From positions 4,836,001 to 4,900,000 of the forward strand of contig NZ_CP036289.1 of NCBI RefSeq assembly GCF_007748115.1: a stretch of 64,000 nt of DNA, written 5' to 3'. The DNA is from Bremerella volcania. GTDB lineage: Bacteria > Planctomycetota > Planctomycetia > Pirellulales > Pirellulaceae. A program made the position numbers and the translations under genes. Positions 1 through 64,000 of the stretch are shown one piece after another (the stretch's first letter is position 1; each line of letters starts with the position of its first letter). The notes under the pieces were generated by a model. It made no database searches. It had not been told where the DNA came from and was given only the letters and a program-made list of their open reading frames with translations.

Positions 1-991
1 GAAAGACAACTCCAGTGAGCAGGTACTTGCCTGGCGTTGGAGCCTTGCACGGCTCGCTGTTTCGCTGGAGCTGCTTCTGCGCGCGGTCGAATAACGCGGG
101 TGTTACGAGCGGCTCGTGGGCGTCTTCGCATGTCACGCCACCATCATCGTAGAGACTGCGAAACTTGCCGCGCCGCCGCTTCTGGCCGGCAACGATCCTT
201 CCCACGTAGACCGGATTCGTCACCGTGCGTCGAACACTCGTGGCGTTCCACCGGTTGCCATGCATCGTTCGGTAGCCTTGCCGATTGAGCTGGCGGGCCA
301 CGGACCCGCACGACGAGCCTTTTGCAACGGCCTCGAACATCATTCGCACCGCTTCGACAGCTCGCACGTCGGTTGAGATGACCAGTCTCGACGACCATTC
401 AATCGGACGCCGGAACTTCTCCGTTGGCGATACGCGGCGGACGACGACACCCGTTTCGTCGAGAATCTCCCGGTCGTAGCCGAACGGTGGCCCGCCCTGC
501 TTCTGGCCACGACTGATTGCCAGTCGCTTGCCACTAATAACCCGGTCGGCCAGTTTCACCGATTCCTCGCGTGCGCCGTACTGATCGACGATGGCGGTGA
601 TCACGCCGCCCAGGTTGTTGAAGTCGAGTTCGCCGCGCTGGCAGGTGATGATCTTCACGCCGGCGTCCCGTAGCTGCTTCCAATGGATCATCGCGTCGAA
701 CACGTCCTCGCGCGACATCCGGCTTTGTTCAGAAAGCAGAACAGCGCGAAACGCGCCGCCTTTTGCGTCACCGAGCAACCGCTGGAAGTCCTTGCGGTTG
801 TTCGATTCCGTGCCGGTCAGTCCGTGGTCTTCATACCAGCGGACGATTTTGTAGCCGGCGCGATCGGCCAAGGCCTCAATGTCCTTTCGTTGCCGCGCGG
901 GGCTATCCTGCTGTTGGTCGGTGCTCATGCGGATGTAGCCAACCGCCGGAACGCGCGACCCGTTTCTCCGTGTAGAATTGCGTTTAGCCAT
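1..991 (-). CDS. Large serine recombinase (integrase), N-terminal part, cut by window edge
   Basis: Reads open from an ATG at 989-991 to the left edge (330 codons, no stop). The N-terminus carries the resolvase signature YIRMSTDQQ with the probable nucleophile Ser23, followed by the catalytic-domain helix E region (SRMSRED) and a recombinase domain (SVARQLNRQGYRT... NPVYVGRIVAGQK). The final residues (KYLLTGVVF) are the usual lead-in to the zinc-ribbon domain, so the C-terminal zinc ribbon and coiled coil lie outside the window. Family members catalyse site-specific integration or excision through a phosphoserine intermediate. It probably serves this mobile element and is distinct in sequence from the second serine recombinase at 41.2-42.8 kb. 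Family assignment is firm; its att sites are not visible. Confidence 0.93.
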   Translation of the reverse strand, partial: MAKRNSTRRNGSRVPAVGYIRMSTDQQQDSPARQRKDIEALADRAGYKIVRWYEDHGLTGTESNNRKDFQRLLGDAKGGAFRAVLLSEQSRMSREDVFDAMIHWKQLRDAGVKIITCQRGELDFNNLGGVITAIVDQYGAREESVKLADRVISGKRLAISRGQKQGGPPFGYDREILDETGVVVRRVSPTEKFRRPIEWSSRLVISTDVRAVEAVRMMFEAVAKGSSCGSVARQLNRQGYRTMHGNRWNATSVRRTVTNPVYVGRIVAGQKRRRGKFRSLYDDGGVTCEDAHEPLVTPALFDRAQKQLQRNSEPCKAPTPGKYLLTGVVF

Positions 992-1028
992 GATTGCCCT
1001 TTCCAAACCAAAGGGTGTGAATGGTAAG

Positions 1029-1061
1029 AGCCGCCGGCGTGTTCGCTGCACGCCGACGGCT
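1029..1061 (-). terminator. GC-rich hairpin between the recombinase and the small-gene operon
   Basis: Near-perfect inverted repeat (arms 1029-1041 and 1049-1061, loop of 7 nt) in the gap between the serine recombinase start and the 67-aa gene stop. The T-tract is poor on either strand, so it could be a factor-assisted terminator or a leader hairpin of the recombinase. Confidence 0.4.
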
Positions 1062-1096
1062 CGCTTTGGTTTCAGACGTTGGGTGGTTTCGACTGA

Positions 1097-1300
1097 TCAT
1101 CGGCCTTCCAAGATTCCGACGACCGCCGCCAACCTCTGGTTGACTTCAGCCATCGTTCCAACATGCGTCCATGCGATGTCGACCTCGCCGCCGGGTGCCG
1201 GTTGGTCCTGCAACAATTCGCGGATGCGTTGCAACAGGTCCTGCGCAACCAGGTGGGACGTCTCGTAGGCCGGTTCGGCTTGCAATCGTTGTCGTGTCAT
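1097..1300 (-). CDS. Small conserved protein (67 aa), paralogue of the gene at 17684-17911
   Basis: Start chosen at the ATG at 1298-1300, which overlaps the stop of the upstream HARE-HTH gene by four bases (ATGA), implying translational coupling. The protein aligns along its length with the 75-aa product at 17684-17911: shared blocks are AYE-(T/N)-(S/A)-H-(L/I)-VAQDL, QRI-x-ELL, PAPG and a C-terminal EVN-(Q/N)-RL-(A/S)-(A/S)-VV-x-(I/F)-LEG. No known domain is recognised. Both copies sit next to a HARE-HTH gene, so the pair probably moves and works together. Function unknown. Confidence 0.75.
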   Translation of the reverse strand: MTRQRLQAEPAYETSHLVAQDLLQRIRELLQDQPAPGGEVDIAWTHVGTMAEVNQRLAAVVGILEGR

Positions 1301-1572
1301 TTGGACGCCCTCCGTTTCTTCGCCGCCAAGGTGAAACGACCGGGGCCGGTCTTCTTGAAACGGGCGTCCTTTCCCTTGCCGATGTCTCGAATGATCGAAG
1401 CGTACAAGGTGGCCTGCGGCGTCTTGCCGCCGGGCGAGGTCCACAGGTTTTTCCTTTCCATCGCCTCGATCATCTCTTTGCAGCTCATGGGCTTTCGGGC
1501 TTGCCGCAGCACCTTGATGGCTGCATCGATCTGGCTCAGCTTCGGTTGGGTTGCGGTCTTCTTTCCTGCCAT
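1297..1572 (-). CDS. HARE-HTH domain small DNA-binding protein
   Basis: The 91-aa protein starts at the ATG at 1570-1572. After a short basic head (MAGKKTATQPK), residues 12-85 form a winged-helix HARE-HTH domain: S-x-IDAAIKVL, a CKEMIEAM helix and the wing block WTSPGGKTPQATLYASI, ending KGKDARFKKTGPGRF. HARE-HTH proteins are proposed to link DNA or chromatin recognition to modification or restriction; in planctomycetes they often have lysine-rich histone-like tails. It is a paralogue of the longer protein at 18287-18688, which adds a KAAP-repeat tail. It is translationally coupled to the 67-aa gene downstream. Confidence 0.8.
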   Translation of the reverse strand: MAGKKTATQPKLSQIDAAIKVLRQARKPMSCKEMIEAMERKNLWTSPGGKTPQATLYASIIRDIGKGKDARFKKTGPGRFTLAAKKRRASK

Positions 1573-1663
1573 CGTTTCGTCTCCCAATCGGATTGGTGTT
1601 GTTGCGTCGCGAACGCCGCGACGCGTGACAGGACAGTTACCTCGCGTTTTCGGCGTCATCAAG

Positions 1664-1978
1664 CTAGGCGTTGGCATCCTTGGCCAAGTCCGCCGAATCG
1701 TCGCCAGACGGGCCAACTGTGGGCGACGGGTTGGCCATTTGGGCGTCCAGCCAAGGGTATTCGCCAGCCCGAATCGACGCTTCGATCTGTTTCAGAAATT
1801 GCCATTCCCACAGCGGGACCATTACGACGTCCTGCTTGCTGTAGCGCTGGATCACAATCGGCTCGTCGGTGTTGGCCACGGATTGATACGCCCATCCCAG
1901 GCTGTCTCGCAGGTGGGTGATCCGCATGACGTGCTCGGGCGTTGGTTCGGGCGTTGGTTCGGGCATTGGCTCGGACAT
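1664..1978 (-). CDS. Small protein resembling Phd/YefM-type antitoxins
   Basis: The 104-aa reading from the ATG at 1976-1978 begins with a PEP-repeat head (MSEPMPEPTPEPTPE) encoded by a short tandem DNA repeat. It continues with a block resembling a Phd/YefM antitoxin fold: L-R-D-x-L at residues 23-27, then EPIVIQRYSKQDVVMVPLWEW, reminiscent of the 'v-t-r-x-g-k-p-v-v-v' strand of that family. The rest is acidic and low-complexity. No toxin partner lies beside it, so it may be an orphan regulator. The family call is tentative; the coding call rests on position in the operon and composition. Confidence 0.5.
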   Translation of the reverse strand: MSEPMPEPTPEPTPEHVMRITHLRDSLGWAYQSVANTDEPIVIQRYSKQDVVMVPLWEWQFLKQIEASIRAGEYPWLDAQMANPSPTVGPSGDDSADLAKDANA

Positions 1979-2083
1979 GTACAAGAAAGAAACTGTAGGT
2001 AAGTTTGCGACTGTTCCCGCGGGCGTCTCCTGAAGACGGTCGCGAGGTAGGACCCGTTCGCCCAACGGAGGCGATTCAAGGTT

Positions 2084-2313
2084 GCCACCAAGACTGCCAA
2101 CATGCCCCCGTCTCTTTTTGGTGGCAATCTTGGCAGTGTTGGCAGCCTTCCCCAAAAACACCGGGAACCACGCGTTCCCTCTACGGCAATTTGGTGGCCA
2201 TCTTCCTTTTTGGTGGCAGTGTTGGCAGTCTTGATTCGGTGAAAGATGTCCAAGGCTGCCAAGACTGCCAACTTATTGAGACGGGGGTTGGTGGCAGTCT
2301 TGGTGGCCATCTT
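2084..2313. repeat. Cluster of short direct and inverted repeats at the 3' end of the RepA-like gene
   Basis: Variants of a unit reading (on +) TTGGTGGCAGTCTTGGCAG occur in both orientations at about 2081-2103, 2119-2149, 2190-2233, 2251-2273 and 2287-2313. Sub-blocks such as AAGACTGCCAAC recur exactly (2090-2101, 2261-2272). The last unit is inside the C-terminal coding region of the helicase gene. No gene is evident in the non-coding part (1979-2272). The arrangement resembles replication iterons, but could also be a recombination or regulatory array. Confidence 0.6.
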
Positions 2314-3883
2314 GATCCGGCAGGCTCCAATACCACTTGCCACCATCCTTCTTGGACCGACCTTCGATCTCCTTGAACGCACGCCGGAGCGTTCGCTCCG
2401 AGAAGCCGTTCTCTCTCGCATCCGCAATCACCTGTTTCGATGGCTGGCGACCTTCAGCGAGCTCGTTGCGCAACCAGGCGACGACCTCACGTCGCTCCGC
2501 GCCTTGAGTGCTCTTGTCGCTGGTCGATTTCAATTCCGCCGCGAAGGCCTCGTCGGCGTGCATGCGAACCGGTTCGAGTTCCCATGCCACGCGGCTGTCG
2601 ACGATGCGGTACGCCAGGCCGTCGGGATCGCGTGCGAGGTTTAGCTTGCCGGGCAGGAACAATCGTCGCTCGGGATTCTCCTGGTCCTTGGCCACCGCCC
2701 ACACGGCGCGTGAAGCGGCCGCGAATGCCAGCGAGCCCATCGCACGGTACACCGCTTTCGCGCCACCCGACTTGCTGAGATGGGTCACAGCGACAATCGC
2801 CACCCGATGGCGGCCAGCCAAATCGGCAAGCGGCGCGAGTAGACCTCGGACATCCGTGTTCTTGTGGGAATCAACGCTGCCGGTGTAGGCCGAAATCGGA
2901 TCGATCACGACCAGGCGCGCGTCGGGCATCTCTTGCATGACTTCCTCAAGGCGTGGGAGGTCGGCCTCAAGCGAGAAGTGCCGGCGTCTGCCACCTTCGG
3001 CCACGCCTTCGACGGCCACTATGTTCCCGTCGTCCGCGCCGGCCTTGTCCAATCGCGGCGCGATGGTGTCGGCCAGATCGTCCTCGGCGTTGAAGAGCAC
3101 GACGCCCGCCGGCGACTGCTTGAGCAAGGGCAGGTCGGGCCACGGCTCGCCGCGCGAAACGCGAGCGGCGATGTCCAGCGTGACGAATGACTTTCCCAGA
3201 CCTGGATCGCCGGCCAACAGAGTCAGCTTGCCCAGCGGAATCCGCCCAGGCCACAACCAGTCAAGTAGTTCACGTTCCACGTCTTTCAACCTCCTCTTGA
3301 TCGCGTGAGGCGGTGCCGGTGGTCGCCAGAGCGGCGCTGGTGCCGGTGTTGGCTTTGCCGGCTTCGGTGCCTCAAGCATGCCGCGCAGTCCCTCCGTCAG
3401 AAAATCCTCGGGCCGTGGCGGTGGTACGATCCGCTTCGGATTGATCTCCGCTTTCGCCCACGCATCGACCGCCTTCTGCCACGGCGGCACAATCTCGTCC
3501 GCGACTTGGCCGTTGGTCGCACCCGCTTCGCACAGTTCCCACCAGAGTTGCTTGGCCATCTCCATTGCCTGGCAACGTCCGCGCGTGCGACATGCGGCAA
3601 CCTCGTGGCCCGTGTGGTAGACCACCTGGTCGCTCTCCATGTCGGGATCGCCGTACATCTCGGCGCTCGGCACGAGCAGTTCGGCTTCCCGTCTTGCCTG
3701 CCGCCGGTCGTTCCAGGCCAGGGCGATGGCTGCCTCGTCGGGCGCATCCCAGGTGGCGACCACCATAGCGCCCTCCATGAAGGCTTGGCGATAGACGCGT
3801 TCGTTGGTTTGGCGCTCGGGCGTGACAGGCCAATGCGGACCGTCGTCGTAGAAGCGAACCGTCTCAGGCGGCAGCGTCACCAT
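2273..3883 (-). CDS. RepA/AAA_25-type replicative helicase-like ATPase
   Basis: The 536-aa protein begins at the ATG at 3881-3883. Residues 1-195 are a poorly recognised N-terminal region ending in a Pro-rich linker. Residues 200-420 are a RecA-like hexameric ATPase: Walker A GDPGLGKS at about 225-232, an LFNAEDD segment, and Walker B in ARLVVIDPISAYTGS, followed by a sensor-like THLSKSG. The C-terminus (about 455-525) looks like a winged-helix module (VIADARENGFSERTLRRAFK). This layout matches plasmid RepA and phage AAA_25 helicases, which unwind at origins. It overlaps the preceding 55-aa gene by 20 bases. The 3' coding end runs into a repeat cluster, which suggests an adjacent origin. Confidence 0.85.
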   Translation of the reverse strand: MVTLPPETVRFYDDGPHWPVTPERQTNERVYRQAFMEGAMVVATWDAPDEAAIALAWNDRRQARREAELLVPSAEMYGDPDMESDQVVYHTGHEVAACRTRGRCQAMEMAKQLWWELCEAGATNGQVADEIVPPWQKAVDAWAKAEINPKRIVPPPRPEDFLTEGLRGMLEAPKPAKPTPAPAPLWRPPAPPHAIKRRLKDVERELLDWLWPGRIPLGKLTLLAGDPGLGKSFVTLDIAARVSRGEPWPDLPLLKQSPAGVVLFNAEDDLADTIAPRLDKAGADDGNIVAVEGVAEGGRRRHFSLEADLPRLEEVMQEMPDARLVVIDPISAYTGSVDSHKNTDVRGLLAPLADLAGRHRVAIVAVTHLSKSGGAKAVYRAMGSLAFAAASRAVWAVAKDQENPERRLFLPGKLNLARDPDGLAYRIVDSRVAWELEPVRMHADEAFAAELKSTSDKSTQGAERREVVAWLRNELAEGRQPSKQVIADARENGFSERTLRRAFKEIEGRSKKDGGKWYWSLPDQDGHQDCHQPPSQ

Positions 3884-4031
3884 CGTTGGCCTCCGCTTGT
3901 TTCCGTCGCTTCTCGTAGATGTCGATCAATACGGCGGCCCAGGCGTCGGCGACTTCCTCAGGAAGCTTCTCCTTCGTATCCGGATCCTGCCGGCGCGCAT
4001 CCTCAGCGCACGGTGTTGACTTGGTTCTCAT
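3864..4031 (-). CDS. Small hypothetical protein (55 aa)
   Basis: Start at the ATG at 4029-4031, preceded by the purine-rich GAGGAGAGGGTC ribosome binding site. The product is charged and mostly helical (EKLPEEVADAWAAVLIDIYEKRRKQ) with no recognised domain. The 20-base overlap with the RepA-like gene suggests coupled translation. Confidence 0.6.
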   Translation of the reverse strand: MRTKSTPCAEDARRQDPDTKEKLPEEVADAWAAVLIDIYEKRRKQAEANDGDAAA

Positions 4032-4156
4032 GACCCTCTCCTCGAAACCGCGAATTCTGCTGTCGCAGAGACAAATCGGCGTCGCGGCCTGCAAGTCCTG
4101 GTGCAAGCCACGATTCGCCACGCGGGTGCGGGCCAGTCCATTGAGTGCGGCGCGGA

Positions 4157-5998
4157 CTATTCGCCGTCGGCCTTGTACGCGGCGCGATAATCGCCCAGCG
4201 CGGAACCGAAGTCGTGATAGACTCGCCACGTCGCGGCGAGCTTGTTGGGATCGGCGTCGAAGCCGAAAAACTCAACCGTCGGGCTCTGCTTGCCCTGCAG
4301 GAATGCCACGACGATTGCCGCGTCCTGCCGGCCGGCGAACAGATACCATGCCTTATCGCTGGTGCCGGTGAAGCGAGCTGAGTTCGACAGCCGCGGTTCG
4401 ACCTCGAGCGACACGACGTTCTTGAGGGCATTGCCCGTCGGCTCGTCGTTGTTCGCCCGCTGGATAAAGTCGGACTGCAGCAGCTCCTTGGCGGTCTGCT
4501 GCAACTCGGGCGGCACAAGTAACGTGCGAGGTCGGATGTCGAGGTCGCGATCCTCGTCGTCCCGCTGCGCCATCATGCGAGCGATGCCGGTCGCCAGCGC
4601 GATCGCGTCGAGCGTCGATCCGGCACCGGTGTCAAAGTTGCCGTTGCCGGCGCTGAAGAACGAGCCGGCCCCACCGAGCAGCGTCGTGTAGGCCAGATCG
4701 CTGACCGCGCGCATGGCCGCTCGACCGAGCGACATCGCCGTGTCCTCGAACAGACCGAGGTCGTCGTTGATGATGTCGCGCCGGTCAATCGACAGCATCT
4801 TGCCAAAGGTATCGACCGAATACTGGTAGGTCGCCTCGTCGATGCTGCCGTGCTTCAGTTCGCCGCCCGGCGCAACCTGCGTCAGGTCACCGGTATCACT
4901 CGGTCGGATGCCGGTGTGATCCTTGAAGTCGGCAGCCGACTTGATCGCCGCGAACGCACGCCAGGTGGCCGGCGACTCGGTGTAAGCATCGAGAAGCACC
5001 TTGTTCGCCGCATTCCCAAGCGCGACGGGAAGAGAGTAAGTCGACAGCGCCGCGCGGATCAGGGCCTCGCGTCCCGATGGCGCGTCGCGCTGTTCGACCA
5101 TCAGTGCCGCCCGGCATAGATCAACGAGGCTCGTGGCCCGCAGCTCGCGGGCTTGTTGGGCGGTTTGCGGGCCAAGGTGCTTCTCGACCAGATTCTCGTG
5201 GCCCATGTGGACCAGCACGGCCGCTTCGATCACGTCGCGCGTGGGCGCGACCGTCGTCGTTTGGATGTACGGACCGCGCGGGCGCGACGCTCGCAGCACG
5301 GCCAGTTCCGTCTGCTGTCCGGACCAGCCTTCTCGGATGGCCTGCGCCTCGATGTCGCCGTGTTCGCCATTGCAGGCACGACGAATCGCCGTGATCCGTT
5401 CGGTTTCGGCAGCCGCTTCGGCACGGATGTCCTCGGCGGTTTTTTCTGTGGTTGTCATGAGAGCCTCTTCTCCTTCCTGCGAAGCGGCGATCGCGACCGA
5501 CGTTCCGGCATCGGCACCAATCGCCACAATGCTGACTTCCTTGAGCGCGGACGACCGCACCAGCGTGAACCCGCTACCGGTCGCCCTGATCGTCCGCCCG
5601 TTTACTTCAACAATGTCGCCGGCGCGTACTCGCTTCGATTCGCCCGGAGCAACACCGACCGACGCCTGAAACTGAAACCCGCTGCGAGCCAGCTCGATGA
5701 TCTGCTTCGCGGCCTCATTGGTGGGCGCGATCGTGCCGGCGACTAGCAACTTGCCGTTGGCGACCGACGCCTGCCCGAAACCCACAACACCTCGCAGCGT
5801 AGAGTCGTGGTCGGCCAGGATGCTGATCTGAGACGCCGAGACGTCGACGCCGGCCAGGTCGAGAACTAGCGGTCCCCATCCAGGCACGACCATCTCACCG
5901 CCTGTGTAGGCGACGATGGTGACGGCCGGCGTTTTGCCGGCGGCCTGAATATCCACGTCGCTTGTCGCGAGCAGCAGTTCTTCAGTCGCTGTGGACAT
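4157..5998 (-). CDS. Prohead protease-major capsid protein fusion
   Basis: The 613-aa protein has two parts. Residues 1-180 resemble a phage prohead (S78/Mu I-like) protease: VVPGWGP... DLAG, a catalytic-His segment ILADHDS and a catalytic-Ser segment FQASVG. Residues 181-613 resemble an HK97-fold or Mu-type major head protein: an acidic helical arm (EDIRAEAAAETERITAIRR), a capsid body with FKDHTGIRPSDTGDL and YQYSVDTFGKMLSIDRRDIINDD, and a C-terminal VEPRLSN... WYLFAGRQDAAIVVAFLQGKQ segment. Fusing the two provides protease, scaffold arm and capsid in one chain. A good internal start at 5458 (separate entry) would give the capsid part alone. The gene overlaps the upstream 198-aa gene by 17 bases. 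Confidence 0.9.
   Translation of the reverse strand: MSTATEELLLATSDVDIQAAGKTPAVTIVAYTGGEMVVPGWGPLVLDLAGVDVSASQISILADHDSTLRGVVGFGQASVANGKLLVAGTIAPTNEAAKQIIELARSGFQFQASVGVAPGESKRVRAGDIVEVNGRTIRATGSGFTLVRSSALKEVSIVAIGADAGTSVAIAASQEGEEALMTTTEKTAEDIRAEAAAETERITAIRRACNGEHGDIEAQAIREGWSGQQTELAVLRASRPRGPYIQTTTVAPTRDVIEAAVLVHMGHENLVEKHLGPQTAQQARELRATSLVDLCRAALMVEQRDAPSGREALIRAALSTYSLPVALGNAANKVLLDAYTESPATWRAFAAIKSAADFKDHTGIRPSDTGDLTQVAPGGELKHGSIDEATYQYSVDTFGKMLSIDRRDIINDDLGLFEDTAMSLGRAAMRAVSDLAYTTLLGGAGSFFSAGNGNFDTGAGSTLDAIALATGIARMMAQRDDEDRDLDIRPRTLLVPPELQQTAKELLQSDFIQRANNDEPTGNALKNVVSLEVEPRLSNSARFTGTSDKAWYLFAGRQDAAIVVAFLQGKQSPTVEFFGFDADPNKLAATWRVYHDFGSALGDYRAAYKADGE
5456..5477 (-). promoter_or_regulatory. 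Internal ribosome binding site and ATG for the capsid half of the fusion
   Basis: Inside the fusion gene an AAGGAGAAGAGG ribosome binding site lies 5 bases before the in-frame ATG at 5456-5458. Initiation there would give a 433-aa product (MTTTEKTAED...) containing only the scaffold arm and capsid domain, exactly at the domain border. Confidence 0.55.
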
Positions 5999-6578
5999 TG
6001 GTCGCCTCCTGCGGTTCGAGTTTGGTTCCCTGCGGGAAGAACCGGATGTAGGCGTACTCGTTCGGATCGGTGGACGGTTCGATCACGGTGACCAAGCCGA
6101 GCACGTCGAAGCTCGTCGAGAACCCCATCTTGTAACGAGCGGCTGCAACGCGACGCGCCTTCACGCACTGGCCGAACCGCAGGTTGTTGACCCAGCAGTA
6201 GTGCGTCCAGGACGACCATCGGTCCTGGTCGTTCTCATAGATCCACTCGGCGGCCGCGTCGATGTCCTCCTTGCTCCACTCGAGCCAATCGTTGCCCGTC
6301 CAGGTCATGCCTGGCCGCGCTCCCTTCGGCTGGACGATTCCTTTCTCGGCGAGCTGCCAGAGGTAGATGCCGTCGACGTACAACCCTCGGAGACGCAGTT
6401 CGCGGAATGCGCCTTCCGTCGACTTGGGATAGATCAGCGCCGTGCTGGAGTTGCGACTGCGCATCTTCTCGTCGTCGATGTTGGGTAGCAATTCCATCAA
6501 CTGATCGAAGTCCTCGCGGAGCCAATAGTGCTTCTTGTCGGCCCGGGCTTCGCGGTCCTGCTGTTCAGTTTGCCTCAT
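5982..6578 (-). CDS. Conserved hypothetical protein (198 aa) coupled to the sigma factor gene
   Basis: Start set at the ATG at 6576-6578, which overlaps the sigma factor stop by four bases (ATGA); the longer open frame upstream is only a shadow of the sigma gene. The protein is rich in Trp and Tyr (KHYWLREDFDQLMELLP, MTWTGNDWLEWSKEDIDAAAEWIYEND, WSSWTHYCWVNNLRF) with no known domain. It overlaps the capsid fusion start by 17 bases, so it is cotranscribed with head genes and may be a structural or assembly protein. Function unknown. Confidence 0.7.
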   Translation of the reverse strand: MRQTEQQDREARADKKHYWLREDFDQLMELLPNIDDEKMRSRNSSTALIYPKSTEGAFRELRLRGLYVDGIYLWQLAEKGIVQPKGARPGMTWTGNDWLEWSKEDIDAAAEWIYENDQDRWSSWTHYCWVNNLRFGQCVKARRVAAARYKMGFSTSFDVLGLVTVIEPSTDPNEYAYIRFFPQGTKLEPQEATNVHSD

Positions 6579-7084
6579 CCTTGTTCTCCTTCTTTGATGA
6601 TTGAGAGTTCGCGTTGGACGGTTCGCTTGGGAATTCCCGTCTCCCTGGCGATTTCGTCGACCGTGCAGCCGGCCATCCACAGCGTGCAGACTTCCCGCCT
6701 TCGTTCCGGCAGGCTGCCGAGATAGTCGCGAATCAACCCGTCGACGGCCGGGTCGCGACAACGCGAAGTGCGCGGCGTCGCATAACCCTCGATGTTTCCC
6801 GGCTGGTTGTCAGAGTCGATTCGTGAGACAGCCTTCGGCTCGCGTTTGCCTTCCGAGTAGAAGTCACGGAGGAGGTTGTACTGCCGGCTCGCCATGCGGT
6901 TCTTGGCAAGACCGACGTCCTTCGTCTCACACAAGACCTGCCAGCCGGCCAGAAACAGCTCCTGAATCGCATCCTCCGTGCGATGGTCGTCCCAGCCATG
7001 CGGTCGCTTGGCCGCGATGAGTTTCTTGACCAACGCCTCCGCAAACGGGTGGAGATCATCGGGGGTGTCGAAGTAATCGGTCAT
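6575..7084 (-). CDS. ECF-like sigma-70 family factor, phage-encoded
   Basis: The 169-aa protein starts at the ATG at 7082-7084, six bases after a strong AAAGGAG ribosome binding site. The N-terminal half has a region-2-like helix (TEDAIQELFLAGWQVL... NRMASRQYNLLRDFYSEGKRE). The C-terminal third is a clear sigma region 4 helix-turn-helix: LGSLPERRREVCTLWMAGCTVDEIARETGIPKRTVQRELSIIKEG. Family members redirect RNA polymerase. As first gene of the 198-aa/capsid transcription unit it may control late genes. A second sigma-like gene is at 27665-28255. Confidence 0.8.
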   Translation of the reverse strand: MTDYFDTPDDLHPFAEALVKKLIAAKRPHGWDDHRTEDAIQELFLAGWQVLCETKDVGLAKNRMASRQYNLLRDFYSEGKREPKAVSRIDSDNQPGNIEGYATPRTSRCRDPAVDGLIRDYLGSLPERRREVCTLWMAGCTVDEIARETGIPKRTVQRELSIIKEGEQG

Positions 7085-7418
7085 CCAATCTCCTTTGACC
7101 GGCAGGCTTCCTGCGTCTACTCAACTAATCCACGCGCCTCCGCGCAAACGCGCCATCGTAGACTCGAAATCTTCTTGAGACCTCGGCCTCCATCGGATCG
7201 TCAGTTGTTTGCGTATTAGCTGCGCGGAAATATCACTGATTTTTCTCATGTCCGACGATTGAACTCGCGTTGCAGAATGATAAACTGGGCAATTTAGTGG
7301 AGGCGAGAGCAGTTCGCTGCCGATTCGTGGAGTCGCTGAAACTTTTTGGACTCCGAAGTCGTCTCTCCTTGATAGAGAGGTTTCCATTTTCCCTAGCCGG
7401 CCAACCACGAGGTGTCAA
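7085..7418. other. Intergenic region between divergent sigma and protease genes, with a candidate promoter
   Basis: No convincing gene. On the plus strand TTGAAC (7259-7264), a 16-base spacer and TAAACT (7281-7286) could be the protease promoter. A GAGGTG element lies just before the protease ATG. This region is probably also one edge of the inserted protease cassette. Confidence 0.4.
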
Positions 7419-9404
7419 ATGCAAAGACGATTCACGGTTGTTATCACAACCTTACTGTTGACTCTCTCTTCTACTGTTTCTTATGCCCGCACCTGGACCG
7501 AGCGGTCATCCGGACGAACAGTCAATGCAGATCTCGTCTCCTTTGCTGGCGACGTCGTAAAGATCAGACGCCAGAGCGATGGCAGAGTCTTCGCTGTCCC
7601 CGTCGAACGGTTGAGCGACGTTGACCGAACCTTTGTGGAATCTGCTTCTCAAACGCGCCCTGAGGCAACGCCCCGAAAAGGCAACGTTAGGTTTGTGGCG
7701 TTTAATGCGCAGGCCCAGGATGAGTACAGTGCTGAGCAACTCAATGCGTCGAAACGCATCGTCTGTGTCTGGAAAAAAGGCACGGCTCAAGCAGCCATGA
7801 GGACGATTGAAGCGGTCGGTCTGAAGGTCACGTACCTTGGCTCTGCAATCCCGTTCGGCGTTTGCACCGGACAACTCACCGAGGACGGACTCAAGCGGCT
7901 GAGGAGCGACCCGTCGATCCAAAGTGTCGAACCTGACATCGAGTTGGTCGTTGACGACGCGCAGCCCGAAGTGCGGCAGATTACGGACGAAGTCTTGGCA
8001 GCATACGAACACGCTGGCCGTATGGTGTGCGTCTGGAAGAAGGGGAAGAAGAAGGAAAGTCTCGAGATGCTTGCGCAAATGGAGAAAGAAGGAAAGCTGC
8101 GCGTGATTCACAAACTCGAGACCACTCCAATCGCCTTCTGTGACTGGAAGCCGCCACTGCAGCAAGCAACGCTGGTGCAACTGCAAAAATCGCCAATGCT
8201 GGATTACGTTGAACCAGATTTGACGCTGGTGAAGGACAACCCAACCAAAGGTCGAGAGATTGTATTCCCGAACGGGACACCCAAGACGGTCGTGTCTAAA
8301 GGCGTTGTACTGACCACGCCAGATGATCCAGAGATTGCCAAGCTCTGGGGAATGGATTCCATCAAGGCGAAGAAGGCGTGGACCTGTGCCAACCAAACAG
8401 ATGTTGTTGTGGCAGTGATCGATTCGGGCGTCGATTATAATCATCCGGACCTGAAGGCCAACGTGTGGGTCAATACGGGTGAGATCCCTAACAACGGAGT
8501 TGATGACGACAGTAACGGCCACAAGGATGACTACTACGGCCTGAACTTCACTCAACTTCCACCTACAACGGATACGCTCGATAGATACGGACACGGTAGC
8601 CACGTCGCCGGAACTATCGGTGCCGTTGGCAACAACAAGCTCGGAGTCGCAGGCGTCAATTGGCGTGTGCAGGTCATGGGACTCAAAGTTTTTGATGACG
8701 CTGGAACTGCACCAGTTGGAAGCGCTCTAGCTTCTGCCATCGATTATGCTGTCGCGAGGAAAGTTCGCGTCATCAACTTGAGTCTTCGCTGGGGAAGTGA
8801 GCGGGCTTTCTTGAAACGTGTTATTGATGGAGCGGAAGACAAGGGCGTTCTGATTGTATGCTCAGCTGGCAATCTAAATCGTGGTGATGATCCACGCACG
8901 ATTGATAATGACGTCGTGCCCCAGTTCCCCGCGTCCTTTCCGAATGACAACGTCATCGCGGTTGCGAACATCACGGAGAGAGAACAGCTTAATGCGAGTA
9001 GTCATTTTGGATTGCGGAGCGTCGATTTGGGTGCTCCCGGGACAGACATTTACAGCACTGTGCCAACTTCTGTAAAGGCATCGGGTTATGACTCGTACAC
9101 TGGGACATCCATGGCAAGTCCGCATGTCGCAGGTGCGGCGGCGCTGATTTGGGGACATAAGAGGTATAGCAGTGGCGATTTCAAGGCGATTCGAAAGCTA
9201 CTTCTAGACAATGCTCGCTCAATTCCCGCGTTGTCGGGAAAGTGCGTAACTGGCGGCACTCTTGACATTGGCTTCTTGTGTAAGCAGAGCCCGCCACCTA
9301 TCGGAAAGAAACCGCCAATCGTGATTTGCCCCCCACCTCGTTGTTACATCCCGTGTCCCCCGCGCCGCCACGTCTTTTATCGCTTCCGTTGTGGTAGTCG
9401 GTAG
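7419..9404 (+). CDS. Secreted subtilisin-like serine protease (S8) with SHD1 domain
   Basis: The 661-aa protein has a Sec signal peptide (residues 1-23, ending SYA), an SHD1-like domain typical of planctomycete exported proteins (about 24-75, RTWTERSSGRTV... VPVERLSDVDRTFV), two tandem inhibitor_I9-like propeptide repeats (about 112-178 and 200-272, each starting R-I/M-VCVWKKG and ending S-V/Y-EPD) and an S8 catalytic domain. Catalytic residues are Asp335 (AVIDSGVD), His392 (RYGHGSHVAGT), oxyanion Asn485 (CSAGN) and Ser564 (GTSMASPHVAG). The C-terminus is a Pro/Cys-rich tail. It is the only plus-strand gene in this head-gene stretch, has its own terminator and adjoins a truncated portal gene, so it is cargo. 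Expected location is the periplasm or cell surface. Confidence 0.93.
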   Translation: MQRRFTVVITTLLLTLSSTVSYARTWTERSSGRTVNADLVSFAGDVVKIRRQSDGRVFAVPVERLSDVDRTFVESASQTRPEATPRKGNVRFVAFNAQAQDEYSAEQLNASKRIVCVWKKGTAQAAMRTIEAVGLKVTYLGSAIPFGVCTGQLTEDGLKRLRSDPSIQSVEPDIELVVDDAQPEVRQITDEVLAAYEHAGRMVCVWKKGKKKESLEMLAQMEKEGKLRVIHKLETTPIAFCDWKPPLQQATLVQLQKSPMLDYVEPDLTLVKDNPTKGREIVFPNGTPKTVVSKGVVLTTPDDPEIAKLWGMDSIKAKKAWTCANQTDVVVAVIDSGVDYNHPDLKANVWVNTGEIPNNGVDDDSNGHKDDYYGLNFTQLPPTTDTLDRYGHGSHVAGTIGAVGNNKLGVAGVNWRVQVMGLKVFDDAGTAPVGSALASAIDYAVARKVRVINLSLRWGSERAFLKRVIDGAEDKGVLIVCSAGNLNRGDDPRTIDNDVVPQFPASFPNDNVIAVANITEREQLNASSHFGLRSVDLGAPGTDIYSTVPTSVKASGYDSYTGTSMASPHVAGAAALIWGHKRYSSGDFKAIRKLLLDNARSIPALSGKCVTGGTLDIGFLCKQSPPPIGKKPPIVICPPPRCYIPCPPRRHVFYRFRCGSR

Positions 9405-9435
9405 CGGCTTGCAGAGTGACGACTAGTAGTGCTAG

Positions 9436-10539
9436 TTACGCCCAGCAGGAGCATTCCTGCTGGGCATTTCTTTTTGACTCAATGACGTTGATACAGAAAT
9501 GCCGAATCGAACAGGTTGTTGACGAAAATCCCGCCTCTTGAACGCCCTTCTTGAAAGGCATGTTCAGGCAGCGGGCAATCTCGTTGAGAATCTCGTGCTT
9601 AAACTCGCCATAGGTCGTCGCGGGCTGTTCGGCTTCGAGCTGGCTCATCTTCCAACCGCCAGGCATGGTGAGCAGCGCCCGCTGTTCCAGTTCGATGGGC
9701 TCGAATGGTTCGGCGGCGTCCGCCTCGCCGTTGGCTGGCGCGTCGGTGTAGAGGATGCCGGCGAAGTCGGCAGCCGTTTCAGCGGCCGCAAGCACGGCCA
9801 GCGTGAATCGCCGCAACTGTGCAAACAGCGGCAGCGCCGGCATGATGTCGGGAATGCCGCGTGCCTGGCCGGGTCGGTCGAGGCGGAACAAGTGAATCAT
9901 CGCTTCGGCGGGCAGGCGGTCGTAGTCTCGCGTCAGCCGAACGGCTTCGCCTGGATGCGACTTGAGCACGTGGTATTCGATCGGATTGCCGGCGTCGTCA
10001 AACACGATGCCGTCGATGCCATTGGTGATCAAAGCATTCAAGTCGGGCGTGCAAACCTGGTCGGCTTCAATCAACCGCAGGTCGAGTTGGATCGCCGTCG
10101 GCAGCACGGGATTGCTTGTCAACACGGCGAACGCTTCACCGTCCTGGGCGCGCGACATTCGCATCGTGCGAAGTTTCTCGGGCAGGTTGACGGCTCTGGA
10201 CCACGCGCCAAACTCTCGTTCGATCCGGCGATTGGCGTCGGCGTCATCCGTCAGTACCTGCAGCCGAGGTCCGGTGCCGATCGCGTCGTTGGCCAGCGTC
10301 AACACAATGCCACGGGCGTAGCTGTTGTTGGCTACCTCATAGCGTGCTCGATTACGCAGAATGCGACGTACCTCGGCGCTATTGGCCGCGTTGGCGGACA
10401 GTCCATCCGCGCCGGCCCAATGCCGACGGTTATCGTCGTTGGTGACGGCCGCATCGTAGCGGGCGCGAAGCACTCGCGCGGCCCGCGTCAACGGGCGGCT
10501 AGTCGTCTTGGTGAACAGATTGGCGAGCCAACGGAACAT
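9436..10539 (-). pseudogene. Phage portal protein (lambda type), C-terminally truncated
   Basis: The 367-aa reading matches lambda-family portals up to about residue 330: N-terminal RALTRAARVLRARYDAA-like segment, NNSYARGIVLTLANDAIGTGPRLQV, the FGAWSRAVNLPEKLRTMRMSRAQDGEAF block, EADQVCTPD, EYHVLKSHPG, MIHLFRLDRPGQARGIPDIMPAL and NEIARCLNMPF. Intact family members are roughly 480-530 aa and continue with a conserved region; here the sequence after MPF is unrelated and ends inside the terminator hairpin of the neighbouring protease. The missing C-terminal part is not found elsewhere in the window. A portal without it is unlikely to build a working vertex. The start (ATG 10537-10539) directly abuts the upstream 65-aa gene. 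Confidence 0.85.
9440..9475 (+). terminator. Rho-independent terminator after the S8 protease
   Basis: Perfect 11-bp stem (GCCCAGCAGGA ... TCCTGCTGGGC, 9440-9465) with a GCAT loop, followed by ATTTCTTTTT. The hairpin also lies within the last codons of the truncated portal frame on the other strand. Confidence 0.88.
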
Positions 10540-10737
10540 TTAGGATGCTCCTGGTGGCACGAGTTTGTTGAATGCAAGACCACGACGCTTTGACTTGGCT
10601 GCTTCCTTCGAGGCCAAGTACTTGTCGGCCGCGATTTGATCGGGGAGCTTGTGCTGCTCCACGGACCCAGCGTCGCCGGCAGCCTTGGCAGGCCCTTCGG
10701 CGTTTTCGCGGATCGTGTCTTTGAGGTCGTCGGCCAT
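10540..10737 (-). CDS. Small phage head-operon protein (65 aa)
   Basis: Start at the ATG at 10735-10737. The product is charged and helical with the segment SVEQHKLPDQIAADKYLASKEAAKSKRRGLAFNKLVPPGAS. Proteins of this shape commonly sit directly before the portal gene in prophages, possibly in a gpW-like head-joining position, but I do not recognise a named domain. Its stop is directly followed by the portal start, indicating coupling. Confidence 0.65.
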   Translation of the reverse strand: MADDLKDTIRENAEGPAKAAGDAGSVEQHKLPDQIAADKYLASKEAAKSKRRGLAFNKLVPPGAS

Positions 10738-10770
10738 TGAGGTCTCCAATCGCAAGCGAGAACAACGCCT

Positions 10771-10792
10771 GCCTATTTGAAGACCTACCCGG
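10771..10792 (-). promoter_or_regulatory. Copy 1 of a recurring leader motif
   Basis: On the minus strand it reads CCGGGTAGGTCTTCAAATAG, upstream of the 65-aa gene/portal unit. Related copies lie at 27623-27643 and 43593-43614. Possibly a shared promoter or RNA leader element. Confidence 0.4.
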
Positions 10793-10896
10793 TCACTCTC
10801 GTGAATGACGAAAGACAAGGAGAAGAAGGCAGAATCGTGCTACATGTAGCGAGGTCGGAGCCTCAGGGCCATGAACGTAGCGGTCGACGAAGGAAC

Positions 10897-11727
10897 TTAG
10901 CGCAAGTCGGGTGTGCGCCTGGAGAGGACTGCAAGGACCTCGTCATGGCCCCATCTGGAACCGACCTCCTTGCGTCGATGTTGAGCCCACCCGCTTGCCG
11001 ACATGTGATGCTTGGCATCAAGGATGGTGGCGTCCGCGCCACGGTTCAATAGAAACGACACCATGTTCGGCTTCGCTTCCCATGCCGCCCAGTGCAATGC
11101 GGTCGCTTTCCCATCCGTCACGTTCACATCCAGACCGCTATCGAGCAAGTATTCCACGAGGGGTACACGATCGCAGACTGCGGCACACCTCAGCACATCA
11201 AAGACTTGCTCATCGGAAAAGGATGCCGACTCAAGGTCCGCCCGCACTCGATCGAGTTGTCCAGCTCCGGCCGCGATTCGTGTCGATAGGATTTTCGCAC
11301 CCTCTCTTACGAGCAGGTCGACAACTTCGACCATGCCGAAATGAACGGCGAAATCCAGCGGCGTGCCATCGGGGATGCCGGGATACGAGGCAACGGCTTC
11401 CATGTTCGCGCCGGCGTCGATCAAAACTTCCGCGACGCCCGCTTCTCCCAAACTCGCTGCGCCGTGAAGAGGCGTTTCGCCTGCGCCGGGAAGTCCGTCC
11501 ACCGGCGCGCCCGCGTCGATCAGAATCTGTGCCAACTCCGCCTGCCGGCCATGATCCCAGAGTTGATTGAAGGGGCCATCGCTCAAGAAGTGAAGCGGCT
11601 CAGTCTGGCAGCTGTTCAGAATGCTGCCCCAGCGGATCGGCGTGGAAGCTAGTTTTGGGTTTTCATTCAGAAGCTGTCGGGCGCGTTCGACATCGCCAGC
11701 GACAATCGCCTTCTTAAGTTGACTCAT
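10897..11727 (-). CDS. Ankyrin-repeat protein
   Basis: The 276-aa protein consists of ankyrin repeats: an LLNENP-type capping helix pair, then ILIDAGAPVDGLPGAGETPLHGAAS, VLIDAGANMEAV... GTPLDFAVHFGMVEVVDLLVREGA and YLLDSGLDVNVTDGKATALHWAAWEAKPNMVSFLLNRGADATI. There is no signal peptide, so it is probably cytoplasmic and binds another protein. It starts one base after the MerR stop, so the two are likely cotranscribed, which is unusual for a mercury regulator. The GC-rich codon use does not differ clearly from its neighbours. The partner is unknown. Confidence 0.88.
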   Translation of the reverse strand: MSQLKKAIVAGDVERARQLLNENPKLASTPIRWGSILNSCQTEPLHFLSDGPFNQLWDHGRQAELAQILIDAGAPVDGLPGAGETPLHGAASLGEAGVAEVLIDAGANMEAVASYPGIPDGTPLDFAVHFGMVEVVDLLVREGAKILSTRIAAGAGQLDRVRADLESASFSDEQVFDVLRCAAVCDRVPLVEYLLDSGLDVNVTDGKATALHWAAWEAKPNMVSFLLNRGADATILDAKHHMSASGWAQHRRKEVGSRWGHDEVLAVLSRRTPDLR

Positions 11728-11728
11728 T

Positions 11729-12133
11729 TCATTGGGCCTTCAATCCTGCCACAACCTGGCAGCAGTCTGATTTCTTTTGAGTCTGGCATTCCTCGAGCGC
11801 GTTCTTCAACACTTTGCGGACGTGCCGAAGATCCTTCAGCCGCTGCTCGATGTCCGCCAGTCGCTCCTCAATCAGGCTCTGCACGTTGCCGCACGTCGGA
11901 ATGCCGCCTTCGTCGTCGGAGAGCAACGCCTTCACGTCCTCGAGCGTAAACCCGATCGCTTGTGCCGCGCGGATGAACTTCAGCTTGTTGAGCGACTCAC
12001 CGCTGTACAACCGGTAGTTTCCCTGGCTGCGATTCTCGGGTTCAACGAGACCGATTCGCTCATAGTAGCGAACAGTCGTTGTCGGAATGTCAGCCGCTTT
12101 GGCCAACTGGCTGATGGTGTATTCGTCGGGCAT
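11729..12133 (-). CDS. MerR-family metal-responsive regulator
   Basis: The 134-aa reading from the ATG at 12131-12133 has the MerR winged-helix (YTISQLAKAADIPTTTVRYYERIGLVEPENRSQGNYRLY), the dimerisation helix (ERLADIEQRLKDLRHVRKVLKNAL) and cysteines placed as in mercury sensors: one in GGIPTCGN, one in LEECQ and a pair in SDCCQ. MerR proteins bind Hg(II) with three cysteines across a dimer and untwist a promoter with an over-long spacer. Such a promoter lies in the divergent gap (12188-12219). A TTG four codons upstream is an alternative start. Specificity for mercury rather than Zn, Pb or Cd is inferred from the adjacent MerT/MerP genes. Confidence 0.88.
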   Translation of the reverse strand: MPDEYTISQLAKAADIPTTTVRYYERIGLVEPENRSQGNYRLYSGESLNKLKFIRAAQAIGFTLEDVKALLSDDEGGIPTCGNVQSLIEERLADIEQRLKDLRHVRKVLKNALEECQTQKKSDCCQVVAGLKAQ

Positions 12134-12187
12134 GGCAATGCTCAAATCGCCCTTGGAGAACTGATTTTCAGTTTTTTGGCAAATCCG

Positions 12188-12219
12188 CTTGACCTTGCAC
12201 TTAGGTGCAACCTCGATAA
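12188..12219 (+). promoter_or_regulatory. MerR-type operator-promoter for merTP
   Basis: -35 TTGACC (12188-12193) and -10 GATAAT (12214-12219) are separated by 20 bases, the over-long spacer typical of MerR-controlled promoters. The spacer contains a perfect dyad TTGCAC-N4-GTGCAA (12194-12209) positioned as the operator. It drives the metal-transport genes and overlaps the upstream region of merR. Confidence 0.82.
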
Positions 12220-12261
12220 TAGACGCAGATGACCGGATTCACAACATAGGGCTGAGAAGCC

Positions 12262-13452
12262 ATGAACCAGAACGCGGCAACCGCAACCAGACAGACGTGC
12301 CCGACTTGTGGCCAAAAAGCACGACGTGTTTCGCTTCACACGATTCGCAGCCTGTTGAAGGAACCCGCTGCATCAGGATTCCAAAACGGCGAATCGTGTT
12401 GCCAGACCGATGGAACGGGATGTCACGCAATCACCGAAGACACCGGCTGGCGTTTCTGTGACTCGCCGGCATGCGACGTTGTGTACTTCGCAGAGCAGAG
12501 TGACGATACGTTTGTCAAATCACAATTGAAAGTTGACGTGGGCGTCAAGGAGACAGCTGGCGACCGCCCTCTCTGTTATTGTTTTGACCACTCGGTGACC
12601 AGCATCAAGCGTGAGCTGGAGGCAACGGGAGAATCGACGGCGGTCGAGGATATCCGCTCCCGGATGAAAGGAGAGGGGTGCCATTGTGAAGTGACCAACC
12701 CCAGCGGATCCTGTTGCCTCGGAAGCGTGGCCAAGGGAATCGAAATCGCGAAGGGTGAACTGGTTACGACGGAGTCGCACATTGATTCCAAACCTCCTTC
12801 GGGCCGGGGAGAGAAGATCGCCAAGGTCGGGACCATCGTCTCTGCGATCATGGCATCGAGTTGCTGCTGGCTCCCGTTGGTCCTATTGGCCGTAGGCGTA
12901 TCCGGTGCCGGCATCGCGGCCGCGCTCGAAACCTATCGGCCCCTGTTCATGCTCATCACATTCGGGTTTCTGGGAGCCGCCTTCTACTTCACTTACCGGC
13001 CTCGGCCAGCAAGCGATGCGAACCAGGACGCGTCGTGCTGCGACTCGACGATGGTAGGCGAATCAGACTGCTGTGCGCCCGAAACGACGTCGCGCTGGAG
13101 TATGGCCGCGATGAACAAAGTCATGCTGTGGGTCGTCACTGGGCTGGCGATCGCGTTCCTGGCCTTCCCAAGCTATGTCGGTCTGCTCTTCGGTGCAGGA
13201 CACAACGTGGTCGTAACCGATGATATGAACCGCGCGGTTCTCACAATTGAGGGCATGACTTGTGAAGGATGCGCGACGACAGTTGCTGAAGCGATCAAAC
13301 GTGTGGACGGTGTGATCGCGGTGGAAGTGAACTACGAAACGAAGCAAGCGACCATCGGGGCGGAAGACTGCTGTCCCGTGCCGATTAAGGAAATCCAGTC
13401 TGCTCTCGCCAAGGCCGGTTACGCCGGCGAGCCAATCGACCCAACGGACTAA
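12262..13452 (+). CDS. Mercuric transport MerT-MerP fusion with a CopZ-like cysteine-rich N-terminus
   Basis: The 396-aa protein has three parts. Residues 5 to about 160 form a cysteine-rich domain like the N-terminal domain of some CopZ-type chaperones (TCPTCG, CCQTDG, FCDSPACDVVYF, LCYCFDHS, GCHCEVTNPSGSCCLG). Residues about 185-250 are MerT-like: two membrane helices with the Cys pair SSCCWLPLVLLAVGVSGAG and MLITFGFLGAAFYFTYRP. A CC-rich loop and a third helix (VMLWVVTGLAIAFLAF) follow. The C-terminus (about 322-392) is an HMA/MerP domain with GMTCEGC. In the family, MerP captures Hg(II) and hands it to MerT for import to a reductase. No merA is in the window, so imported Hg would need a distant reductase or is bound. 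Under MerR control. Confidence 0.88.
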   Translation: MNQNAATATRQTCPTCGQKARRVSLHTIRSLLKEPAASGFQNGESCCQTDGTGCHAITEDTGWRFCDSPACDVVYFAEQSDDTFVKSQLKVDVGVKETAGDRPLCYCFDHSVTSIKRELEATGESTAVEDIRSRMKGEGCHCEVTNPSGSCCLGSVAKGIEIAKGELVTTESHIDSKPPSGRGEKIAKVGTIVSAIMASSCCWLPLVLLAVGVSGAGIAAALETYRPLFMLITFGFLGAAFYFTYRPRPASDANQDASCCDSTMVGESDCCAPETTSRWSMAAMNKVMLWVVTGLAIAFLAFPSYVGLLFGAGHNVVVTDDMNRAVLTIEGMTCEGCATTVAEAIKRVDGVIAVEVNYETKQATIGAEDCCPVPIKEIQSALAKAGYAGEPIDPTD

Positions 13453-13479
13453 CCAATTCATCCGAAAGTGATTCACAAC

Positions 13480-14742
13480 ATGAGCCGTTTTGCTTGCATA
13501 GCCCTGCTTTGCCTGCCCGTCGCAATCGTTGGATGCGGCCGCACGAGTACGGAGAATCCAAACGGTACGTCGTCAACCGCGTCGTCCGAATCGACTGTCC
13601 ACATTCACATCAGCGGCTTCAAGAAGAGCAAAAGCGGCGCGACGTGAATGTTGTGACCGAACACGGTCAAAGAGGCCCTGGAAGGGTCTGACGCAGTCAC
13701 AATGGTTGAGATGCATCTCGATCGAGACGTATTCGATGTCACGTTTGATTCATCGAAGGCGCAAGCGTCCGATCTCGTCGCCATCATCGCCGAGGCCGGC
13801 TACTCGGCGAGAATTATCACGGGCGATACGTCCGAACCTACCGTTGCCGATGTCGACTATCCCGCGCTTTTGCCTTCCGTATTCGACCGGGCGAGATCCG
13901 CCGGCAAACCGGTCGTGTTGTACTTTGGGGCGTCATGGTGCGTTCCTTGCCGCCGCATGTCCCAAGAAACGTTTGCAGATCCGACGGTAAAAAGCCTGCT
14001 CGACCGCTGCATCTTTGAGAAGATCGACGCCGACGAGCGAGCCGACTTGTCAAAACAGGCGGGTGCGAGGGCTCTCCCCGACGTGCGATTCGTTTCCGCC
14101 GACGGGAAGGAAATGAAGAGGATCACCAGCTTTCTCGGCCCGAACCTGTTCGCGGACGAGCTGCGCCAATTGCTAGGTGATGAGCCTGTCGACAACACAG
14201 TCGAAGAAGGCAAGAGCGTCGAGTTGCATGATCTCTCGCCCGAAGCAGACCAGCTGCGCGAGGCCTTCGTGAAGGCCAGCGGTAAAGTGAGAGTCGTAAT
14301 GCTTGTCTCGCCTGGCTGACCGATGTGCGTCGAAGGGGCCCGTGCGGTCCATAGGCAGGCTACCAGCCAGATTGAAAGTCCCGACTTGGTGATTTTCGTT
14401 GTGTGGTTGCCGCGATATCCGGGGGACAACCGCGAGAAGGCCGTCACCGCCACCAGGAACGTATCTGACTCGCGGGCTCACCACTTCTGGGACGCCGAAG
14501 CCATGCTGTCAAAGCGTTACGGACGGATCTTGGGTCTGCCGGAAGGTAAACAATTCGCGTGGGACACATACATGGTGTTCGACGCGGATGCGACTTGGAT
14601 CGACACACCGCCGACGCCCGCCAACTGGATGCATCAAATGGGCGGGGCACTTGGCCGCAGCCATCCGCGTTGGCTTGATCCTGATAGATTCAAGGGCTCG
14701 CTAATTGAATTGCTAAAAGAGCCAGACCGCAATCAACCTTGA
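13480..14742 (+). CDS. Probable three-selenocysteine lipoprotein: MerP-like HMA domain (UxxU), thioredoxin domain, thioredoxin-like domain (UxxC)
   Basis: From the ATG at 13480 one frame runs 420 codons to the stop at 14740-14742, interrupted only by three TGA codons (13645-13647, 13654-13656, 14317-14319; codons 56, 59, 280). Residues 1-19 are a lipoprotein signal (VGC at 17-19). The HMA domain follows: VHIHISGF..., then T-U-M-L-U-P-N-T-V-K-E-A-L, matching the MerP motif T-C-x-x-C-P-x-T-V-K-x-A-L, and ends AEAGYSARI. A thioredoxin domain carries WCVPC (Cys154, Cys157). A third domain has S-P-G-U-P-M-C, where a CxxC is expected, then FVVWLP and HFWDAEAM. All three TGAs fall at metal- or redox-active Cys positions, and SECIS-like hairpins follow. 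The alternative, a decayed pseudogene in three pieces, would need three independent hits at those codons. Likely role: envelope mercury or metal capture and thiol/selenol redox; cotranscribed with merTP. Confidence 0.85.
13664..13694 (+). ncRNA. Candidate bacterial SECIS element for the UGA pair
   Basis: RNA stem: GUC (13666-13668)/GAC (13690-13692), bulge AA, AGA/UCU, bulge GG, CCCU (13676-13679)/AGGG (13683-13686), apical loop GGA. The loop begins with G and starts 23 nt after the second UGA and 32 nt after the first, inside the spacing range of known bacterial SECIS elements, so one hairpin could serve both codons. Confidence 0.7.
14336..14350 (+). ncRNA. Candidate bacterial SECIS element for the third UGA
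   Basis: Five-bp stem GGGCC (14336-14340)/GGUCC (14346-14350) with apical loop CGUGC that has G at its second position, starting 21 nt after the UGA at 14317-14319. The stem is shorter than in the first hairpin, so support is weaker. Confidence 0.5.
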
Positions 14743-14747
14743 TTCAT

Positions 14748-14939
14748 TCAGACGCGATTTGGAGGAGCCTGGACCGGCGACTCGTAAGTCACGATCTTGC
14801 GGCTGCAATGCCGGCACTCTTTGCGGCGGCGAATACGGCCGTCACGCAGCGGTTCCGTATGCGTGGTGTAGAAATGCCGGCAGCCGCACCGTGGGCATTC
14901 GATGCCGCGATTGGGTTGTTGTGAGCCGGCCTGATTCAT
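14748..14939 (-). CDS. NrdR-like zinc-ribbon small protein
   Basis: The 63-aa protein starts at the ATG at 14937-14939, overlapping the terminase stop (ATGA). It has a four-cysteine zinc ribbon ECPRCGCRHF... RRRKECRHCSRKIVTYE, which resembles the N-terminal ribbon of NrdR (including the R-R-R-x-C segment) without its ATP-cone. Such short ribbons occur in phage packaging operons (Ogr-like or nuclease accessory roles). It is coupled to TerL; the mercury cassette follows immediately downstream. Confidence 0.75.
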   Translation of the reverse strand: MNQAGSQQPNRGIECPRCGCRHFYTTHTEPLRDGRIRRRKECRHCSRKIVTYESPVQAPPNRV

Positions 14940-17206
14940 TCGCGACGCCTCCGCTGCAGTTCGGCGAAGCTGACACGCTCGCGTTTGGCGGGACCAAATG
15001 CGCTCCCTGTTCCAGCGAGCACCGCCCCCTGAATTGAGGCGGCCACAGCGCAGCCGACTAGACAATCAAACCAGTGGTTGTCGCCGCGTTCTGGTCGCAT
15101 CTTCCATTCGTCAACCGTGCGGCCGCGGCCTTCGGTCTTCACTCGATACTCGGCCGACAAGTGCTCGGCAAAGAGACGATGCTGGTCGGCGCTTTCGCCA
15201 AACAACGACAGGCAGCCACGGTCACCCATCGGCACCGCCAGCCGAGCGTGCACGAATGTTTTCCAGAAGTTGGTGTCGTAGACGACGTGGCGCACAGCAC
15301 GCTTGCCGGCCACATTGGGCATCCGCCAGTTGTGTCCGACCCGGTCGCCCGGCCGGCGCTTGTACTCGGAGAAAGGCTGACTCGATGCGCCAACAAACCG
15401 GCCGTGACTGGGAATGATGACGCCGGCGTGTGCGGATTGCCGGCAGAATTGATAGACCACGTCAGTCGATGCACCCCAGTTGGCGTCCACCAGGCAGCGT
15501 TCGATTCGCAGCATGGCACCATCATCGCGCCGCCATTCGCGACCGAGATGCGACGTCGTCAACTGTTCGAGTCCCGCATAGATGGACCCTTCCAAACCAC
15601 TCGCCTTCGTCGCCAGCGGCAGCGTGAGCCGGGCATCTCGCAGCGTAAAGTAAGGCCGCTGTTGGTCAGGAAACTCGCCATAGTCGACGACATAGCCGGT
15701 GAAATCGTCTTCCCACGCTGCGACGACGTAGAACAGTAAGTTCCCTTGAACGTCCACAAACATCGTCAGATGGTTGCAGCCAATTGGCAGCACGCCTCGC
15801 TGCATGCGATTGGTCTTGGCGGCGATTTGGTCAGGCGACAGTTCGTCTGCTTCGGACGTTTCCTCGGGTAGTGGCTCGTTCTGGTACTCTGCGAAGAACG
15901 CCGCCTCGTCTTGCAACTTGAGGTTCATCGCGTGCTGGATCGCCGACTCTTCATCGTGGTTGAATCGTTCTTGCCAAGCCACGTCAGCGCCGGCATCCAT
16001 TGCTTCCCGATTGGCCGCGTAGAACTCGGTCGCCAGTCGGATGTCGCCGTGGGCGCGGAGGCTCTCGCCGCGAAGTTCGGCGTAACGCTGCCACAGCTTC
16101 TCATCGGTGGGAAACGAATACACCATCTTCGTGCGCTCGCCGTTCCATTCCGGATGCTTGTCGCGGCATAAAATGTTGTCAGCCATGTCGCTGGGGCGGA
16201 TTACCGTACAGGGCATGATGCCGCTGATCTTCTTGCCGGGACCAGCCAGACCCAGGATAGCGCCTGCGAGTATTCCCTCGCGCGTCGCGCATTGCGACAA
16301 CGACCGAGCCGACTCGTCGGTCTGCGGATCGTCGAGCACGACCAGTGAGGGGCGAACGGTATGTCCGTCCGAACGCTTGTATTTCATGCCGCGAATGCGG
16401 CCAGTAATGCCAGCGACCTTGATGATCGCCCCGCTCGCGGCGCTGCCGGGCATCGAAGGAAGCACGACCTCGCGGGCCGTCCAACCGATGTGCGTTCGCT
16501 CGCCCTTGAAGAGTTGACCGTTGCAGCGATTGGCGATTCCATCGAGGCACTGAATCGGATAGACGACCTCGGGGAAGTCTTCGAGCAACAGGTCGTTGCC
16601 GTCGAGTTCCATCTTGATCGAGTCAAGCATATCCATCGCATGCCCTTCGTCGCTGCCGATGAGACACACGAACTCGCGGTGGCCGTTGAGCACGGCCCAG
16701 ATGCACGCGCATTCGCAAATCGTCGTCTTGCCCGAACCGCGAGGCATCGCCATCGCGAATAGTCCGCCGCGCAGCACGGCCTGCTCGATCTTGCCGATCA
16801 CTTTCAAGTGGTCGGGCGACCACGGGAGGTGGAACGTCAGCGGAAAGTAGGTCTCGCAGAAGAATCGAAAATCGGATGCTGCCCGCGCTTTGCGGTCCCC
16901 GCTGACGACCTCGGGCAGTTCACCAATGTCGCGGCCGGCAATGGCAAGCGCGACATTGCGAGCGCGAGCGCGATCCTTCAGCTTTTCATACGGATCGCCG
17001 TCGGGCTCTGGGCGCGGCGTGTGCCGAATCTCCACGAGCCACGCGACGTACCGCAGCAAGTCTACGAAACGTGCATCGCCGATTCGCATGCCGGCCCGCG
17101 TTCGATGGCGATGGAGCTGCCGTTCATTGATGACCTCGCCCAACGGCGTCGAGTTCAACAAGCGGCACAATTCGCTCGGTCGTAGTTTCCGCGGGTCAGT
17201 TGCCAC
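14936..17206 (-). CDS. Phage terminase large subunit (GpA-like)
   Basis: The 756-aa protein starts at a GTG (17204-17206) overlapping the 68-aa gene by 11 bases. Residues 1-62 form a helical DNA-recognition-like domain (LCRLLNSTPLGEVINERQLHRHR). The ATPase has Walker A AMPRGSGKTT (about 153-162) and Walker B SLVVLDDPQT. The C-terminal half carries an RNase H-like nuclease layout: TMFVDVQGNLLFYVVAAW, CLVDANWG and WFDCLVGCAVA. It translocates DNA into preformed heads and cuts concatemers. The ATPase and nuclease landmarks are intact, unlike the nearby portal. The N-terminal domain resembles the preceding small protein (both end with an R/HY-x-AWLV-K/E segment), which suggests a related DNA-binding fold. 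Confidence 0.93.
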   Translation of the reverse strand: MATDPRKLRPSELCRLLNSTPLGEVINERQLHRHRTRAGMRIGDARFVDLLRYVAWLVEIRHTPRPEPDGDPYEKLKDRARARNVALAIAGRDIGELPEVVSGDRKARAASDFRFFCETYFPLTFHLPWSPDHLKVIGKIEQAVLRGGLFAMAMPRGSGKTTICECACIWAVLNGHREFVCLIGSDEGHAMDMLDSIKMELDGNDLLLEDFPEVVYPIQCLDGIANRCNGQLFKGERTHIGWTAREVVLPSMPGSAASGAIIKVAGITGRIRGMKYKRSDGHTVRPSLVVLDDPQTDESARSLSQCATREGILAGAILGLAGPGKKISGIMPCTVIRPSDMADNILCRDKHPEWNGERTKMVYSFPTDEKLWQRYAELRGESLRAHGDIRLATEFYAANREAMDAGADVAWQERFNHDEESAIQHAMNLKLQDEAAFFAEYQNEPLPEETSEADELSPDQIAAKTNRMQRGVLPIGCNHLTMFVDVQGNLLFYVVAAWEDDFTGYVVDYGEFPDQQRPYFTLRDARLTLPLATKASGLEGSIYAGLEQLTTSHLGREWRRDDGAMLRIERCLVDANWGASTDVVYQFCRQSAHAGVIIPSHGRFVGASSQPFSEYKRRPGDRVGHNWRMPNVAGKRAVRHVVYDTNFWKTFVHARLAVPMGDRGCLSLFGESADQHRLFAEHLSAEYRVKTEGRGRTVDEWKMRPERGDNHWFDCLVGCAVAASIQGAVLAGTGSAFGPAKRERVSFAELQRRRRE

Positions 17207-17402
17207 GCCCCATCTCCTTCACGAGCCATGCGGCGTAGTGCATGAGGTTGACCGTGCCGTCGGGATTCTGCGGCGCGCCGGCCTCCAGGTCGGCGGCGAT
17301 CTGTTCGACGGGGACGCGGACCTTGGCGGCGGCCGAAAGCAGCTTGGCAGCCTGCTCGACGGAGAGGCGGTTTGGGTCCACGGGCGCATTCTCAGCGTTC
17401 AT
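17196..17402 (-). CDS. Small helical protein before TerL (possible small-terminase role)
   Basis: The 68-aa reading from the ATG at 17400-17402 (RLSVEQAAKLLSAAAKVRVPVEQIAADLEAG... LMHYAAWLVKEMG) resembles the N-terminal domain of the adjacent large terminase. Position directly upstream and overlap by 11 bases suggest a packaging accessory or small-terminase function; no family match is recognised. Confidence 0.6.
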   Translation of the reverse strand: MNAENAPVDPNRLSVEQAAKLLSAAAKVRVPVEQIAADLEAGAPQNPDGTVNLMHYAAWLVKEMGRGN

Positions 17403-17683
17403 CGCCCGCCCCCTTCCGGCACAGCTCTCCGCGTGGGCCAACGGGTGGCCACGTCGCGTACCGCGCCGGCGATTGGCCATTCGTGCGACCACCGGCGTAA
17501 CACGTCGCGACACGTGGCCAACCTGATCGACGCGACGCCAACCTTGCCCCGTTTGACTTCCGAGAAAACCTGCTGAATTCCGGCGGAATGTTCCGCGACC
17601 GCGCTTGATGTTCCTCGAAACGCATGGCTCATGTGTGACTGTCGTAACGCGAATCCCAACCACCAACCAACCGGAGACCAACC

Positions 17684-17911
17684 ATGAACGCCCGCAAAAA
17701 CAAGAAGCCGAAGCTGACCGCCGAAGCCGCCTACGAGAACGCGCACATCGTGGCGCAAGACCTTGTCCAAAGAATCGGCGAGCTGCTTTTCGACCTGCCC
17801 GCGCCCGGCAACGACGAGCACCCGATCAACTGGGCCGACGTCGGCAGCGTCAACGAGGTCAACAACCGCCTGTCCTCGGTCGTCGCCTTTCTCGAAGGCA
17901 CCGAAGAGTAA
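17684..17911 (+). CDS. Small conserved protein (75 aa), paralogue of 1097-1300
   Basis: Starts at the ATG at 17684 in a plus-strand cassette. It aligns with the minus-strand 67-aa product near the left edge (AYENAHIVAQDLVQRIGELL versus AYETSHLVAQDLLQRIRELL). A basic head (MNARKNKKPK) precedes the shared part. Function unknown; the pairing with a HARE-HTH gene at both loci is the main clue. Confidence 0.75.
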   Translation: MNARKNKKPKLTAEAAYENAHIVAQDLVQRIGELLFDLPAPGNDEHPINWADVGSVNEVNNRLSSVVAFLEGTEE

Positions 17912-17938
17912 CCCCCAACCACGAAAGAAAACCCAACC

Positions 17939-18190
17939 ATGACCATCGACGACTTGATCCAACGCTTGGAAGAGTACCGCGACGCCCTGGGCGGCGACGC
18001 CGAAGTCCGCCTGATGACCCAGCAGAATTGGCCGTTTGAAAACGAGATCGTCGGCCTCGCTTCGGGCGAAGAGATCAACGAGCCCGACGACGGCGAAGAC
18101 GAAGACATGGACGAAGACAGCGTGGTCTTCATCATCGAAGGCCAGCAGCGCTGCTACGGATCGAAGCGGGCCTGGGAGGTCGCGTACTAA
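17939..18190 (+). CDS. Small acidic protein (83 aa)
   Basis: Begins MTIDDLIQRLEEYRDALGG and continues EVRLMTQQNWPFENEIVGL, an acidic run (PDDGEDEDMDEDS) and VVFIIEGQQRCYGS. The first and last parts recall small phage proteins of the 'DAEVRLMTQQNWPFE' kind, for which I know no function. It is spaced 27 bases after the preceding gene, in one operon. The acidic stretch could pair with the very basic product downstream. Confidence 0.7.
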   Translation: MTIDDLIQRLEEYRDALGGDAEVRLMTQQNWPFENEIVGLASGEEINEPDDGEDEDMDEDSVVFIIEGQQRCYGSKRAWEVAY

Positions 18191-18286
18191 AGCCGAAACG
18201 CCCACGCGGGCGTCGCGGCGGGTGGTACCCGCCGCCTGATGATGGCAGCCCAACCATCGCGAACGTTTTTCACAAGGAGCCAGATC

Positions 18287-18688
18287 ATGGCAACGAAGAA
18301 GACCACCGCGAAAAAGACCCCTGCGAAGAAGGCCGCTGCCCCGAAGGCAACCCGCAGCGCCAAGTCGACCAAGGCCGCGCCGGCGAAGAAGGCTCAGCCC
18401 GCGAAGCCGGCGGCGAAGAAGACGAAGCCCGCCGCGTCGAAAGGCGAGGCCAAGGCCAAGAAGCTCAGCGCCATCGACGCGGCCGCGAAGGTGCTGGCCA
18501 CGGCGAAGGAACCGATGAACTGCAAGGAGTTGATCGAGGCGATGGCCACGAAGAAGCTCTGGACCAGCCCCGGCGGAAAGACGCCGCACGCCACGCTGTA
18601 CAGCGCGATTCTGCGGGAGATCAAGACGAAGGGGAAGGACGCCCGTTTCAAGAAGACCGAGCGCGGCCAGTTCGCCGCGAATGGCTAG
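18287..18688 (+). CDS. HARE-HTH protein with lysine/alanine/proline-rich histone-like tail
   Basis: The 133-aa protein starts at the ATG at 18287, seven bases after AAGGAG. Residues 1-58 are a basic tail of KKTTAKKTPAKKAAAPK type repeats like those of histone H1-like bacterial proteins. Residues 59-133 are a HARE-HTH domain (LSAIDAAAKVLATAKEPMNCKELIEAM, then WTSPGGKTPHATLYSAIL and KGKDARFKKTERGQF). It likely binds DNA non-specifically through the tail and through the winged helix. It is the tailed paralogue of the product at 1297-1572, and a good terminator follows. Confidence 0.85.
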   Translation: MATKKTTAKKTPAKKAAAPKATRSAKSTKAAPAKKAQPAKPAAKKTKPAASKGEAKAKKLSAIDAAAKVLATAKEPMNCKELIEAMATKKLWTSPGGKTPHATLYSAILREIKTKGKDARFKKTERGQFAANG

Positions 18689-18710
18689 GCCACGCGACGG
18701 GTTCCGACCC

Positions 18711-18744
18711 AACGCCCCACGTTCGCCACGTTGGGGCGTTTTCT
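18711..18744 (+). terminator. Rho-independent terminator after the HARE-HTH gene
   Basis: Inverted repeat AACGCCCCACGTT ... ACGTTGGGGCGTT followed by TTTCT, 22 bases after the stop codon. Confidence 0.75.
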
Positions 18745-18892
18745 CGTTGGCGGCCTCGGTGGCCAATACCAACGGCCCGACGCGACACGGCGCAATCGTC
18801 GCGACGAGCCTATTGATGTTTCCGCCCGTTTGTGGCTCCTGTGGTTGGGAGATTGGATGTGCCAGCCGCTTACAAACCGAAAGGAACGAATC

Positions 18893-19126
18893 ATGAAGAC
18901 CTACCTTGTCGCCACTCTCGCCCGCTATGTGCTGGTCGAGGCCGACGACGAAACGCAGGCACGCGAACTTGGCCGCCCCGCGCTGCACGATCTGTACGCC
19001 GACCTGCGCCAGCGATTGGGCAGGGAGGTGCCGATCGAAATCCGCACCGTCCGCGAGGCGACTGAAGATGAGATCGAACTTTGGACGTGGCATCATGAAA
19101 TGCTCGCAAGGGAGAAACAACAATGA
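18893..19126 (+). CDS. Small hypothetical protein (77 aa)
   Basis: Starts at the ATG at 18893, after an AAAGGAACG ribosome binding site. MKTYLVATLARYVLVEADDETQARELG looks like a small alpha/beta domain common in mobile elements; the C-terminus is acidic and helical. It overlaps the DUF4314 gene by four bases (ATGA). Function unknown. Confidence 0.7.
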   Translation: MKTYLVATLARYVLVEADDETQARELGRPALHDLYADLRQRLGREVPIEIRTVREATEDEIELWTWHHEMLAREKQQ

Positions 19127-19353
19127 CCTCGATTCCAAGGGCGGGTGACCGCATCCGACTCATCTCCATGCAAGACGACCCCGCCCCGGTCCAGGTGGGA
19201 CAGGTGGGAACGGTCGTTTCTGTCTCCCGCCACGGCGGTGGGGAAGACGCTTGGCATCAGGTCGACGTCGCCTGGGATAACGGTCGGACGCTCATGCTTG
19301 TCTCCCCACCCGACCGGTTCGCGATCTTGGAATCCCAGACCGACACGCCGTAG
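19123..19353 (+). CDS. DUF4314-like small protein
   Basis: The 76-aa product reads GDRIRLISMQDDPAPVQVGQVGTVVSVS ... VDVAWDNGRTLMLVSPPDRF, the SH3-like layout of DUF4314 proteins found in phages and plasmids. Translationally coupled to the preceding gene and followed by a terminator. Molecular role unknown. Confidence 0.75.
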   Translation: MTSIPRAGDRIRLISMQDDPAPVQVGQVGTVVSVSRHGGGEDAWHQVDVAWDNGRTLMLVSPPDRFAILESQTDTP

Positions 19354-19376
19354 CGCTGGCCACGTGCCCCAACACG

Positions 19377-19400
19377 CGCCGCCCTCGTGCGGCGTTTTCT
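19377..19400 (+). terminator. Rho-independent terminator after the DUF4314 gene
   Basis: Six-bp GC stem CGCCGC (19377-19382)/GCGGCG (19389-19394), loop CCTCGT, then TTTTCT. It closes the plus-strand cassette against the converging minus-strand operon. Confidence 0.7.
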
Positions 19401-19418
19401 CGTGGCTGGTAGTTTCGT

Positions 19419-19784
19419 TCAACCGCCCACCTCCTTCGCGACGTGGGCCAACGTGGGCGACCAGTCGGGACCGAGATACCGAACGGGCTTGCCCAACTCG
19501 ATGGCGATTCGGATTTCCGCTTGCACCCCCGCACTCGCCTCCCAACCATCGAGCGTCAGCACGACCACTTCGTTGCAACATTCAAGATGGTGCCGGTCGA
19601 ACGGTTCCCAGAATCGCCAGTCAGTCGGCAGCCCATGCGTGCAGATGCAGTGGCCGTGAGCGATCGGCGAAAAAACGGCGTGGCCAAGCCGCATTAGCTT
19701 CGCCGCCGCGCGGCACGCGTCACGAAAACGCAATTCGCGCACCGCAACATCGGGATGCGAATACGGGCTGGCCAGGTAGATCAT
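19419..19784 (-). CDS. DUF1937 / nucleoside 2-deoxyribosyltransferase-like protein
   Basis: The 121-aa protein starts at the ATG at 19782-19784, overlapping the methylase stop by four bases (ATGA). It opens MIYLASPYSHPD and has FRDACRAAAKLMRLGHAVFSPI, the D-R-H-H... VVLTLDGWEASAGVQAEI segment and ELGKPVRYLGP. This is the Rossmann-like layout of DUF1937 and nucleoside deoxyribosyltransferase folds, with an E-x-x-x-A loop for nucleotide binding. It could act on nucleotides during phage growth. Last gene of the replication operon. Confidence 0.78.
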   Translation of the reverse strand: MIYLASPYSHPDVAVRELRFRDACRAAAKLMRLGHAVFSPIAHGHCICTHGLPTDWRFWEPFDRHHLECCNEVVVLTLDGWEASAGVQAEIRIAIELGKPVRYLGPDWSPTLAHVAKEVGG

Positions 19785-21178
19785 GCAGAAGCCTCCTGCG
19801 CGGGCGCTTCCACACGCTCGGCCTTCTGGCCGGTGAACTTCTCCCACCGCTGCACGATGACGTCGCAATACGGCGGGTCGAGTTCCATCAAGAACGCTTT
19901 ACGCCCTGTTTGTTCGCAGGCGATGAGCGTTGAACCACTGCCGCCGAACAGGTCGAGCACGTTCTCGCCGGCCAGCGACGAGTACTGCAGCGCCCGCACC
20001 GTCAACTCGACGGGCTTCTCGGTCAAGTGAACCATGCTCTGCGGGTTGACCTTCTTCACGGGCCAGACGTCGGGCACATTATTCGGACCGAAGAACCGAT
20101 GCGCCGCGCCTTCGCGCCAGCCGTAGAAACACCACTCGTGGTCGCCCATGAAATCCTTGCGCGTCAGGACGGGATGCAGCTTGTGCCAGATCACGGCTTG
20201 CGAGAAGTACATGCCGCAGGCCTTGAAGACCGGCGGATAGTTGGCGACGTTGGCGTAGCCACCCCACACGTAGAAACCATGTCCCGGCAACAGCACGCGG
20301 GCGATGTTACCGAACCAAGCGTGCAGCATTTCATCGAATGCTTCATCGCTCACGAAGTCGTTCGCCAGTGGACGATCTTTGGCTCGCATCTTTTTCTGCG
20401 TCGGCTTCGCCTTTTCGGGATGGCGGGCGAGGTCGAACTTCTGGTGATGCTCGTTGCCAGCCTTCGTCTTGCCGCGAGCCACGTCGAACGAGGCGTTGCC
20501 TTGACCTGCCTTCAGCTTCTTGGCCGCCCCGTCGTTCGAGAAAGAGCTGAGGCCGGCGGCAATCGCGTTGTTGCTGCGCGGCTCCACTTTGACGTTGTAC
20601 GGCGGGTCGGTCGAAACCAAGTGGATGCTCGCGCCGTCGAGCAGACGGTCCACATGCTCGGCGTTGCTGCTGTCGCCACAGAGCAACCGGTGGTCTCCGA
20701 GAATCCAAAGGTCGCCCAGCTGCGTGATCGCGTCGTCGGGCGGCTCGGGCACGTCGTCGGGATCGGTTAGTCCATCCTGAACGCCGGGATCGAGCAGCTT
20801 CGCCAACTCTTCCTGGTCGAAGCCGAGCAGGCCCAGGTCGTAATTGCACGACTGCAGCTCGCCGAGTTCGATGGGCAGCAGATCGTAGTTCCATTCCGCC
20901 AGCTCGGCCGTCTTGTTGTCGGCGATGCGGTAGGCCTTGATCTGCTCGGGCGTGAGGTCTTTCGCGGTGTGGACCGGCACCTTCTCCAGGCCCAGCTTCA
21001 GCGCCGCCTTGTATCGGGTGTGACCGCAGATAATCACACCCTCGGTATCAACCACAATTGGCTGGCGGAAACCGAACTCGCGGATCGAGGCGGCCACCGC
21101 ATCGACGGCGTCGTCGTTGAGCCGAGGGTTTTTTTCGTAGGGGCGAATGTCCGTGATCGGACGCAATGTGACTTGCAT
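19781..21178 (-). CDS. ParB-domain DNA methyltransferase (N6/N4 type)
   Basis: The 465-aa protein combines an N-terminal ParB/Srx-like nuclease domain (residues 1-95: ITDIRPYEKNPRLND, VVDTEGVIICGHTRYKAALKLG, RIADNKTAELA) and a methyltransferase with catalytic DPPY (191-194) and an SAM-binding LDLFGGSGSTL near the C-terminus. A long insertion of about 70 residues follows DPPY (SNDGAAKK... KKMRAKDRPLANDF). This architecture is common in prophages, where it methylates phage DNA against host restriction or controls replication. No partner endonuclease is adjacent, so it is an orphan. Confidence 0.92.
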   Translation of the reverse strand: MQVTLRPITDIRPYEKNPRLNDDAVDAVAASIREFGFRQPIVVDTEGVIICGHTRYKAALKLGLEKVPVHTAKDLTPEQIKAYRIADNKTAELAEWNYDLLPIELGELQSCNYDLGLLGFDQEELAKLLDPGVQDGLTDPDDVPEPPDDAITQLGDLWILGDHRLLCGDSSNAEHVDRLLDGASIHLVSTDPPYNVKVEPRSNNAIAAGLSSFSNDGAAKKLKAGQGNASFDVARGKTKAGNEHHQKFDLARHPEKAKPTQKKMRAKDRPLANDFVSDEAFDEMLHAWFGNIARVLLPGHGFYVWGGYANVANYPPVFKACGMYFSQAVIWHKLHPVLTRKDFMGDHEWCFYGWREGAAHRFFGPNNVPDVWPVKKVNPQSMVHLTEKPVELTVRALQYSSLAGENVLDLFGGSGSTLIACEQTGRKAFLMELDPPYCDVIVQRWEKFTGQKAERVEAPAQEASA

Positions 21179-21193
21179 GGCAACCTCCGTGAA

Positions 21194-21346
21194 TCAGCTG
21201 AAGAACAGGATCTTGATCAGGACCGCGAACCAGGCAACGCGCCAAGCGAAGCCTTCCAGCCCTTGGGCCGTGGGAACAACACGCGACTTCCAGTACTCGT
21301 CGCGGTCGGAGCGGCGGGTGGAAGCGGGATCTTGGGTTTGCAGCAT
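21194..21346 (-). CDS. Small single-pass membrane protein (50 aa)
   Basis: Not previously obvious because of its size. The ATG at 21344-21346 follows a GAGAGGA ribosome binding site and gives MLQTQDPASTRRSDRDEYW..., then a C-terminal hydrophobic helix (FAWRVAWFAVLIKILFF). Its stop lies 15 bases before the methylase start. Function unknown. Confidence 0.5.
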   Translation of the reverse strand: MLQTQDPASTRRSDRDEYWKSRVVPTAQGLEGFAWRVAWFAVLIKILFFS

Positions 21347-21479
21347 CGGAATCCTCTCGGTTCAGATTTCGGACAAACAAAACAAACTGTGATGCCAATG
21401 GTGGCTGTTCCCGCGTGCCTCACCTGAGGATTTGGGCCGGGAAGGAACCATTGGCCGGCCGGCGGACTTCCTTACTTCT

Positions 21480-21790
21480 TTCCCCACCCCCCTCACACAC
21501 GCACGCCTACACGCGTACGCGCGGGTGTATATGCGTGTATGGGTGAAGGAAGAAAGAAGTAGTGTGAATACATATATCTGCGTGACGGGGTGAAAGAAGA
21601 AAGAAGCCAAGGACGCCGTGATTCGTGGCGTTTCCGCATCGCTTCCTTCACTTCTTTCACGCCCGATTCGCGTGTTGATGACTGGTTCTTGTTTCACCGC
21701 TGTTTCTCCGTTTCGTGGCTTCCTTCACCGGCTTGCCGTCTGATCGGGTCGAACATCTTTCACGCTTCACCACTCGTTTCACCCAGCAAC
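21480..21790. repeat. Strand-asymmetric region with opposed GTGAAA/TTTCAC repeats
   Basis: Mostly non-coding (21347-21759). GTGAAGGAAGAAAGAAG (from 21543) and GTGAAAGAAGAAAGAAG (from about 21589) are followed by the reverse-oriented CTTCCTTCACTTCTTTCACG (about 21643-21662), TTTCACCG, CTTCCTTCACC and CTTTCACGCTTCACC up to the primase-polymerase stop. The left part also has a C-rich tract and alternating CACACACGCACG / GTGTATATGCGTG. It resembles an iteron-type origin beside a replication gene. Confidence 0.55.
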
Positions 21791-24042
21791 CGGTAGTGCC
21801 GTTGCGGTCGCCCGGCCGTTGCCTGGATGACCGTCAGCAGATCGCCCTGCTGCTCGAGCGTCGTGACCAACTCCTGAAACGTCTTGGCGTCGGTCTTCAT
21901 TCGCTTGAGCAGCACGCTGTGCGCGAGTTGCCCGTCAGGCGCGTCGCGCAGCTTGCGAAGCAGCTTGAGGCACTCGCCGTGGAACGGGTTCTCGGCCACA
22001 TGGTTGTGGGCCATGAACAACATCCGCCGCGTCTGGTGCAGCATGAAGTCGGTCGCCCAGCGCACTGCCGCGACGTCGATTCGCGGCGTCTGGTGGCTGG
22101 CGCTCACCGCGTACAACAACGCCAGCTTGCGGATCTGCTCGGGCACCCGGCCCCAGACGGTGGTGCCGACCGGATCGCCACGGGCTTCCGCGCTGGCGTA
22201 CTCGGCCTCCGACGTGAGACGTGCCTCGGCCAGCAGGTCGCGGGCGTCGTCGTCCGCTTCGACGATCAACGGCTGAGGATGCCAATTTTCGAGGTTGCCG
22301 GTGCCTGGGCTGAATTCCGACCACCAGCGGGCGGCGTCCATGACGCTCGCCGGCGGGTCAATGATCCCCGGTTCCTGGCCGGCGCTGCGCGGCCCGCTCT
22401 CGACGATCAGCATGCGAGCGAAGAAGCCGTTGGTGAGCATCCGCTCGGAGAGAGCCTCGTAATAGTGCGTGGGGATGGCCGTGCCGTAGACGACCAGACA
22501 CGGTTGGTCGATAACGCCTGGCGGCTCCTTGCCCGCCTTGCGCCGCATGGGATAGATGCTGTTGGCCGCCGAGTACATCGTGAGCAGCGTGCCCATAATG
22601 TTCTCGTGCCTCGCGTCGCGGGCCTTGTTGATTGACTGCAGCAGGCCGTCGATCTCGTCAGTCTGGAATAGCATCGCCGGCGTCAGAAACAGCGAATCCT
22701 GAATCCCTTCGCCGGACGCAAACTTTTCGCCGAGCGAATTCACCAGCCCCACGCGATGCATGACATGCGTGTTGACCTTGCGTGGCCAGTCCTTGCCGAC
22801 CGACGAGTAGGCCAGCGCCAGCAGATACAGGTTTGTCCGGTTGTCGGCTCGGTCTCGCACCTTGCGGCCAGCGAGGACCGACTGAAGCGCAAGTGCGCCG
22901 CAGAACGCCAGCGACACGTTCGGATAGGGCGCGGTGGCCAGGCAATGGTCCATCACCTCGGAGACGAAACCAGGGACGCGCAGTAGCGTGTCCGGCAGCG
23001 GCCCAGGATCGGGGTATGCCGGCCGCGCCGGCGTCAGACACGCGCGCCCGTTGCACGCGAGGTTTGACAAGTCGACATCGACGTCGCCTGCGGGTTGACC
23101 ATAGCCTTCGGCTCGCAGCGCCGTGGCGGCCGCCGCGAAGTCACCATCGTGATTGAGCAAGGCGTAGACGGTGAAGGGAGCGTAGGCGCGATCGGGTTCG
23201 AAGGGTGCGGCGTTGGATGAGAACACGTAGAGCACGCCTTCGCGGAGCGTGGCGCTCCATCCCTGCTCCTTTCCGGGGCGACGCCAATACTCGTTCTCGC
23301 CCCCACGAACCAAGTCCCAGCCGTGCCGGCGCAGAACATCGCGCACTTCGCCACGCTCGTTGAAATCGTCTCCAGGCCGGCCTTCCCCGAGCAAACCCGC
23401 CGGCGCGCGGGCGACCGGCGGCATCGTCTCGTTTAGCGCGCACGCGGCTTCGATCAACACCGATCGTTCCGCCTCGTTCAGAACGGGCAGCGTGTTCAGC
23501 GACCCCTGTTCGATTTGGTAGTCCGGCGTCGGGTCGCATAGAAAGAGGCCGCCCTCGCCGCGCGTCTCGATCAGCGTGCAGGTGATTTGAAACTGGTCGC
23601 CAACACGACGCGGCACGTATCGTTTGCCAGCGATGACGACCGGCTCGTTGCTGGGCGTCACCACGGTCCGCTGGGCCAGCTTGCGGTTGCCGGGAATGGG
23701 GCACTCGCAGCGATAGATCACATGCTGGCCGCCCGACTGCGACCGTTCGACGACGAGGCGTCCCGCCAGCGCCGGCATTTCGGTTGCTACCAGCTCTCGC
23801 CAACAGTCGAACAATTCTCCTTCGTGATCAAAGTCGATCATCTCCAAGTGGCCCGATACCTCGCCTGCCAGGACGCAGATGGCCGGCGCATCGGCAAACC
23901 ACGACTCCACCTGCCGCTCCGTTGGCAGGCGACGCTGGTATTGCTTCCAGCCGGCCAGCGCCGGCCGCTTCTCTGCGGAGATCGCGGGCAGCACGGACAG
24001 GCCGGAGCGGAGGTAGTCAAGCGCGGTATCGAGCATGCTCAA
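21760..24042 (-). CDS. Bifunctional primase-polymerase with DUF3987-like helicase region
   Basis: The 760-aa protein has an N-terminal Prim-Pol domain (1 to about 190): GLSVLPAISAEKRPALAGWKQYQ, the metal-binding MIDFDHEGE and SQSGGQHVIYR. A central segment follows (REGVLYVFSSNAAPF..., CNGRACL). The C-terminal half matches DUF3987 primase-associated ATPases, with SSVGKDWPRKV in the P-loop position, FLTPAMLFQTDEIDGLLQSI and a C-terminal winged-helix-like tail. Such proteins prime and start replication of phages and plasmids. It overlaps the helicase gene by four bases, and repeats lie at its 3' end. Confidence 0.88.
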   Translation of the reverse strand: MSMLDTALDYLRSGLSVLPAISAEKRPALAGWKQYQRRLPTERQVESWFADAPAICVLAGEVSGHLEMIDFDHEGELFDCWRELVATEMPALAGRLVVERSQSGGQHVIYRCECPIPGNRKLAQRTVVTPSNEPVVIAGKRYVPRRVGDQFQITCTLIETRGEGGLFLCDPTPDYQIEQGSLNTLPVLNEAERSVLIEAACALNETMPPVARAPAGLLGEGRPGDDFNERGEVRDVLRRHGWDLVRGGENEYWRRPGKEQGWSATLREGVLYVFSSNAAPFEPDRAYAPFTVYALLNHDGDFAAAATALRAEGYGQPAGDVDVDLSNLACNGRACLTPARPAYPDPGPLPDTLLRVPGFVSEVMDHCLATAPYPNVSLAFCGALALQSVLAGRKVRDRADNRTNLYLLALAYSSVGKDWPRKVNTHVMHRVGLVNSLGEKFASGEGIQDSLFLTPAMLFQTDEIDGLLQSINKARDARHENIMGTLLTMYSAANSIYPMRRKAGKEPPGVIDQPCLVVYGTAIPTHYYEALSERMLTNGFFARMLIVESGPRSAGQEPGIIDPPASVMDAARWWSEFSPGTGNLENWHPQPLIVEADDDARDLLAEARLTSEAEYASAEARGDPVGTTVWGRVPEQIRKLALLYAVSASHQTPRIDVAAVRWATDFMLHQTRRMLFMAHNHVAENPFHGECLKLLRKLRDAPDGQLAHSVLLKRMKTDAKTFQELVTTLEQQGDLLTVIQATAGRPQRHYRLLGETSGEA

Positions 24043-25700
24043 AAGGGAATCTCGTCGGGATCGTAGTCGGGGAATTCGCCGGCAGGCAGCGCGTCCGGCA
24101 ACGGGCCAAGTTCATGGTCGATGATGCGTTCGTAGGGATCACCAGCGACGGCGCGGACAGTGATGCCAAGCGTCGCAGCCAGACCGCCGCCTTCAATGAT
24201 CTCGACGGCACGTTGCGCCGAGTCTGGCACCAGATCGGGCGAGCGTTGTCGCCACCACGCCACCGCCTTCTGGCGGGCATAACCTTCGTGCTCGAAGCAG
24301 ACCCATTCGGATTTGTAGTCGTGCCAGCCGACGCGGTAATCAACGCGGAGAGTCTTTGGATCGTCGTCGCTCGCGCCGCGCTTCGTATGAACGCTGTACA
24401 CCACATCCTCGACGGGGAACTTCGTCGTGGTGACCTGGCCAGAAAGGATGCCGGCCTCACTGGCTTTGGCATCGTGCTGCTTTCGCTCGGGTGGTGGAAA
24501 CTCGTATCCGCACTGTGGGCAAATGGCGAAGCCGGCGGCGATCACCGCCTGACAATCGGGGCATTCCTTCGCCGGCGTTTTCCCGTCGCCTCGATCCATC
24601 GTCGTGATTTGAATCTCATCGACGGGGCCATGCCGCAGCACGTTGCCGCCGAAGTCCAGCACCAGGCAGTTCTCTTTGCTGGGGTGCAGGCGGAAGCCAC
24701 GACCGACCATTTGGTAATAGAGTCCCGGTGACATCGTTGGTCGGACTAGCGCCACGCAGTCGATGTGCGGCGCGTCGAAACCGGTCGTCAACACGTTGAC
24801 GTTGCACAGGTATTTCAACTCGCCGGCCTTGAAGCGGCCGAGTATTGCATCGCGTTCGGCGGTCGGAGTTTCGCCGCAGACGAAACCGCACTGGATGCCG
24901 TGCTCGCGATCGAGCGTCTCGACGATATGCTGTCCGTGTTTGACGCCCGAAGCGAAGATGAGGGTGGCCTGGCGGCTGGTGGTGTGCTGAACAATCTCCG
25001 CGCACGCCGACTTCACCAGCGTCTCTTGGTCCATCAAGTCTTCGACCTCGTCGGCCACGAACTCACCGCCGCGCACATGCAGCGCCGTGGTGTCGGCCTT
25101 CGCCTTGCCGGCCTTACTGATCAGCGGGCACAAGAACCCGTCGCGGATTAACTCGCGGACGCCGACGTCGTAGCAGATATGGTTCAAGAACCCGTCGGGC
25201 GTGCAGATGGGCCCGGTCTTCAAACGGAACGGGGTGGCAGTGAATCCGATGATTCGCAGCTCGGGATTGATCACCTTGGCGTCGGCCAGAAACTGCCGAT
25301 ACATGCCGTCGCCTTCGAGCGGAATCAGATGCGCTTCGTCGACCATCACAAGATTGAAGGCGTCGAGTTCGCAGGCCCGCTTGTAGACGCTCTGAATGCC
25401 GGCCACGATCACCGGGTGTTCGGTGTCGCGCCGCTTGAGGCCCGCCGAGTAAATTCCGAAGTCGATCTCGGGGCAGACGATTCGCAGCTTGTCGGCCGTC
25501 TGCTCGAGCAGTTCCTTGACGTGCGCCAGAATCAGCACGCGGCCGTTCCATTGCCCGACCGCGTCCTTGCAGATGCTTGCCATGATGGGCGTCTTGCCGC
25601 CGGCGGTCGGCACCACGGCGCAGGGATTGTCGTCCCGCGCCCGCAGGTGACCATAGACGGCAGCCTTGACTTCTTCTTGATACGGGCGAAGCGTGATCAT
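24039..25700 (-). CDS. DEAD/DEAH-box helicase, phage replication type
   Basis: The 553-aa superfamily 2 helicase has Q-motif-like LRPYQEEVK, Walker A PTAGGKT (31-37), DEAH in VMVDEAHLIP, SAT-equivalent GFTATPFRL, and motifs V-VI in TTGFDAPHIDCVALVRPTMSPGLYYQMVGRGFR. After the helicase core a zinc-finger (ECPDCQAV... ICPQCGYEF) and a C-terminal domain with a YKSEWVCFEHEGYARQKAVAWW segment follow; the latter is typical of helicases in prophage replication operons. It probably unwinds DNA at the origin or during recombination, with the adjacent RusA, DUF669 and Sak4-like proteins. Confidence 0.92.
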   Translation of the reverse strand: MITLRPYQEEVKAAVYGHLRARDDNPCAVVPTAGGKTPIMASICKDAVGQWNGRVLILAHVKELLEQTADKLRIVCPEIDFGIYSAGLKRRDTEHPVIVAGIQSVYKRACELDAFNLVMVDEAHLIPLEGDGMYRQFLADAKVINPELRIIGFTATPFRLKTGPICTPDGFLNHICYDVGVRELIRDGFLCPLISKAGKAKADTTALHVRGGEFVADEVEDLMDQETLVKSACAEIVQHTTSRQATLIFASGVKHGQHIVETLDREHGIQCGFVCGETPTAERDAILGRFKAGELKYLCNVNVLTTGFDAPHIDCVALVRPTMSPGLYYQMVGRGFRLHPSKENCLVLDFGGNVLRHGPVDEIQITTMDRGDGKTPAKECPDCQAVIAAGFAICPQCGYEFPPPERKQHDAKASEAGILSGQVTTTKFPVEDVVYSVHTKRGASDDDPKTLRVDYRVGWHDYKSEWVCFEHEGYARQKAVAWWRQRSPDLVPDSAQRAVEIIEGGGLAATLGITVRAVAGDPYERIIDHELGPLPDALPAGEFPDYDPDEIPF

Positions 25701-26051
25701 CTACTCGGACACCTCGTTGATTTGCACAAGCGTTTTGCCGCCATCGAGCGGCTCGCCCTTTTCGATGGCGAGCCGAATGATCTGGCTGTCGTCGTCATAC
25801 GCGCCGCCATGCTGAAGGGCGTCGAGCAACGCTTTCTGCACGTTGTCGATATCGCGACGGCGGCGGTCAGGCGGATGGACGACGATCGACATCTCCAACG
25901 GACCCGCAAGCGGCCGCACCCCGCGGGCCGCGAGGATCGCGCAAACCTCATGGCGGAATGCTCGACCCCCGCGGCTGATGAGCGTCCGTGCTCCTACGCG
26001 CCGCCAATAGTGATTCACACTTGGCGGATAGGGCAGTTCGAACTCGACCAT
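25701..26051 (-). CDS. RusA-like Holliday junction resolvase
   Basis: The 116-aa protein starts at the ATG at 26049-26051, overlapping the DUF669 stop by one base. It opens FELPYPPSVNHYWRR, the RusA start, and contains the catalytic aspartate cluster RRRDIDNVQKALLDALQ and YDDDSQI. RusA homodimers cut Holliday junctions during phage recombination and packaging. Length is normal for the family (about 120). Confidence 0.92.
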   Translation of the reverse strand: MVEFELPYPPSVNHYWRRVGARTLISRGGRAFRHEVCAILAARGVRPLAGPLEMSIVVHPPDRRRRDIDNVQKALLDALQHGGAYDDDSQIIRLAIEKGEPLDGGKTLVQINEVSE

Positions 26052-26515
26052 CAGGAACGCTTCCAAGGAGGCGTACTGTCGGTCGCAGCCGCAGCGCCGG
26101 CGGCGGGCAGCGGCGTCTGATCCTTCTTCGCGTACCCCTTGATCTCGTTGACGATCTCGCCCGTGTCCGTGCGCTTTTTGCAGCGGACATGGATGACCAG
26201 CGGCAAGTTGTGCAACTCGGCCGAGTCCTTCGGGGCCAGCACACCGACCGCCCGACAAATTGCGGACAAGTCCGCGCGTGCGATTTGCACAGCAACCGCA
26301 TTCGGGTGGTCGAGGTTCAGACGCGCCCACAGCAGGCGGTTCTGATGCTCGCCTTCGATGACTTGAAAGGTCATCTGTAGCAGGCTTCCCGTGCCCGCCT
26401 TGTTGGCCTTCATCTCGCTCTCGGTGATGACCGCGAGATATTTGCCGGCGGGAATGGGCTCGAAGTCGCCGGTCGGTTCGACTTGGTTGGCATCAAAGCC
26501 ATTGAGATCAGCCAT
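26051..26515 (-). CDS. DUF669 protein, phage single-strand DNA-binding-like
   Basis: The 154-aa protein reads PTGDFEPIPAGKYLAVITESEMKANKAGTG, LQMTFQVIEGEHQNRLLWARLNL and ENEIKGYAKKDQ-like C-terminal region, ending in a TPPWKR tail. DUF669 proteins sit beside Sak4-like and RusA genes and are thought to act as OB-fold SSBs. The Sak4-like gene overlaps it by 8 bases. Confidence 0.85.
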   Translation of the reverse strand: MADLNGFDANQVEPTGDFEPIPAGKYLAVITESEMKANKAGTGSLLQMTFQVIEGEHQNRLLWARLNLDHPNAVAVQIARADLSAICRAVGVLAPKDSAELHNLPLVIHVRCKKRTDTGEIVNEIKGYAKKDQTPLPAAGAAAATDSTPPWKRS

Positions 26516-27296
26516 TGGTATTGGCTCCTTCTGGTTGTTGGTTGTTGGTCAACGATTGGATGAACGCCGCCCACGAGAGCGGCAACTCGTCCGTGATTCC
26601 GTAGCGGTTCTTGGCCACGCACGACGGCCCACCGACGCACCGCAGGATCCGTTCGCCGCCGTCCTTGCCGATCGCGTGCGCGATGGTGCGTTTGCGGTTG
26701 AAGCCGGCGTCTTCCGACTGAGTGCGGATGCGGCGAGTAGCGAATAGCACCGCATCGCACCACTCGCTGACGAGCGCGGCGGCATGCTTATGCAGGCGGG
26801 GTGCGAAGCGGTCGTAGGGCGACGACTCGGGGTCCTCGAACCGTTCGACTTTGGAGTGGGCGATCCGCAGCACGACCATGCCGCGCCCATTGCGGAGCAC
26901 GTTCAAGTGGTCGACGATTTCGCGCCAATACGTCAGCGCGTGGGTGTAGCCCTTGGCGTAACCGCCATCGACCTTCTCAATTGAGTTGACGCCGTTCTCC
27001 AGGCAGAGCTTGTCCCACGCCAGACGTTCCAGCCAATCGAGCGAGTCGATCACGACCGTCTCGTAGCTGTGTTCCTCGCGGCGAAGTTCGACGAGCGCTT
27101 CGGCCACGTCCTCGTAGGTCGTGGCCAGCGGAAACTTGTCGCAGTCAATTTCGTCGAGGCCATCCTCAGTTTGAATGAAGATCGGGTTGGGGGCTTGCGC
27201 GCCGAACGTGCTCTTGCCGATCCCTTCGACGCCGTACAACAGAATGCGGGGCGGCTTGGCAATCCGCCCTCGCTGGACCTTGTCCATCAAACTCAT
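26508..27296 (-). CDS. Sak4-like RecA-type ATPase (phage recombination mediator)
   Basis: The 262-aa protein has Walker A YGVEGIGKST (21-30), a Walker B-like TVVIDSLDWLE and a sensor region around MVVLRIAHSKVERFEDP. The central EWCDAVLFATRR segment matches phage nucleotide-binding proteins of the Sak4 type, which promote single-strand annealing with an SSB. The neighbouring DUF669 protein is the likely SSB. It overlaps the upstream gene by four bases. Confidence 0.87.
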   Translation of the reverse strand: MSLMDKVQRGRIAKPPRILLYGVEGIGKSTFGAQAPNPIFIQTEDGLDEIDCDKFPLATTYEDVAEALVELRREEHSYETVVIDSLDWLERLAWDKLCLENGVNSIEKVDGGYAKGYTHALTYWREIVDHLNVLRNGRGMVVLRIAHSKVERFEDPESSPYDRFAPRLHKHAAALVSEWCDAVLFATRRIRTQSEDAGFNRKRTIAHAIGKDGGERILRCVGGPSCVAKNRYGITDELPLSWAAFIQSLTNNQQPEGANTNG

Positions 27297-27595
27297 GCCG
27301 CCGCCTCCTGGGGCTGGTGCTCGTGATTTGCGATGCGTTCAACAGTGAAGGCATCCGGCCCGAACTCTCGTCCCATGAAGCCGGTGAACAAGCGATTGAG
27401 ATCTCGACCGACGGGCGTGCCCGCGTCGACAACGCAGGCACGCTTCGTCGGATCGAGGTAATGAGCCGCATCGAGACGCGTTTGGGCTTCGCCATGCAGG
27501 CTTTCCGTCGCCATGACGGCCAGCAGCAGCGACGCTTCGACCTCCTCGATGGGCACGTCTTCTTCAAACGTGTAGCGATACAATTCCTGGGTCAT
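27293..27595 (-). CDS. Hypothetical protein (100 aa), first gene of the recombination operon
   Basis: MTQELYRYTFEEDVPIEEVEASLLLAVMATESLHGE... is conserved in position before Sak4-like genes but has no known domain. The start ATG is 27593-27595; its GAGGG ribosome binding site lies in the arm of a long hairpin (27605-27657). Confidence 0.7.
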   Translation of the reverse strand: MTQELYRYTFEEDVPIEEVEASLLLAVMATESLHGEAQTRLDAAHYLDPTKRACVVDAGTPVGRDLNRLFTGFMGREFGPDAFTVERIANHEHQPQEAAA

Positions 27596-27604
27596 GACTT
27601 ATCC

Positions 27605-27657
27605 CTCGTGTCGGAAACCGGGCCTCTATCTGTTGACCTACCCGGTTCCGACGCGAG
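27605..27657 (-). promoter_or_regulatory. Long leader hairpin with buried ribosome binding site, containing recurring motif copy 2
   Basis: Arms 27605-27622 and 27641-27657 form 17 paired bases with one bulge. On the minus strand the distal arm ends in ACGAGGG, the ribosome binding site of the 100-aa gene. The loop holds GGGTAGGTCAACAGATAGAG, also seen at 43593-43614 and, less exactly, at 10771-10792. Probably a leader control element. Confidence 0.6.
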
Positions 27658-27664
27658 ATGACGA

Positions 27665-28255
27665 CTACGACTCCAAGTAGTCCCGCATGCCGGCCTTTTC
27701 AAAGCGCTGCCGGATACGACGCATCCAGTCATTGAGCGTCGTGCGGGGGACGCCCATCTCGTCAGCAATCGCTTGCATGGTCAGCGTCTTGCGCAGCTCC
27801 AGCAGCGTCTGCCACGAGTCAGGCAGCGTGGACATCACATCCGCCACATCGACCGCCAACTGCACGAGCTCATCTTCACCGCGCCGGTGCCGACCAAGAC
27901 GGGCGTCGTGCTCACGCTCACCGATGGTCTGAGCCAACTCGGTCGGCCCCTCCTCGGTGATCTCGATCATCACGTTCAGGGAGATGCGCCCCTGGTGATC
28001 GCGCTTCGCCGCCCGCTTGTTACGCAGGATGTTCGCGACATAGCGTTCCACGACCGTGGTGATGAACTTGTTGCGATGAGCCTGGTCGGGATCGAATTTC
28101 GGCAGGCTCTGCAGGACACGGACGAAGAGGTCCTGCTCAAGATCTTCGCGGTCCTGCTGGGTGAATCCGGCGCGGCCCATCAATTGCTTGACCTTGCGCC
28201 GGATGATGCCTCGAGTAAAACGATCGTCACTGGGATTGAATTCGGCTTTCGCCAT
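27665..28255 (-). CDS. Sigma-70 family (ECF-like) factor, replication operon
   Basis: The 196-aa protein starts at the ATG at 28253-28255. Region 2 is visible in GFTQQDREDLEQDLFVRVLQSLPKFDP... TTVVERYVANILRNKRA and region 4 in LPDSWQTLLELRKTLTMQAIADEMGVPRTTLNDWMRRIRQRF, with an intervening charged linker. As the gene before the recombination operon it may be an early-to-late switch. It differs clearly from the sigma factor at 6575-7084, so the element encodes two. Confidence 0.85.
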   Translation of the reverse strand: MAKAEFNPSDDRFTRGIIRRKVKQLMGRAGFTQQDREDLEQDLFVRVLQSLPKFDPDQAHRNKFITTVVERYVANILRNKRAAKRDHQGRISLNVMIEITEEGPTELAQTIGEREHDARLGRHRRGEDELVQLAVDVADVMSTLPDSWQTLLELRKTLTMQAIADEMGVPRTTLNDWMRRIRQRFEKAGMRDYLES

Positions 28256-28263
28256 TTGAAATT

Positions 28264-28281
28264 CTCCTCGCCGGCGAGGAG
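28264..28281 (-). promoter_or_regulatory. Perfect 18-bp palindrome over the sigma gene ribosome binding site
   Basis: CTCCTCGCCGGCGAGGAG: on the minus strand its 3' half GAGGAG is the ribosome binding site, 8 bases before the sigma ATG. It could be an operator or an RNA hairpin that blocks translation. Confidence 0.6.
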
Positions 28282-28328
28282 CGGTTGGCGTGGGCCAACG
28301 ACGAATGGCGAAGGGAATGCAGGCCAAC

Positions 28329-28390
28329 GAAAAAGCGGAGGCGATGCGAGTCGAGCCATGATCGGCGTCGCCCACAGTCGCCTCCGCTTT
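28329..28390 (-). terminator. Terminator after the 122-aa gene
   Basis: Arms 28332-28344 and 28378-28390 (13 perfect bp, AAAGCGGAGGCGA) with a 33-nt loop; on the minus strand the stem is followed by TTTTTCG. It separates the 122-aa gene from the sigma gene. Confidence 0.65.
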
Positions 28391-28460
28391 GCGGCCGGCA
28401 AAATGTCAGGTAACAGAAATGAAAAAGAAACGTCACGAAGCGGGTGCCTAACCCCAGTGA

Positions 28461-28829
28461 CTAGGCGGGCACCTCCGTGACGATCATGCGGAACGGCAGG
28501 CCGTGCTTGATTTCCAGGACGTCGATCACGCCGTCCTGCAGCTCGTCGAAGAACGCGAACAACTCGACGACCTTCTGCTTGAGAAGGAAGTCCTCTGCGG
28601 CGACTTCGGGGCGGGGGCCGTTGTCGCCGCCGAACTTGTGCTCGCGGACGATCACGGGGCAAGGGTCAAGAATCGGCTCACCGCCGGCGATCGACAGATG
28701 TTCGATCCGGCCGAAGTTGACGCTCTGCATCAACTCCAGCAAGCGGGAACGGCAGGCAGAGAGATCCTGCTTAGAACGGTGCGGGGACTTGTCGCGCCCC
28801 CCGCCGGGCGCTGGCGCGGATACAACCAT
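28461..28829 (-). CDS. Conserved hypothetical protein (122 aa)
   Basis: Start at the ATG at 28827-28829 after ACGAGGAG. The sequence (LLELMQSVNFGRIEHLSIAGGEP... DPCPVIVREHKFGGDNG... FLLKQKVVELFAFFDELQDGVIDVLEIKHGLPFRM) shows one alpha/beta domain. The HLSIAGGEP stretch recalls a regulatory protein conserved in planctomycete prophages, but I cannot name it. It lies between the defence-like and replication operons with its own hairpin leader and terminator. Confidence 0.7.
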   Translation of the reverse strand: MVVSAPAPGGGRDKSPHRSKQDLSACRSRLLELMQSVNFGRIEHLSIAGGEPILDPCPVIVREHKFGGDNGPRPEVAAEDFLLKQKVVELFAFFDELQDGVIDVLEIKHGLPFRMIVTEVPA

Positions 28830-28838
28830 AGCACTTCT

Positions 28839-28882
28839 CCTCGTGTAAAGTCGGAATCACCGGGGCGGTGATCCTCACGAGG
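28839..28882 (-). promoter_or_regulatory. Nested inverted-repeat leader of the 122-aa gene
   Basis: Outer arms CCTCGTG (28839-28845)/CACGAGG (28876-28882), inner arms ATCACC (28856-28861)/GGTGAT (28867-28872). The distal outer arm overlaps the ACGAGGAG ribosome binding site. Same design as the leaders at 28264-28281 and 27605-27657. Confidence 0.55.
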
Positions 28883-28948
28883 GAAGTGTCGCTAGATTGG
28901 TTGATTTAATCGGTGCGCAAACGGTGCCTAAACGGTTGCGGAGTTTCC

Positions 28949-29842
28949 TTAGTGGTCCCGAAGTTTGGATGCACGCGAATTACCTTTGTCAGTCAGCCAG
29001 CAGCCTCCTCCACGGCCGGTTTTGCTGTTGATCAACTCTCGCGTCTTGAGGTCCGACATAACGCCTTTTAGCGCATTCGGGTCTGTGCCCTCACCCAAGG
29101 CTTTGATTGCGATCTCGTCGGTTGGCTTCCTGCGATCCGAATCGACCGCATCCAGTTCAAGCATCGCGATGAGCACGAGTTGTGCGCGATCGGCAAGCGG
29201 CTCATCGCCGGCTGGCGACACAGATTCCAGCTCCGCTGGCGACTGAAACTTCTGTGGATCGATGGCCCACCGCCGCAGCCGGACGAATGGAACAAGAACG
29301 CGACCCACCGTTGGGCAGGAAATGTACGCGCGCAGTTCCGAGGCGGATGGGGACTTGATGTACTCAACGCTCTCGACGTGATCGTGACCGCAAGCGTCGC
29401 AGGCGATTGATTTGGCCGCCTCAATCGATATGAGTGTTCCGTCGGCCACGAATTCCTCCACCAGCCCATCCGGCCAGGTGGATACTTCATCGGCGTCGAT
29501 GACCGGCGAGTCCGCGCGAATACGGTCACCAAGCGACAAGAGAATACTGGCTCTATCGGGTTGGCCTCCGTTTGCGCCAAGCCCGGATTTGTCCACCGCA
29601 AATCGCATCCAAGGCAGCCGCTGTTCCATATCGAGCGCTCGCCAATCTTCCAGCGACAGGCCGCGAGTATGATTCAACACCGACGCGGCCAACGCCGATT
29701 CTTCCGCGTCGGAAAGCAGGCCGATGTTGTGGGGATAGTTGCGATCGCATTCCGGCAAGGGGAGCGGAAAGTCCTCTCGACCAAGGAGGCGTGCCGCGAG
29801 ATCGTGGTACAGGTCGAATGGAGTCATGTTGAAAAAGTGCAT
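28949..29842 (-). CDS. Hypothetical protein (297 aa), last gene of the XRE/ImmA-type module
   Basis: Begins MHFFNMTPFDLYHDLAARLLGR. The middle has a possible zinc-binding CDACGHDH plus a later ISCPTVGR, and the C-terminal 80 residues look like a winged helix (DEIAIKALGEGTDPNALKGVMSDLKTRELINSKTGRGGGCWLTDKG). No known family is recognised. It follows the 397-aa gene after four bases, so the two are coexpressed and likely work together. A DNA- or regulator-binding role is only inferred from the C-terminal fold. Confidence 0.65.
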   Translation of the reverse strand: MHFFNMTPFDLYHDLAARLLGREDFPLPLPECDRNYPHNIGLLSDAEESALAASVLNHTRGLSLEDWRALDMEQRLPWMRFAVDKSGLGANGGQPDRASILLSLGDRIRADSPVIDADEVSTWPDGLVEEFVADGTLISIEAAKSIACDACGHDHVESVEYIKSPSASELRAYISCPTVGRVLVPFVRLRRWAIDPQKFQSPAELESVSPAGDEPLADRAQLVLIAMLELDAVDSDRRKPTDEIAIKALGEGTDPNALKGVMSDLKTRELINSKTGRGGGCWLTDKGNSRASKLRDH

Positions 29843-29846
29843 CCGA

Positions 29847-31040
29847 TCATGCGCGGTCGATTCCCCACCGACGAAGATACTTCTCGCCGATCAACCGCAG
29901 ATCTTCTTTGCGACAGCTCTTGAGGTTGCTGGTGTTCGGGTGGGACACTTCGAAAGTCAACGTTTGCTGACGCCCTTGCCCAGTGTGGACAAAGCGAAAA
30001 TGGAACTGCGCGAGCGTGATGTTGAAGAGGGCGTCCGGCATGTTGTGGCGATTAAGGCACTCGTCCAACATATTGTAAATGGCACTGGGGCCGCCGTCGG
30101 GGTCAGCCTCAAGCGTGATTCTACGCTTGGCCCCGCCCAACACTGACAGTCGCAATTTGCGAACCTGAACTTCTTCGATGCCGTCGCCGGGGTCGGTGTC
30201 GAGTGCGGTCTGCAGAAAGTCCCGTGACTTGAGGCCATTCAATTCATAGGGATGGCCGAGCGGCGACTCCGGCGGCAATTCCTGATGTAGGAGCGTGCGG
30301 CAGAAGATGGTTTGCAGCGACTCTTGCACCACCTTACCGCCCTGCGCGAAGACGTCGAGCGTTCCGTCGACCGGATCGAAGAGGAAGACAATCTCAAAGG
30401 CCGGCCGCTGCGGGCGTCGCACGAATTGCCCGTGCTCGTCGTGCCCAAGATAGGTGTCGGCATAATTGTCTGGATAGGCGAAGAAGTAGTGGTAGCGATC
30501 CACTCGCAAGTAAGTGTCGACGGTGCAGCGGTGCCCGCGTCCCTCGTTCTGCCTGAAATACGCGGAGATCGCATCGCGGAACTGATCAAGCGCTGCCAGC
30601 GACACATCCGGCTGCTGGAGCGGCATGTTGCCACGGTGCCGCCAATAGCGACGTGAAAGAGAATGTGCGTGGTGGATCGTTCCGGCAACTTGAAACACCC
30701 GCGGATGCGTGATCGCGACATGCATCGCCTTGTCGCGGAAATTGCCGAGCGCGTCCAATTCCGTGGCAAGATCAAGACCGTGGAATAGGCCTTCGTCGAT
30801 GAGAGTCTTGACGCCTTCCTCGGAGGCCAGCGCCTCGGCTTCCTCGAACGTCCGCTCAATCTCAAGACGTTGTGATTCGGGCAGGTTCTGCCAACCGTCG
30901 TAAACACATTCGATGTCGTGGTTGGCGAGATCCGCCCAAGGCAGTTCCTGTAGGACACCCAGGTCGCCAAAGCAGGCCTGCAGAATTTCATTCGAAGTCT
31001 GGCGCAGAAACGTTCTGGGCGTAAAATGAATAGTAGCCAT
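29847..31040 (-). CDS. Hypothetical protein (397 aa) of the XRE/ImmA-type module
   Basis: Starts at the ATG at 31038-31040 with a strong AAAGGAG ribosome binding site six bases before. Recognisable features are an N-terminal helical half (ILQACFGDLGVLQELPW, FRDKAMHVAITHPRVFQVAG) and an alpha/beta C-terminal half with HYFFAYPDNYADTYLG, FEIVFLFDPVDGTLDVFAQGG and FHFRFVHTGQG. No named domain or catalytic motif is evident. It resembles large cytosolic proteins of unknown function in defence islands. Coexpressed with the 297-aa gene; an upstream motif is shared with other defence genes. Confidence 0.65.
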   Translation of the reverse strand: MATIHFTPRTFLRQTSNEILQACFGDLGVLQELPWADLANHDIECVYDGWQNLPESQRLEIERTFEEAEALASEEGVKTLIDEGLFHGLDLATELDALGNFRDKAMHVAITHPRVFQVAGTIHHAHSLSRRYWRHRGNMPLQQPDVSLAALDQFRDAISAYFRQNEGRGHRCTVDTYLRVDRYHYFFAYPDNYADTYLGHDEHGQFVRRPQRPAFEIVFLFDPVDGTLDVFAQGGKVVQESLQTIFCRTLLHQELPPESPLGHPYELNGLKSRDFLQTALDTDPGDGIEEVQVRKLRLSVLGGAKRRITLEADPDGGPSAIYNMLDECLNRHNMPDALFNITLAQFHFRFVHTGQGRQQTLTFEVSHPNTSNLKSCRKEDLRLIGEKYLRRWGIDRA

Positions 31041-31130
31041 TTTTCACTCCTTTGCCTGTGGCTCTAGGAAGTAAACTGCCGCCAAGTCTCAAATCGGTCT
31101 TGATTTGACAAGGGCCGGGCGAGCATCCGC

Positions 31131-31153
31131 GTACACTGAACAGTAAACACTGA
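31131..31153. promoter_or_regulatory. Motif shared by upstream regions of three defence-type genes
   Basis: On the minus strand TCAGTGTTTACTGTTCAGTG, 91-113 bases before the 397-aa gene. Closely similar TGTTTACTGTTTAGTG lies upstream of the methyltransferase gene (40691-40706) and a weaker relative (GGTGTTTAGTTTAC, 38298-38311) before hsdR. Possible binding site of the XRE-type regulator. Confidence 0.4.
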
Positions 31154-31188
31154 TTCTACAAAAAAATGCTTTCTCGCATAGTGGGTAT

Positions 31189-31944
31189 TTAGAACAGCAA
31201 ATTCTCTTTTTCACGCAGTAGGAGCTTCATGCCCTCCAGACGTATCCGCATCGCGTCGGGCGATACCTCAAACGTCGCGGCCAGCGGCCGACTGGCATGC
31301 TCCAGCAGCATGTTGGCTTCGGCATTGTCGCCCGATTTGAACCCGCCGCGTCGTAAAACCTCGGCCGTCAGAATCTGTTGGCGTTTGGCCTGCAGATCGT
31401 CGAGGTAGATCGGGTCCATACTGCCACGCCATTCGTGCCAGGCACGTTTGACCATCTCGCGCGGCATCAACAGGCATGAGGCGAATCGGTTGGCTTGGTA
31501 CTCGATCGGTTCCGTATCGCTCGATCGGCAGATGTATTCGGGCCGCTCGACGTTGTCCGGCAGCAAAGTCAGCTGATTGGCCCTCCGCAGGAAGAGGTGT
31601 CGATGCAAACGCCAATGGCCAGCTTCATGGGCCAACGTGAAATGGTAACGCCCGAGCATCGAGGGATTGTCGGTCGGTTCCAGTCGATGGTCGATGCCGA
31701 CTCGGCGATCATTGACCCACAACGCGCCGTGGACATCGCTGACGCCGAAGAGCTGCTGCATGTCGTCGAATGTGAGGTGGAGTTGTAGATACAGCTCGAC
31801 AATCTCGTCGATGGGAATCGGGGGCGCGGTGACCTGGCCGTGCTGGTTGCCGTATTCCGCAAGCAGCAGCGCAGCTTCGTCCTCGAACTCTTGGTCCTTC
31901 ATGAACCGCAACTTCGGGCCGGGTTTCGATACGCGTTTGGCCAT
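31189..31944 (-). CDS. ImmA/IrrE-family metallopeptidase
   Basis: The 251-aa protein carries the zinc-peptidase motif HEAGHW in YHFTLAHEAGHWRLHRHLFLR, followed by an EYQANRFASCLLMP segment that provides the third ligand and is diagnostic for ImmA/IrrE proteins. An internal domain (LYLQLHLTFDDMQQLFGVSDVHGALWV) precedes the motif. These proteases cleave XRE-type repressors in response to DNA damage or phage signals. The XRE gene three bases upstream is the obvious substrate. Confidence 0.9.
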   Translation of the reverse strand: MAKRVSKPGPKLRFMKDQEFEDEAALLLAEYGNQHGQVTAPPIPIDEIVELYLQLHLTFDDMQQLFGVSDVHGALWVNDRRVGIDHRLEPTDNPSMLGRYHFTLAHEAGHWRLHRHLFLRRANQLTLLPDNVERPEYICRSSDTEPIEYQANRFASCLLMPREMVKRAWHEWRGSMDPIYLDDLQAKRQQILTAEVLRRGGFKSGDNAEANMLLEHASRPLAATFEVSPDAMRIRLEGMKLLLREKENLLF

Positions 31945-31947
31945 AAT

Positions 31948-32328
31948 CTACGTCTCCTCGTCTCTACCTTCTTCCTTCATGCGTTCAGCATCTTCGCGTA
32001 GCCGGCGTAGCTGATCGCCTGTCAAACCTCGCACGGCGCGAAGCAGGTCGGGTACCTCAGTCGGCGATTCGTGAATAATAGCAGGCAGGTCCTCCGTTAA
32101 TCGCCCCGCCAACGCTGTCCACTCGTCCACACTCTCTTCGAGGATTTCCGCCATCCGCTTTACGCGATCGGCGGTCGGCGGATCGACGTTCATCTGCTCA
32201 ACCTGCGAGAGGTACGTCGGGCTGACGCCTACCAACTGGGCGAACTTCCGCAGGCTGTAGCCCTTCTCGATTCGTTTTTCGCGAAGCAATTGCCCGAACG
32301 GTTTTTGCTTTGGTTTCTTCTTGGCCAT
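31948..32328 (-). CDS. XRE-family HTH regulator
   Basis: The 126-aa protein starts at the ATG at 32326-32328, right after the hsdS stop. A basic head (MAKKKPKQK) is followed by a classical HTH (FGQLLREKRIEKGYSLRKFAQLVGVSPTYLSQVEQMNVDPPTADRVKRMAEIL). The C-terminal part is helical and acidic. With the ImmA-type peptidase it forms a repressor-protease pair like ImmR-ImmA of ICEBs1. It probably regulates this module and perhaps the restriction genes. Confidence 0.88.
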   Translation of the reverse strand: MAKKKPKQKPFGQLLREKRIEKGYSLRKFAQLVGVSPTYLSQVEQMNVDPPTADRVKRMAEILEESVDEWTALAGRLTEDLPAIIHESPTEVPDLLRAVRGLTGDQLRRLREDAERMKEEGRDEET

Positions 32329-32329
32329 T

Positions 32330-33487
32330 CTACAGTTCCCCTCGGAATGCACGGTCAAGAATTGACGGGAGCAGTGCATCTAACTGTGCTGACTGATCGT
32401 GCAGCGATTGTAGCTCGCTCATCTTTCGGCGAACGTTGCGAAGTTTGACCTGAGCTTCGTTGGACGGCAGCGGGAGTTCATAGTTCAAGAAGTCCTTAGG
32501 GTTCAGTCGCTTGCGGCGAACATTGGTGCCGGTGCTGGCTCCACTGAGAAGCGGCCATACAGAGGGCGACCGGAAATACACATCCAGCACTTCAGGAAAC
32601 ACACGATCCTCGTTAATTGTGAATACGGGAAACTCGGGTGAGACAAAAAGCCCGTCGCAAGTGTTTGGGACAACGGCCAACGCGCCCTCCCAGGCCATCA
32701 ACTTCGGGTAGACAAATTCTCCTTCGCGAATTTGTGTCAATCGCTTGTAGGCGAAGTCGTTTCCTGCCTTCACTTGACCGCGAAATACTCCGCGGCCGAA
32801 GCAGTAGACACCGGCGAAGTGATATGTCTTCGTGGGAACAACGTCCACGTCAGGCTTGCGCCAGGTCACCAATTCGTGCATGGGTGTCAGCGTTGGCGGT
32901 CCGAACTGTTCATCTCTCAGAATAGCCCGACAAAGTTGATCGCATTCTTTATTTGCGCTTGTCCGCAGCGACTTGGCTTCACCAATCTTGTCTGCGATGC
33001 GGTCGATTTGCGCCACGATCGTCTCTTGTTGCGCAGGAGTAGGAAGTGGCACCTCAATGGTGAGAAATTTCTCGGGACGAATGCGATTTTTCCCACTGCT
33101 CCCTTGGGAAAGTGCGTCACACTTTTGCCAAAGTTCGCGAGCCTTGGAATACCAATGAAGCCAGCGCGGCAAAACGCAATCACGACGACATTCAAATGTT
33201 GGAAACTCATTTGAACCGACGCATCCGGCGACCTCAGCGGGGACGACTGCGACGGACCCGTGACGAACCCAAATCTTGTTGATGATCAAATCATCCTCTC
33301 GAACTTCATTCAGCGTCTTGACTGCGGTTTCACTGCCGTCGATCGTCTGACGCTCGTATGCGCCTTCGCCCCACCACTTCACCCCGAGAGTTCTGTAAGT
33401 CTCACCTGGAACAACGGATACGCTACGTTGCACAGGCGTTACGATTTCGGATAGCGCGACTAGTGGCCAACCGTTTGAAGTTGTCAT
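32330..33487 (-). CDS. hsdS: Type I restriction-modification specificity subunit HsdS
   Basis: The 385-aa protein has two target-recognition domains (WPLVALSEIVTPV..., FLTIEVPLPTPAQQETIVAQI... and MHELVTWRKPDVDV..., FLNYELPLPSNEAQVKL), each followed by a conserved helix (IDRIADKIGEAKSLRTSA and RKMSELQSLHDQ), ending LLPSILDRAFRGEL. It determines the bipartite recognition sequence. It overlaps hsdM by four bases. Confidence 0.93.
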   Translation of the reverse strand: MTTSNGWPLVALSEIVTPVQRSVSVVPGETYRTLGVKWWGEGAYERQTIDGSETAVKTLNEVREDDLIINKIWVRHGSVAVVPAEVAGCVGSNEFPTFECRRDCVLPRWLHWYSKARELWQKCDALSQGSSGKNRIRPEKFLTIEVPLPTPAQQETIVAQIDRIADKIGEAKSLRTSANKECDQLCRAILRDEQFGPPTLTPMHELVTWRKPDVDVVPTKTYHFAGVYCFGRGVFRGQVKAGNDFAYKRLTQIREGEFVYPKLMAWEGALAVVPNTCDGLFVSPEFPVFTINEDRVFPEVLDVYFRSPSVWPLLSGASTGTNVRRKRLNPKDFLNYELPLPSNEAQVKLRNVRRKMSELQSLHDQSAQLDALLPSILDRAFRGEL

Positions 33488-35100
33488 ACTTTCGCCTCCG
33501 TGAGTTCAGACTTGATCTCTTCCATGATCTCAAGGATTCGACGCTCTTTCGCCAAGATGTCATCAGCTAGCTGCTGAGGAGGCAGATGTTCCATAGCCTC
33601 GGCGCTCTTCGGATTCTTGAGGTCGAGATTGCATGCTACGAGCGAATCGGACTCGTCGTACTCCAATACCTCGTCGGCGGATACGCGCCACGCGTAGTCG
33701 TTCTCGCGGCGGCGATTAAGCTGGAACCATCGGATGCAGTCCGTGAATTCGTCGAATTGAAGCGGCTTGGTCTTTGTGTAGTTGCGACGCCCCTCCGGCA
33801 ATGGAACCTCGTAATACCAAATGTCTTTGGTCGGCCCCGACCTATCGAAGAACAGAAGGTTCGTCGGGATTGCGGTATAGGGGGCGAACACGCCGTTGGG
33901 CAGCCTCACGATCGTATGAAGATTGAACTCTTTGAGCAGTTCTTCTTTGATGCGAGCGCAAACGCCGTCGCCGAACAGCGTGCCATTGGGTACGACGATT
34001 GCTGCGCGGCCGCCCCGTTCCGACTTTGCAGTGGGTTTGCGTAGCTTACGCATGATGAGTTGCAAGAATAGCAAGGCCGTTTCGCTGGTCCGTTTGTCGG
34101 CAGGGAAGTTCCCGCGAATGCCAGCTTCCTCCTCGCCACCGAATGGTGGATTCGTCAGGATCACGTCCACGCGGTCCTTCGGTCCCAACTCCGTAATCTT
34201 CACGGCCAAGCTGTTGCCATACTGAATGGCTGGCGCGTCAAGCCCGTGCAATAAAAGATTCATTTGCGACAGCATGTAGGGGAGCGGTTTGGCCTCGCCA
34301 CCATGAATACTCCGCTGCTGAAGAACCTTGCGGTCCTGCGCCCGATTGCACTGTTTTTCCAAGTGGGCGAACGCTTCGGCCAAGAATCCACCGGTCCCAC
34401 AGGCCGGGTCGAGCACGACCTCGCCGAGCTGTGGGTTCGTTACCGCCACCATGAATTGAATGACTGGGCGCGGTGTGTAGAACTCGCCGGAATCGCCGGC
34501 GGCGTCCCGCATCTCGCGGAGCATCGACTCGTATAGCCGAGCAAGCGTGTGAATCTCCTCGGATGAATCGAAATGTATGCCGTCGACGAGGTTGACCACG
34601 TCCCGCATAAGGTAGCCGGAGATCATCCGATTGTTCACGCCCTCAAAAACCGTGGCAATCACGTCGCGCCGCCGATCGCCATTGGATGATCGCAGACCGC
34701 GCAAGTAGGCCAGTAGGCCAGCTCCTCGCTTGCCGTCGGGTCGAACGGCATCTTCCTGGTTCACGAAGGCGATCAGTTCGTCGCCAGTGATGCCGTCCTT
34801 CATCGCCGCCCAATCGCGCCAGCGGTATGGGGCTTCGACGGCCGACTTGTACTTTTTGCCAGCGATGCCCGCGCGGGCCTCTTCCAACCTTTCGCGGTCG
34901 TCGAGGAATTTCAGGAACATGATCCAGGTTAGCAAGGGGAGGCGATCCAAGTCGCCGTTGAGGCCCTTGTCTTTCCGCATGATGTCGCGCGCGGATTTGA
35001 TGAGAGTAGACAATTGCTGTGCCGTTGTTTTTGGCTGTTCCGCCTTTTTGGGCTTCTTGCGTGTTGTCTTCTTAGCCGTCTTGGCCTTTTTCTTCGCCAT
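33484..35100 (-). CDS. hsdM: Type I restriction-modification methyltransferase HsdM
   Basis: The 538-aa protein has a lysine/alanine-rich N-terminal tail (1-20), the helical domain (STLIKSARDIMRKDKGLN... LTWIMFLKFLDDRE), SAM-binding DPACGTGGF (231-239) and catalytic NPPF (317-320), and the usual C-terminal helical region. It methylates N6-adenine in complex with HsdS. Length matches the family. The lysine-rich tail is like other basic tails in this region. Confidence 0.95.
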   Translation of the reverse strand: MAKKKAKTAKKTTRKKPKKAEQPKTTAQQLSTLIKSARDIMRKDKGLNGDLDRLPLLTWIMFLKFLDDRERLEEARAGIAGKKYKSAVEAPYRWRDWAAMKDGITGDELIAFVNQEDAVRPDGKRGAGLLAYLRGLRSSNGDRRRDVIATVFEGVNNRMISGYLMRDVVNLVDGIHFDSSEEIHTLARLYESMLREMRDAAGDSGEFYTPRPVIQFMVAVTNPQLGEVVLDPACGTGGFLAEAFAHLEKQCNRAQDRKVLQQRSIHGGEAKPLPYMLSQMNLLLHGLDAPAIQYGNSLAVKITELGPKDRVDVILTNPPFGGEEEAGIRGNFPADKRTSETALLFLQLIMRKLRKPTAKSERGGRAAIVVPNGTLFGDGVCARIKEELLKEFNLHTIVRLPNGVFAPYTAIPTNLLFFDRSGPTKDIWYYEVPLPEGRRNYTKTKPLQFDEFTDCIRWFQLNRRRENDYAWRVSADEVLEYDESDSLVACNLDLKNPKSAEAMEHLPPQQLADDILAKERRILEIMEEIKSELTEAKV

Positions 35101-35104
35101 GTGT

Positions 35105-35859
35105 TCAGTTCGCCTTACTATTCCAATGGTCCCATAGTCCGTCGTCGGCTCTTCCAGTCGCCCCCTTGGGTCGGCGACCTTCCCAAATCATTACAGCGAG
35201 CTTCTCGACAGCCCCTGCATGCTTTGGGTCCCAGCCCAAGCGAATCAGTTGCTGGCGAATCAACTCTGGCGTCACGCCCTCCTGCTTGTGGTAGAGCGTT
35301 TCCAAGGTTCGGATCGCACTCGCGCGATCGCTCGGATGCCAATGCCTGTATTGAGATTCACTCCATGAGTAAGCGAGTCGAGAGCGATGAATGCTGCACC
35401 TGTGGTCGGCTCCGATTGCTGCGTCTCAGGAGCAGCGTCCTGACCAAGCTCTGTTGCATGCCAAGTTTGAACCCACTGGTCACAGTCGCCGTCGCTCCAG
35501 GGAACATACAAAACAGAGGCGTTCCCCGAGATGCCGTCGACCACATCCAACAATTCTTGGCCACCATATATCGCAAGAATCGGACCGTCGAAGTTGTAAG
35601 TCTTGTTTCCCCTCAAGGTCATCAGTTGCAGCGTTATGCCCTGAACGGTTGCCGTGCCACTTTTTCGCAATTGATTGAACAGTCCTGCGATCTCAGTCCA
35701 ATTGGCGATGTTCTCAAGGTTGCCTTTCGTCGACACGGCGACAATGCCGACGTTGCCAGCCTGTTTTGCCTCAGCCAGTAGCCACTGGACGCCGCGAATT
35801 ACCGCTTGGTCTTTTGGACCCGTTGAAGAAATGAAGTGAGAGTTGCCCTTGCGAGTCAT
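35105..35859 (-). pseudogene. Accessory protein of the type I RM locus, split by a frameshift
   Basis: The first frame (from the ATG at 35857-35859) gives MTRKGNSHFISSTGPKDQAVI... to ALDSLTHGVNLNTGIG and then an out-of-character tail stopping at 35272. Inserting one C in GGC|ATCCG near 35340 moves into another frame: HPSDRASAIRTLETLYHKQEG, then IRQQLIRLGWDPKHAGAVEKLAVMIWEGRRPKGA, ending at 35105 next to hsdM. The fused product would be about 250 aa. This could be a real loss of one base or a sequencing error. It lies between hsdR and hsdM; its role in restriction is unknown. Confidence 0.75.
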
Positions 35860-35872
35860 GAGATTTCCTCAA

Positions 35873-38248
35873 TTATGCCGCTGCGTACAAAAGAGTCTGA
35901 AGCTGAATCACTGCCTGACGAAGTTGCTCAACACCGCCGAAGCGGCTGGCGATTTCGATCACGTTGCCGTGGGCGCTGATGGGTGGAATCTCCAGGACGT
36001 CGGGGATGACGAATTGGGCGGTGCCGTGCTCGGTGTACTTGTCGAGCAACTCATCGAGGATCTCCTTCGCGTCCGGTCCGAACTGGTCGAAGAAATCGGT
36101 GCGGTCGGTGCGCAGCCGTTGGGCTCGTTCGCGCCGGGTGCGCAGCGGCGCGTTGAACGCCAAGTGACAGATCAGGTCGAGCGGGTCGGCGTCGGGCTGA
36201 TTCGCTGTCTCGGCCAGGTGGTCGAAGTCGATGCCACGGTCTTCGAGCCGCTCGATGATGTCGCTGCGTTTCTCCGGGTCGGCCCATTCGTCCCGCAACT
36301 CGGCGGCGTTGCGAAAGAGCGTGCGGACCTTGTCCGCGGTGTAATCGGTGAATTGAATGACACGCAACTGGTTACCATCTGGATCGAGTTCGTACACAAG
36401 GTGGGCCGCAATCTCGACTTGCCCACCGTCGAAGTAGAACTTGCGACGTGGGTCGTCGGGACCGTCGGGCGGCAGCGGCTCGGGACCGTCATCGTCCTCC
36501 TCTGATTCCTCCTCCGGTGTGACCACCGTTTCTTCCTCGACGGGCTCGCCGTCCTCGTCGATGGTCTGTTCGGTTTCAATGGTCGGGTCGCCATCGAAGT
36601 CGGGGTCCGCAAATAACCGCGTCGCCGAACCGGTATAATCCAAGATGCTGAAAAACAATTTCCCGTAATCGTCGCGAACTCGTGTGCCGCGCCCGATGAT
36701 CTGCTTGAATTCGGTCATCGAGTTGATGACCCGCAGCAACACAATGTTTTGCACGGTCGGCGCGTCCACGCCGGTGGTCAGGAGCTGTGACGTGGTAAGG
36801 ATCACCGGCGTGCGCCGCTCCAGGTCCTGAAAGTTGCTGAGGTGACCGCGGCCAATGTCACCCTCGTCCGACGTGACGCGGCAGACGTAATCGGGATTGT
36901 CGCGGACGAGATCGGCGTTGAGATTGTTCAGCGACCGCCGCATTTCGTCGGCGTGTTCCTGGTCAACGCAGAACACAATTGTCTTGGCGAACCGATCGGT
37001 TCGACGCATGTACTCGGTCAGATGGTGCGCGACAGCTTCGGTCCTGGCCCGCAGAGAAACGATTCGTTCGAATTCGCCGGTGTGGTATTCCCCATCGGGG
37101 ATCTGACGGCCGTAACGATCCAGATCGCCCTGGCTCGGCCGCCAACCCGCAGCGTCCCAGGTTGTCACGACGCGGTGGACGCGATAAGGAGCGAGAAACC
37201 CGTCGTCGATCCCTTGCCGCAGGCTGTACGTGTAAATCGAATCGCCGAAGTAGTCGTAGGTGTCCGCATTGTCTTCGCGGCGTGGCGTCGCGGTCATGCC
37301 GATCTGGATTGCGGGCTGGAAGTAATCCAATATCTCCCGCCAGTTGCTGTCATCGCGTGCGCTGCCTCGGTGACATTCGTCCACAACAATCAGATCGAAG
37401 AAATCGGGCGCGAACTCACGGTAGAGGCCTGGCCGATTCGCGTCGCGTGCAATCGACTGGTAGATGGCGAAGTACATTTCCCTGCTTTGCACTGCGCGGC
37501 CGCCCGCGATCTTCCAACGCGCGTCGCCAAACGGCGCAAAGTCCTTTGCCATCGGATCGTCGACGAGGATGTTGCGGTCGGCGAGGAACAGAATGCGAGG
37601 TCGGCGGTGCTCGCCCGTGCGGTTCCAGCGAGAGTTCCAGAGCTTCCAACAGATCTGAAACGCCACGACCGTCTTGCCCGTACCCGTCGCCATCGTGAGT
37701 AGGATACGCGGATCGCCCTGCGCCACGGCCTGCACAGCGCGGTTGATGGCGATTTCCTGGTAGTAGCGGGGCGACTTGCCACTCAGATGATACGTGGGCG
37801 AAAGCACTCGCTCGGCAGCGTCGGTCGTAAGGGACTGATCCGTCGTGAGTCGCGTCCAAAGCTCCTCGGGCGTTGGGAACGCGGCGATCTCCCTTTCTAA
37901 GCCGGTTGTGTAGTCGAACTCGATGATGCCGTGGCCGTTCGTGGCGTAGGCGAACTTGAGGCCGAGGATTTCGGCGTAATCCTTGGCCTGCTGAAGGCCT
38001 TCGCCAGGCGTGGCGTAGGTTGGTTTGGCCTCAACTACCGCGATCGCAAAGTCGGGGCGGTAGCGGAGAATGTAGTCGGCCCGCTTTCCAGGTCGCCGGC
38101 GACTGCGCCGACCGGCAACGATGATTCGCCCGTCGGTGAATGTCACCTGCTCGTTGATTCGGTACGGATCGTTATCCCACCCAGCGGTTTGGAGTCGCGG
38201 GACAACGTATCGTCGGCAAGTATCGGCTTCGTTGGGCATGGCTTCCAC
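35873..38248 (-). CDS. hsdR: Type I restriction endonuclease HsdR
   Basis: The 791-aa protein contains the nuclease domain D-x(6)-E-x-K in RPDFAIAVVEAKP (Asp66, Glu73, Lys75), an SF2 motor with Walker A MATGTGKT (186-193), VVDECHRG, GMTATP and GRGTRVRDDYG, an acidic linker (PVEEETVVTPEEESEEDD) and a C-terminal helical domain of the EcoEI_R_C type. It translocates and cuts unmodified DNA together with HsdM and HsdS. Intact. Confidence 0.94.
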   Translation of the reverse strand: MEAMPNEADTCRRYVVPRLQTAGWDNDPYRINEQVTFTDGRIIVAGRRSRRRPGKRADYILRYRPDFAIAVVEAKPTYATPGEGLQQAKDYAEILGLKFAYATNGHGIIEFDYTTGLEREIAAFPTPEELWTRLTTDQSLTTDAAERVLSPTYHLSGKSPRYYQEIAINRAVQAVAQGDPRILLTMATGTGKTVVAFQICWKLWNSRWNRTGEHRRPRILFLADRNILVDDPMAKDFAPFGDARWKIAGGRAVQSREMYFAIYQSIARDANRPGLYREFAPDFFDLIVVDECHRGSARDDSNWREILDYFQPAIQIGMTATPRREDNADTYDYFGDSIYTYSLRQGIDDGFLAPYRVHRVVTTWDAAGWRPSQGDLDRYGRQIPDGEYHTGEFERIVSLRARTEAVAHHLTEYMRRTDRFAKTIVFCVDQEHADEMRRSLNNLNADLVRDNPDYVCRVTSDEGDIGRGHLSNFQDLERRTPVILTTSQLLTTGVDAPTVQNIVLLRVINSMTEFKQIIGRGTRVRDDYGKLFFSILDYTGSATRLFADPDFDGDPTIETEQTIDEDGEPVEEETVVTPEEESEEDDDGPEPLPPDGPDDPRRKFYFDGGQVEIAAHLVYELDPDGNQLRVIQFTDYTADKVRTLFRNAAELRDEWADPEKRSDIIERLEDRGIDFDHLAETANQPDADPLDLICHLAFNAPLRTRRERAQRLRTDRTDFFDQFGPDAKEILDELLDKYTEHGTAQFVIPDVLEIPPISAHGNVIEIASRFGGVEQLRQAVIQLQTLLYAAA

Positions 38249-38366
38249 CTACGGACGGCCGCATCGAGATAAATCGATACGCCGCGAGGCTGTTCCCGTA
38301 AACTAAACACCGCACAATCCAGTGATCTTACATGATCTTCGCTGAGCACGACAGTATTGGGCAGAA

Positions 38367-38861
38367 TCAACAGTCCGAGGTCTGGGTCAATTCCCAAAAC
38401 TCCTCGAAGAGCGCAAGCTTCGCTTCCTCCTTACTGTCAAACACCTTTCGTGAAAAGTCGCCATCAATGCCGTATCCCCACTTTCCGGGTTGAAACTTAT
38501 TTGGGAACACGACCAAGTTGAACCCTTCGACGTTCAGGAAGTCATTTCCCTTGGACGAACGACGCCACTTTCGAGACAACCACTTGGCCTTTCGCGCCGC
38601 CTTGTTTTTCAGGGCGGTTTCGCGTTGTCGTGGGCCAACGTAGTCGTCCGACATTTTCTCAGCACATATGCAACCGACTTCAAGCTGCTCTGTGTATGCC
38701 TCGTGCTGCATGACATGGACAAACCGAATTGGCTCGTTGCCGCACATCTCACACGCTGCGTACATTGTGTCTTCGACGGATTGGCCAGTCGGGCGAAGGT
38801 CAATGACGTCTACGCACTGCCATCCTCTATGCGGTACACCTGATTGAGTCCATAAAGTCAT
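38367..38861 (-). CDS. Hypothetical protein with zinc-finger-like Cys motif (164 aa)
   Basis: Contains CEMCGNEPIRFVHVMQHE ... LEVGCICAEKMSDDYVGP, a Cys4-type site found in small nucleic-acid-associated mobile-element proteins, then a basic helix (KNKAARKAKWLSRKWRRS) and an alpha/beta end (GFNLVVFPNKFQPGKWGYGI, DSKEEAKLALFEEFW). Lies downstream of the DUF1848 gene, probably in the same transcript. No specific function recognised. Confidence 0.65.
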   Translation of the reverse strand: MTLWTQSGVPHRGWQCVDVIDLRPTGQSVEDTMYAACEMCGNEPIRFVHVMQHEAYTEQLEVGCICAEKMSDDYVGPRQRETALKNKAARKAKWLSRKWRRSSKGNDFLNVEGFNLVVFPNKFQPGKWGYGIDGDFSRKVFDSKEEAKLALFEEFWELTQTSDC

Positions 38862-38876
38862 GCGCCGATCCTCAAC

Positions 38877-39818
38877 TTAGTCGTCCTCGAACAGTCGTCC
38901 TTGCGGGTCGACATCTTCAGCATCGGTACTTTGATTATTCTGCGGAAATAGGAATTCGGACATCGGATCATGCTCGCGGTAGCGGCGCTGAGCCAGTTCG
39001 CGCCGCAGCACGGCATAGCAGTAGACGCAACCGTGCGGACACGTATCGTAATCCCCAATGTCTCGCGATGCGAAGCAACCACATTCCTTACGACTTCCTT
39101 GTTGTTTCGCAAGAATCTGCTTGCCGCTGATCTCCTCAAGGCGAGCGACATCAATGCAACGCGCATCCTCGGCACCCGGCACGAGGAAGTCTCTTTGTCC
39201 GCAGATTGAAAGTTTCATGCCGTTCGCGTTGGCGACCTCAACCAACTTGGCTGCCAATTCACGTTTCGATTCCGCTGGCGGATCTTCCCACTCGAACCCC
39301 GCTTCTCGCGAGGAGCGATTCATGTTTGCCAAAGTTTTCTTGTAAAGATGTACGAAAGAAATCACCACCTCGTCAGTCGTCCCTGCCAACTGCGAGGCGA
39401 GTGACGCGAAATTCTCCAGGTGAAATTCAACTGGCGTCACAGTTGAAATGACAATGGTGTCATACCGCCAAACACAGGTGCGCGGGCCGTATTTTTCCGC
39501 CAAGCTGCGGAAGTGTTCGACAGTTCGATTCGCGTCAACAACTGACGACTCGAGAGATCGCGGATACGAGTTGATCGTGTGCTGAATAACGAACGGGTAG
39601 CCGCGGTCGGCGATTTCACTGAGATGGTCGGCGAATGGACCGATATTCTTTGTCCAGAAGATAAACCCATCCACATCTTTCGGATCGAGTGAAACGCGAA
39701 TCGTCTGATTCCGATTCCACGCATTCACCATTTTGCAGTAGCCCGCGCGCAGGCGGTTCATAAACCATTCGCCGTAAAATGTTGGGATGTCCGTCTTGTA
39801 GCTGGCAGAAATGATCAT
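38877..39818 (-). CDS. DUF1848 protein with a Cys cluster
   Basis: The 313-aa reading from the ATG at 39816-39818 opens MIISASYKTDIPTFYGEWF, the usual DUF1848 start. Other family landmarks are DPKDVDGFIFWTKNIGPF, VIQHTINSYPRSLE, YDTIVIS and the C-terminal cysteine set ECGCFASRDIGDYDTCPHGCVYCYA, which may bind an iron-sulfur cluster in a radical-SAM-like way. Its biochemical activity is unknown to me. Seven bases separate it from the upstream methyltransferase gene, so they form an operon. Confidence 0.85.
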   Translation of the reverse strand: MIISASYKTDIPTFYGEWFMNRLRAGYCKMVNAWNRNQTIRVSLDPKDVDGFIFWTKNIGPFADHLSEIADRGYPFVIQHTINSYPRSLESSVVDANRTVEHFRSLAEKYGPRTCVWRYDTIVISTVTPVEFHLENFASLASQLAGTTDEVVISFVHLYKKTLANMNRSSREAGFEWEDPPAESKRELAAKLVEVANANGMKLSICGQRDFLVPGAEDARCIDVARLEEISGKQILAKQQGSRKECGCFASRDIGDYDTCPHGCVYCYAVLRRELAQRRYREHDPMSEFLFPQNNQSTDAEDVDPQGRLFEDD

Positions 39819-39825
39819 GAATGGC

Positions 39826-40659
39826 CTATCCCGGTTTCCTTGCCAAGCGACAGGCAATGTTCGTTTTCAGCTTCGGCGGACCGAACTTGTCGAGGTACGG
39901 CTGCAAGTCCGACTTGTCTTCGTGGTTCGGCATCTGTTCCCATCCCTCGCTTGAATTGACGACCTCGAGCCCGTGGGCCTTGGCCAGGCCATCAAACCAA
40001 CCGGTAAACCGACTGTCATTGTTGTCGACATAGAGCAGCAAGGCATTTTCATTCATCTGATCCATCATCGTTGCGAAGTACTCCTCGGCCTTGTCGCGGA
40101 GCGCGTAGACCTCAGACATGAAGTAGATCAGCGTGAAAAGGTCTGCCGCGAAGTGCTTCTTGAATGTGCGCCACTTTGCGGGATCGGTTACGTCAAACGG
40201 AAAGAAGACCGTGGAAATACGAAAAGACGGTCCGAGTTTGTCGTCGACGTCGCTCCAAGACTCGCCCCATGCAGGATCGCGGTCAAGAATCTGACACTTC
40301 AGCTCTGGACGCTTTTCCATTCGAAGGCAGTACTTCAGAACTCCAAGGAAGTCGCTGCCTGGACCGCCGCCGACACATGAGATGGTTACCTTGTCACGGT
40401 CGAACAGCTCTTTGAGCCTTCGCGAACTTGACAGCCGCTCATAAACGACGTTCGCGTGGGACGTGGTGTACCTAAAGATGTAGGCAAACCGTCGGGCGGG
40501 ATCGCTGTAGTCAAGGCAACCTTTTTCGAGGAGATTCTTGTAGCCAGCCGACAGCTGCCGCAGCGCCTCCGAGATCGCCGCGTCTTTGGCTGTGGTGTCG
40601 CCCGGAATGGCAGCGTAGGCCTCGTCCAAAACGGTCTTGATAAGTTGGAAGCAATTCAT
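39826..40659 (-). CDS. SAM-dependent methyltransferase-like protein paired with DUF1848
   Basis: Start at the ATG 40657-40659, five bases after GGAG (a GTG two codons earlier is possible). A helical N-terminal domain leads to a Rossmann-like region with SCVGGGPGSDFLGVLKYCL as motif I and KCQILDRDPAW as motif II; FPFDVTDPAKW and ALLLYVDNNDSRFTGW follow. This is consistent with a class I methyltransferase. Substrate unknown. Partnered with the DUF1848 gene; an upstream motif is shared with other defence genes. Confidence 0.7.
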   Translation of the reverse strand: MNCFQLIKTVLDEAYAAIPGDTTAKDAAISEALRQLSAGYKNLLEKGCLDYSDPARRFAYIFRYTTSHANVVYERLSSSRRLKELFDRDKVTISCVGGGPGSDFLGVLKYCLRMEKRPELKCQILDRDPAWGESWSDVDDKLGPSFRISTVFFPFDVTDPAKWRTFKKHFAADLFTLIYFMSEVYALRDKAEEYFATMMDQMNENALLLYVDNNDSRFTGWFDGLAKAHGLEVVNSSEGWEQMPNHEDKSDLQPYLDKFGPPKLKTNIACRLARKPG

Positions 40660-40769
40660 CGCCACTCCGGCATGCTGGTGCGAACACGATCACTAAACAG
40701 TAAACAGCCCCTAGATGTTAACTGTTGGGTACGATTAGCACAAGCAGCAAACCACATATCGGCATTGCG

Positions 40770-41192
40770 TCATGTCGCAATACCTTTTAGCGAAGCGAGT
40801 TGCGCCCACAGGCGTCGCTGCTTTCGCCAGTCCGGCACCAGCGCAATTGACTGCAATTGGCGGAGGTGAATCGGGTCGCGGCCGCTCTCCACACGGGGCA
40901 GGAAGAGGAGCGCCTCCTGGATGTCAGGGGCCAGCATCCGCAGGTTCATGATCTGCGTGATTCGGGCGCGAGTGACGTGGGCGAGACGAGCTAGTTCGGC
41001 GTAGTCGGTGACTTCGCCGGCGCGGATCAGATCGTCGAAACGGATCGCCAGCGCCATGAAACGGGCCACACGCGGAACACGACCGGAATGGAGAGGCGGC
41101 GTGGGAGCGTCGCCTTCGCGGACTTCCTTGCGGCTACCACGCCCGCGTCGCTCGAAATGGATCTGTGATTCGATCGTGATGGGCCTGGTCAT
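40770..41192 (-). CDS. HTH protein coupled to the serine recombinase
   Basis: The 140-aa protein starts at the ATG at 41190-41192, overlapping the recombinase stop (ATGA). A basic N-terminal part precedes a helix-turn-helix-like segment YAELARLAHVTRARITQIMNLRMLAPDIQEALLFLP. Proteins of this kind accompany serine recombinases with DUF2924 proteins and may act as directionality or target factors. The C-terminus (LVPDWRKQRRLWAQL) is short and basic. Confidence 0.8.
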   Translation of the reverse strand: MTRPITIESQIHFERRGRGSRKEVREGDAPTPPLHSGRVPRVARFMALAIRFDDLIRAGEVTDYAELARLAHVTRARITQIMNLRMLAPDIQEALLFLPRVESGRDPIHLRQLQSIALVPDWRKQRRLWAQLASLKGIAT

Positions 41193-42778
41193 GCGGCGTC
41201 CTCCGTATCGCGCCCAGCGAGTTCGTCGGCCAGGGTCTTGATTCCGCTCGGATGAAACGTAATCGTGACCTTGCCCGTGGTGCCGTCGTAGTCGACCCGT
41301 TCGACGAGTAGTTGAACGATGCGAGTCTGTTCGCGCGGCGTGAGCGACTCCCAAACCGGATCGAACACGGCCATCGCCTTAGCGACCTCGCGCTCGTCGA
41401 CGATGTCGCGGCTTAGTGCGATGACCTGCTCCCGAACCTCGGTCGCCCGTCGTTCCGCGCCGCGAATCCGTTCCTGCAGGTCGGCAAGCCGAGCGGTCGC
41501 CGGTGTGTTGCCTTCACCGGGAACGATCTGTTCGAGTAGCTTGCGGATCTCGTCGCTCCAGCGCGACAGTTCGCGTTCCAGGCCACGGCGTTCGGCTTCG
41601 AGCGCCGCGACCTGTGACTGGCCCTGATTCCGGGCGTTGGCAACGGTCTCGTGAAGGAGAGCTGGATCGAGGCCAATGCATTTGATCTGCTCGACGACGA
41701 ACCGCTCGATTTCACCCGCCGGGATAGATTTGGAGGGGCATGAATGCCAGCCACGTTTTTGAGCGGAAGTGCAAACATAGTAGCGATAGCGTTTCGTTCC
41801 GTTCTTGGTCGAGTGGCTCGGCGACATCGCGCAGCCGCAGGGGACGCATCGCAGAATGCCTTTGAGCAACGCTCCGAACTTGTTTCGCACGGCGGCTCCG
41901 CCAGAACGACCGTTGCGTCCGAGAACCAACTGCACGCGTTGCCAGAGATCGCCGCTGACGATCGCGGCATGCTCGCCTTCGTGGACTTCGTCCTTGTACT
42001 TGAGCTTGCCGGTGTAGGTGATATTGGTGAGCAGTTTATGCAGGCTCGTCTTGGTGAAGGTCTTGCCGCCGCGTTCGTGTCCCTTGCGTGTCATCCATAG
42101 CTTGTTGACCCAGCCCCGCTTTTCGAGTTCCTGAACCGTTGCGATCAGCGATTGGTGTTCGAGGTACAGTTCGTATATCGTCCGCACGCGAGACGCTTCC
42201 TCCTCGTTTACGATGAGCTTCGAGCCGCGAGGGTCGACGTCGTAGCCGAGCAGCGGCATGCCGCCCGACCACTTTCCTTTGCGGCGAGCGGCGGCGATCT
42301 TGTCCCGTGTCCGTTCGGAAATGATCTCCCGTTCGAACTGGGCGAAAGACAATAACACGTTGAGCATCAATCGTCCCATCGATGTGGACGTGTTGATGAG
42401 TTGCGTTACGCTGACGAACGATACCTGGTGCTTGTCGAACGTCTCGACCATCTTTGCGAAGTCGAGGAGGGAACGGCTGAGGCGGTCGACCTTGTAAACC
42501 ACGACGCAGTCGATCTTGCCCGCCTCGATATCCGCCAGCAGGCGTTTCAGCGCCGGACGTTCCATATTGCCGCCGGAGAACCCGCCGTCGTCGTATTGGT
42601 CAGGAAGGCACTCCCAACCTTCGCTCGCCTGCGACTTGATGTAGTTCTCGCCCGACTCGCGTTGGGCATCGAGCGAGTTAAATTCCTGCTCCAACCCCTC
42701 TTCCGTTGATTTGCGCGTGTAGATGGCGCAGCGGAGAGCTGCAGTCGGCGGGGATGTTTTGCGAGTTCGATTTGTCAT
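41189..42778 (-). CDS. Large serine recombinase, complete
   Basis: The 529-aa protein has the resolvase domain with CAIYTRKSTEEGLEQEFNSL (nucleophile Ser24), VYKVDRLSRSLLDF and FAQFEREIISERTRDKIAAAR, a recombinase domain (GYDVDPRGSKLIVNEEEASRVRTIY), a zinc ribbon (ILRCVPCGCAMSPSHS... YYVCTSAQKRGWHSC) and a coiled coil (ALEAERRGLERELSRWSDEI). It is the standard size of this DUF2924-linked class. Overlaps both neighbours by four bases, so it forms a strict operon with the DUF2924 and HTH genes. Confidence 0.95.
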   Translation of the reverse strand: MTNRTRKTSPPTAALRCAIYTRKSTEEGLEQEFNSLDAQRESGENYIKSQASEGWECLPDQYDDGGFSGGNMERPALKRLLADIEAGKIDCVVVYKVDRLSRSLLDFAKMVETFDKHQVSFVSVTQLINTSTSMGRLMLNVLLSFAQFEREIISERTRDKIAAARRKGKWSGGMPLLGYDVDPRGSKLIVNEEEASRVRTIYELYLEHQSLIATVQELEKRGWVNKLWMTRKGHERGGKTFTKTSLHKLLTNITYTGKLKYKDEVHEGEHAAIVSGDLWQRVQLVLGRNGRSGGAAVRNKFGALLKGILRCVPCGCAMSPSHSTKNGTKRYRYYVCTSAQKRGWHSCPSKSIPAGEIERFVVEQIKCIGLDPALLHETVANARNQGQSQVAALEAERRGLERELSRWSDEIRKLLEQIVPGEGNTPATARLADLQERIRGAERRATEVREQVIALSRDIVDEREVAKAMAVFDPVWESLTPREQTRIVQLLVERVDYDGTTGKVTITFHPSGIKTLADELAGRDTEDAA

Positions 42779-43269
42779 TTGGCCTGCTCCTTTCGAAGTC
42801 GGAAGAAGTGGTAGCCATTGCAGTGCTGGCCCGTGATCGCCCTGGCGACCGCGCTGAGCGACTTGTAGACCTCGCCCTCGAACTCGAATCCCTTCGGCAG
42901 AACCTTGACCTGGAGCGTTTGCCCCTTGTACTCGCGGGTGATAGTTGTGCCGGGAGGCGGCAATCGATCGTCACCCGTTGTCACCACTGTCGACTTCGTG
43001 CGTGACGGGGGCGCTGACGACGCCGGCGTGGCCTTGGGGGGTGACAACCGAACGTCGGCGTCGTTGGCCAACTCAGCGGCACGTTGGCGGGCACGTTGCG
43101 AAATGTCGCCCTCGGCCAGCGATTGCAACCGCCAGGCGATTCGCTTGATGAGCCAGGCCTTGTTGCCGGCCCGCGTTTCCTCGCCGAACACTTCGGCGTA
43201 TCGCCGCCGTAGTTCACGGACAGTCATCCGCTGAAGCGAGGCTACTTCTTTTGCAATGTTGAGTTTCAT
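42775..43269 (-). CDS. DUF2924 family protein
   Basis: The 164-aa protein starts at the ATG at 43267-43269 after AAAGGAGAG. It has MTVRELRRRYAEVFGEETRAGNKAWLIKRIAWRLQ at the front and ITREYKGQTLQVKVLPKGFEFEGEVYKSLSAVARAITGQHCNGYHFFRL at the end, the diagnostic pattern of DUF2924. These proteins are nearly always encoded beside serine recombinases in mobile elements; molecular function unknown. Coupled to the recombinase by ATGA. Confidence 0.9.
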   Translation of the reverse strand: MKLNIAKEVASLQRMTVRELRRRYAEVFGEETRAGNKAWLIKRIAWRLQSLAEGDISQRARQRAAELANDADVRLSPPKATPASSAPPSRTKSTVVTTGDDRLPPPGTTITREYKGQTLQVKVLPKGFEFEGEVYKSLSAVARAITGQHCNGYHFFRLRKEQAK

Positions 43270-43301
43270 GCATCTCTCCTTTTCTCGGGGTCTCGAAACC
43301 G

Positions 43302-43511
43302 TTAACCGTTGTGGACACTGAGCACGGTTTCGTCCGAAACCTCAAGGCATGAAGAGGCAGATTCCGCTTGGTTTTCTGAAGGGCCGCGAGTAGCTGTCGC
43401 GGTTGCCAATAGCGCACGAGCGGAGAGGCGTAGAACGCCCGCGGCCAGGATGCTGGCCACTTCGGCCCGACGCTCGTCGGCCGTTAGAAAGGAGTCGTCG
43501 CTTGGTCGCAT
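43302..43511 (-). CDS. Small protein (69 aa) at the head of the recombinase operon
   Basis: MRPSDDSFLTADERRAEVASILAAGVLRLSARAL... ending LEVSDETVLSVHNG. Short proteins with this ERRAEVASILAAGVLRL pattern regularly precede DUF2924 genes. Function unknown; confidence comes from context and pattern. Confidence 0.7.
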   Translation of the reverse strand: MRPSDDSFLTADERRAEVASILAAGVLRLSARALLATATATRGPSENQAESASSCLEVSDETVLSVHNG

Positions 43512-43592
43512 GGGTCATCTCCCGTCGGAGTTACCCACAACGACCTTCGCTTGGCGACCGGCGCGTTGTCTGGGAGAACAGATTGGTTAACA

Positions 43593-43614
43593 GGCTCTAT
43601 CTGTTAACCTACCC
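43593..43614 (-). promoter_or_regulatory. Copy 3 of the recurring leader motif
   Basis: On the minus strand GGGTAGGTTAACAGATAGAG, identical to the copy at 27623-27643 except one base. It overlaps a GGTTAACAG/CTGTTAACC inverted repeat (43585-43609) and lies about 80 bases upstream of the 69-aa gene. Confidence 0.45.
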
Positions 43615-43675
43615 CACTGGTCCGTCTATTGACGAAGTTGGCCAAGCGAGATCACGCGAACCGGTTGTCCGCACG

Positions 43676-44851
43676 CTACACGATGGCTGCTTTGGTCACT
43701 TCTTTTTCAGCAAACTCTGATGCCATTAAGTAGAGAAACTGTTTGGGCTGATCGTTCAAAAAGGCTTCAATAAAGGGGCCGAAGTTGTCAGCCAAGATGC
43801 GGTCGAAGTGATGGGGCCGATACCGAACGATCGAGCCGAGATAGTACGTAATGGCATAGATCGAAAGGATTTGTGGCAGCACCTGGGGATGTTCCGCGGG
43901 TGGTGCGGCGTACAGGTAATGCTTTCGATACGGTGGTGTACTAAGAACGGTGCGCCACAGAAGGTGCCGAACTGCTGCGACCAAGTTCGGTACTTCGTCG
44001 GACGGACGGTGCCCGTAAGTGACGGGGTTGAGTTGCTCAAGGCAAACTAAGGATCGATCGGAAATTGTCTCGTTGTAAGCGACTTCCCGAAATAAACCGC
44101 CTATTCGGGAGCGATTCAGCAAGTCCTGATGCGTAATTCCGACGCGTCGGAGGTCATCGGCAAATACGAATAGCCTGAGCCAAATGTGTTTCGGTCCCGG
44201 TTCTTGGTAGAACTCAATCTTTTCAACAGAAACGAATCGTTCGGAATCGTCACCACGCGTCCCTTCAACCCAAAGCCGATGGCCCGGAACGATCTGAGGC
44301 AACAAAACCGGCAGATCATATCGATGGGGATTTGCGGGCACGGCATTGCCGCTGATCGCCAATAGGAGTTCGTCGAAGTTATTCAAGTTGTTGCCGGCGG
44401 GTGGCAGCGGTCCCGCTGGTGCAGTTTGGAACGCATTGAGGTATGCATTGACGAGTTCTCTATCGTTCGGCGGCGGGTCGAGCCTCTCAGCCAATCCATG
44501 TTGTGCGTTGTTCACATCATGGCGTTGTTGACACGTCAGGACGAATGCTTTGGCAAGGTTCATGAAGCAATAATACAATAGCAGCGGCTTTGCAGCTTTG
44601 ACGCCAGATTCAGAGGCTCTATAGAAGTCCTCGCCCTGTTCGAGCAGGGCAAGTGCGGCATTCCTGTGTGCAGCGATGCACCTGCGTTCCGCCGATCGTC
44701 GGATTACGGTCCACGCATCCGTTGCAAATACTCGCGTGCCGAGACCGTAGCGGCGCGTGGTTCGTTCCATCGGCCAAAACGAAAACTCAAGCGGACGCTC
44801 TTTGATTCGCAGCACTCGTCCTGCGCGTGGCTGGGGTAGCGGCATAAGCAA
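43676..44851 (-). CDS. YaaC-like protein (391 aa)
   Basis: The N-terminal third has KPLLLYYCFMNLAKAFVLT followed by HGL, and the C-terminal third QILSIYAITYYLGSIVRYRPHHFDRIL, FIEAFLNDQPKQFLYLMASEF, both characteristic of the YaaC family. Function of YaaC is unknown; homologues occur in genomic islands near restriction genes. The start may be the ATG at 44849-44851 or one of the internal methionines (MERTTRRYG). Transcribed separately from the recombinase operon. Confidence 0.75.
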   Translation of the reverse strand: MLMPLPQPRAGRVLRIKERPLEFSFWPMERTTRRYGLGTRVFATDAWTVIRRSAERRCIAAHRNAALALLEQGEDFYRASESGVKAAKPLLLYYCFMNLAKAFVLTCQQRHDVNNAQHGLAERLDPPPNDRELVNAYLNAFQTAPAGPLPPAGNNLNNFDELLLAISGNAVPANPHRYDLPVLLPQIVPGHRLWVEGTRGDDSERFVSVEKIEFYQEPGPKHIWLRLFVFADDLRRVGITHQDLLNRSRIGGLFREVAYNETISDRSLVCLEQLNPVTYGHRPSDEVPNLVAAVRHLLWRTVLSTPPYRKHYLYAAPPAEHPQVLPQILSIYAITYYLGSIVRYRPHHFDRILADNFGPFIEAFLNDQPKQFLYLMASEFAEKEVTKAAIV

Positions 44852-44949
44852 AGTCCTGGAACTAATTGTCGGTATAGTCTAACGCCTGCATTAGTATGCT
44901 GTCTTCCGTCCCGCTTCTGAGCCGTCGAAACCGGCCTGTCAACATACAG

Positions 44950-46167
44950 TCAAGGCATCGGCGGCCCATCAAGGCGGGTTCGTAGCATGGCGTGGTTCCG
45001 CTCCGTCATGACATCGAAGCGGTAAGCCAAATGCCCTGCAAACAGCATCGGATCATCCTTGCTTACTCCAACGAGCATTCGCAGCTCCCGCAAGTCAAGA
45101 ACATGCAGCATCGCACCTGATTGCTTCGAAGCATCGATGAGTTGCTTCCCAATGCCTTCCCAATCCAAGCCGGGCAGCATTTCCGACACCATCACGACTC
45201 CTTGGTGGACGTTCCCAACCGTCGATGGCAGTTCGATCGCGACACCGTCCTTCGTAACAAGCGGGAGTCCCCGCCCCAGATTCCGCATCGCACCAACAAG
45301 CTGGTCGATTCCTTTATCAATCTGCTTTTGAACGCTCTTCTCGCGCCGTTCAGTTGAGCGATCCAGGCTGGTGGTGAGCATTGCCGCCACCTTTGATTCA
45401 AACAAACACATACCGGCGTCGCAATGTGTCAGAATGTCGGTCAGTTCGCGCAGCTTGCTGGCTTCACACACATGGGGCGAATGAATGATGCGCCCTTCAA
45501 ACAAGTTCTCTAGCAGATGCCACGTTGACTGCTCCAAGCCTCCGCCTTCATCTGGGTCGTCGAGCCGAAAATCGAGCACATCCGTCATTCCAATTGTCGT
45601 CGAGGCTTGGGTCTCGAATCCGGACAGCGTCAACGGAATCGTGACAAACGTCGGCGCGTACTTCGCGGGCACAGCCAACTGAGGGTCGCCGAAACCCTGA
45701 ACTTCGTCGAGGACGTCTGAAAGCAGAGGAATCCAGGGCCCCGCGTACCGCGAACCTGGTGCATCGATCATTGCGGAAGCCTCATTGCGTTCCGCCGCAG
45801 TGAAGTCGCACTCGGCACGGGCGACGGGTCGGCTCAACTCATCGAAGAATATCACGAGCGTCTTTCCCGTCCGCAGAATGTTCTCGATTGCCAGTTGCTC
45901 CTCCTCGTGCCGGAGCACGCCGGATAGCATGAGTGGCGCGGCGGGGTCGTCTGCCACCTTTAACGTCGTCGCCAGCACCACGCCTTTCGGCGTTTCAGCC
46001 CTCGCGACGGTGAGCGACACCGGGCACGACCGATACGCCGCCTTGATCGTCGAAGCCGCCATCTTTGTGACTAGCGCGTATTCATCGCCTCCATTGATCG
46101 GCAACGGCCAGCAACCCGCTGACTCGTACTTCATCTCCTCCCAATTGCGCGACGACGGCATGAACAT
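44950..46167 (-). CDS. Hypothetical protein (405 aa)
   Basis: Begins MFMPSSRNWEEMKYESAGCWPLPINGG. It is alpha/beta-rich (LVIFFDELSRPVARAECDF, MLHVLDLRELRMLVGVSKDDP, LAYRFDVMTERNHAML) with no named domain; an acidic segment DDPDEGGGLEQSTWHL sits in the middle. The last block resembles proteins of unknown function found next to YaaC genes in islands. It is the last gene before the host boundary. Confidence 0.65.
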   Translation of the reverse strand: MFMPSSRNWEEMKYESAGCWPLPINGGDEYALVTKMAASTIKAAYRSCPVSLTVARAETPKGVVLATTLKVADDPAAPLMLSGVLRHEEEQLAIENILRTGKTLVIFFDELSRPVARAECDFTAAERNEASAMIDAPGSRYAGPWIPLLSDVLDEVQGFGDPQLAVPAKYAPTFVTIPLTLSGFETQASTTIGMTDVLDFRLDDPDEGGGLEQSTWHLLENLFEGRIIHSPHVCEASKLRELTDILTHCDAGMCLFESKVAAMLTTSLDRSTERREKSVQKQIDKGIDQLVGAMRNLGRGLPLVTKDGVAIELPSTVGNVHQGVVMVSEMLPGLDWEGIGKQLIDASKQSGAMLHVLDLRELRMLVGVSKDDPMLFAGHLAYRFDVMTERNHAMLRTRLDGPPMP

Positions 46168-46390
46168 GATCGTTGGTTTCCATAGACGGTTCCGTTCGGT
46201 GGCCGAGGGGAACCGGTTTGTTAACTTTAGGGGGTCTGTTAATCAGAGATTCCGAGAGTTTTGCCCCCAGATTTTGGGACGCGAGGGGAACCGTGGGGGT
46301 TTCCTTCGGTCCCTCATTTGAATCTCTCGAAAGAGAGACGACGAGCCCGACGGCGAAGTTCGCGCAAACCCTTGCGGACAAACGCCGTAA
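46168..46390. other. Non-coding boundary region between the island and tRNA-Asn
   Basis: No convincing gene. Contains TTGTTAACTTTAGGGGGTCT followed by GTTAATCAGAG and a TCTCTCGAAAGAGAGA palindrome. The right end of the mobile region probably lies here, but no repeat could be matched inside the window. Confidence 0.45.
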
Positions 46391-46429
46391 ACGCAAAACG
46401 CCCGGCGGCCGATCTCTCGGCGTCGGGCG
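46391..46429 (-). terminator. Rho-independent terminator of tRNA-Asn
   Basis: Stem CGCCCG.../...CGGGCG with inner GGCCGA/TCGGC pairing (46399-46429), followed on the minus strand by TTTTGCGTTT. Confidence 0.75.
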
Positions 46430-46469
46430 TAAACTCTTGTGTCGGTTTGACTCGTAGAAAAACGAAAAG

Positions 46470-46542
46470 CTCCCCCGGCAGGACTCGAACCTGCGACAAG
46501 GCGGTTAACAGCCGCCTGCTCTACCAACTGAGCTACAGGGGA
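46470..46542 (-). tRNA. tRNA-Asn (GTT)
   Basis: Cloverleaf on the minus strand: acceptor TCCCCTG/CGGGGGA, D-arm AGCTCAGTTGGTAGAGC, anticodon stem GGCGG/CCGCC with loop CTGTTAA (anticodon GTT), T-arm GCAGGTTCGAGTCCTGC. The 3' CCA is not encoded. It marks the start of host chromosome sequence. Confidence 0.96.
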
Positions 46543-46703
46543 TCAGAGGAACAGGTAAGTTTACGTTTTTCCTTTTCCCTTTCAAGGCCACCTACGGTGA
46601 AAGTTATCTAGGGGGTGGCAAGAAAGATTTCCGGTGCTATCGAAGAAGACAATTTTCCTGGCCGAAGGTTCTCGTCCTGGGTCAGAGACCTACGTTTACC
46701 AGG

Positions 46704-47129
46704 CTACTTAGAGCGGTTTTTGACCATTTTGACCGAGTTGCCTTTTTCGTTGTACGAGACTTCGGTCATGTAAGCTTTGATCAGCATTACGCCTCGTCCA
46801 GAGGGGACGTCCAGGTTTTCGTCCAGCGTTGGATCCGGCACATTATCGGGCTTAAAGCCAGGGCCTTCATCGGTAATGTGGATCATGACGCGTTCTTTTC
46901 CTATGCGTATGTCAACTTCAACCGACTTATTCGGATCCTGTTTGTTTCCGTGTTTGATTGCATTGACGATGGCCTCTTCGGCTGCCAAGTGGATACCGAA
47001 GCTGTCATGCATGGCCCACTCGGCAAGTTCGAGTTGAGTCAGCAATTCTTTAATGAGACGCTGTCCTTCGGCCGTATCACTAGGAATCGTTTCCTTGTTC
47101 GACCAAAGCCAGTTGTTGTCATCGCCCAT
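46704..47129 (-). CDS. RsbW-like anti-sigma factor / serine kinase
   Basis: The 141-aa reading from the ATG at 47127-47129 has the HATPase_c_2 fold: N-box HLAAEEAIVNAIKHGNK, G1-box DEGPGFKPDNVPDPT and G2-box PSGRGVMLIKAYM. RsbW/SpoIIAB-type kinases bind a sigma factor and phosphorylate a STAS antagonist. The STAS gene is 160 bases upstream on the same strand, so the pair is a partner-switching module. A TTG four codons upstream is an alternative start. Confidence 0.9.
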   Translation of the reverse strand: MGDDNNWLWSNKETIPSDTAEGQRLIKELLTQLELAEWAMHDSFGIHLAAEEAIVNAIKHGNKQDPNKSVEVDIRIGKERVMIHITDEGPGFKPDNVPDPTLDENLDVPSGRGVMLIKAYMTEVSYNEKGNSVKMVKNRSK

Positions 47130-47290
47130 AACTAAGCGCAATCACGAATGGGAGGAGTGTTACGGGAAAAGCCAGTCAGGAACGCCTTCTTCCTGACTGA
47201 TGTCTGCTGGCCGCTAGACACCTCGTCGAAAGACGGGTGATAGCACTAGTTTAGCGACAAAATCCCTTAACGGAAAACAGGGACTCCCAA

Positions 47291-47650
47291 TTAGCCACGA
47301 AAGGCAGCCAATGCGTCGGGAACGTCGTCCTTAATATCAAACAACTTATTCAGCCGAGTAATGGCAAATACTTCCATAATCTCGGGGCGAATGTTGCTCA
47401 TCTTTAAATGCCCATCCTGCTGCTTGACTTGCTTGTCGAGGCTAATCAGCTTCCCCAAAGCCGAACTCGAAAGGAATTCGACATGGGAGAAGTTCAGCAA
47501 AATGCTGCGCTTCTTATCAACCTCGACAAGGTCGTTAAATTCTTGCCCAATCTCTTGTATTTGGACGTCATCCAGGATCTTACGATCCTTGAACTCGACT
47601 ACGGCGACGTCCTCCACCTCGGTCACTTTGAGGCGCTTTTGGTCCGACAT
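47291..47650 (-). CDS. STAS-domain anti-anti-sigma factor
   Basis: The 119-aa protein starts at the ATG at 47648-47650, ten bases after AAAGGA. STAS fold: VEDVAVVEFKDRKILDD, LVEVDKKRSILLNFSHVEFLSSSALGKL with the conserved phosphorylatable serine in the FLSSSALG loop, and MSNIRPEIMEVFAITRLNKLF. It probably releases a sigma factor from the adjacent RsbW-like kinase when unphosphorylated. Confidence 0.9.
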   Translation of the reverse strand: MSDQKRLKVTEVEDVAVVEFKDRKILDDVQIQEIGQEFNDLVEVDKKRSILLNFSHVEFLSSSALGKLISLDKQVKQQDGHLKMSNIRPEIMEVFAITRLNKLFDIKDDVPDALAAFRG

Positions 47651-47860
47651 TGCTTTCAATTCCTTTACCTGAAGACTTCGCAGAATTCTAACGTAACGTG
47701 AATCGCGAATACAAAGGAAAAATGAGCATTCTGAGAATCTTACAGGCCACTTCAGCGCCAGAATCGTCTCAAACGCTAAAGCCTATGATAATTTCCACTT
47801 AGGCGCTGTCAACGACAAATAGAATTGCCAGATCACCTTCGCTGAGATGTTTTCGATGGC

Positions 47861-48277
47861 CTAATCGCCTCGTTTCCCTGTAAGCACGGCGTGCTTCATC
47901 AACAGAAAATTGCCTCCGCGGTACTCGGTTACCGTCCCGGAAACGACCCAGACCAACTCACCGGTCGAGGTTTCTTGAGCCTGAACGACACGCTCCATCA
48001 TTCTGTTTTCCAATATCTTCAGGACGGTTTTCTTGTCCTCTTGAACGAAGCTCAGCCGATCTCCGATCCATTCAAAAGTCCCCTCGGAATCGACGATTTC
48101 CGCCCCTTCTCGGAGCCGTTTCATCTTTTCCTGAAGCTGTTGAGCCGACTTCATTCGGTCGGTTAACGGTGCCGCGTTTTCTTCAGCGGACGCGGCCCGT
48201 TCCGGTGGAGACAGGGCCACCAGGCAGCTCAATACGACGCAAAAGACACTCATCAGGCTCGGTAGGACTTTTTTCAC
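47861..48277 (-). CDS. Exported hypothetical protein
   Basis: Start taken at the GTG at 48277 (KKVLPSLMSVFCVVLSCLVAL), which gives a normal signal peptide ending near AASAEE; an upstream TTG would lengthen it. The mature part is about 105 residues, with coiled-coil-like MKSAQQLQEKMKRLREG and the VVSGTVTEYRGGNFLLMKHAVLTGK end seen in planctomycete exported proteins. Function unknown. Confidence 0.65.
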   Translation of the reverse strand: MKKVLPSLMSVFCVVLSCLVALSPPERAASAEENAAPLTDRMKSAQQLQEKMKRLREGAEIVDSEGTFEWIGDRLSFVQEDKKTVLKILENRMMERVVQAQETSTGELVWVVSGTVTEYRGGNFLLMKHAVLTGKRGD

Positions 48278-48547
48278 GGCAAATCTCTTGTCATCAACGC
48301 CATCCAGCAAAAAACCGCCCAAGTTTAGCTTGAAAATTGCGACGTTGCGTTACGAAATCATCGTGTTGTGAAAAAACGTCTTCGTCGCGTCTAAGCAACC
48401 AGCGACCTTTCTTACACCATGACTGCAACCCATTACATTTAAACAACTTACATCTTCAAACCATTCATACCCGATCTGGTTGGCACTCCGGCTGCTGTTG
48501 GAAAGGAGGACCTCATCCACTGAAAATTGGCCCAGCTGCAGGCAACC

Positions 48548-49477
48548 ATGTACGACTCCATAACTTCCATCTCGATCGCTCCGATTGTTGTCGCATTTCT
48601 GTTTGTCATGGGTAGCTTCTTAACCCTGGCAACCGGGCACGTCTTTGCTCAAGACCTCGATCCTTCGGCCATCGTCGAGCTTACGACGTCAAGTGGACGA
48701 ACATTCCGGGGTAAGATCTCTCCTAAAAGTGACTTCCATACCGTTCATCTCACGACCAGTCGGGGGTCGATTGAACTAAGCCGTCCTATCTCCTGGACGG
48801 CCATCCGTCATCTCACGATCAATGAACTCCCTGCTTCCTTCGAGAAATTGGCAACATTGATCACGCAAGTTCAACGCGTGGAAGGGCACAAGGAAGGTCC
48901 GGTCGATGTCATTGCCATCGGCCCGTCGGCAACCGCGCGAGAAAACGAAGTGGCAGTGGAGCAAATGGAAGCCGGTCCCACGACTGCCCCTGTATCGAGT
49001 GTTTCGTCTTGGGCGACCTTTAAGAGTTGGGACAGCGATCCGAGCGTTGATGGCCTGGAGGTCACCTTCACCGCAGAGGACTCGCAGGGGCTCCCAACAG
49101 CGGCGCGAGGGCACCTGGAGGCGGAGCTCTACGCGTTTCGGAAGGCCTCGTTCTCAAGCGTTCCGCATGGCTTGGGAGCACAGTTCGTAAAGATTGGCAG
49201 TTGGCGAATTCCGCTGGATCAAACGTTTCCGCGGTATGACTCACGCGTGGCACGGCTGCCGTACCAGGCAATCTCTCCGGCAACCGATGGCAGCGTTTCG
49301 CCACTGGGGACGCTAGTGATCAAGTTGGTCGTTCCTGGCCAGGGAACTTTTTCGGCCAGCCTGGAGGATGTACGCTTGCGACCTTACAGTTCGATCCGCG
49401 ACGCGAATGTCCTTCGTGGCAATCCGCGATTCTACGGGGATGAGAACCCTCGATACACGCCCTATATCACTCCCTAG
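48548..49477 (+). CDS. Exported hypothetical protein
   Basis: Start at the ATG at 48548 (a TTG at 48527 nearer to the AAAGGAGGA at 48502-48510 is an alternative). A signal peptide of about 35 residues ends near VFAQD. The first domain (ELTTSSGRTFRGKISPKSDFHTVHLTTSRGSIELSRPISWTAI) looks like an SHD1-type or ribosome-maturation-like beta fold found in planctomycetes. The C-terminal domain (residues ~150-290) is beta-rich (VTFTAEDSQGLPTAARGHLEAELY). Function unknown. Confidence 0.7.
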   Translation: MYDSITSISIAPIVVAFLFVMGSFLTLATGHVFAQDLDPSAIVELTTSSGRTFRGKISPKSDFHTVHLTTSRGSIELSRPISWTAIRHLTINELPASFEKLATLITQVQRVEGHKEGPVDVIAIGPSATARENEVAVEQMEAGPTTAPVSSVSSWATFKSWDSDPSVDGLEVTFTAEDSQGLPTAARGHLEAELYAFRKASFSSVPHGLGAQFVKIGSWRIPLDQTFPRYDSRVARLPYQAISPATDGSVSPLGTLVIKLVVPGQGTFSASLEDVRLRPYSSIRDANVLRGNPRFYGDENPRYTPYITP

Positions 49478-49890
49478 TCGATTTCGTACTTGCATTAAGC
49501 AAGTGATGGCTTAGGTGACTAGAAGAACGTCCACTGAATTTAAGCATTCTAACGACGTTGTCGGTCAGGCCAGTCGGAATTTGTGGAACGGGGCTGATAC
49601 CTACTTATCCCTTCAAGCTGGAATCACTCTTCTTGCGATTCCAGACAATAGCAAACCTTGCGGTTGCTTCATGTGGCATTCCAGGAAAAAGTAGGCCGGC
49701 CGCACAAGGCGGCCGGCCCGGCTTCCCCGAGACGAACGTGGGACAGAAACGATCATCGTCGAGGTTGCCTTGCCCCTGGGTCCTTTAAGCACATCGATCC
49801 AGGTGGTTTCTTAGAAGCCGATTGGGCCGCGAGTGATGCCAATTTGGGGACCTTCTCAGCTCGTAGACTTCCCGCTGGGAAGGTCTCTAT
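49478..49890. other. Intergenic region with a strong hairpin
   Basis: No gene recognised. A perfect inverted repeat GGCCGGCCGC (49694-49703)/GCGGCCGGCC (49709-49718) with a 5-nt loop lies between convergent genes but lacks a clear T-tract; a second weaker pair is GACCTTC/GAAGGTC (about 49850-49886). Confidence 0.45.
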
Positions 49891-50349
49891 TTATGTCAAA
49901 CGGCATGTAGAACTCAGCTGCTGGGAAATCGGCCCGCTTCCCGTGTAAGCGTGGGGGCGTGCACGTCCCACAAGCAGGTCCGCCAAGTCGGGTGCCCCGC
50001 TGTGATCGAAATCCCAGTCTTCGTAGGGGATCATTAGTCGACGCGCGAGAAACTGGAGCGCCGACATCGCCGAGGCCATTTCAACCGGTTGCAATGGGCG
50101 TTTCAGATCAATGAACGTACGCAAACGTTCCAGCACAAGATCCACAAAGTGAAACTCGTCTTCGAATCGCCCTACCCCTTCCTGATGGTACGACGCTTGA
50201 AGATCTGCGTTGTTTTTCAAGTCCTCGATTCGAGCGCGGACGTAGAGAAACGCCTCGAGCGCTCCGGACTTTTCGCATTCAGGAAATTCGTAAAGTTGTA
50301 GTTGATGGGAAAGTGTCTTGAAGGCCCCAAGCTGGGTAAACGAAGGCAT
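49891..50349 (-). CDS. Hypothetical protein (152 aa)
   Basis: Soluble and mainly helical (HQLQLYEFPECEKSGALEAFLYVRARIEDLKNNADL, EFHFVDLVLERLRTFIDLKRPLQPVEMASAMSALQFLARRLMIPYEDWDFDHSG). No signal peptide or known domain. Isolated minus-strand gene; moderate confidence that it is coding because of regular codon use and length. Confidence 0.55.
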   Translation of the reverse strand: MPSFTQLGAFKTLSHQLQLYEFPECEKSGALEAFLYVRARIEDLKNNADLQASYHQEGVGRFEDEFHFVDLVLERLRTFIDLKRPLQPVEMASAMSALQFLARRLMIPYEDWDFDHSGAPDLADLLVGRARPHAYTGSGPISQQLSSTCRLT

Positions 50350-50775
50350 TAGCCATCACAGCTTTCTCTGTCCCAATGTTTTATTGGAGAAATCAGTGAA
50401 CTAACGTTAATATATTCGGATATCGTAAGGATTTAGCTACGAGTGATTAGCTAGTTTAACAAATTTTCGATCAAATAAAGTATCGCTTGTACCGATTCTG
50501 AAGGCATCAAAGAACCATTACGATTTCATGAATCCTGTTGTGCGATTGCACGAAAAAATCGTGTTGCCGACAGCGACAAAGATCTCCCCATCTACGTCAA
50601 AATTCAGAGCGATGTGGGCGTTAGATTCCTGGCTGCACGCGTGACATCTAGCGCTATCTCAGTAACTCGAACTCGCTAAATACGAAATAATTGCCCGCGA
50701 CATCATCATCAATCGTGAACTTGGTTCGTTCGTCGTTTGATCTTGGCTCAGATTTCTGAACGTTCGACCTGGTGG
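50350..50775. other. AT-richer intergenic region
   Basis: No gene or RNA recognised. Base composition is lower in GC than the neighbours; a CGTGCAATCGCACAAC-like imperfect palindrome occurs near 50540-50560. Confidence 0.35.
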
Positions 50776-51078
50776 TTAACCAGGTTTCGGCATTGCCAGG
50801 CTGTGCAGCACCAGCACGGCCCCCATCGAAATGAGTGCCCAGCCTAGCCATTGCGGCGGCTTGATCGTCTTTTTGGCCGAGACGATATTAGAGTCTTCCG
50901 CAGCCGCGACGAAGGCGGCTGGTACGTCGCTAGGTTCGGCCTTCTTCGAGCTAAACTGCTTGGAAAGAAACTGACTCGCTTCCTGCGTCAGGGTAACCGA
51001 GTCGACCAGGCGAAATTGAACGCCCAAGGCGAGCAGCACAACGCCGATCATGAAATATTGATTGCGATTGATTTCCAC
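50776..51078 (-). CDS. Small membrane protein (two TM helices)
   Basis: GTG at 51076-51078 is preferred because GGAG lies six bases upstream; an ATG 12 codons earlier is possible. Two hydrophobic helices (QYFMIGVVLLALGVQFRLV and WLGWALISMGAVLVLHSLAM) flank a polar segment (SKQFSSKKAEPSDVPAAF). Function unknown. Confidence 0.65.
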   Translation of the reverse strand: MEINRNQYFMIGVVLLALGVQFRLVDSVTLTQEASQFLSKQFSSKKAEPSDVPAAFVAAAEDSNIVSAKKTIKPPQWLGWALISMGAVLVLHSLAMPKPG

Positions 51079-51394
51079 GGTTAGCTCCGCTAAATCGCTG
51101 AAAACTGGATGCATAAAGGAGTACGGACTGAAAGGTCCGTTAATCCATTCTTCGAGACAATGGTGTCGCCAGCCTAAGCGAATCCTTCAAGTCAAGGATC
51201 TTCTCTCCTGTAAGGATTGGTCATGCGGTAGCGAACGTATCGGATATGCCGAGAAGTCGGCGGCGTATGCTGGAAGAGTTGCAATTCCATCGCTTCACCC
51301 CTCACATGATTCTGATCCTTAACCTATCCATGTAAGGAACGTCAGGGACACACTCCTGCGTAGGTAATCATGTTCGATATTTAAGCAGAGAATT

Positions 51395-51790
51395 ATGAGC
51401 ACATCTAATCCTTCACGTGGCCGAGTGCTTGTTTGTGATGATTCGATGTTGATGCGCAAACTTGTCATCGACTCGCTGAGCGAAGACGGCTGGGAACTGG
51501 CCGCTGAGGCGCAAAATGGCAAAGAAGCTCTCGAAAAGTACCAAGAGTTGCAACCGGATGTCGTAACTATGGATATCGTCATGCCAGAACATGACGGTAT
51601 TTTCGGGCTGGAACAAATCATCAACTATGACCCCGATGCCAAAATCGTCATGGTAAGTGCGTTAAATCAAACCTCGCTAGTTGCCGAATCGGTACGAAAA
51701 GGGGCTCAAGACTTCATGGTCAAGCCATTTCTGCCAGAGCAACTGCAGGAAACCATGCGACGGCTGGTCGACGCCAATCTACAGACCTAG
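51395..51790 (+). CDS. CheY-like response regulator
   Basis: The 131-aa single REC domain has the acidic pair in VLVCDDSMLMRK, phospho-acceptor Asp in VVTMDIVMPEHDG, and the signalling residues Ser in MVSALNQTS and Lys in DFMVKPF. There is no output domain. The sequence is like CheY-type regulators in stand-alone context. No kinase is nearby. Confidence 0.92.
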   Translation: MSTSNPSRGRVLVCDDSMLMRKLVIDSLSEDGWELAAEAQNGKEALEKYQELQPDVVTMDIVMPEHDGIFGLEQIINYDPDAKIVMVSALNQTSLVAESVRKGAQDFMVKPFLPEQLQETMRRLVDANLQT

Positions 51791-51982
51791 TTCCCGTCGA
51801 TCTCAATTCCAGTGGGTAAAAATCGGAAAATCTTATCCACGCTTGTCTTGCGAGCGTGGAAAATACGCGAAGAAAGCGTCGGCAAATGAGGCCGACAGCT
51901 GACTTGTGGCGTTGGTGAAACGCCCCAAATCGGCTAGTCTTACGGAATTGCAAGCATCGCAATCATCGCGTGGAATAGATGT

Positions 51983-54900
51983 ATGGCCCCTGGCGTCCAT
52001 GAGCCCACCATCCGAGAGCACGACGACGAACTGAATAACCTGTCGTCGGTGAGCTTCATTGGATTGGTGTTGACGCAATTCTTCGGTGCCGCGAACGACA
52101 ACATTTTCCGTTGGTTCGCCATTGGCATCGGTAAAGAACAGCAACCGGAACATGTAGGTACCATCCTGATGGCTGGCACCGCGTGCATGGTTGCTCCTTA
52201 CCTGATTTTCGCACCCCATGCGGCTTTCTTCGCCGATCGCTACAGTAAACGAAGCGTCATTGTTGCCTGCAAAATCGCAGAAATTGTGATCATGATGCTG
52301 GGAATCATGCTTGCCTGGAGCGGTCAGCTTTTCTGGCTGTTCAGCGTGGTCTTCTTTCTCGGCGCACAAAGCGCCATGTATGGGCCGGCCAAGCTAGGTG
52401 CGATCCCCGAAATCCTCAAAACGAAGCATATTTCCTCAGCAAATGGGATCATTGGACTTGCCACCGTGGTCGCCACCGCATTGGGAACCGTCGTGGGGAA
52501 CTTACTTAGTGACTGGACGCACCAGGGAGAAACCAATCTCTGGCTCGCTGGGCTGATCATGGTTGGTTTTGCCGCCGTTGGCATCGTGACCAGCTTGTGG
52601 ATACAGAACCTGCCAATCAACCAGCCAGACTTGAAGTTCCCCTGGAATCCATTCCGCAGCGTGATCAAGGATCTCAAAGCACTACGCGTTAACAAGGCCA
52701 TCTTTTACGTGGCTATGGGTAGTGCCTTCTTCTGGACGTTAGCGGCGCTGGCCCAGTTGAATATCGACCAGTTCGCGGCCGAAAGCGGCACGACCACACA
52801 GGCCGATGTCGGGCCGCTGCTTGCCGTTCTGGTCGTGGGAACGGCCGTGGGCTGTATCTTGGCAGGCTACTGGTCGCAAGGTCACGTTGAGATGGGGATT
52901 CTCCCGCTTGGTGCAACGGGCCTGGCCATCTGCTCGTTTCTTCTATTCCTCTGCCCTTCTCCGATTGTCGGTGCCGATGGGAACTGGAACTTCGTCTTCT
53001 TCGTGGCCAGCTTTCTGCTTTTTTTCATGGGGTTATCGGCCGGCCTATTTGAAGTGCCGCTGGCATCTTTCCTGCAGCACCGCGCGCCTGCGGAGAAACG
53101 CGGCACGATCCTGGCCGCCACCAACTTTCTAACCTTCGGCGGCATCCTGATTGTCTCGGTGGTGTTCTCGGTCTTGCGAACTCCGGTATACGAGGGGGAC
53201 GTCAATAACGTCGATCAAGTTGCCGAACTGGAGATCTCGCCTGAGTTCTCGAAGCAAGTCACGCAGAAGTCAGACGAACTAAGAGCCAATATCGTCGCCG
53301 GCAAGCCGTACGATTCGCCGCTGGACATCGCCAAGTCGATGACTTCCAATGAAGATGAGCAAACGTACGCGTTCGCTTCACTCTTGATGACGCAGTTGCA
53401 TCAAGCGTTCACCGATCAGAACCCCATCGATCGTAGCGAAGTGATCGACAAGTACCCCGACTACAAGCAACTGGTCGCGGAGATTTACTTTCAAGCGACC
53501 AACTTGCCGCTGTTGAGTTCGCGTCAGATCTTCTTCTTATGTGGTGTCGTGACCATTCCCATTCTGTTTTACATCCTGTACCTGCTTCCGCAGAACTCGC
53601 TCCGCTTCCTTGTATGGCTGGCCAGCGAAACGTTCTACCGCATTCGGGTTCATGATCGAGAGAATTTGCCAGCAGAGGGTGGCGCGCTGCTGGTCTCGAA
53701 TCACGTTTCGTGGCTCGACGGCGTGCTACTGATGCTCACCAGTAGTCGGCCGGTCCGCATGTTGGTGTGGGGTGGGAACTTCAAGAGCGAATGGTTCCGT
53801 CGTTTTGTCGAATACCACGGCGCGATCCTTATCGACAAAGGCCCCAAAGGGATCCAGAAGGCGCTGCAAAGAGGCCGGGAAGCCATCGAAAATGGAGAGC
53901 TGGTTTGCGTATTCGCCGAGGGGGGCATTACCCGCAGCGGTCAAATCCAAGGCTTCAAGCCAGGACTCTTGAAGATGGTCGAAGGGACTTCCGCTCCGGT
54001 CGTACCAGTCTTCATCGACGAACTTTGGGGAAGCATTTTCACCTTCAGCGAAGGCAAGTTCTTCTGGAAAATTCCTCGCAGTTGGCAAACTCCCATCTCC
54101 ATTCACTTCGGCGAACCCATCGCACCGCCATATGGCATCCACGTCATTCGCCAAGCCGTCCAGCAGTTAGGAGCGATCGCCTTCGAGCGACGAGTTGAGC
54201 GTGTGATACCCCCAGCGAAAACACTCCTTCGAGTCTGCAAACGTCGGCTCTTTTTGTCCAAGGTGGCCGACTCGACCGGCGTTGACTTGACCGGCGGCAT
54301 CTTCCTGACGCGCATCCTGGTACTCCGACGTCTCCTCAAGCGGCACATCCTGAAGTCGCGTAACGAGGAACAATACGTCGGGGTACTGCTTCCTCCGTCG
54401 GTCGCCGCGGCCGCGGTCAACGGCGCCTTGGCCCTCGATCGCCGCATCGCGGTGAATTTGAACTACACGACCAGCAACGAAGTGATGAATCACTGCATCC
54501 ACAAGTGCGGGATCAAGTCGGTGCTGACCAGCCGCCGGTTCATGGAAAAGTTCGAGTGGGACCTCGATTGCAAGATAGTCTACCTTGAGGACCTCAAAGA
54601 CAAGCCGACCCTCTGGGACAAGGTGAGCTGCGCGTTCACGTCGTTCGTCCTTCCCAGTTGGCTGCTCGATCGCACGTATGGGCTGAATAAGATTCGTCCG
54701 GACGACACGCTCACCATCATCTTCACCTCAGGCTCGACTGGAGTTCCCAAGGGGGTACAACTGACCCATGCGAACATCTCGTCCAACGTTCAGGCCATCC
54801 AGCAGATGGTACATCTGAATCGCCAGGACGTAATCATCGGGATCCTTCCCTTCTTCCATTCGTTTGGCTACACGGTCACGCTGTGGACACTGTTCGGCAT

Positions 54901-55831
54901 CGATGTGAAGTCGGCGTACCACTTCAGTCCACTGGAACCCAAAGTAATCGGCAATCTGACCAAGAAGCACCGCGGTACGGTCATCTTGGCGACTCCTACG
55001 TTCCTTCGCAGCTACCTGCGCCGTGTCGACAAAGACGATTTCGCGACACTGGAAATCGTGGTCGCCGGTGCTGAAAAGCTGCCGGTGGATCTATGCGAAT
55101 CGTTCGAGCAGAAGTTTGGGGTTCGCCCGGTTGAAGGGTACGGTGCCACCGAGCTTTCGCCGTTGGTTTCCGTGAACATCCCCCCTGCCCGCTCGATCGA
55201 CAACTTCCAGATCGATCGCAAGGAAGGAACCGTGGGGCGACCGATTCCCAACGTCGCGGCCAAGATCATCGATCTCGACACAGGCGAAGCCAAAGGAGTC
55301 AGCGAGCCAGGCATGCTCTACATCACCGGTCCCAATGTCATGAAAGGTTACCTGGATCAACCCACGGAAACGGCCGAGGTTCTCAAGGACGGCTGGTACA
55401 AGACAGGCGACGTGGCGCTGATCGACGAAGATGGCTTTTTGAAGATCACCGGCCGGGTAAGCCGCTTCTCGAAGATCGGCGGCGAAATGATCCCTCACGT
55501 TCGGATCGAGGAAGCGATCGAGCAGATTCTCGGCCCGCACGAAAGTGAAGAACTGGCAGTCGCGGTAACGGCCGTCGAGCATCCCACCAAGGGGGAACGC
55601 ATCGTGGTTGTTCACACGCCGCTGCCGCTCACGCCGGAGGATATCTGTCAGCGACTGAAGCAGGCTGGCCTACCCAACCTGTTCATTCCATCCACCGACA
55701 GTTTCATGGAAGTGGAGAAGATTCCGATTCTCGGCACCGGTAAGCTCGACCTGCGAGAACTTAAAAATATCGCGATTACACGATTCGCGAACAACGGATC
55801 CGCGGCGTCCTCTTCGAACGAGTCGAACTAG
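51983..55831 (+). CDS. LplT-acyltransferase-acyl-ACP synthetase fusion (phospholipid recycling)
   Basis: The 1282-aa protein has three domains. Residues 1 to about 420 (plus one later helix) are an MFS transporter like LplT (GLVLTQFFGAANDNIFRWF, AKLGAIPEI, GLFEVPLASFLQHRAP). Residues about 545-760 are a PlsC-type acyltransferase (NHVSWLDG at about 573-580, FAEGGITRSG). Residues about 800-1265 are an AMP-forming acyl-ACP/CoA synthetase (IFTSGSTGVPKG at about 912, YGATELSPL, YKTGDVALIDEDG, GRVSRFSKIGGEMI). It imports lysophospholipid and re-acylates it in one polypeptide. Inner membrane. Confidence 0.93.
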   Translation: MAPGVHEPTIREHDDELNNLSSVSFIGLVLTQFFGAANDNIFRWFAIGIGKEQQPEHVGTILMAGTACMVAPYLIFAPHAAFFADRYSKRSVIVACKIAEIVIMMLGIMLAWSGQLFWLFSVVFFLGAQSAMYGPAKLGAIPEILKTKHISSANGIIGLATVVATALGTVVGNLLSDWTHQGETNLWLAGLIMVGFAAVGIVTSLWIQNLPINQPDLKFPWNPFRSVIKDLKALRVNKAIFYVAMGSAFFWTLAALAQLNIDQFAAESGTTTQADVGPLLAVLVVGTAVGCILAGYWSQGHVEMGILPLGATGLAICSFLLFLCPSPIVGADGNWNFVFFVASFLLFFMGLSAGLFEVPLASFLQHRAPAEKRGTILAATNFLTFGGILIVSVVFSVLRTPVYEGDVNNVDQVAELEISPEFSKQVTQKSDELRANIVAGKPYDSPLDIAKSMTSNEDEQTYAFASLLMTQLHQAFTDQNPIDRSEVIDKYPDYKQLVAEIYFQATNLPLLSSRQIFFLCGVVTIPILFYILYLLPQNSLRFLVWLASETFYRIRVHDRENLPAEGGALLVSNHVSWLDGVLLMLTSSRPVRMLVWGGNFKSEWFRRFVEYHGAILIDKGPKGIQKALQRGREAIENGELVCVFAEGGITRSGQIQGFKPGLLKMVEGTSAPVVPVFIDELWGSIFTFSEGKFFWKIPRSWQTPISIHFGEPIAPPYGIHVIRQAVQQLGAIAFERRVERVIPPAKTLLRVCKRRLFLSKVADSTGVDLTGGIFLTRILVLRRLLKRHILKSRNEEQYVGVLLPPSVAAAAVNGALALDRRIAVNLNYTTSNEVMNHCIHKCGIKSVLTSRRFMEKFEWDLDCKIVYLEDLKDKPTLWDKVSCAFTSFVLPSWLLDRTYGLNKIRPDDTLTIIFTSGSTGVPKGVQLTHANISSNVQAIQQMVHLNRQDVIIGILPFFHSFGYTVTLWTLFGIDVKSAYHFSPLEPKVIGNLTKKHRGTVILATPTFLRSYLRRVDKDDFATLEIVVAGAEKLPVDLCESFEQKFGVRPVEGYGATELSPLVSVNIPPARSIDNFQIDRKEGTVGRPIPNVAAKIIDLDTGEAKGVSEPGMLYITGPNVMKGYLDQPTETAEVLKDGWYKTGDVALIDEDGFLKITGRVSRFSKIGGEMIPHVRIEEAIEQILGPHESEELAVAVTAVEHPTKGERIVVVHTPLPLTPEDICQRLKQAGLPNLFIPSTDSFMEVEKIPILGTGKLDLRELKNIAITRFANNGSAASSSNESN

Positions 55832-56889
55832 CGACGCAGTTCCGCAAAGCGCTTCCGGGGAACCAATCCCAAAGAGTTGGAAGAGGCGTCTTCCATCGCA
55901 TCCTGAGTGACCACCGGTTCCAGGGGACGCATCGCAAGTTGCTCTGGCTGTTGCGGCAACAGTGCAGGCTCTTGTACAGGGGCAGCCGCAAGCGGAAGCG
56001 GTTCTTCGTCAGGCGTCTTCGTAAATTGCTGCTGGATGCCGCGTTCGGCGACAACCTTGCGTTGGTATACCCGCGTCACCACATCGCCAAACTGCTTGCG
56101 AATCGTAGGATCGACCTTCTGCAAGCGAGAGACCAGGTTGTGCATCCCGATTACGTTGTCTTCAGCGTTCTGGGAAATCTTCCCGATGAAAGAAGACGTC
56201 TCTGCGAAGTTGTAGTCGGCCGTCTTGCCAATCAGCGGATGCAGCGTGCGGGCCAGAAAGTCGGCGCCGCGGCTCTCGAATTTGACGAAGACATCCAGGC
56301 GATTCGAAACGAACGACTGCCCCTCGGTCGCTTTGGTATAGCCTGACTGAAGCACCAGCACGCAGTTGGCCAAGATTTTCGTCGGAGCCAGCGGTCCTTC
56401 GTAATATCCTTCGGCGAAGAAGATGTTCGTTTCGCCATCGGCATAAACGATATCCACGTTGCTCACAGTGCCGGCGCCATCATTGGCATGAAAAGAAGTT
56501 GGGCTTAGCCGCTGGACGTGGACGTTGGTAATTCCCATCAACTCCCAGATGTTGACGACCACTTCGGGATAGCTAACCAGGAATGCGTAGATTTCGGGAT
56601 CGCAATCGATGACCTGCACAGGCAGTCGTCGAAAGATACTCGGATCCTTTACCACCTCAGAGACGCGATTCTGATCCTGGGGTCGCATCTGCGCGAAAGG
56701 AATCTGACGCAATGCATCCTGCTTCTCTTCGCGACTGAAACTGACTAACTCTGCGTCTGACTGCTGCGCGTTTACCGCTGAAACTTGGAGCAATCCGATT
56801 ACCAGGACTGCTCCTGTCATGTAGGTCCACGAGCGCAAAATCGAACCGAGAAGACAAGTTGGAGTGGCTGTATTTCGGAAAATCGGCAT
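55828..56889 (-). CDS. Exported hypothetical protein
   Basis: The 353-aa reading from the ATG at 56887-56889 contains a hydrophobic signal (GAVLVIGLLQVSAVNAQQ), so the mature protein is exported. The body (FRRLPVQVIDCDPEIYAFLVSYPEVVVNIWELMGITNVHVQRLS..., NIFFAEGYYEGPLAPTKILANCVLVLQSGY) is a conserved domain of unknown function; the C-terminus is Pro/Gln-rich. Convergent with the LplT fusion, their stops overlapping by four bases. A later ATG at 56820 gives a shorter signal. Confidence 0.7.
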   Translation of the reverse strand: MPIFRNTATPTCLLGSILRSWTYMTGAVLVIGLLQVSAVNAQQSDAELVSFSREEKQDALRQIPFAQMRPQDQNRVSEVVKDPSIFRRLPVQVIDCDPEIYAFLVSYPEVVVNIWELMGITNVHVQRLSPTSFHANDGAGTVSNVDIVYADGETNIFFAEGYYEGPLAPTKILANCVLVLQSGYTKATEGQSFVSNRLDVFVKFESRGADFLARTLHPLIGKTADYNFAETSSFIGKISQNAEDNVIGMHNLVSRLQKVDPTIRKQFGDVVTRVYQRKVVAERGIQQQFTKTPDEEPLPLAAAPVQEPALLPQQPEQLAMRPLEPVVTQDAMEDASSNSLGLVPRKRFAELRR

Positions 56890-57061
56890 GCAAGCATTCC
56901 CCCTAGGCTTCGCGATGGCTGAGATGGCCTTACCCTTAAATCGGTTGAATCGCTATGATCGCCACAATCATTCTCAGATTCCTAAATCGAACCGTTTGCT
57001 AGCACTTGCCGTTTCTCGGCAATGCAAGTTCGAACGAGCGGTCCTATCCCGAATTCAATCG

Positions 57062-58267
57062 ATGCAGCACCCAAAAGAAAGCCACATTCGACCGATCAGA
57101 ACCACGGCGATCCTGTTGTGCCTGCTGCTGTTGCTGGCAGTCGGGTTTAGCGCAATGGCCATGTGGTATTGGCTGCCTGGGCGTATCGATACGCTCTTGC
57201 TGACGGCTCCAGAGTCGGAGATCGCTGAGAGAATGGAATACTCGCTACGCCATTCGTCGACTCCCTACCAAGATCTTGCTCGCTGGATGGCTTCTGATCG
57301 CGCGATCGTTGCCCTGGAAGCAGCAAACCAAATGCAATCCAGGATTGATCAGCTTCAAGGGGAACCCGGATTGGCGATCGCCGACCAGGCTTACCGTTTG
57401 GCTCAAGCACTAAAAGAGGAGCTACCCAACTACCCACAACAAACTCGCAGCCGCGTACATCTCATGGCGAGTCAGATGTCCAACTGGGACCTGGGAACTT
57501 TCTCCGCCAAGCAAGGTCCCTTTCTCATCGTGCTGGAAGATGTGATTCGCGACAGCAGGCCATCGGCAACCTCGGTCGATCTGGCGGCCAGCGATCAAAT
57601 GATGCAGAACTACCTACGCAGCGAACAACCCAGCGACGCCACATTGGAGAACCCTCCTAAGATCGATCGGGTGGGGGACATCGATCTCAGTGGCGGGCTA
57701 CCGTGGAAGCAGCAATCGATCCCTGGTGATGCTCAGAGGAAAGTAGCCGCTCAACCGCCCAAGCAGGAAATCGTCTACGACGACACAGAAGTGCTTCCTG
57801 CCAATCGCCGAGTCACAATCGACAAACCGCTAAAACTACCTACTTTGGCTGAACAGCCTAAGCAACTTCCCCCAGGCCTCCACGCCAGCGATCCCCTTCC
57901 CGACTTCAGCCATCTTACGTCACTCGAGATTATGTGGAAGTTACATCTACAGAATACGCGCATGGTAAAGCATGCCCGCGAAACGCTCATAGCGCGAAAC
58001 TTCAACGCTGATGATCTAGAACTCGCAACCCGACTTACCCACCCCGATGTAGCGCAGCGACTGCAACTGGTTCGCGAACTTCCGCTCTTGGCCAGGTCAG
58101 ATCGAACTCAGTGGCTTTACTACATGACCAAAGACCCGGACGAGGGGGTAAGATACAACGCCGCAGCCGCGCTCTTGACATCGACGGACCCGCGGCTGTT
58201 AAGACGCTTGAAAGCGGACATGGCAACGGATCCCAGCCCGCGTGTTCAAGCATTAATTCGCAGATAG
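57062..58267 (+). CDS. Membrane-anchored hypothetical protein with C-terminal HEAT-like region
   Basis: Start at the ATG at 57062. One N-terminal transmembrane helix (TAILLCLLLLLAVGFSAMAMWY), a helical region (APESEIAERMEYSLRHSS, MASQMSNWDLGTF), a disordered central part (SDATLENPPKIDRVG... EILPANR-like) and C-terminal helices resembling HEAT repeats (LATRLTHPDVAQRLQLVRELPLL, YMTKDPDEGVRYNAAAALLTSTDPRLLRRLK). Divergent from the 353-aa gene. Probably a structural or scaffold protein of the envelope. Confidence 0.7.
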   Translation: MQHPKESHIRPIRTTAILLCLLLLLAVGFSAMAMWYWLPGRIDTLLLTAPESEIAERMEYSLRHSSTPYQDLARWMASDRAIVALEAANQMQSRIDQLQGEPGLAIADQAYRLAQALKEELPNYPQQTRSRVHLMASQMSNWDLGTFSAKQGPFLIVLEDVIRDSRPSATSVDLAASDQMMQNYLRSEQPSDATLENPPKIDRVGDIDLSGGLPWKQQSIPGDAQRKVAAQPPKQEIVYDDTEVLPANRRVTIDKPLKLPTLAEQPKQLPPGLHASDPLPDFSHLTSLEIMWKLHLQNTRMVKHARETLIARNFNADDLELATRLTHPDVAQRLQLVRELPLLARSDRTQWLYYMTKDPDEGVRYNAAAALLTSTDPRLLRRLKADMATDPSPRVQALIRR

Positions 58268-58295
58268 ATCACCTGCCAAGAGGACACTTAGCATC

Positions 58296-58598
58296 CTAGT
58301 GCGTCAACTTGCTTAGCATTTCCATGGCCTGTTTCGCTCGGCCGACGCCGCCGATTGAATCCACGAATTCCTTTGCCGACATCAAATCTTCGGCGGTGAT
58401 CTTGCCAGTCTTCATTGGACCGTTGGCTTTTCTCTTATCCATCGACTTAATGGTGCTGACGTACTGCGGCGTTACATCCTTGTAGCCAGCCTTCTTCAAA
58501 GCTTCTGCTACAACGGTGGGTGAAGCTTCAGGATTATCCTGCTGGTAACTTCGAATTGCATCAGCTTTAGATGGTTTGTTGGTAGCTCGTTTTGCCAT
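58296..58598 (-). CDS. Small basic hypothetical protein (100 aa)
   Basis: Start at the ATG at 58596-58598 (MAKRATNKPSKADAIRSYQQ). A helix-turn-helix-like front (EASPTVVAEALKKAGYKDVTPQYVSTIKS) is followed by a GKITAEDLMSAKEFVDSIGGVGRAKQAMEMLSKL helical end. Resembles short planctomycete proteins with a predicted DNA-binding front. Function unknown. Confidence 0.7.
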   Translation of the reverse strand: MAKRATNKPSKADAIRSYQQDNPEASPTVVAEALKKAGYKDVTPQYVSTIKSMDKRKANGPMKTGKITAEDLMSAKEFVDSIGGVGRAKQAMEMLSKLTH

Positions 58599-58762
58599 GC
58601 TTAGTACTTTTTCTTTCAATACAACAATCGAACACGTTTCTAAAATGCCTCGCCCAAGGCCCAGTCATAGTCTAGACACATATCTAAAGATCGTCGACTT
58701 GCGTCTATCAAGAATGCAGTCATCCCGCAATGGGCGTCCAGCCTAGAGACTTTCTGGACTTT

Positions 58763-60064
58763 ACTTTGCCCTTGCGCTCGCTGCACGGCGATTGCACCAT
58801 AACTCACCGTCCCAGCAGGACTTCCATGCGGTAGTCATCGCCCCAGCCGCATTTTAATCGTTTGTTCTTCACGCCGACCTTGGCTGTCTTGTTGTTCTTC
58901 AGCAGGCTCAGGCTCGTCCTTCGTAGCAGGCTAAAGTTGGCGTCGGCGTGCCCTTTGCGGATGCGAGATTGATCTTCACCGAACGTCACGTCCAGTTGCC
59001 AGTGCAGGCTGTTTTCAATGCCCCAATGACCGCGAACGGCCTCGGCGAAACGCTTGCCGGAAAGGTACTTGCTCAGGATATAGTATCGCACCTCGCTCGT
59101 CTCGTTCCCGCCTTGCTTCACGATATTGATCGTCATCCCGATCGCCCTCAAGTTCGACCAACGATCTCGTGTGATGATCTCGTCGTTCACAGGGCAGATA
59201 TAATAGGAACGCGACTCCTCGCGACCATGCCCTTTCTCGTGCGTTTCGTGACGGTGTACTTTGGCTCGCTTGAAATTGCTTTCCTGCTGCGCGACAAAAA
59301 AATCTTCGATCGAATCGTGGAGGGTCGGCTGATTGCGCTTCACGGCCAGGCAATAATCGGCTCCCTGGTCGACGATCTTCTGAGCGATGTCCTGTTGGCA
59401 ACCTTGAGCGTCAATCGTCACTAAACTGCCGGAAACCTCGACGATTTCAAGCAGTTTGGGAATGGCGGTGATCTCGTTGCTCTTCGCGTCGGTTACTACC
59501 TGGCCGAGACTCACATGATTGGCAGTCGCCCAGGCACTGACCATGTGAATGGCCGCCTTGCTGCTGGCCTTGTCGAAACTCCGCCGCAGCGTCTTGCCGT
59601 CAATCGCGATGATCTGCCCGTCGGTGATTTCGTGTAAGGCGGTGATCCAAGTCAGCAAACACTTCTCAAACTCAGCCGGATTCAGCGAAGCCAAGATCGC
59701 ATTAAAGCGATCGTGCGAAGGGATGCCGGAACTCAAATCAAGGAACTTACCCAGCCACTCCTTCTTCATCTCGGCCCAGTCGGCGATAGCCACAAAATCA
59801 TCCGCCCCACTCATCACCGCACACAGCGCGATGGTCACGATATTCGTTAACGGATAAGTCACCTTGCGAGTCCGCGGATCGGTCAGATCGGCAAAGCACT
59901 CTTGAAGGGAAACAGGCGAACGTGACGACATGAGAAAGGCACCTGAGAACACCGGATCAGGCCGCGACAACCTCCGTCACAAAATCGCCTGACCGCCATT
60001 GCCTCAGTGTCGCAGATAACCCATCATGGCGCAATCGCCGTGGCGCTCGCTGGCAGACAAAGTG
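58763..60064 (-). mobile_element. ISAs1-family insertion sequence
   Basis: The transposase gene is flanked by imperfect inverted repeats: ACTTTGCCCTTGCGCTCGCT (from 58763) and AGCGAGCGCCACGGCGATTG read inward from the right end, outermost ACTTTG/CAAAGT. Stems and flanks share ATCGCCGTG and GCGCTCGCTG blocks. No target-site duplication was identified, so the outer limits are approximate. Confidence 0.75.
58804..59931 (-). CDS. ISAs1-family DDE transposase
   Basis: The 375-aa reading from the ATG at 59929-59931 matches the family throughout: QECFADLTDPRTRKVTYPL, SGADDFVAIADWAEMKKEWL, catalytic IIAIDGKTLRRSFD, LVTIDAQGCQQDIAQKI, and the C-terminal RGHWGIENSLHWQLDVTFGED. The Asp-Asp-Glu catalytic residues are present and the gene is intact, so it may be active. 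An upstream ATG at 59970 is possible but the start used fits family length. Confidence 0.93.
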   Translation of the reverse strand: MSSRSPVSLQECFADLTDPRTRKVTYPLTNIVTIALCAVMSGADDFVAIADWAEMKKEWLGKFLDLSSGIPSHDRFNAILASLNPAEFEKCLLTWITALHEITDGQIIAIDGKTLRRSFDKASSKAAIHMVSAWATANHVSLGQVVTDAKSNEITAIPKLLEIVEVSGSLVTIDAQGCQQDIAQKIVDQGADYCLAVKRNQPTLHDSIEDFFVAQQESNFKRAKVHRHETHEKGHGREESRSYYICPVNDEIITRDRWSNLRAIGMTINIVKQGGNETSEVRYYILSKYLSGKRFAEAVRGHWGIENSLHWQLDVTFGEDQSRIRKGHADANFSLLRRTSLSLLKNNKTAKVGVKNKRLKCGWGDDYRMEVLLGR

Positions 60065-60343
60065 TAATCCCTGAATATATCGAGAACTGCTACATCGACC
60101 ACCCGCCTGTTATAGAGTTGCAACGTTTTTTGCGAATGACAGTACAATAAGTGCCCTATTTATCATAGCGATTCACTCTTTCGGGTGACCTCATATGACA
60201 ATTTGCAGGGGGCACCCGAGTGACGATTTAGGCGCGCGTATCCCATTTATATTCACGGGTAACGCAAGAGTACCACATCAGGAATCCACTCTGGTGAGTG
60301 GTGAGCAGTTACTGATAAACTGCGTACGATGCGAAAGAAAAAG

Positions 60344-60425
60344 TGGGGATGACAGGAATCGAACCTGCACTCCTTGCGGAACTAGATCCTAAATCTAGCG
60401 CGTCTGCCAGTTTCGCCACATCCCC
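60344..60425 (-). tRNA. tRNA-Leu (TAG)
   Basis: Minus-strand cloverleaf with acceptor GGGGATG/CATCCCC, D-arm GGCGAAACTGGCAGACGC, anticodon stem CTAGA/TCTAG with loop TTTAGGA (anticodon TAG), a long variable arm, and T-arm GCAGGTTCGATTCCTGT. The discriminator is A and CCA is not encoded. Confidence 0.95.
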
Positions 60426-60605
60426 TGGCAATCCCAAATACGCCATTTGTCGGCGATCCCGGATGAAGGTATTTAGTATATCATCCCCAATGCGGACTTG
60501 GCAACGTGGCCCCCTCTTGGGTGTTCGCGGCGAAGATGCGAAAACGGAAGGTCCAGATACTAACCGTCGCAACTCCTTAGCACGATCCCTAACAAGCTAC
60601 GTAAC

Positions 60606-61271
60606 ATGCCTGAATTGAAAGCGGTCGTATTCGACATGGATGGGACCATCTTGAACACCGAGATGCTCTACCCCCAGGTTTCCACCGAAATCCTTCGCCG
60701 CCGCGGACACTCACTGACCAAGGAATTGACCGATGCCATGATGGGTCGGCCGGCCCCGAAGGCGTTTAAAGTCATGATCGACTGGCACGATTTGGCCGAC
60801 TCGATCGAGACGCTCCATCAAGAGTCCGAGGAGATCTTCGGGGACATCCTGGAAACATCCCTGGGATTGATGCCTGGTTTCACGGAGCTATTCAAATCGA
60901 TTCTGGAAGCCAAATACCCTGTCGCCGTATGTACCAGTGCGCAGCGAGATACGGCGATCGACCTGCTCGGACGTTTTAACATCACACCAGAACTTCAATT
61001 TGTGATTGGTGGCGATAACGTCGAACATGGTAAGCCCCATCCTGAGATCTACTTAACCGCAGCCGATCGCCTTGGCCTTTCACCTGGCGAAATCGTGGTT
61101 TTTGAAGACAGCCAAACCGGTTGCAAAGCCGCCATCGATGCCGGCACCTATGCCATCGCCGTGCCTGGCGACCACAGTCGCGAGCATGCGTTTGACGGTG
61201 CCCAGTTCGTCGCCGATTCATTGCACGATCGACGTATTTACGAGCAACTTGATCTTCGACTTCCGACGTGA
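60606..61271 (+). CDS. HAD-family phosphatase (phosphoglucomutase-like)
   Basis: The 221-aa protein has HAD motif I VVFDMDGTILNTE, motif II AVCTSAQRD, motif III Lys in HGKPHPEIY and motif IV VVFEDSQTGCKAA, with a four-helix cap typical of the beta-phosphoglucomutase/phosphatase subfamily. Substrate cannot be predicted from the sequence. Preceded by the tRNA-Leu gene on the opposite strand. Confidence 0.9.
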   Translation: MPELKAVVFDMDGTILNTEMLYPQVSTEILRRRGHSLTKELTDAMMGRPAPKAFKVMIDWHDLADSIETLHQESEEIFGDILETSLGLMPGFTELFKSILEAKYPVAVCTSAQRDTAIDLLGRFNITPELQFVIGGDNVEHGKPHPEIYLTAADRLGLSPGEIVVFEDSQTGCKAAIDAGTYAIAVPGDHSREHAFDGAQFVADSLHDRRIYEQLDLRLPT

Positions 61272-61415
61272 TCAACATTCGGCGATGCGTCGAGACATCA
61301 AAGTCTCGCAGAAGAAGATTGACGAAAATGCGAGCCCCCCTATACACTGAGTGGGTGCGTCCCCCATCATGCACAGTGTCGGACACTGCTTCCCCCGCTA
61401 AAAAGGATTGACGCG

Positions 61416-62189
61416 ATGAAAAATCTCGCCATCGTCCAGATCGACGACGAAATCGTGTTGGCGCCTGGATCTTCTCAAGATTCCAGTCTTCTGCCCAGCA
61501 AACTGGCCGCTCGCAAGCTGAATTCAACTCCCCTCATTGAATGGCTGGTTCGTCGTATTTCCGAAGCGGAATTGATCGAAGGAATCGTCGTGGTCATGCC
61601 TGACCAGCCGCAATATCGCGACTTGGTTTCCCTCATTCCACTCGACATTCCGTGTCACCTGAGCAAGAAGGAAACGCCGCTGGCACGGCTTGCCGATGCC
61701 GCCAAGAAGTATCCTTCCGACTCGATCGTGCGTGTCCCGCTGGAAACGCCGTTCTGCGATCCCGTGCTGATCGACCGACTCCTGGTCACCGCGCAATTGC
61801 ATGGGGACAAAGACTACGTTGGTTACTGTTTGGAAGATGGTTGCCCAGCTTCCCAATCGACGATTGGGCTATTCTCGGAATGGATTCGCAGCGCGGCACT
61901 CGCCAAGGCCAACCGTGAAGTGAAGTCCACCGCGGATGCCTATCGCATCGACCGTTCGTTTCTGAACTATCCGGAACTGTTCTCGCTGGAAATGATTCCC
62001 GTTCCCGATTGCCTCAATCGCAGTGACCTGCGTTTCTCGGTCGCCAACGACGAAGACTGGGAAGAACTGCTAGCAATTGTCGATGCCTTCGGTGCCGAAA
62101 CGCTTCAGTGGCAAGATGTCGTGCGGATCATCGACGCACAGCCCCCCATTCGCCAGCGTATGGCCCAGCGCAATAAGCTGATCGCCTAA
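61416..62189 (+). CDS. Cytidylyltransferase-like protein
   Basis: The 257-aa protein resembles the CMP-sugar or spore-coat polysaccharide cytidylyltransferase family: LAARKLNSTPLIEWLVRRISEAELIEGIVVVMP, and DSIVRVPLETPFCDPVLIDRLL as the second nucleotide-binding segment. The usual N-terminal loop with glycine-rich nucleotide-binding motif is weak (QIDDEIVLAPGSS), so catalytic activity is uncertain. Start ATG follows AAAGGATTGACGCG. Neighbour of the HAD gene. Confidence 0.7.
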   Translation: MKNLAIVQIDDEIVLAPGSSQDSSLLPSKLAARKLNSTPLIEWLVRRISEAELIEGIVVVMPDQPQYRDLVSLIPLDIPCHLSKKETPLARLADAAKKYPSDSIVRVPLETPFCDPVLIDRLLVTAQLHGDKDYVGYCLEDGCPASQSTIGLFSEWIRSAALAKANREVKSTADAYRIDRSFLNYPELFSLEMIPVPDCLNRSDLRFSVANDEDWEELLAIVDAFGAETLQWQDVVRIIDAQPPIRQRMAQRNKLIA

Positions 62190-62376
62190 ATTGATCGGAT
62201 CGATACATGACTCGCAGTGGGACGCACTGACGTCCCTTTTTCTTGCTAGCGGAGCACGGCCGCAAAATCGGAGTAATCGTCAAATTCAACTCAATTTACC
62301 AAGCCGGTTCGGTCGAAGATGAATTTGAACCGATTCACTGTGACGATCAGCTACCACCTAGCAAGGCTGCGATGCC

Positions 62377-62613
62377 ATGAAAAAGTTGCTTACACTCCTC
62401 GCCTGTGTTGTTCTGATGAGTAACGTCGGATGCACGATGTGCAGTCATCCGTTTGACTACTCGTACGCAGCATACGACGAAGCGCAAATGAGTGGGCACC
62501 GCGCTGGCTCGGCATTCTCGCCCTACTCGTCTGAATCGGTCGTGACCGAAACGGCTCCTTCCGAGCAGATCATCGAAGAAGAAGAAGTGATCTACTACGA
62601 CCAGTCGCAATAG
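62377..62613 (+). CDS. Small lipoprotein (78 aa)
   Basis: Signal LLTLLACVVLMSNVGC with lipobox cysteine at residue 19, then a short tail (CSHPFDYSYAAYDEAQMSGHR, acidic IIEEEEVIYYDQ). Function unknown; location outer envelope. Confidence 0.75.
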   Translation: MKKLLTLLACVVLMSNVGCTMCSHPFDYSYAAYDEAQMSGHRAGSAFSPYSSESVVTETAPSEQIIEEEEVIYYDQSQ

Positions 62614-62796
62614 CACCGAGCATCCAGTTCTCTGATTTCCTAATCCTACCGATTGCCGGCGACCGTTGCATTGCTTCGCACGGACGCCGCTGCCAGAGAC
62701 GGCAACTTCTTTTCAAGCCTGTCAAAATGGGGTAGTTTGTACCCCGACTCTTCCATCATCCCCTGGCACTCCATCCCCTCACCTCGTTTGCCCCTC

Positions 62797-64000
62797 ATGA
62801 GCGATGCATCCCAACCCCCTAGCGCCGCGTCGGACGAAAACCCGATCGACGACATCATCACCACCGTCGAGCCCCCCACTTCGTTCTTTTCCACGCTCTC
62901 CTGGCTAGGGCCTGGGCTGATCGTGGCTGGCTCTATTGTCGGCTCCGGGGAACTGATCGCCACTACCAAAACCGGAGCCGAAGCAGGCTTCGCGCTGCTG
63001 TGGCTGATCATCCTGGGGTGCGTGATCAAGGTCTTCGTCCAGGTTGAGTTCGGCCGGTACACCATCACGTCGGGAAAGACGGCCCTCGATGGCTTGAATG
63101 AAATCCCCGGCCCCGCGATCTCCTTCCAGGCCTGGGGCAAACCCTACCGAATAAACTGGCTGATGGTCTATTGGCTCCTGATGACGTTAGCCAGCCTGGC
63201 ACAACTCGGCGGTATTGTCGGAAGCGTTGGCCAGGCCCTGCAAATCAGCATCCCACTTACTGAAAAGGGGCGTACTTTCAACGAATTCGCCAAGGTGCAA
63301 GCCGACATCCAAGTCCAAGAAACCTTGGTTCGGCTCGCCGCCGAGCGTGGCGACAACCAGGCGAAGCTGGCTGCCGAATCGCGCATCGCCCAGCTCGAAG
63401 CCGGGCAAGGCGAACAATCCGCTCGGTATCTGAGTCTTCGCCGGCTGGTACAGAAAGAACAAATCGATCTCACCCAAGCAAGTGATGATTCATCCGCGAC
63501 TCACATCCAAACTCGCATTCGGGATGCTCAAAATGAAATGGAGAGCATCAAGTCCTCGATCGTCAGCATCGACGACAAGATCTGGGCCGGAATCATCGCG
63601 GTCGTCACTTCGGGGCTGCTTTACCTGGGGCGGTACCACTTCATCCAGAACTTCTCGACCGTCCTGGTAGCTGGGTTCACCCTGATCACTATCGGCAATC
63701 TGTGCGCGCTTCAGTTCACGCCTGAGTGGGCCATCTCCGGCAGCGAGGTTCTCAAAGGACTCAGCTTCAGCCTGCCTGATGCTTCAATCGCGGGGACAAC
63801 TCCCGTGATCACCGCCTTGGCCACGTTCGGCATCATTGGCGTGGGCGCAGCCGAACTGATTGCTTATCCCTACTGGTGTGTTGAAAAAGGGTATGCTCGC
63901 TTCACCGGCAAACGAGACGAAAGCGAAGGCTGGGCTCGCCGAGCCACCGGTTGGCTGAAGGTCATGCAGTGGGACTCGTGGGGCTCGATGCTCGTCTACA
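62797..64000 (+). CDS. Nramp-like divalent metal transporter, cut by window edge
   Basis: Starts at the ATG at 62797 and stays open to the edge (401 codons). A polar N-terminus leads to LGPGLIVAGSIVGSGELI, the Nramp TM1 region (without the canonical DPGN). Then TM helices WLIILGCVIKVFVQVEFGRYT and LVYWLLMTLAS-type segments follow. Between about residues 160-250 a charged coiled-coil insertion (VQADIQVQETLVRLAAERGDNQAKL, QNEMESIKSSIVSID) separates two hydrophobic halves. Later helices (ALATFGIIGVGAAELIAYPYW) match the family. The insertion is unusual. Metal specificity is unknown. Confidence 0.85.
   Translation, partial: MSDASQPPSAASDENPIDDIITTVEPPTSFFSTLSWLGPGLIVAGSIVGSGELIATTKTGAEAGFALLWLIILGCVIKVFVQVEFGRYTITSGKTALDGLNEIPGPAISFQAWGKPYRINWLMVYWLLMTLASLAQLGGIVGSVGQALQISIPLTEKGRTFNEFAKVQADIQVQETLVRLAAERGDNQAKLAAESRIAQLEAGQGEQSARYLSLRRLVQKEQIDLTQASDDSSATHIQTRIRDAQNEMESIKSSIVSIDDKIWAGIIAVVTSGLLYLGRYHFIQNFSTVLVAGFTLITIGNLCALQFTPEWAISGSEVLKGLSFSLPDASIAGTTPVITALATFGIIGVGAAELIAYPYWCVEKGYARFTGKRDESEGWARRATGWLKVMQWDSWGSMLVY

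Follow-up and report, generated by a model that had tools for sequence, protein, structure and literature searches.

The window, i.e., the whole 64-kb stretch of Bremerella volcania DNA analysed here, contains a prophage with head, portal and terminase genes as well as primase, helicase, Sak4, sigma-factor and serine-recombinase genes (Table 1). A cassette sits between the terminase gene and the pair formed by a gpW-like gene and the portal gene. It contains an ankyrin-repeat gene, a divergent merR and merTP, which encodes a MerT-HMA fusion; 27 nt beyond merTP follows the last gene of the operon, which encodes a UxxU-type HMA domain, a thioredoxin domain and a third redox domain (domain 3). 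The frame of this gene is intact apart from its UGA codons. The internal TGAs are flanked by runs of 55, 2, 220 and 140 sense codons, and TAA and TAG are absent from the frame. For the coordinates of this frame, the three internal TGA codons, the sense runs and the absence of TAA and TAG, the first-pass annotation of this DNA was exact; it was silent on the terminal stop, codon 421, which is also TGA.

A frame that is broken by TGA only is, taken alone, not striking at the base composition of the window. In the six frames, 55 runs of at least 420 codons without TAA or TAG were counted; TGA was absent from 4 of them, occurred once in 1, twice in 5 and three times in 3. Since frames this long with TGA as their only stop codon are not unusual in the window, the case for the gene rests on homology.

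Two other groups of genes were noted in the same region. Between the genes for portal and head protease, a subtilase gene (7419-9404) is found on the opposite strand; it may represent another insertion of cargo. Within or next to the prophage are type I restriction-modification genes resembling HsdM and EcoEI-R (33484-38248).

Table 1. Genes and other features of the prophage region, with positions in the window
Feature	Position	Strand	Remarks
Phage head/protease protein	4157..5998	-	
Phage portal protein	9436..10539	-	
Small gene at gpW place	10540..10818	-	Named by position only, no PHROG/Pfam match; kept beside portal in related phages
Inserted cassette (ankyrin, merR, merTP, UxxU gene)	10851..14781	.	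Bounds by comparison with L163; by comparison with L157, 10750-14775
Ankyrin-repeat protein, part of cassette	10897..11727	-	
MerR-family regulator, divergent	11729..12145	-	109.7 bits, TIGR02051 cut-off 150.85
MerR-type promoter	12189..12220	+	TTGACC, 20-nt spacer with dyad TTGCAC-TTAG-GTGCAA, GATAAT; same layout in G110
MerT-HMA fusion (merTP)	12262..13452	+	N-terminal CopZ_Nterm_CC-like domain; in-frame TGA absent
UxxU-HMA/thioredoxin/third redox domain gene	13480..14742	+	TGA at codons 56, 59, 280; terminal TGA
UxxU pair at HMA metal site (TGA-ATG-TTG-TGA)	13645..13656	+	
Hairpin, candidate bSECIS	13672..13691	+	Positions 28-47 from first base of first UGA; covaries among 15 distinct sequences
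DsbD-type thioredoxin domain with WCVPC	13882..14169	+	PF13098/PF13899 above cut-offs; Foldseek best match DsbD C-terminal domain
Third TGA (SPG-U-PMC), in domain 3	14317..14319	+	
Phage terminase large subunit (gpA)	14936..17206	-	
Large serine recombinase, presumably prophage integrase	41189..42778	-	

Product domains, relatives and hairpin

Read with C for U, the product has an HMA domain at residues 51-108 (PF00403, 29.0 bits; cut-off 24.8) and the thioredoxin domain at residues 135-227. AlphaFold modelled residues ~40-235 well and the rest poorly, with pLDDT under 50 from residue 301. With Foldseek, the gamma domain of DsbD ranked first and MerP (1osd) was found at rank 24, with a TM-score of 0.91 over the target. 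Because the model is poor there, the fold of domain 3 rests on a marginal Redoxin match (26.8; cut-off 26.6); an NCBIfam match to this domain was absent.

Direct reading of the whole protein revealed a lipobox, and its signal is lipoprotein-like. This bears on the idea of reinitiation past the UGAs, by which separate pieces would be made, the thioredoxin part starting at ATG 13702 and domain 3 at ATG 14323. Both open reading frames exist (205 and 139 aa), and ATG 14323 is situated one codon past the third UGA; however, the separate pieces would be without a signal peptide, and by eye a clear Shine-Dalgarno sequence at the usual distance is absent before either ATG. Reinitiation therefore appears unlikely.

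A scan of genome contigs yielded 18 relatives from this family, in which a MerP-like HMA domain is joined to a thioredoxin of the DsbD type; their record titles name Planctomycetota, Proteobacteria and one unassigned bacterium. TGA-x-x-TGA was present in all 15 which cover the metal motif, among them members from genomes with SelB and tRNA-Sec, and the first two TGAs of the window gene do stand at HMA Cys/Sec positions, as had been claimed for them. Three relatives are without the motif: the contig of L121 starts past it, and in L125 and L133 the motif-bearing half-domain is missing. The latter two have Cys-type HMA domains upstream; at ~5300-6200, Cys-type MerT-HMA frames run into or adjoin the thioredoxin part which lacks the UxxU half-domain. 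Matches to the thioredoxin domain only were dropped, including G019, which has a TGA outside the Sec columns, and G021, which has a TAG. In G085 (L051, upstream of 1447), the UxxU-thioredoxin gene is immediately preceded by a second HMA frame, with MT-U-AAC, which is likely a UxxC MerP-type selenoprotein of the same operon. The UxxU gene of G028 (L055/L127, a Blastopirellula NORP48 contig) groups with copies from Proteobacteria-titled contigs, and this contig is probably mis-binned.

For domain 3, 11 relatives were obtained, i.e., G110, G118 and nine from 392 sampled genomes of the phylum (own genome excluded). All 10 which cover the third site (L152/G459 does not) have TGA or Cys there: TGA in six, namely G110 (SPGU), G159, G166, G173, G190, G255 (SPTU), and Cys in four (G118, G238, G490, G515). 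The earlier assignment of the third TGA to a redox Cys position is thereby borne out. As judged from these alignments, homology across all three TGAs lifts the frame at 13480-14742 above chance, and the gene is to be regarded as a selenoprotein gene by descent.

Over the 60 nt that begin with the first UGA, 16 sequences (15 distinct) could be aligned without gaps. The hairpin lies about where a bSECIS would be expected. In columns 28-46, 80.8% of the cells were paired, compared with 71.0 ± 1.8 in shuffles (as high in 0 of 500), and 12 cells were changed on both sides, compared with 4.4; with slid partners 26.7-68.3% of the cells were paired, with a bulged register 88.3%. The core shows C-G, U-A and G-C swaps and was recovered by RNAalifold unaided. 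Three of five measures beat the shuffles, a type of control which is inflated by the relatedness of the sequences. No gain over shuffles was obtained for pairs changed on both sides (4 vs. 2.9; 95 of 500 as high) or for further pair types (8 vs. 7.9; 356 of 500 as high), and of the 15 sequences, 10 do not keep the outer pair 28-46 and 7 do not keep 29-45. An Rfam scan of the gene gave three matches, none of them at the gathering score.

Could the three TGAs be nonsense mutations that arose by chance in an ordinary Cys gene? One base change turns a Cys codon into TGA. The window copy also breaks 4 of the 32 columns which are invariant in the other members (0-2 in any other member; L120 left out of the reference set), and its end branch of 1.2 is the longest in a clade of five rows, the other four having 0.016-0.81. 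Broken columns and long branch together are a weak hint of relaxed constraint. Against this origin stand the TGAs at both HMA positions throughout the family and the covarying hairpin after the UGA pair, and it seems hardly credible.

Selenocysteine machinery of the host and its relatives

The genome of B. volcania consists of one contig of 6.50 Mb (99.49% complete), to which the following searches apply; a plasmid might exist besides it. A match to the winged-helix domain of SelB (PF09107) was absent. In controls, this model scored above its cut-off in E. coli alone among 14, and it was found in 73 of 147 relatives, the own genome being counted among the latter. The top match to TIGR00475 turned out to be EF-Tu. 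SelB was also absent from the eight other genomes of the genus which were searched, one of them 68% complete.

All 13 matches to the tRNA-Sec model (150 of 978 candidates scored) were below the cut-off and represented ordinary tRNAs. The anticodon TCA was absent from all 72 RF00005 matches (150 of 181 candidates scored), which had ordinary anticodons according to ARAGORN. Five relatives with a TGA or Cys copy possess SelB (G022, G056, G085, G110, G118), and searches of the same scope detected tRNA-Sec with anticodon TCA in all of them except G022. A pattern for tRNAs with a UCA loop, which catches four of four planctomycete tRNA-Sec, gave 12 matches in the own genome and 13 in the reversed control, with an ARAGORN tRNA, Leu(CAA), at one of the 12. 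Besides scattered tRNA genes, the host chromosome contains two clustered tRNA arrays, L079:2250-6103 with 22 genes and L080:1593-2244 with 7.

For SelD and SelA, nothing above the NCBIfam cut-offs was found in the own genome; the SelD candidate was ThiL. A full-length SelA relative at L009:1258-2649 (G000:C1:2350740-2351798) passed the Pfam cut-off (110.9 vs. 22.8) and remained below that of NCBIfam (148.7 vs. 267.9). A Phe is aligned to the lysine of its SGDK motif, the residue which presumably holds PLP, and the protein is possibly repurposed. According to excerpts of one study, SelA homologues are known in Sec-less organisms (PMC1794560). The search for sel genes which the first-pass annotation had proposed thus did not yield the set of SelA, SelB, SelD and tRNA-Sec in the host, a result that the annotation itself had named as one that would refute its three-Sec protein. 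Over the 147 relatives including the own genome, TGA copies were present in 4 of 73 genomes with SelB and in 2 of 74 without, the latter being the own genome and G028; TGA copies and SelB are weakly associated.

A working three-Sec protein, as originally claimed for this host, would be in keeping with the intact frame, hairpin, Sec positions and operon promoter. Its synthesis in B. volcania is very unlikely nevertheless, considering that SelB, tRNA-Sec, any tRNA with a UCA anticodon, SelD and a SelA with the SGDK lysine were not found in a one-contig genome, nor SelB in eight congeners. Alternatively, this strain might read UGA with a tRNA that escaped recognition, or read through it efficiently. 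Model-based searches can miss odd tRNAs, and the fractions of candidates scored were those given above; but the scan for UCA loops, with no more matches than its reversed control, yielded no new tRNA, readthrough of three UGAs would leave a scarce product, and the gene itself ends in TGA. Such decoding is highly improbable.

Prophage slot and mer operon

Among the viral contigs with a related terminase (best 80 of 262), terminase and gpW-like gene were both present in 74. The gap between them exceeded 1 kb in 7 of these 74 and contained other genes, some of them toxin-antitoxin-like by eye. Of 17 chosen terminase loci from 15 genomes of the host family, three had a gap above 1 kb. The slot is short in L157, whose terminase is 98% identical, and in G001 from the same genus. 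The cassette thus shows the pattern looked for in cargo, i.e., extra genes in a slot which is left short in most related phages. In this phage group, varied genes recur as cargo in the space between terminase and gpW (window 10819-14935), as seen also in L159, L161, L162, L165, L170, L177, L234, L268, L281 and L283.

No match to the UxxU gene, MerTP or MerR occurred in the 80 viral contigs (best 80 of 262) or in the 17 chosen host-family loci. Nothing was found when viral contigs were searched by protein alignment for the UxxU-thioredoxin family, or with MerTP and with domain 3; a DNA pattern which matches 16 of 16 known UxxU members gave two matches there, both unrelated on reading. Plasmid and phage records contained thioredoxin-domain matches only, mostly DsbD (19 and 3 records). 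Clear terminal repeats of the cassette were not found. Terminase relatives are present in 74 of 241 genomes of the family, own genome included; 35 other terminase-bearing genomes were covered by the SelB search, 16 with SelB and 19 without.

The link to mercury, proposed earlier from the HMA motif, is supported by three features of the same operon: a gene of the MerR family, the fusion of MerT with HMA, and the promoter of the MerR type. A related operon exists in G110, a member of the same order with SelB and tRNA-Sec (MerR 66%, MerTP 58%). A promoter and terminator scan of the region gave no more than shuffles did; this generic sigma-70 scan, with a spacer limit of 18, does not list the MerR-type promoter of the operon. 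From its elements, the operon promoter looks intact.

Interpretation and comparison with known systems

Conserved TGAs, a hairpin, missing machinery and a prophage slot are the observations to be explained. They are, in our opinion, quite probably due to a stranded selenoprotein gene, i.e., one which resides in a host without the means to decode it and which probably came as phage cargo, its donor being a planctomycete able to decode Sec. Its family appears to consist of mercury-linked selenoproteins. Where SelB and tRNA-Sec are present, both HMA UGAs are probably read as selenocysteine; the selenols would bind Hg(II) at the envelope, and the thioredoxin domains could keep the site reduced. 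In B. volcania, translation would be expected to stop at the first UGA, because selenocysteine machinery was not found, and 55 residues would be made; MerR and the all-Cys MerTP should then be the sole products of the operon able to work. The intact frame and promoter speak against stranding, inasmuch as they look as if the gene had been useful recently. The gene most likely arrived with the phage cargo, although delivery by a phage from a Sec-decoding host is inferred, since no other phage with the cassette was found; the cassette could also have entered a resident prophage.

We lean slightly towards a more general notion, namely that phages move Sec-dependent cargo between hosts that decode Sec and hosts that do not, the machinery of each host switching its value on or off, and that this lysogen is an "off" case. 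An intact selenoprotein gene with several UGAs can sit in a genome where Sec machinery is not found, and caution is advisable: an in-frame UGA alone does not license inferring the use of Sec. The locus also makes it possible to test, in one case, how far the recipient's genetic code limits the transfer of genes.

A literature search over titles and the beginnings of abstracts, with few subscription papers, did not turn up any description of a selenoprotein gene carried by a prophage in a host without Sec. When some passages of text were included, the search, again with few subscription papers, likewise gave no description of a UxxU-HMA/thioredoxin fusion. Selenoproteins of Planctomycetes and their horizontal transfer have been described, as excerpts indicate (PMC4807772).

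Several known systems can be compared. The UxxU metal-binding (seleno)protein of NCBIfam NF041115 likewise carries UxxU in the metal site of its HMA domain; the window protein adds a lipoprotein-like signal, a thioredoxin and a third Sec domain, and scores 33.8 with that model (cut-off 95). Proteins of this kind appear in excerpted lists as "metal-binding protein (putative mercuric reductase), UxxU" (PMC13188914) and "putative mercuric reductase, UxxU" (PMC9312934). The UxxU site which the first-pass annotation had recognized is real; Sec in an HMA site of this type had already been described. NF045683, a MerT/CopZ fusion-like selenoprotein, is likewise a mercury-transport/heavy-metal HMA selenoprotein (window protein 30.4; cut-off 375), and a MerP selenoprotein was listed, in the part of the text available, in the GOS survey (PMC2398784). 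MerP (TIGR02052; 1osd) has the HMA fold in common, but is free-standing (window protein 35.3; cut-off 92.55). It contains Cys in place of Sec. To our knowledge, a thioredoxin fusion is not known for NF045683 or the GOS MerP selenoproteins. The C-terminal domain of DsbD, with WCxxC, is among the best sequence matches and is the best fold match of the middle domain; the window thioredoxin, however, is not part of a DsbD membrane protein. The merR-merTP-Sec operon of G110 is related in its regulator, MerTP, promoter and the TGA form of domain 3, and differs in that domain 3 is fused to MerTP and the host possesses SelB and tRNA-Sec. UxxU-HMA joined to thioredoxin, as found on contigs titled Planctomycetota and Proteobacteria, may be an undescribed architecture; UxxU metal-binding selenoproteins as such are known, and what seems to be new is their fusion to thioredoxin and the stranding.
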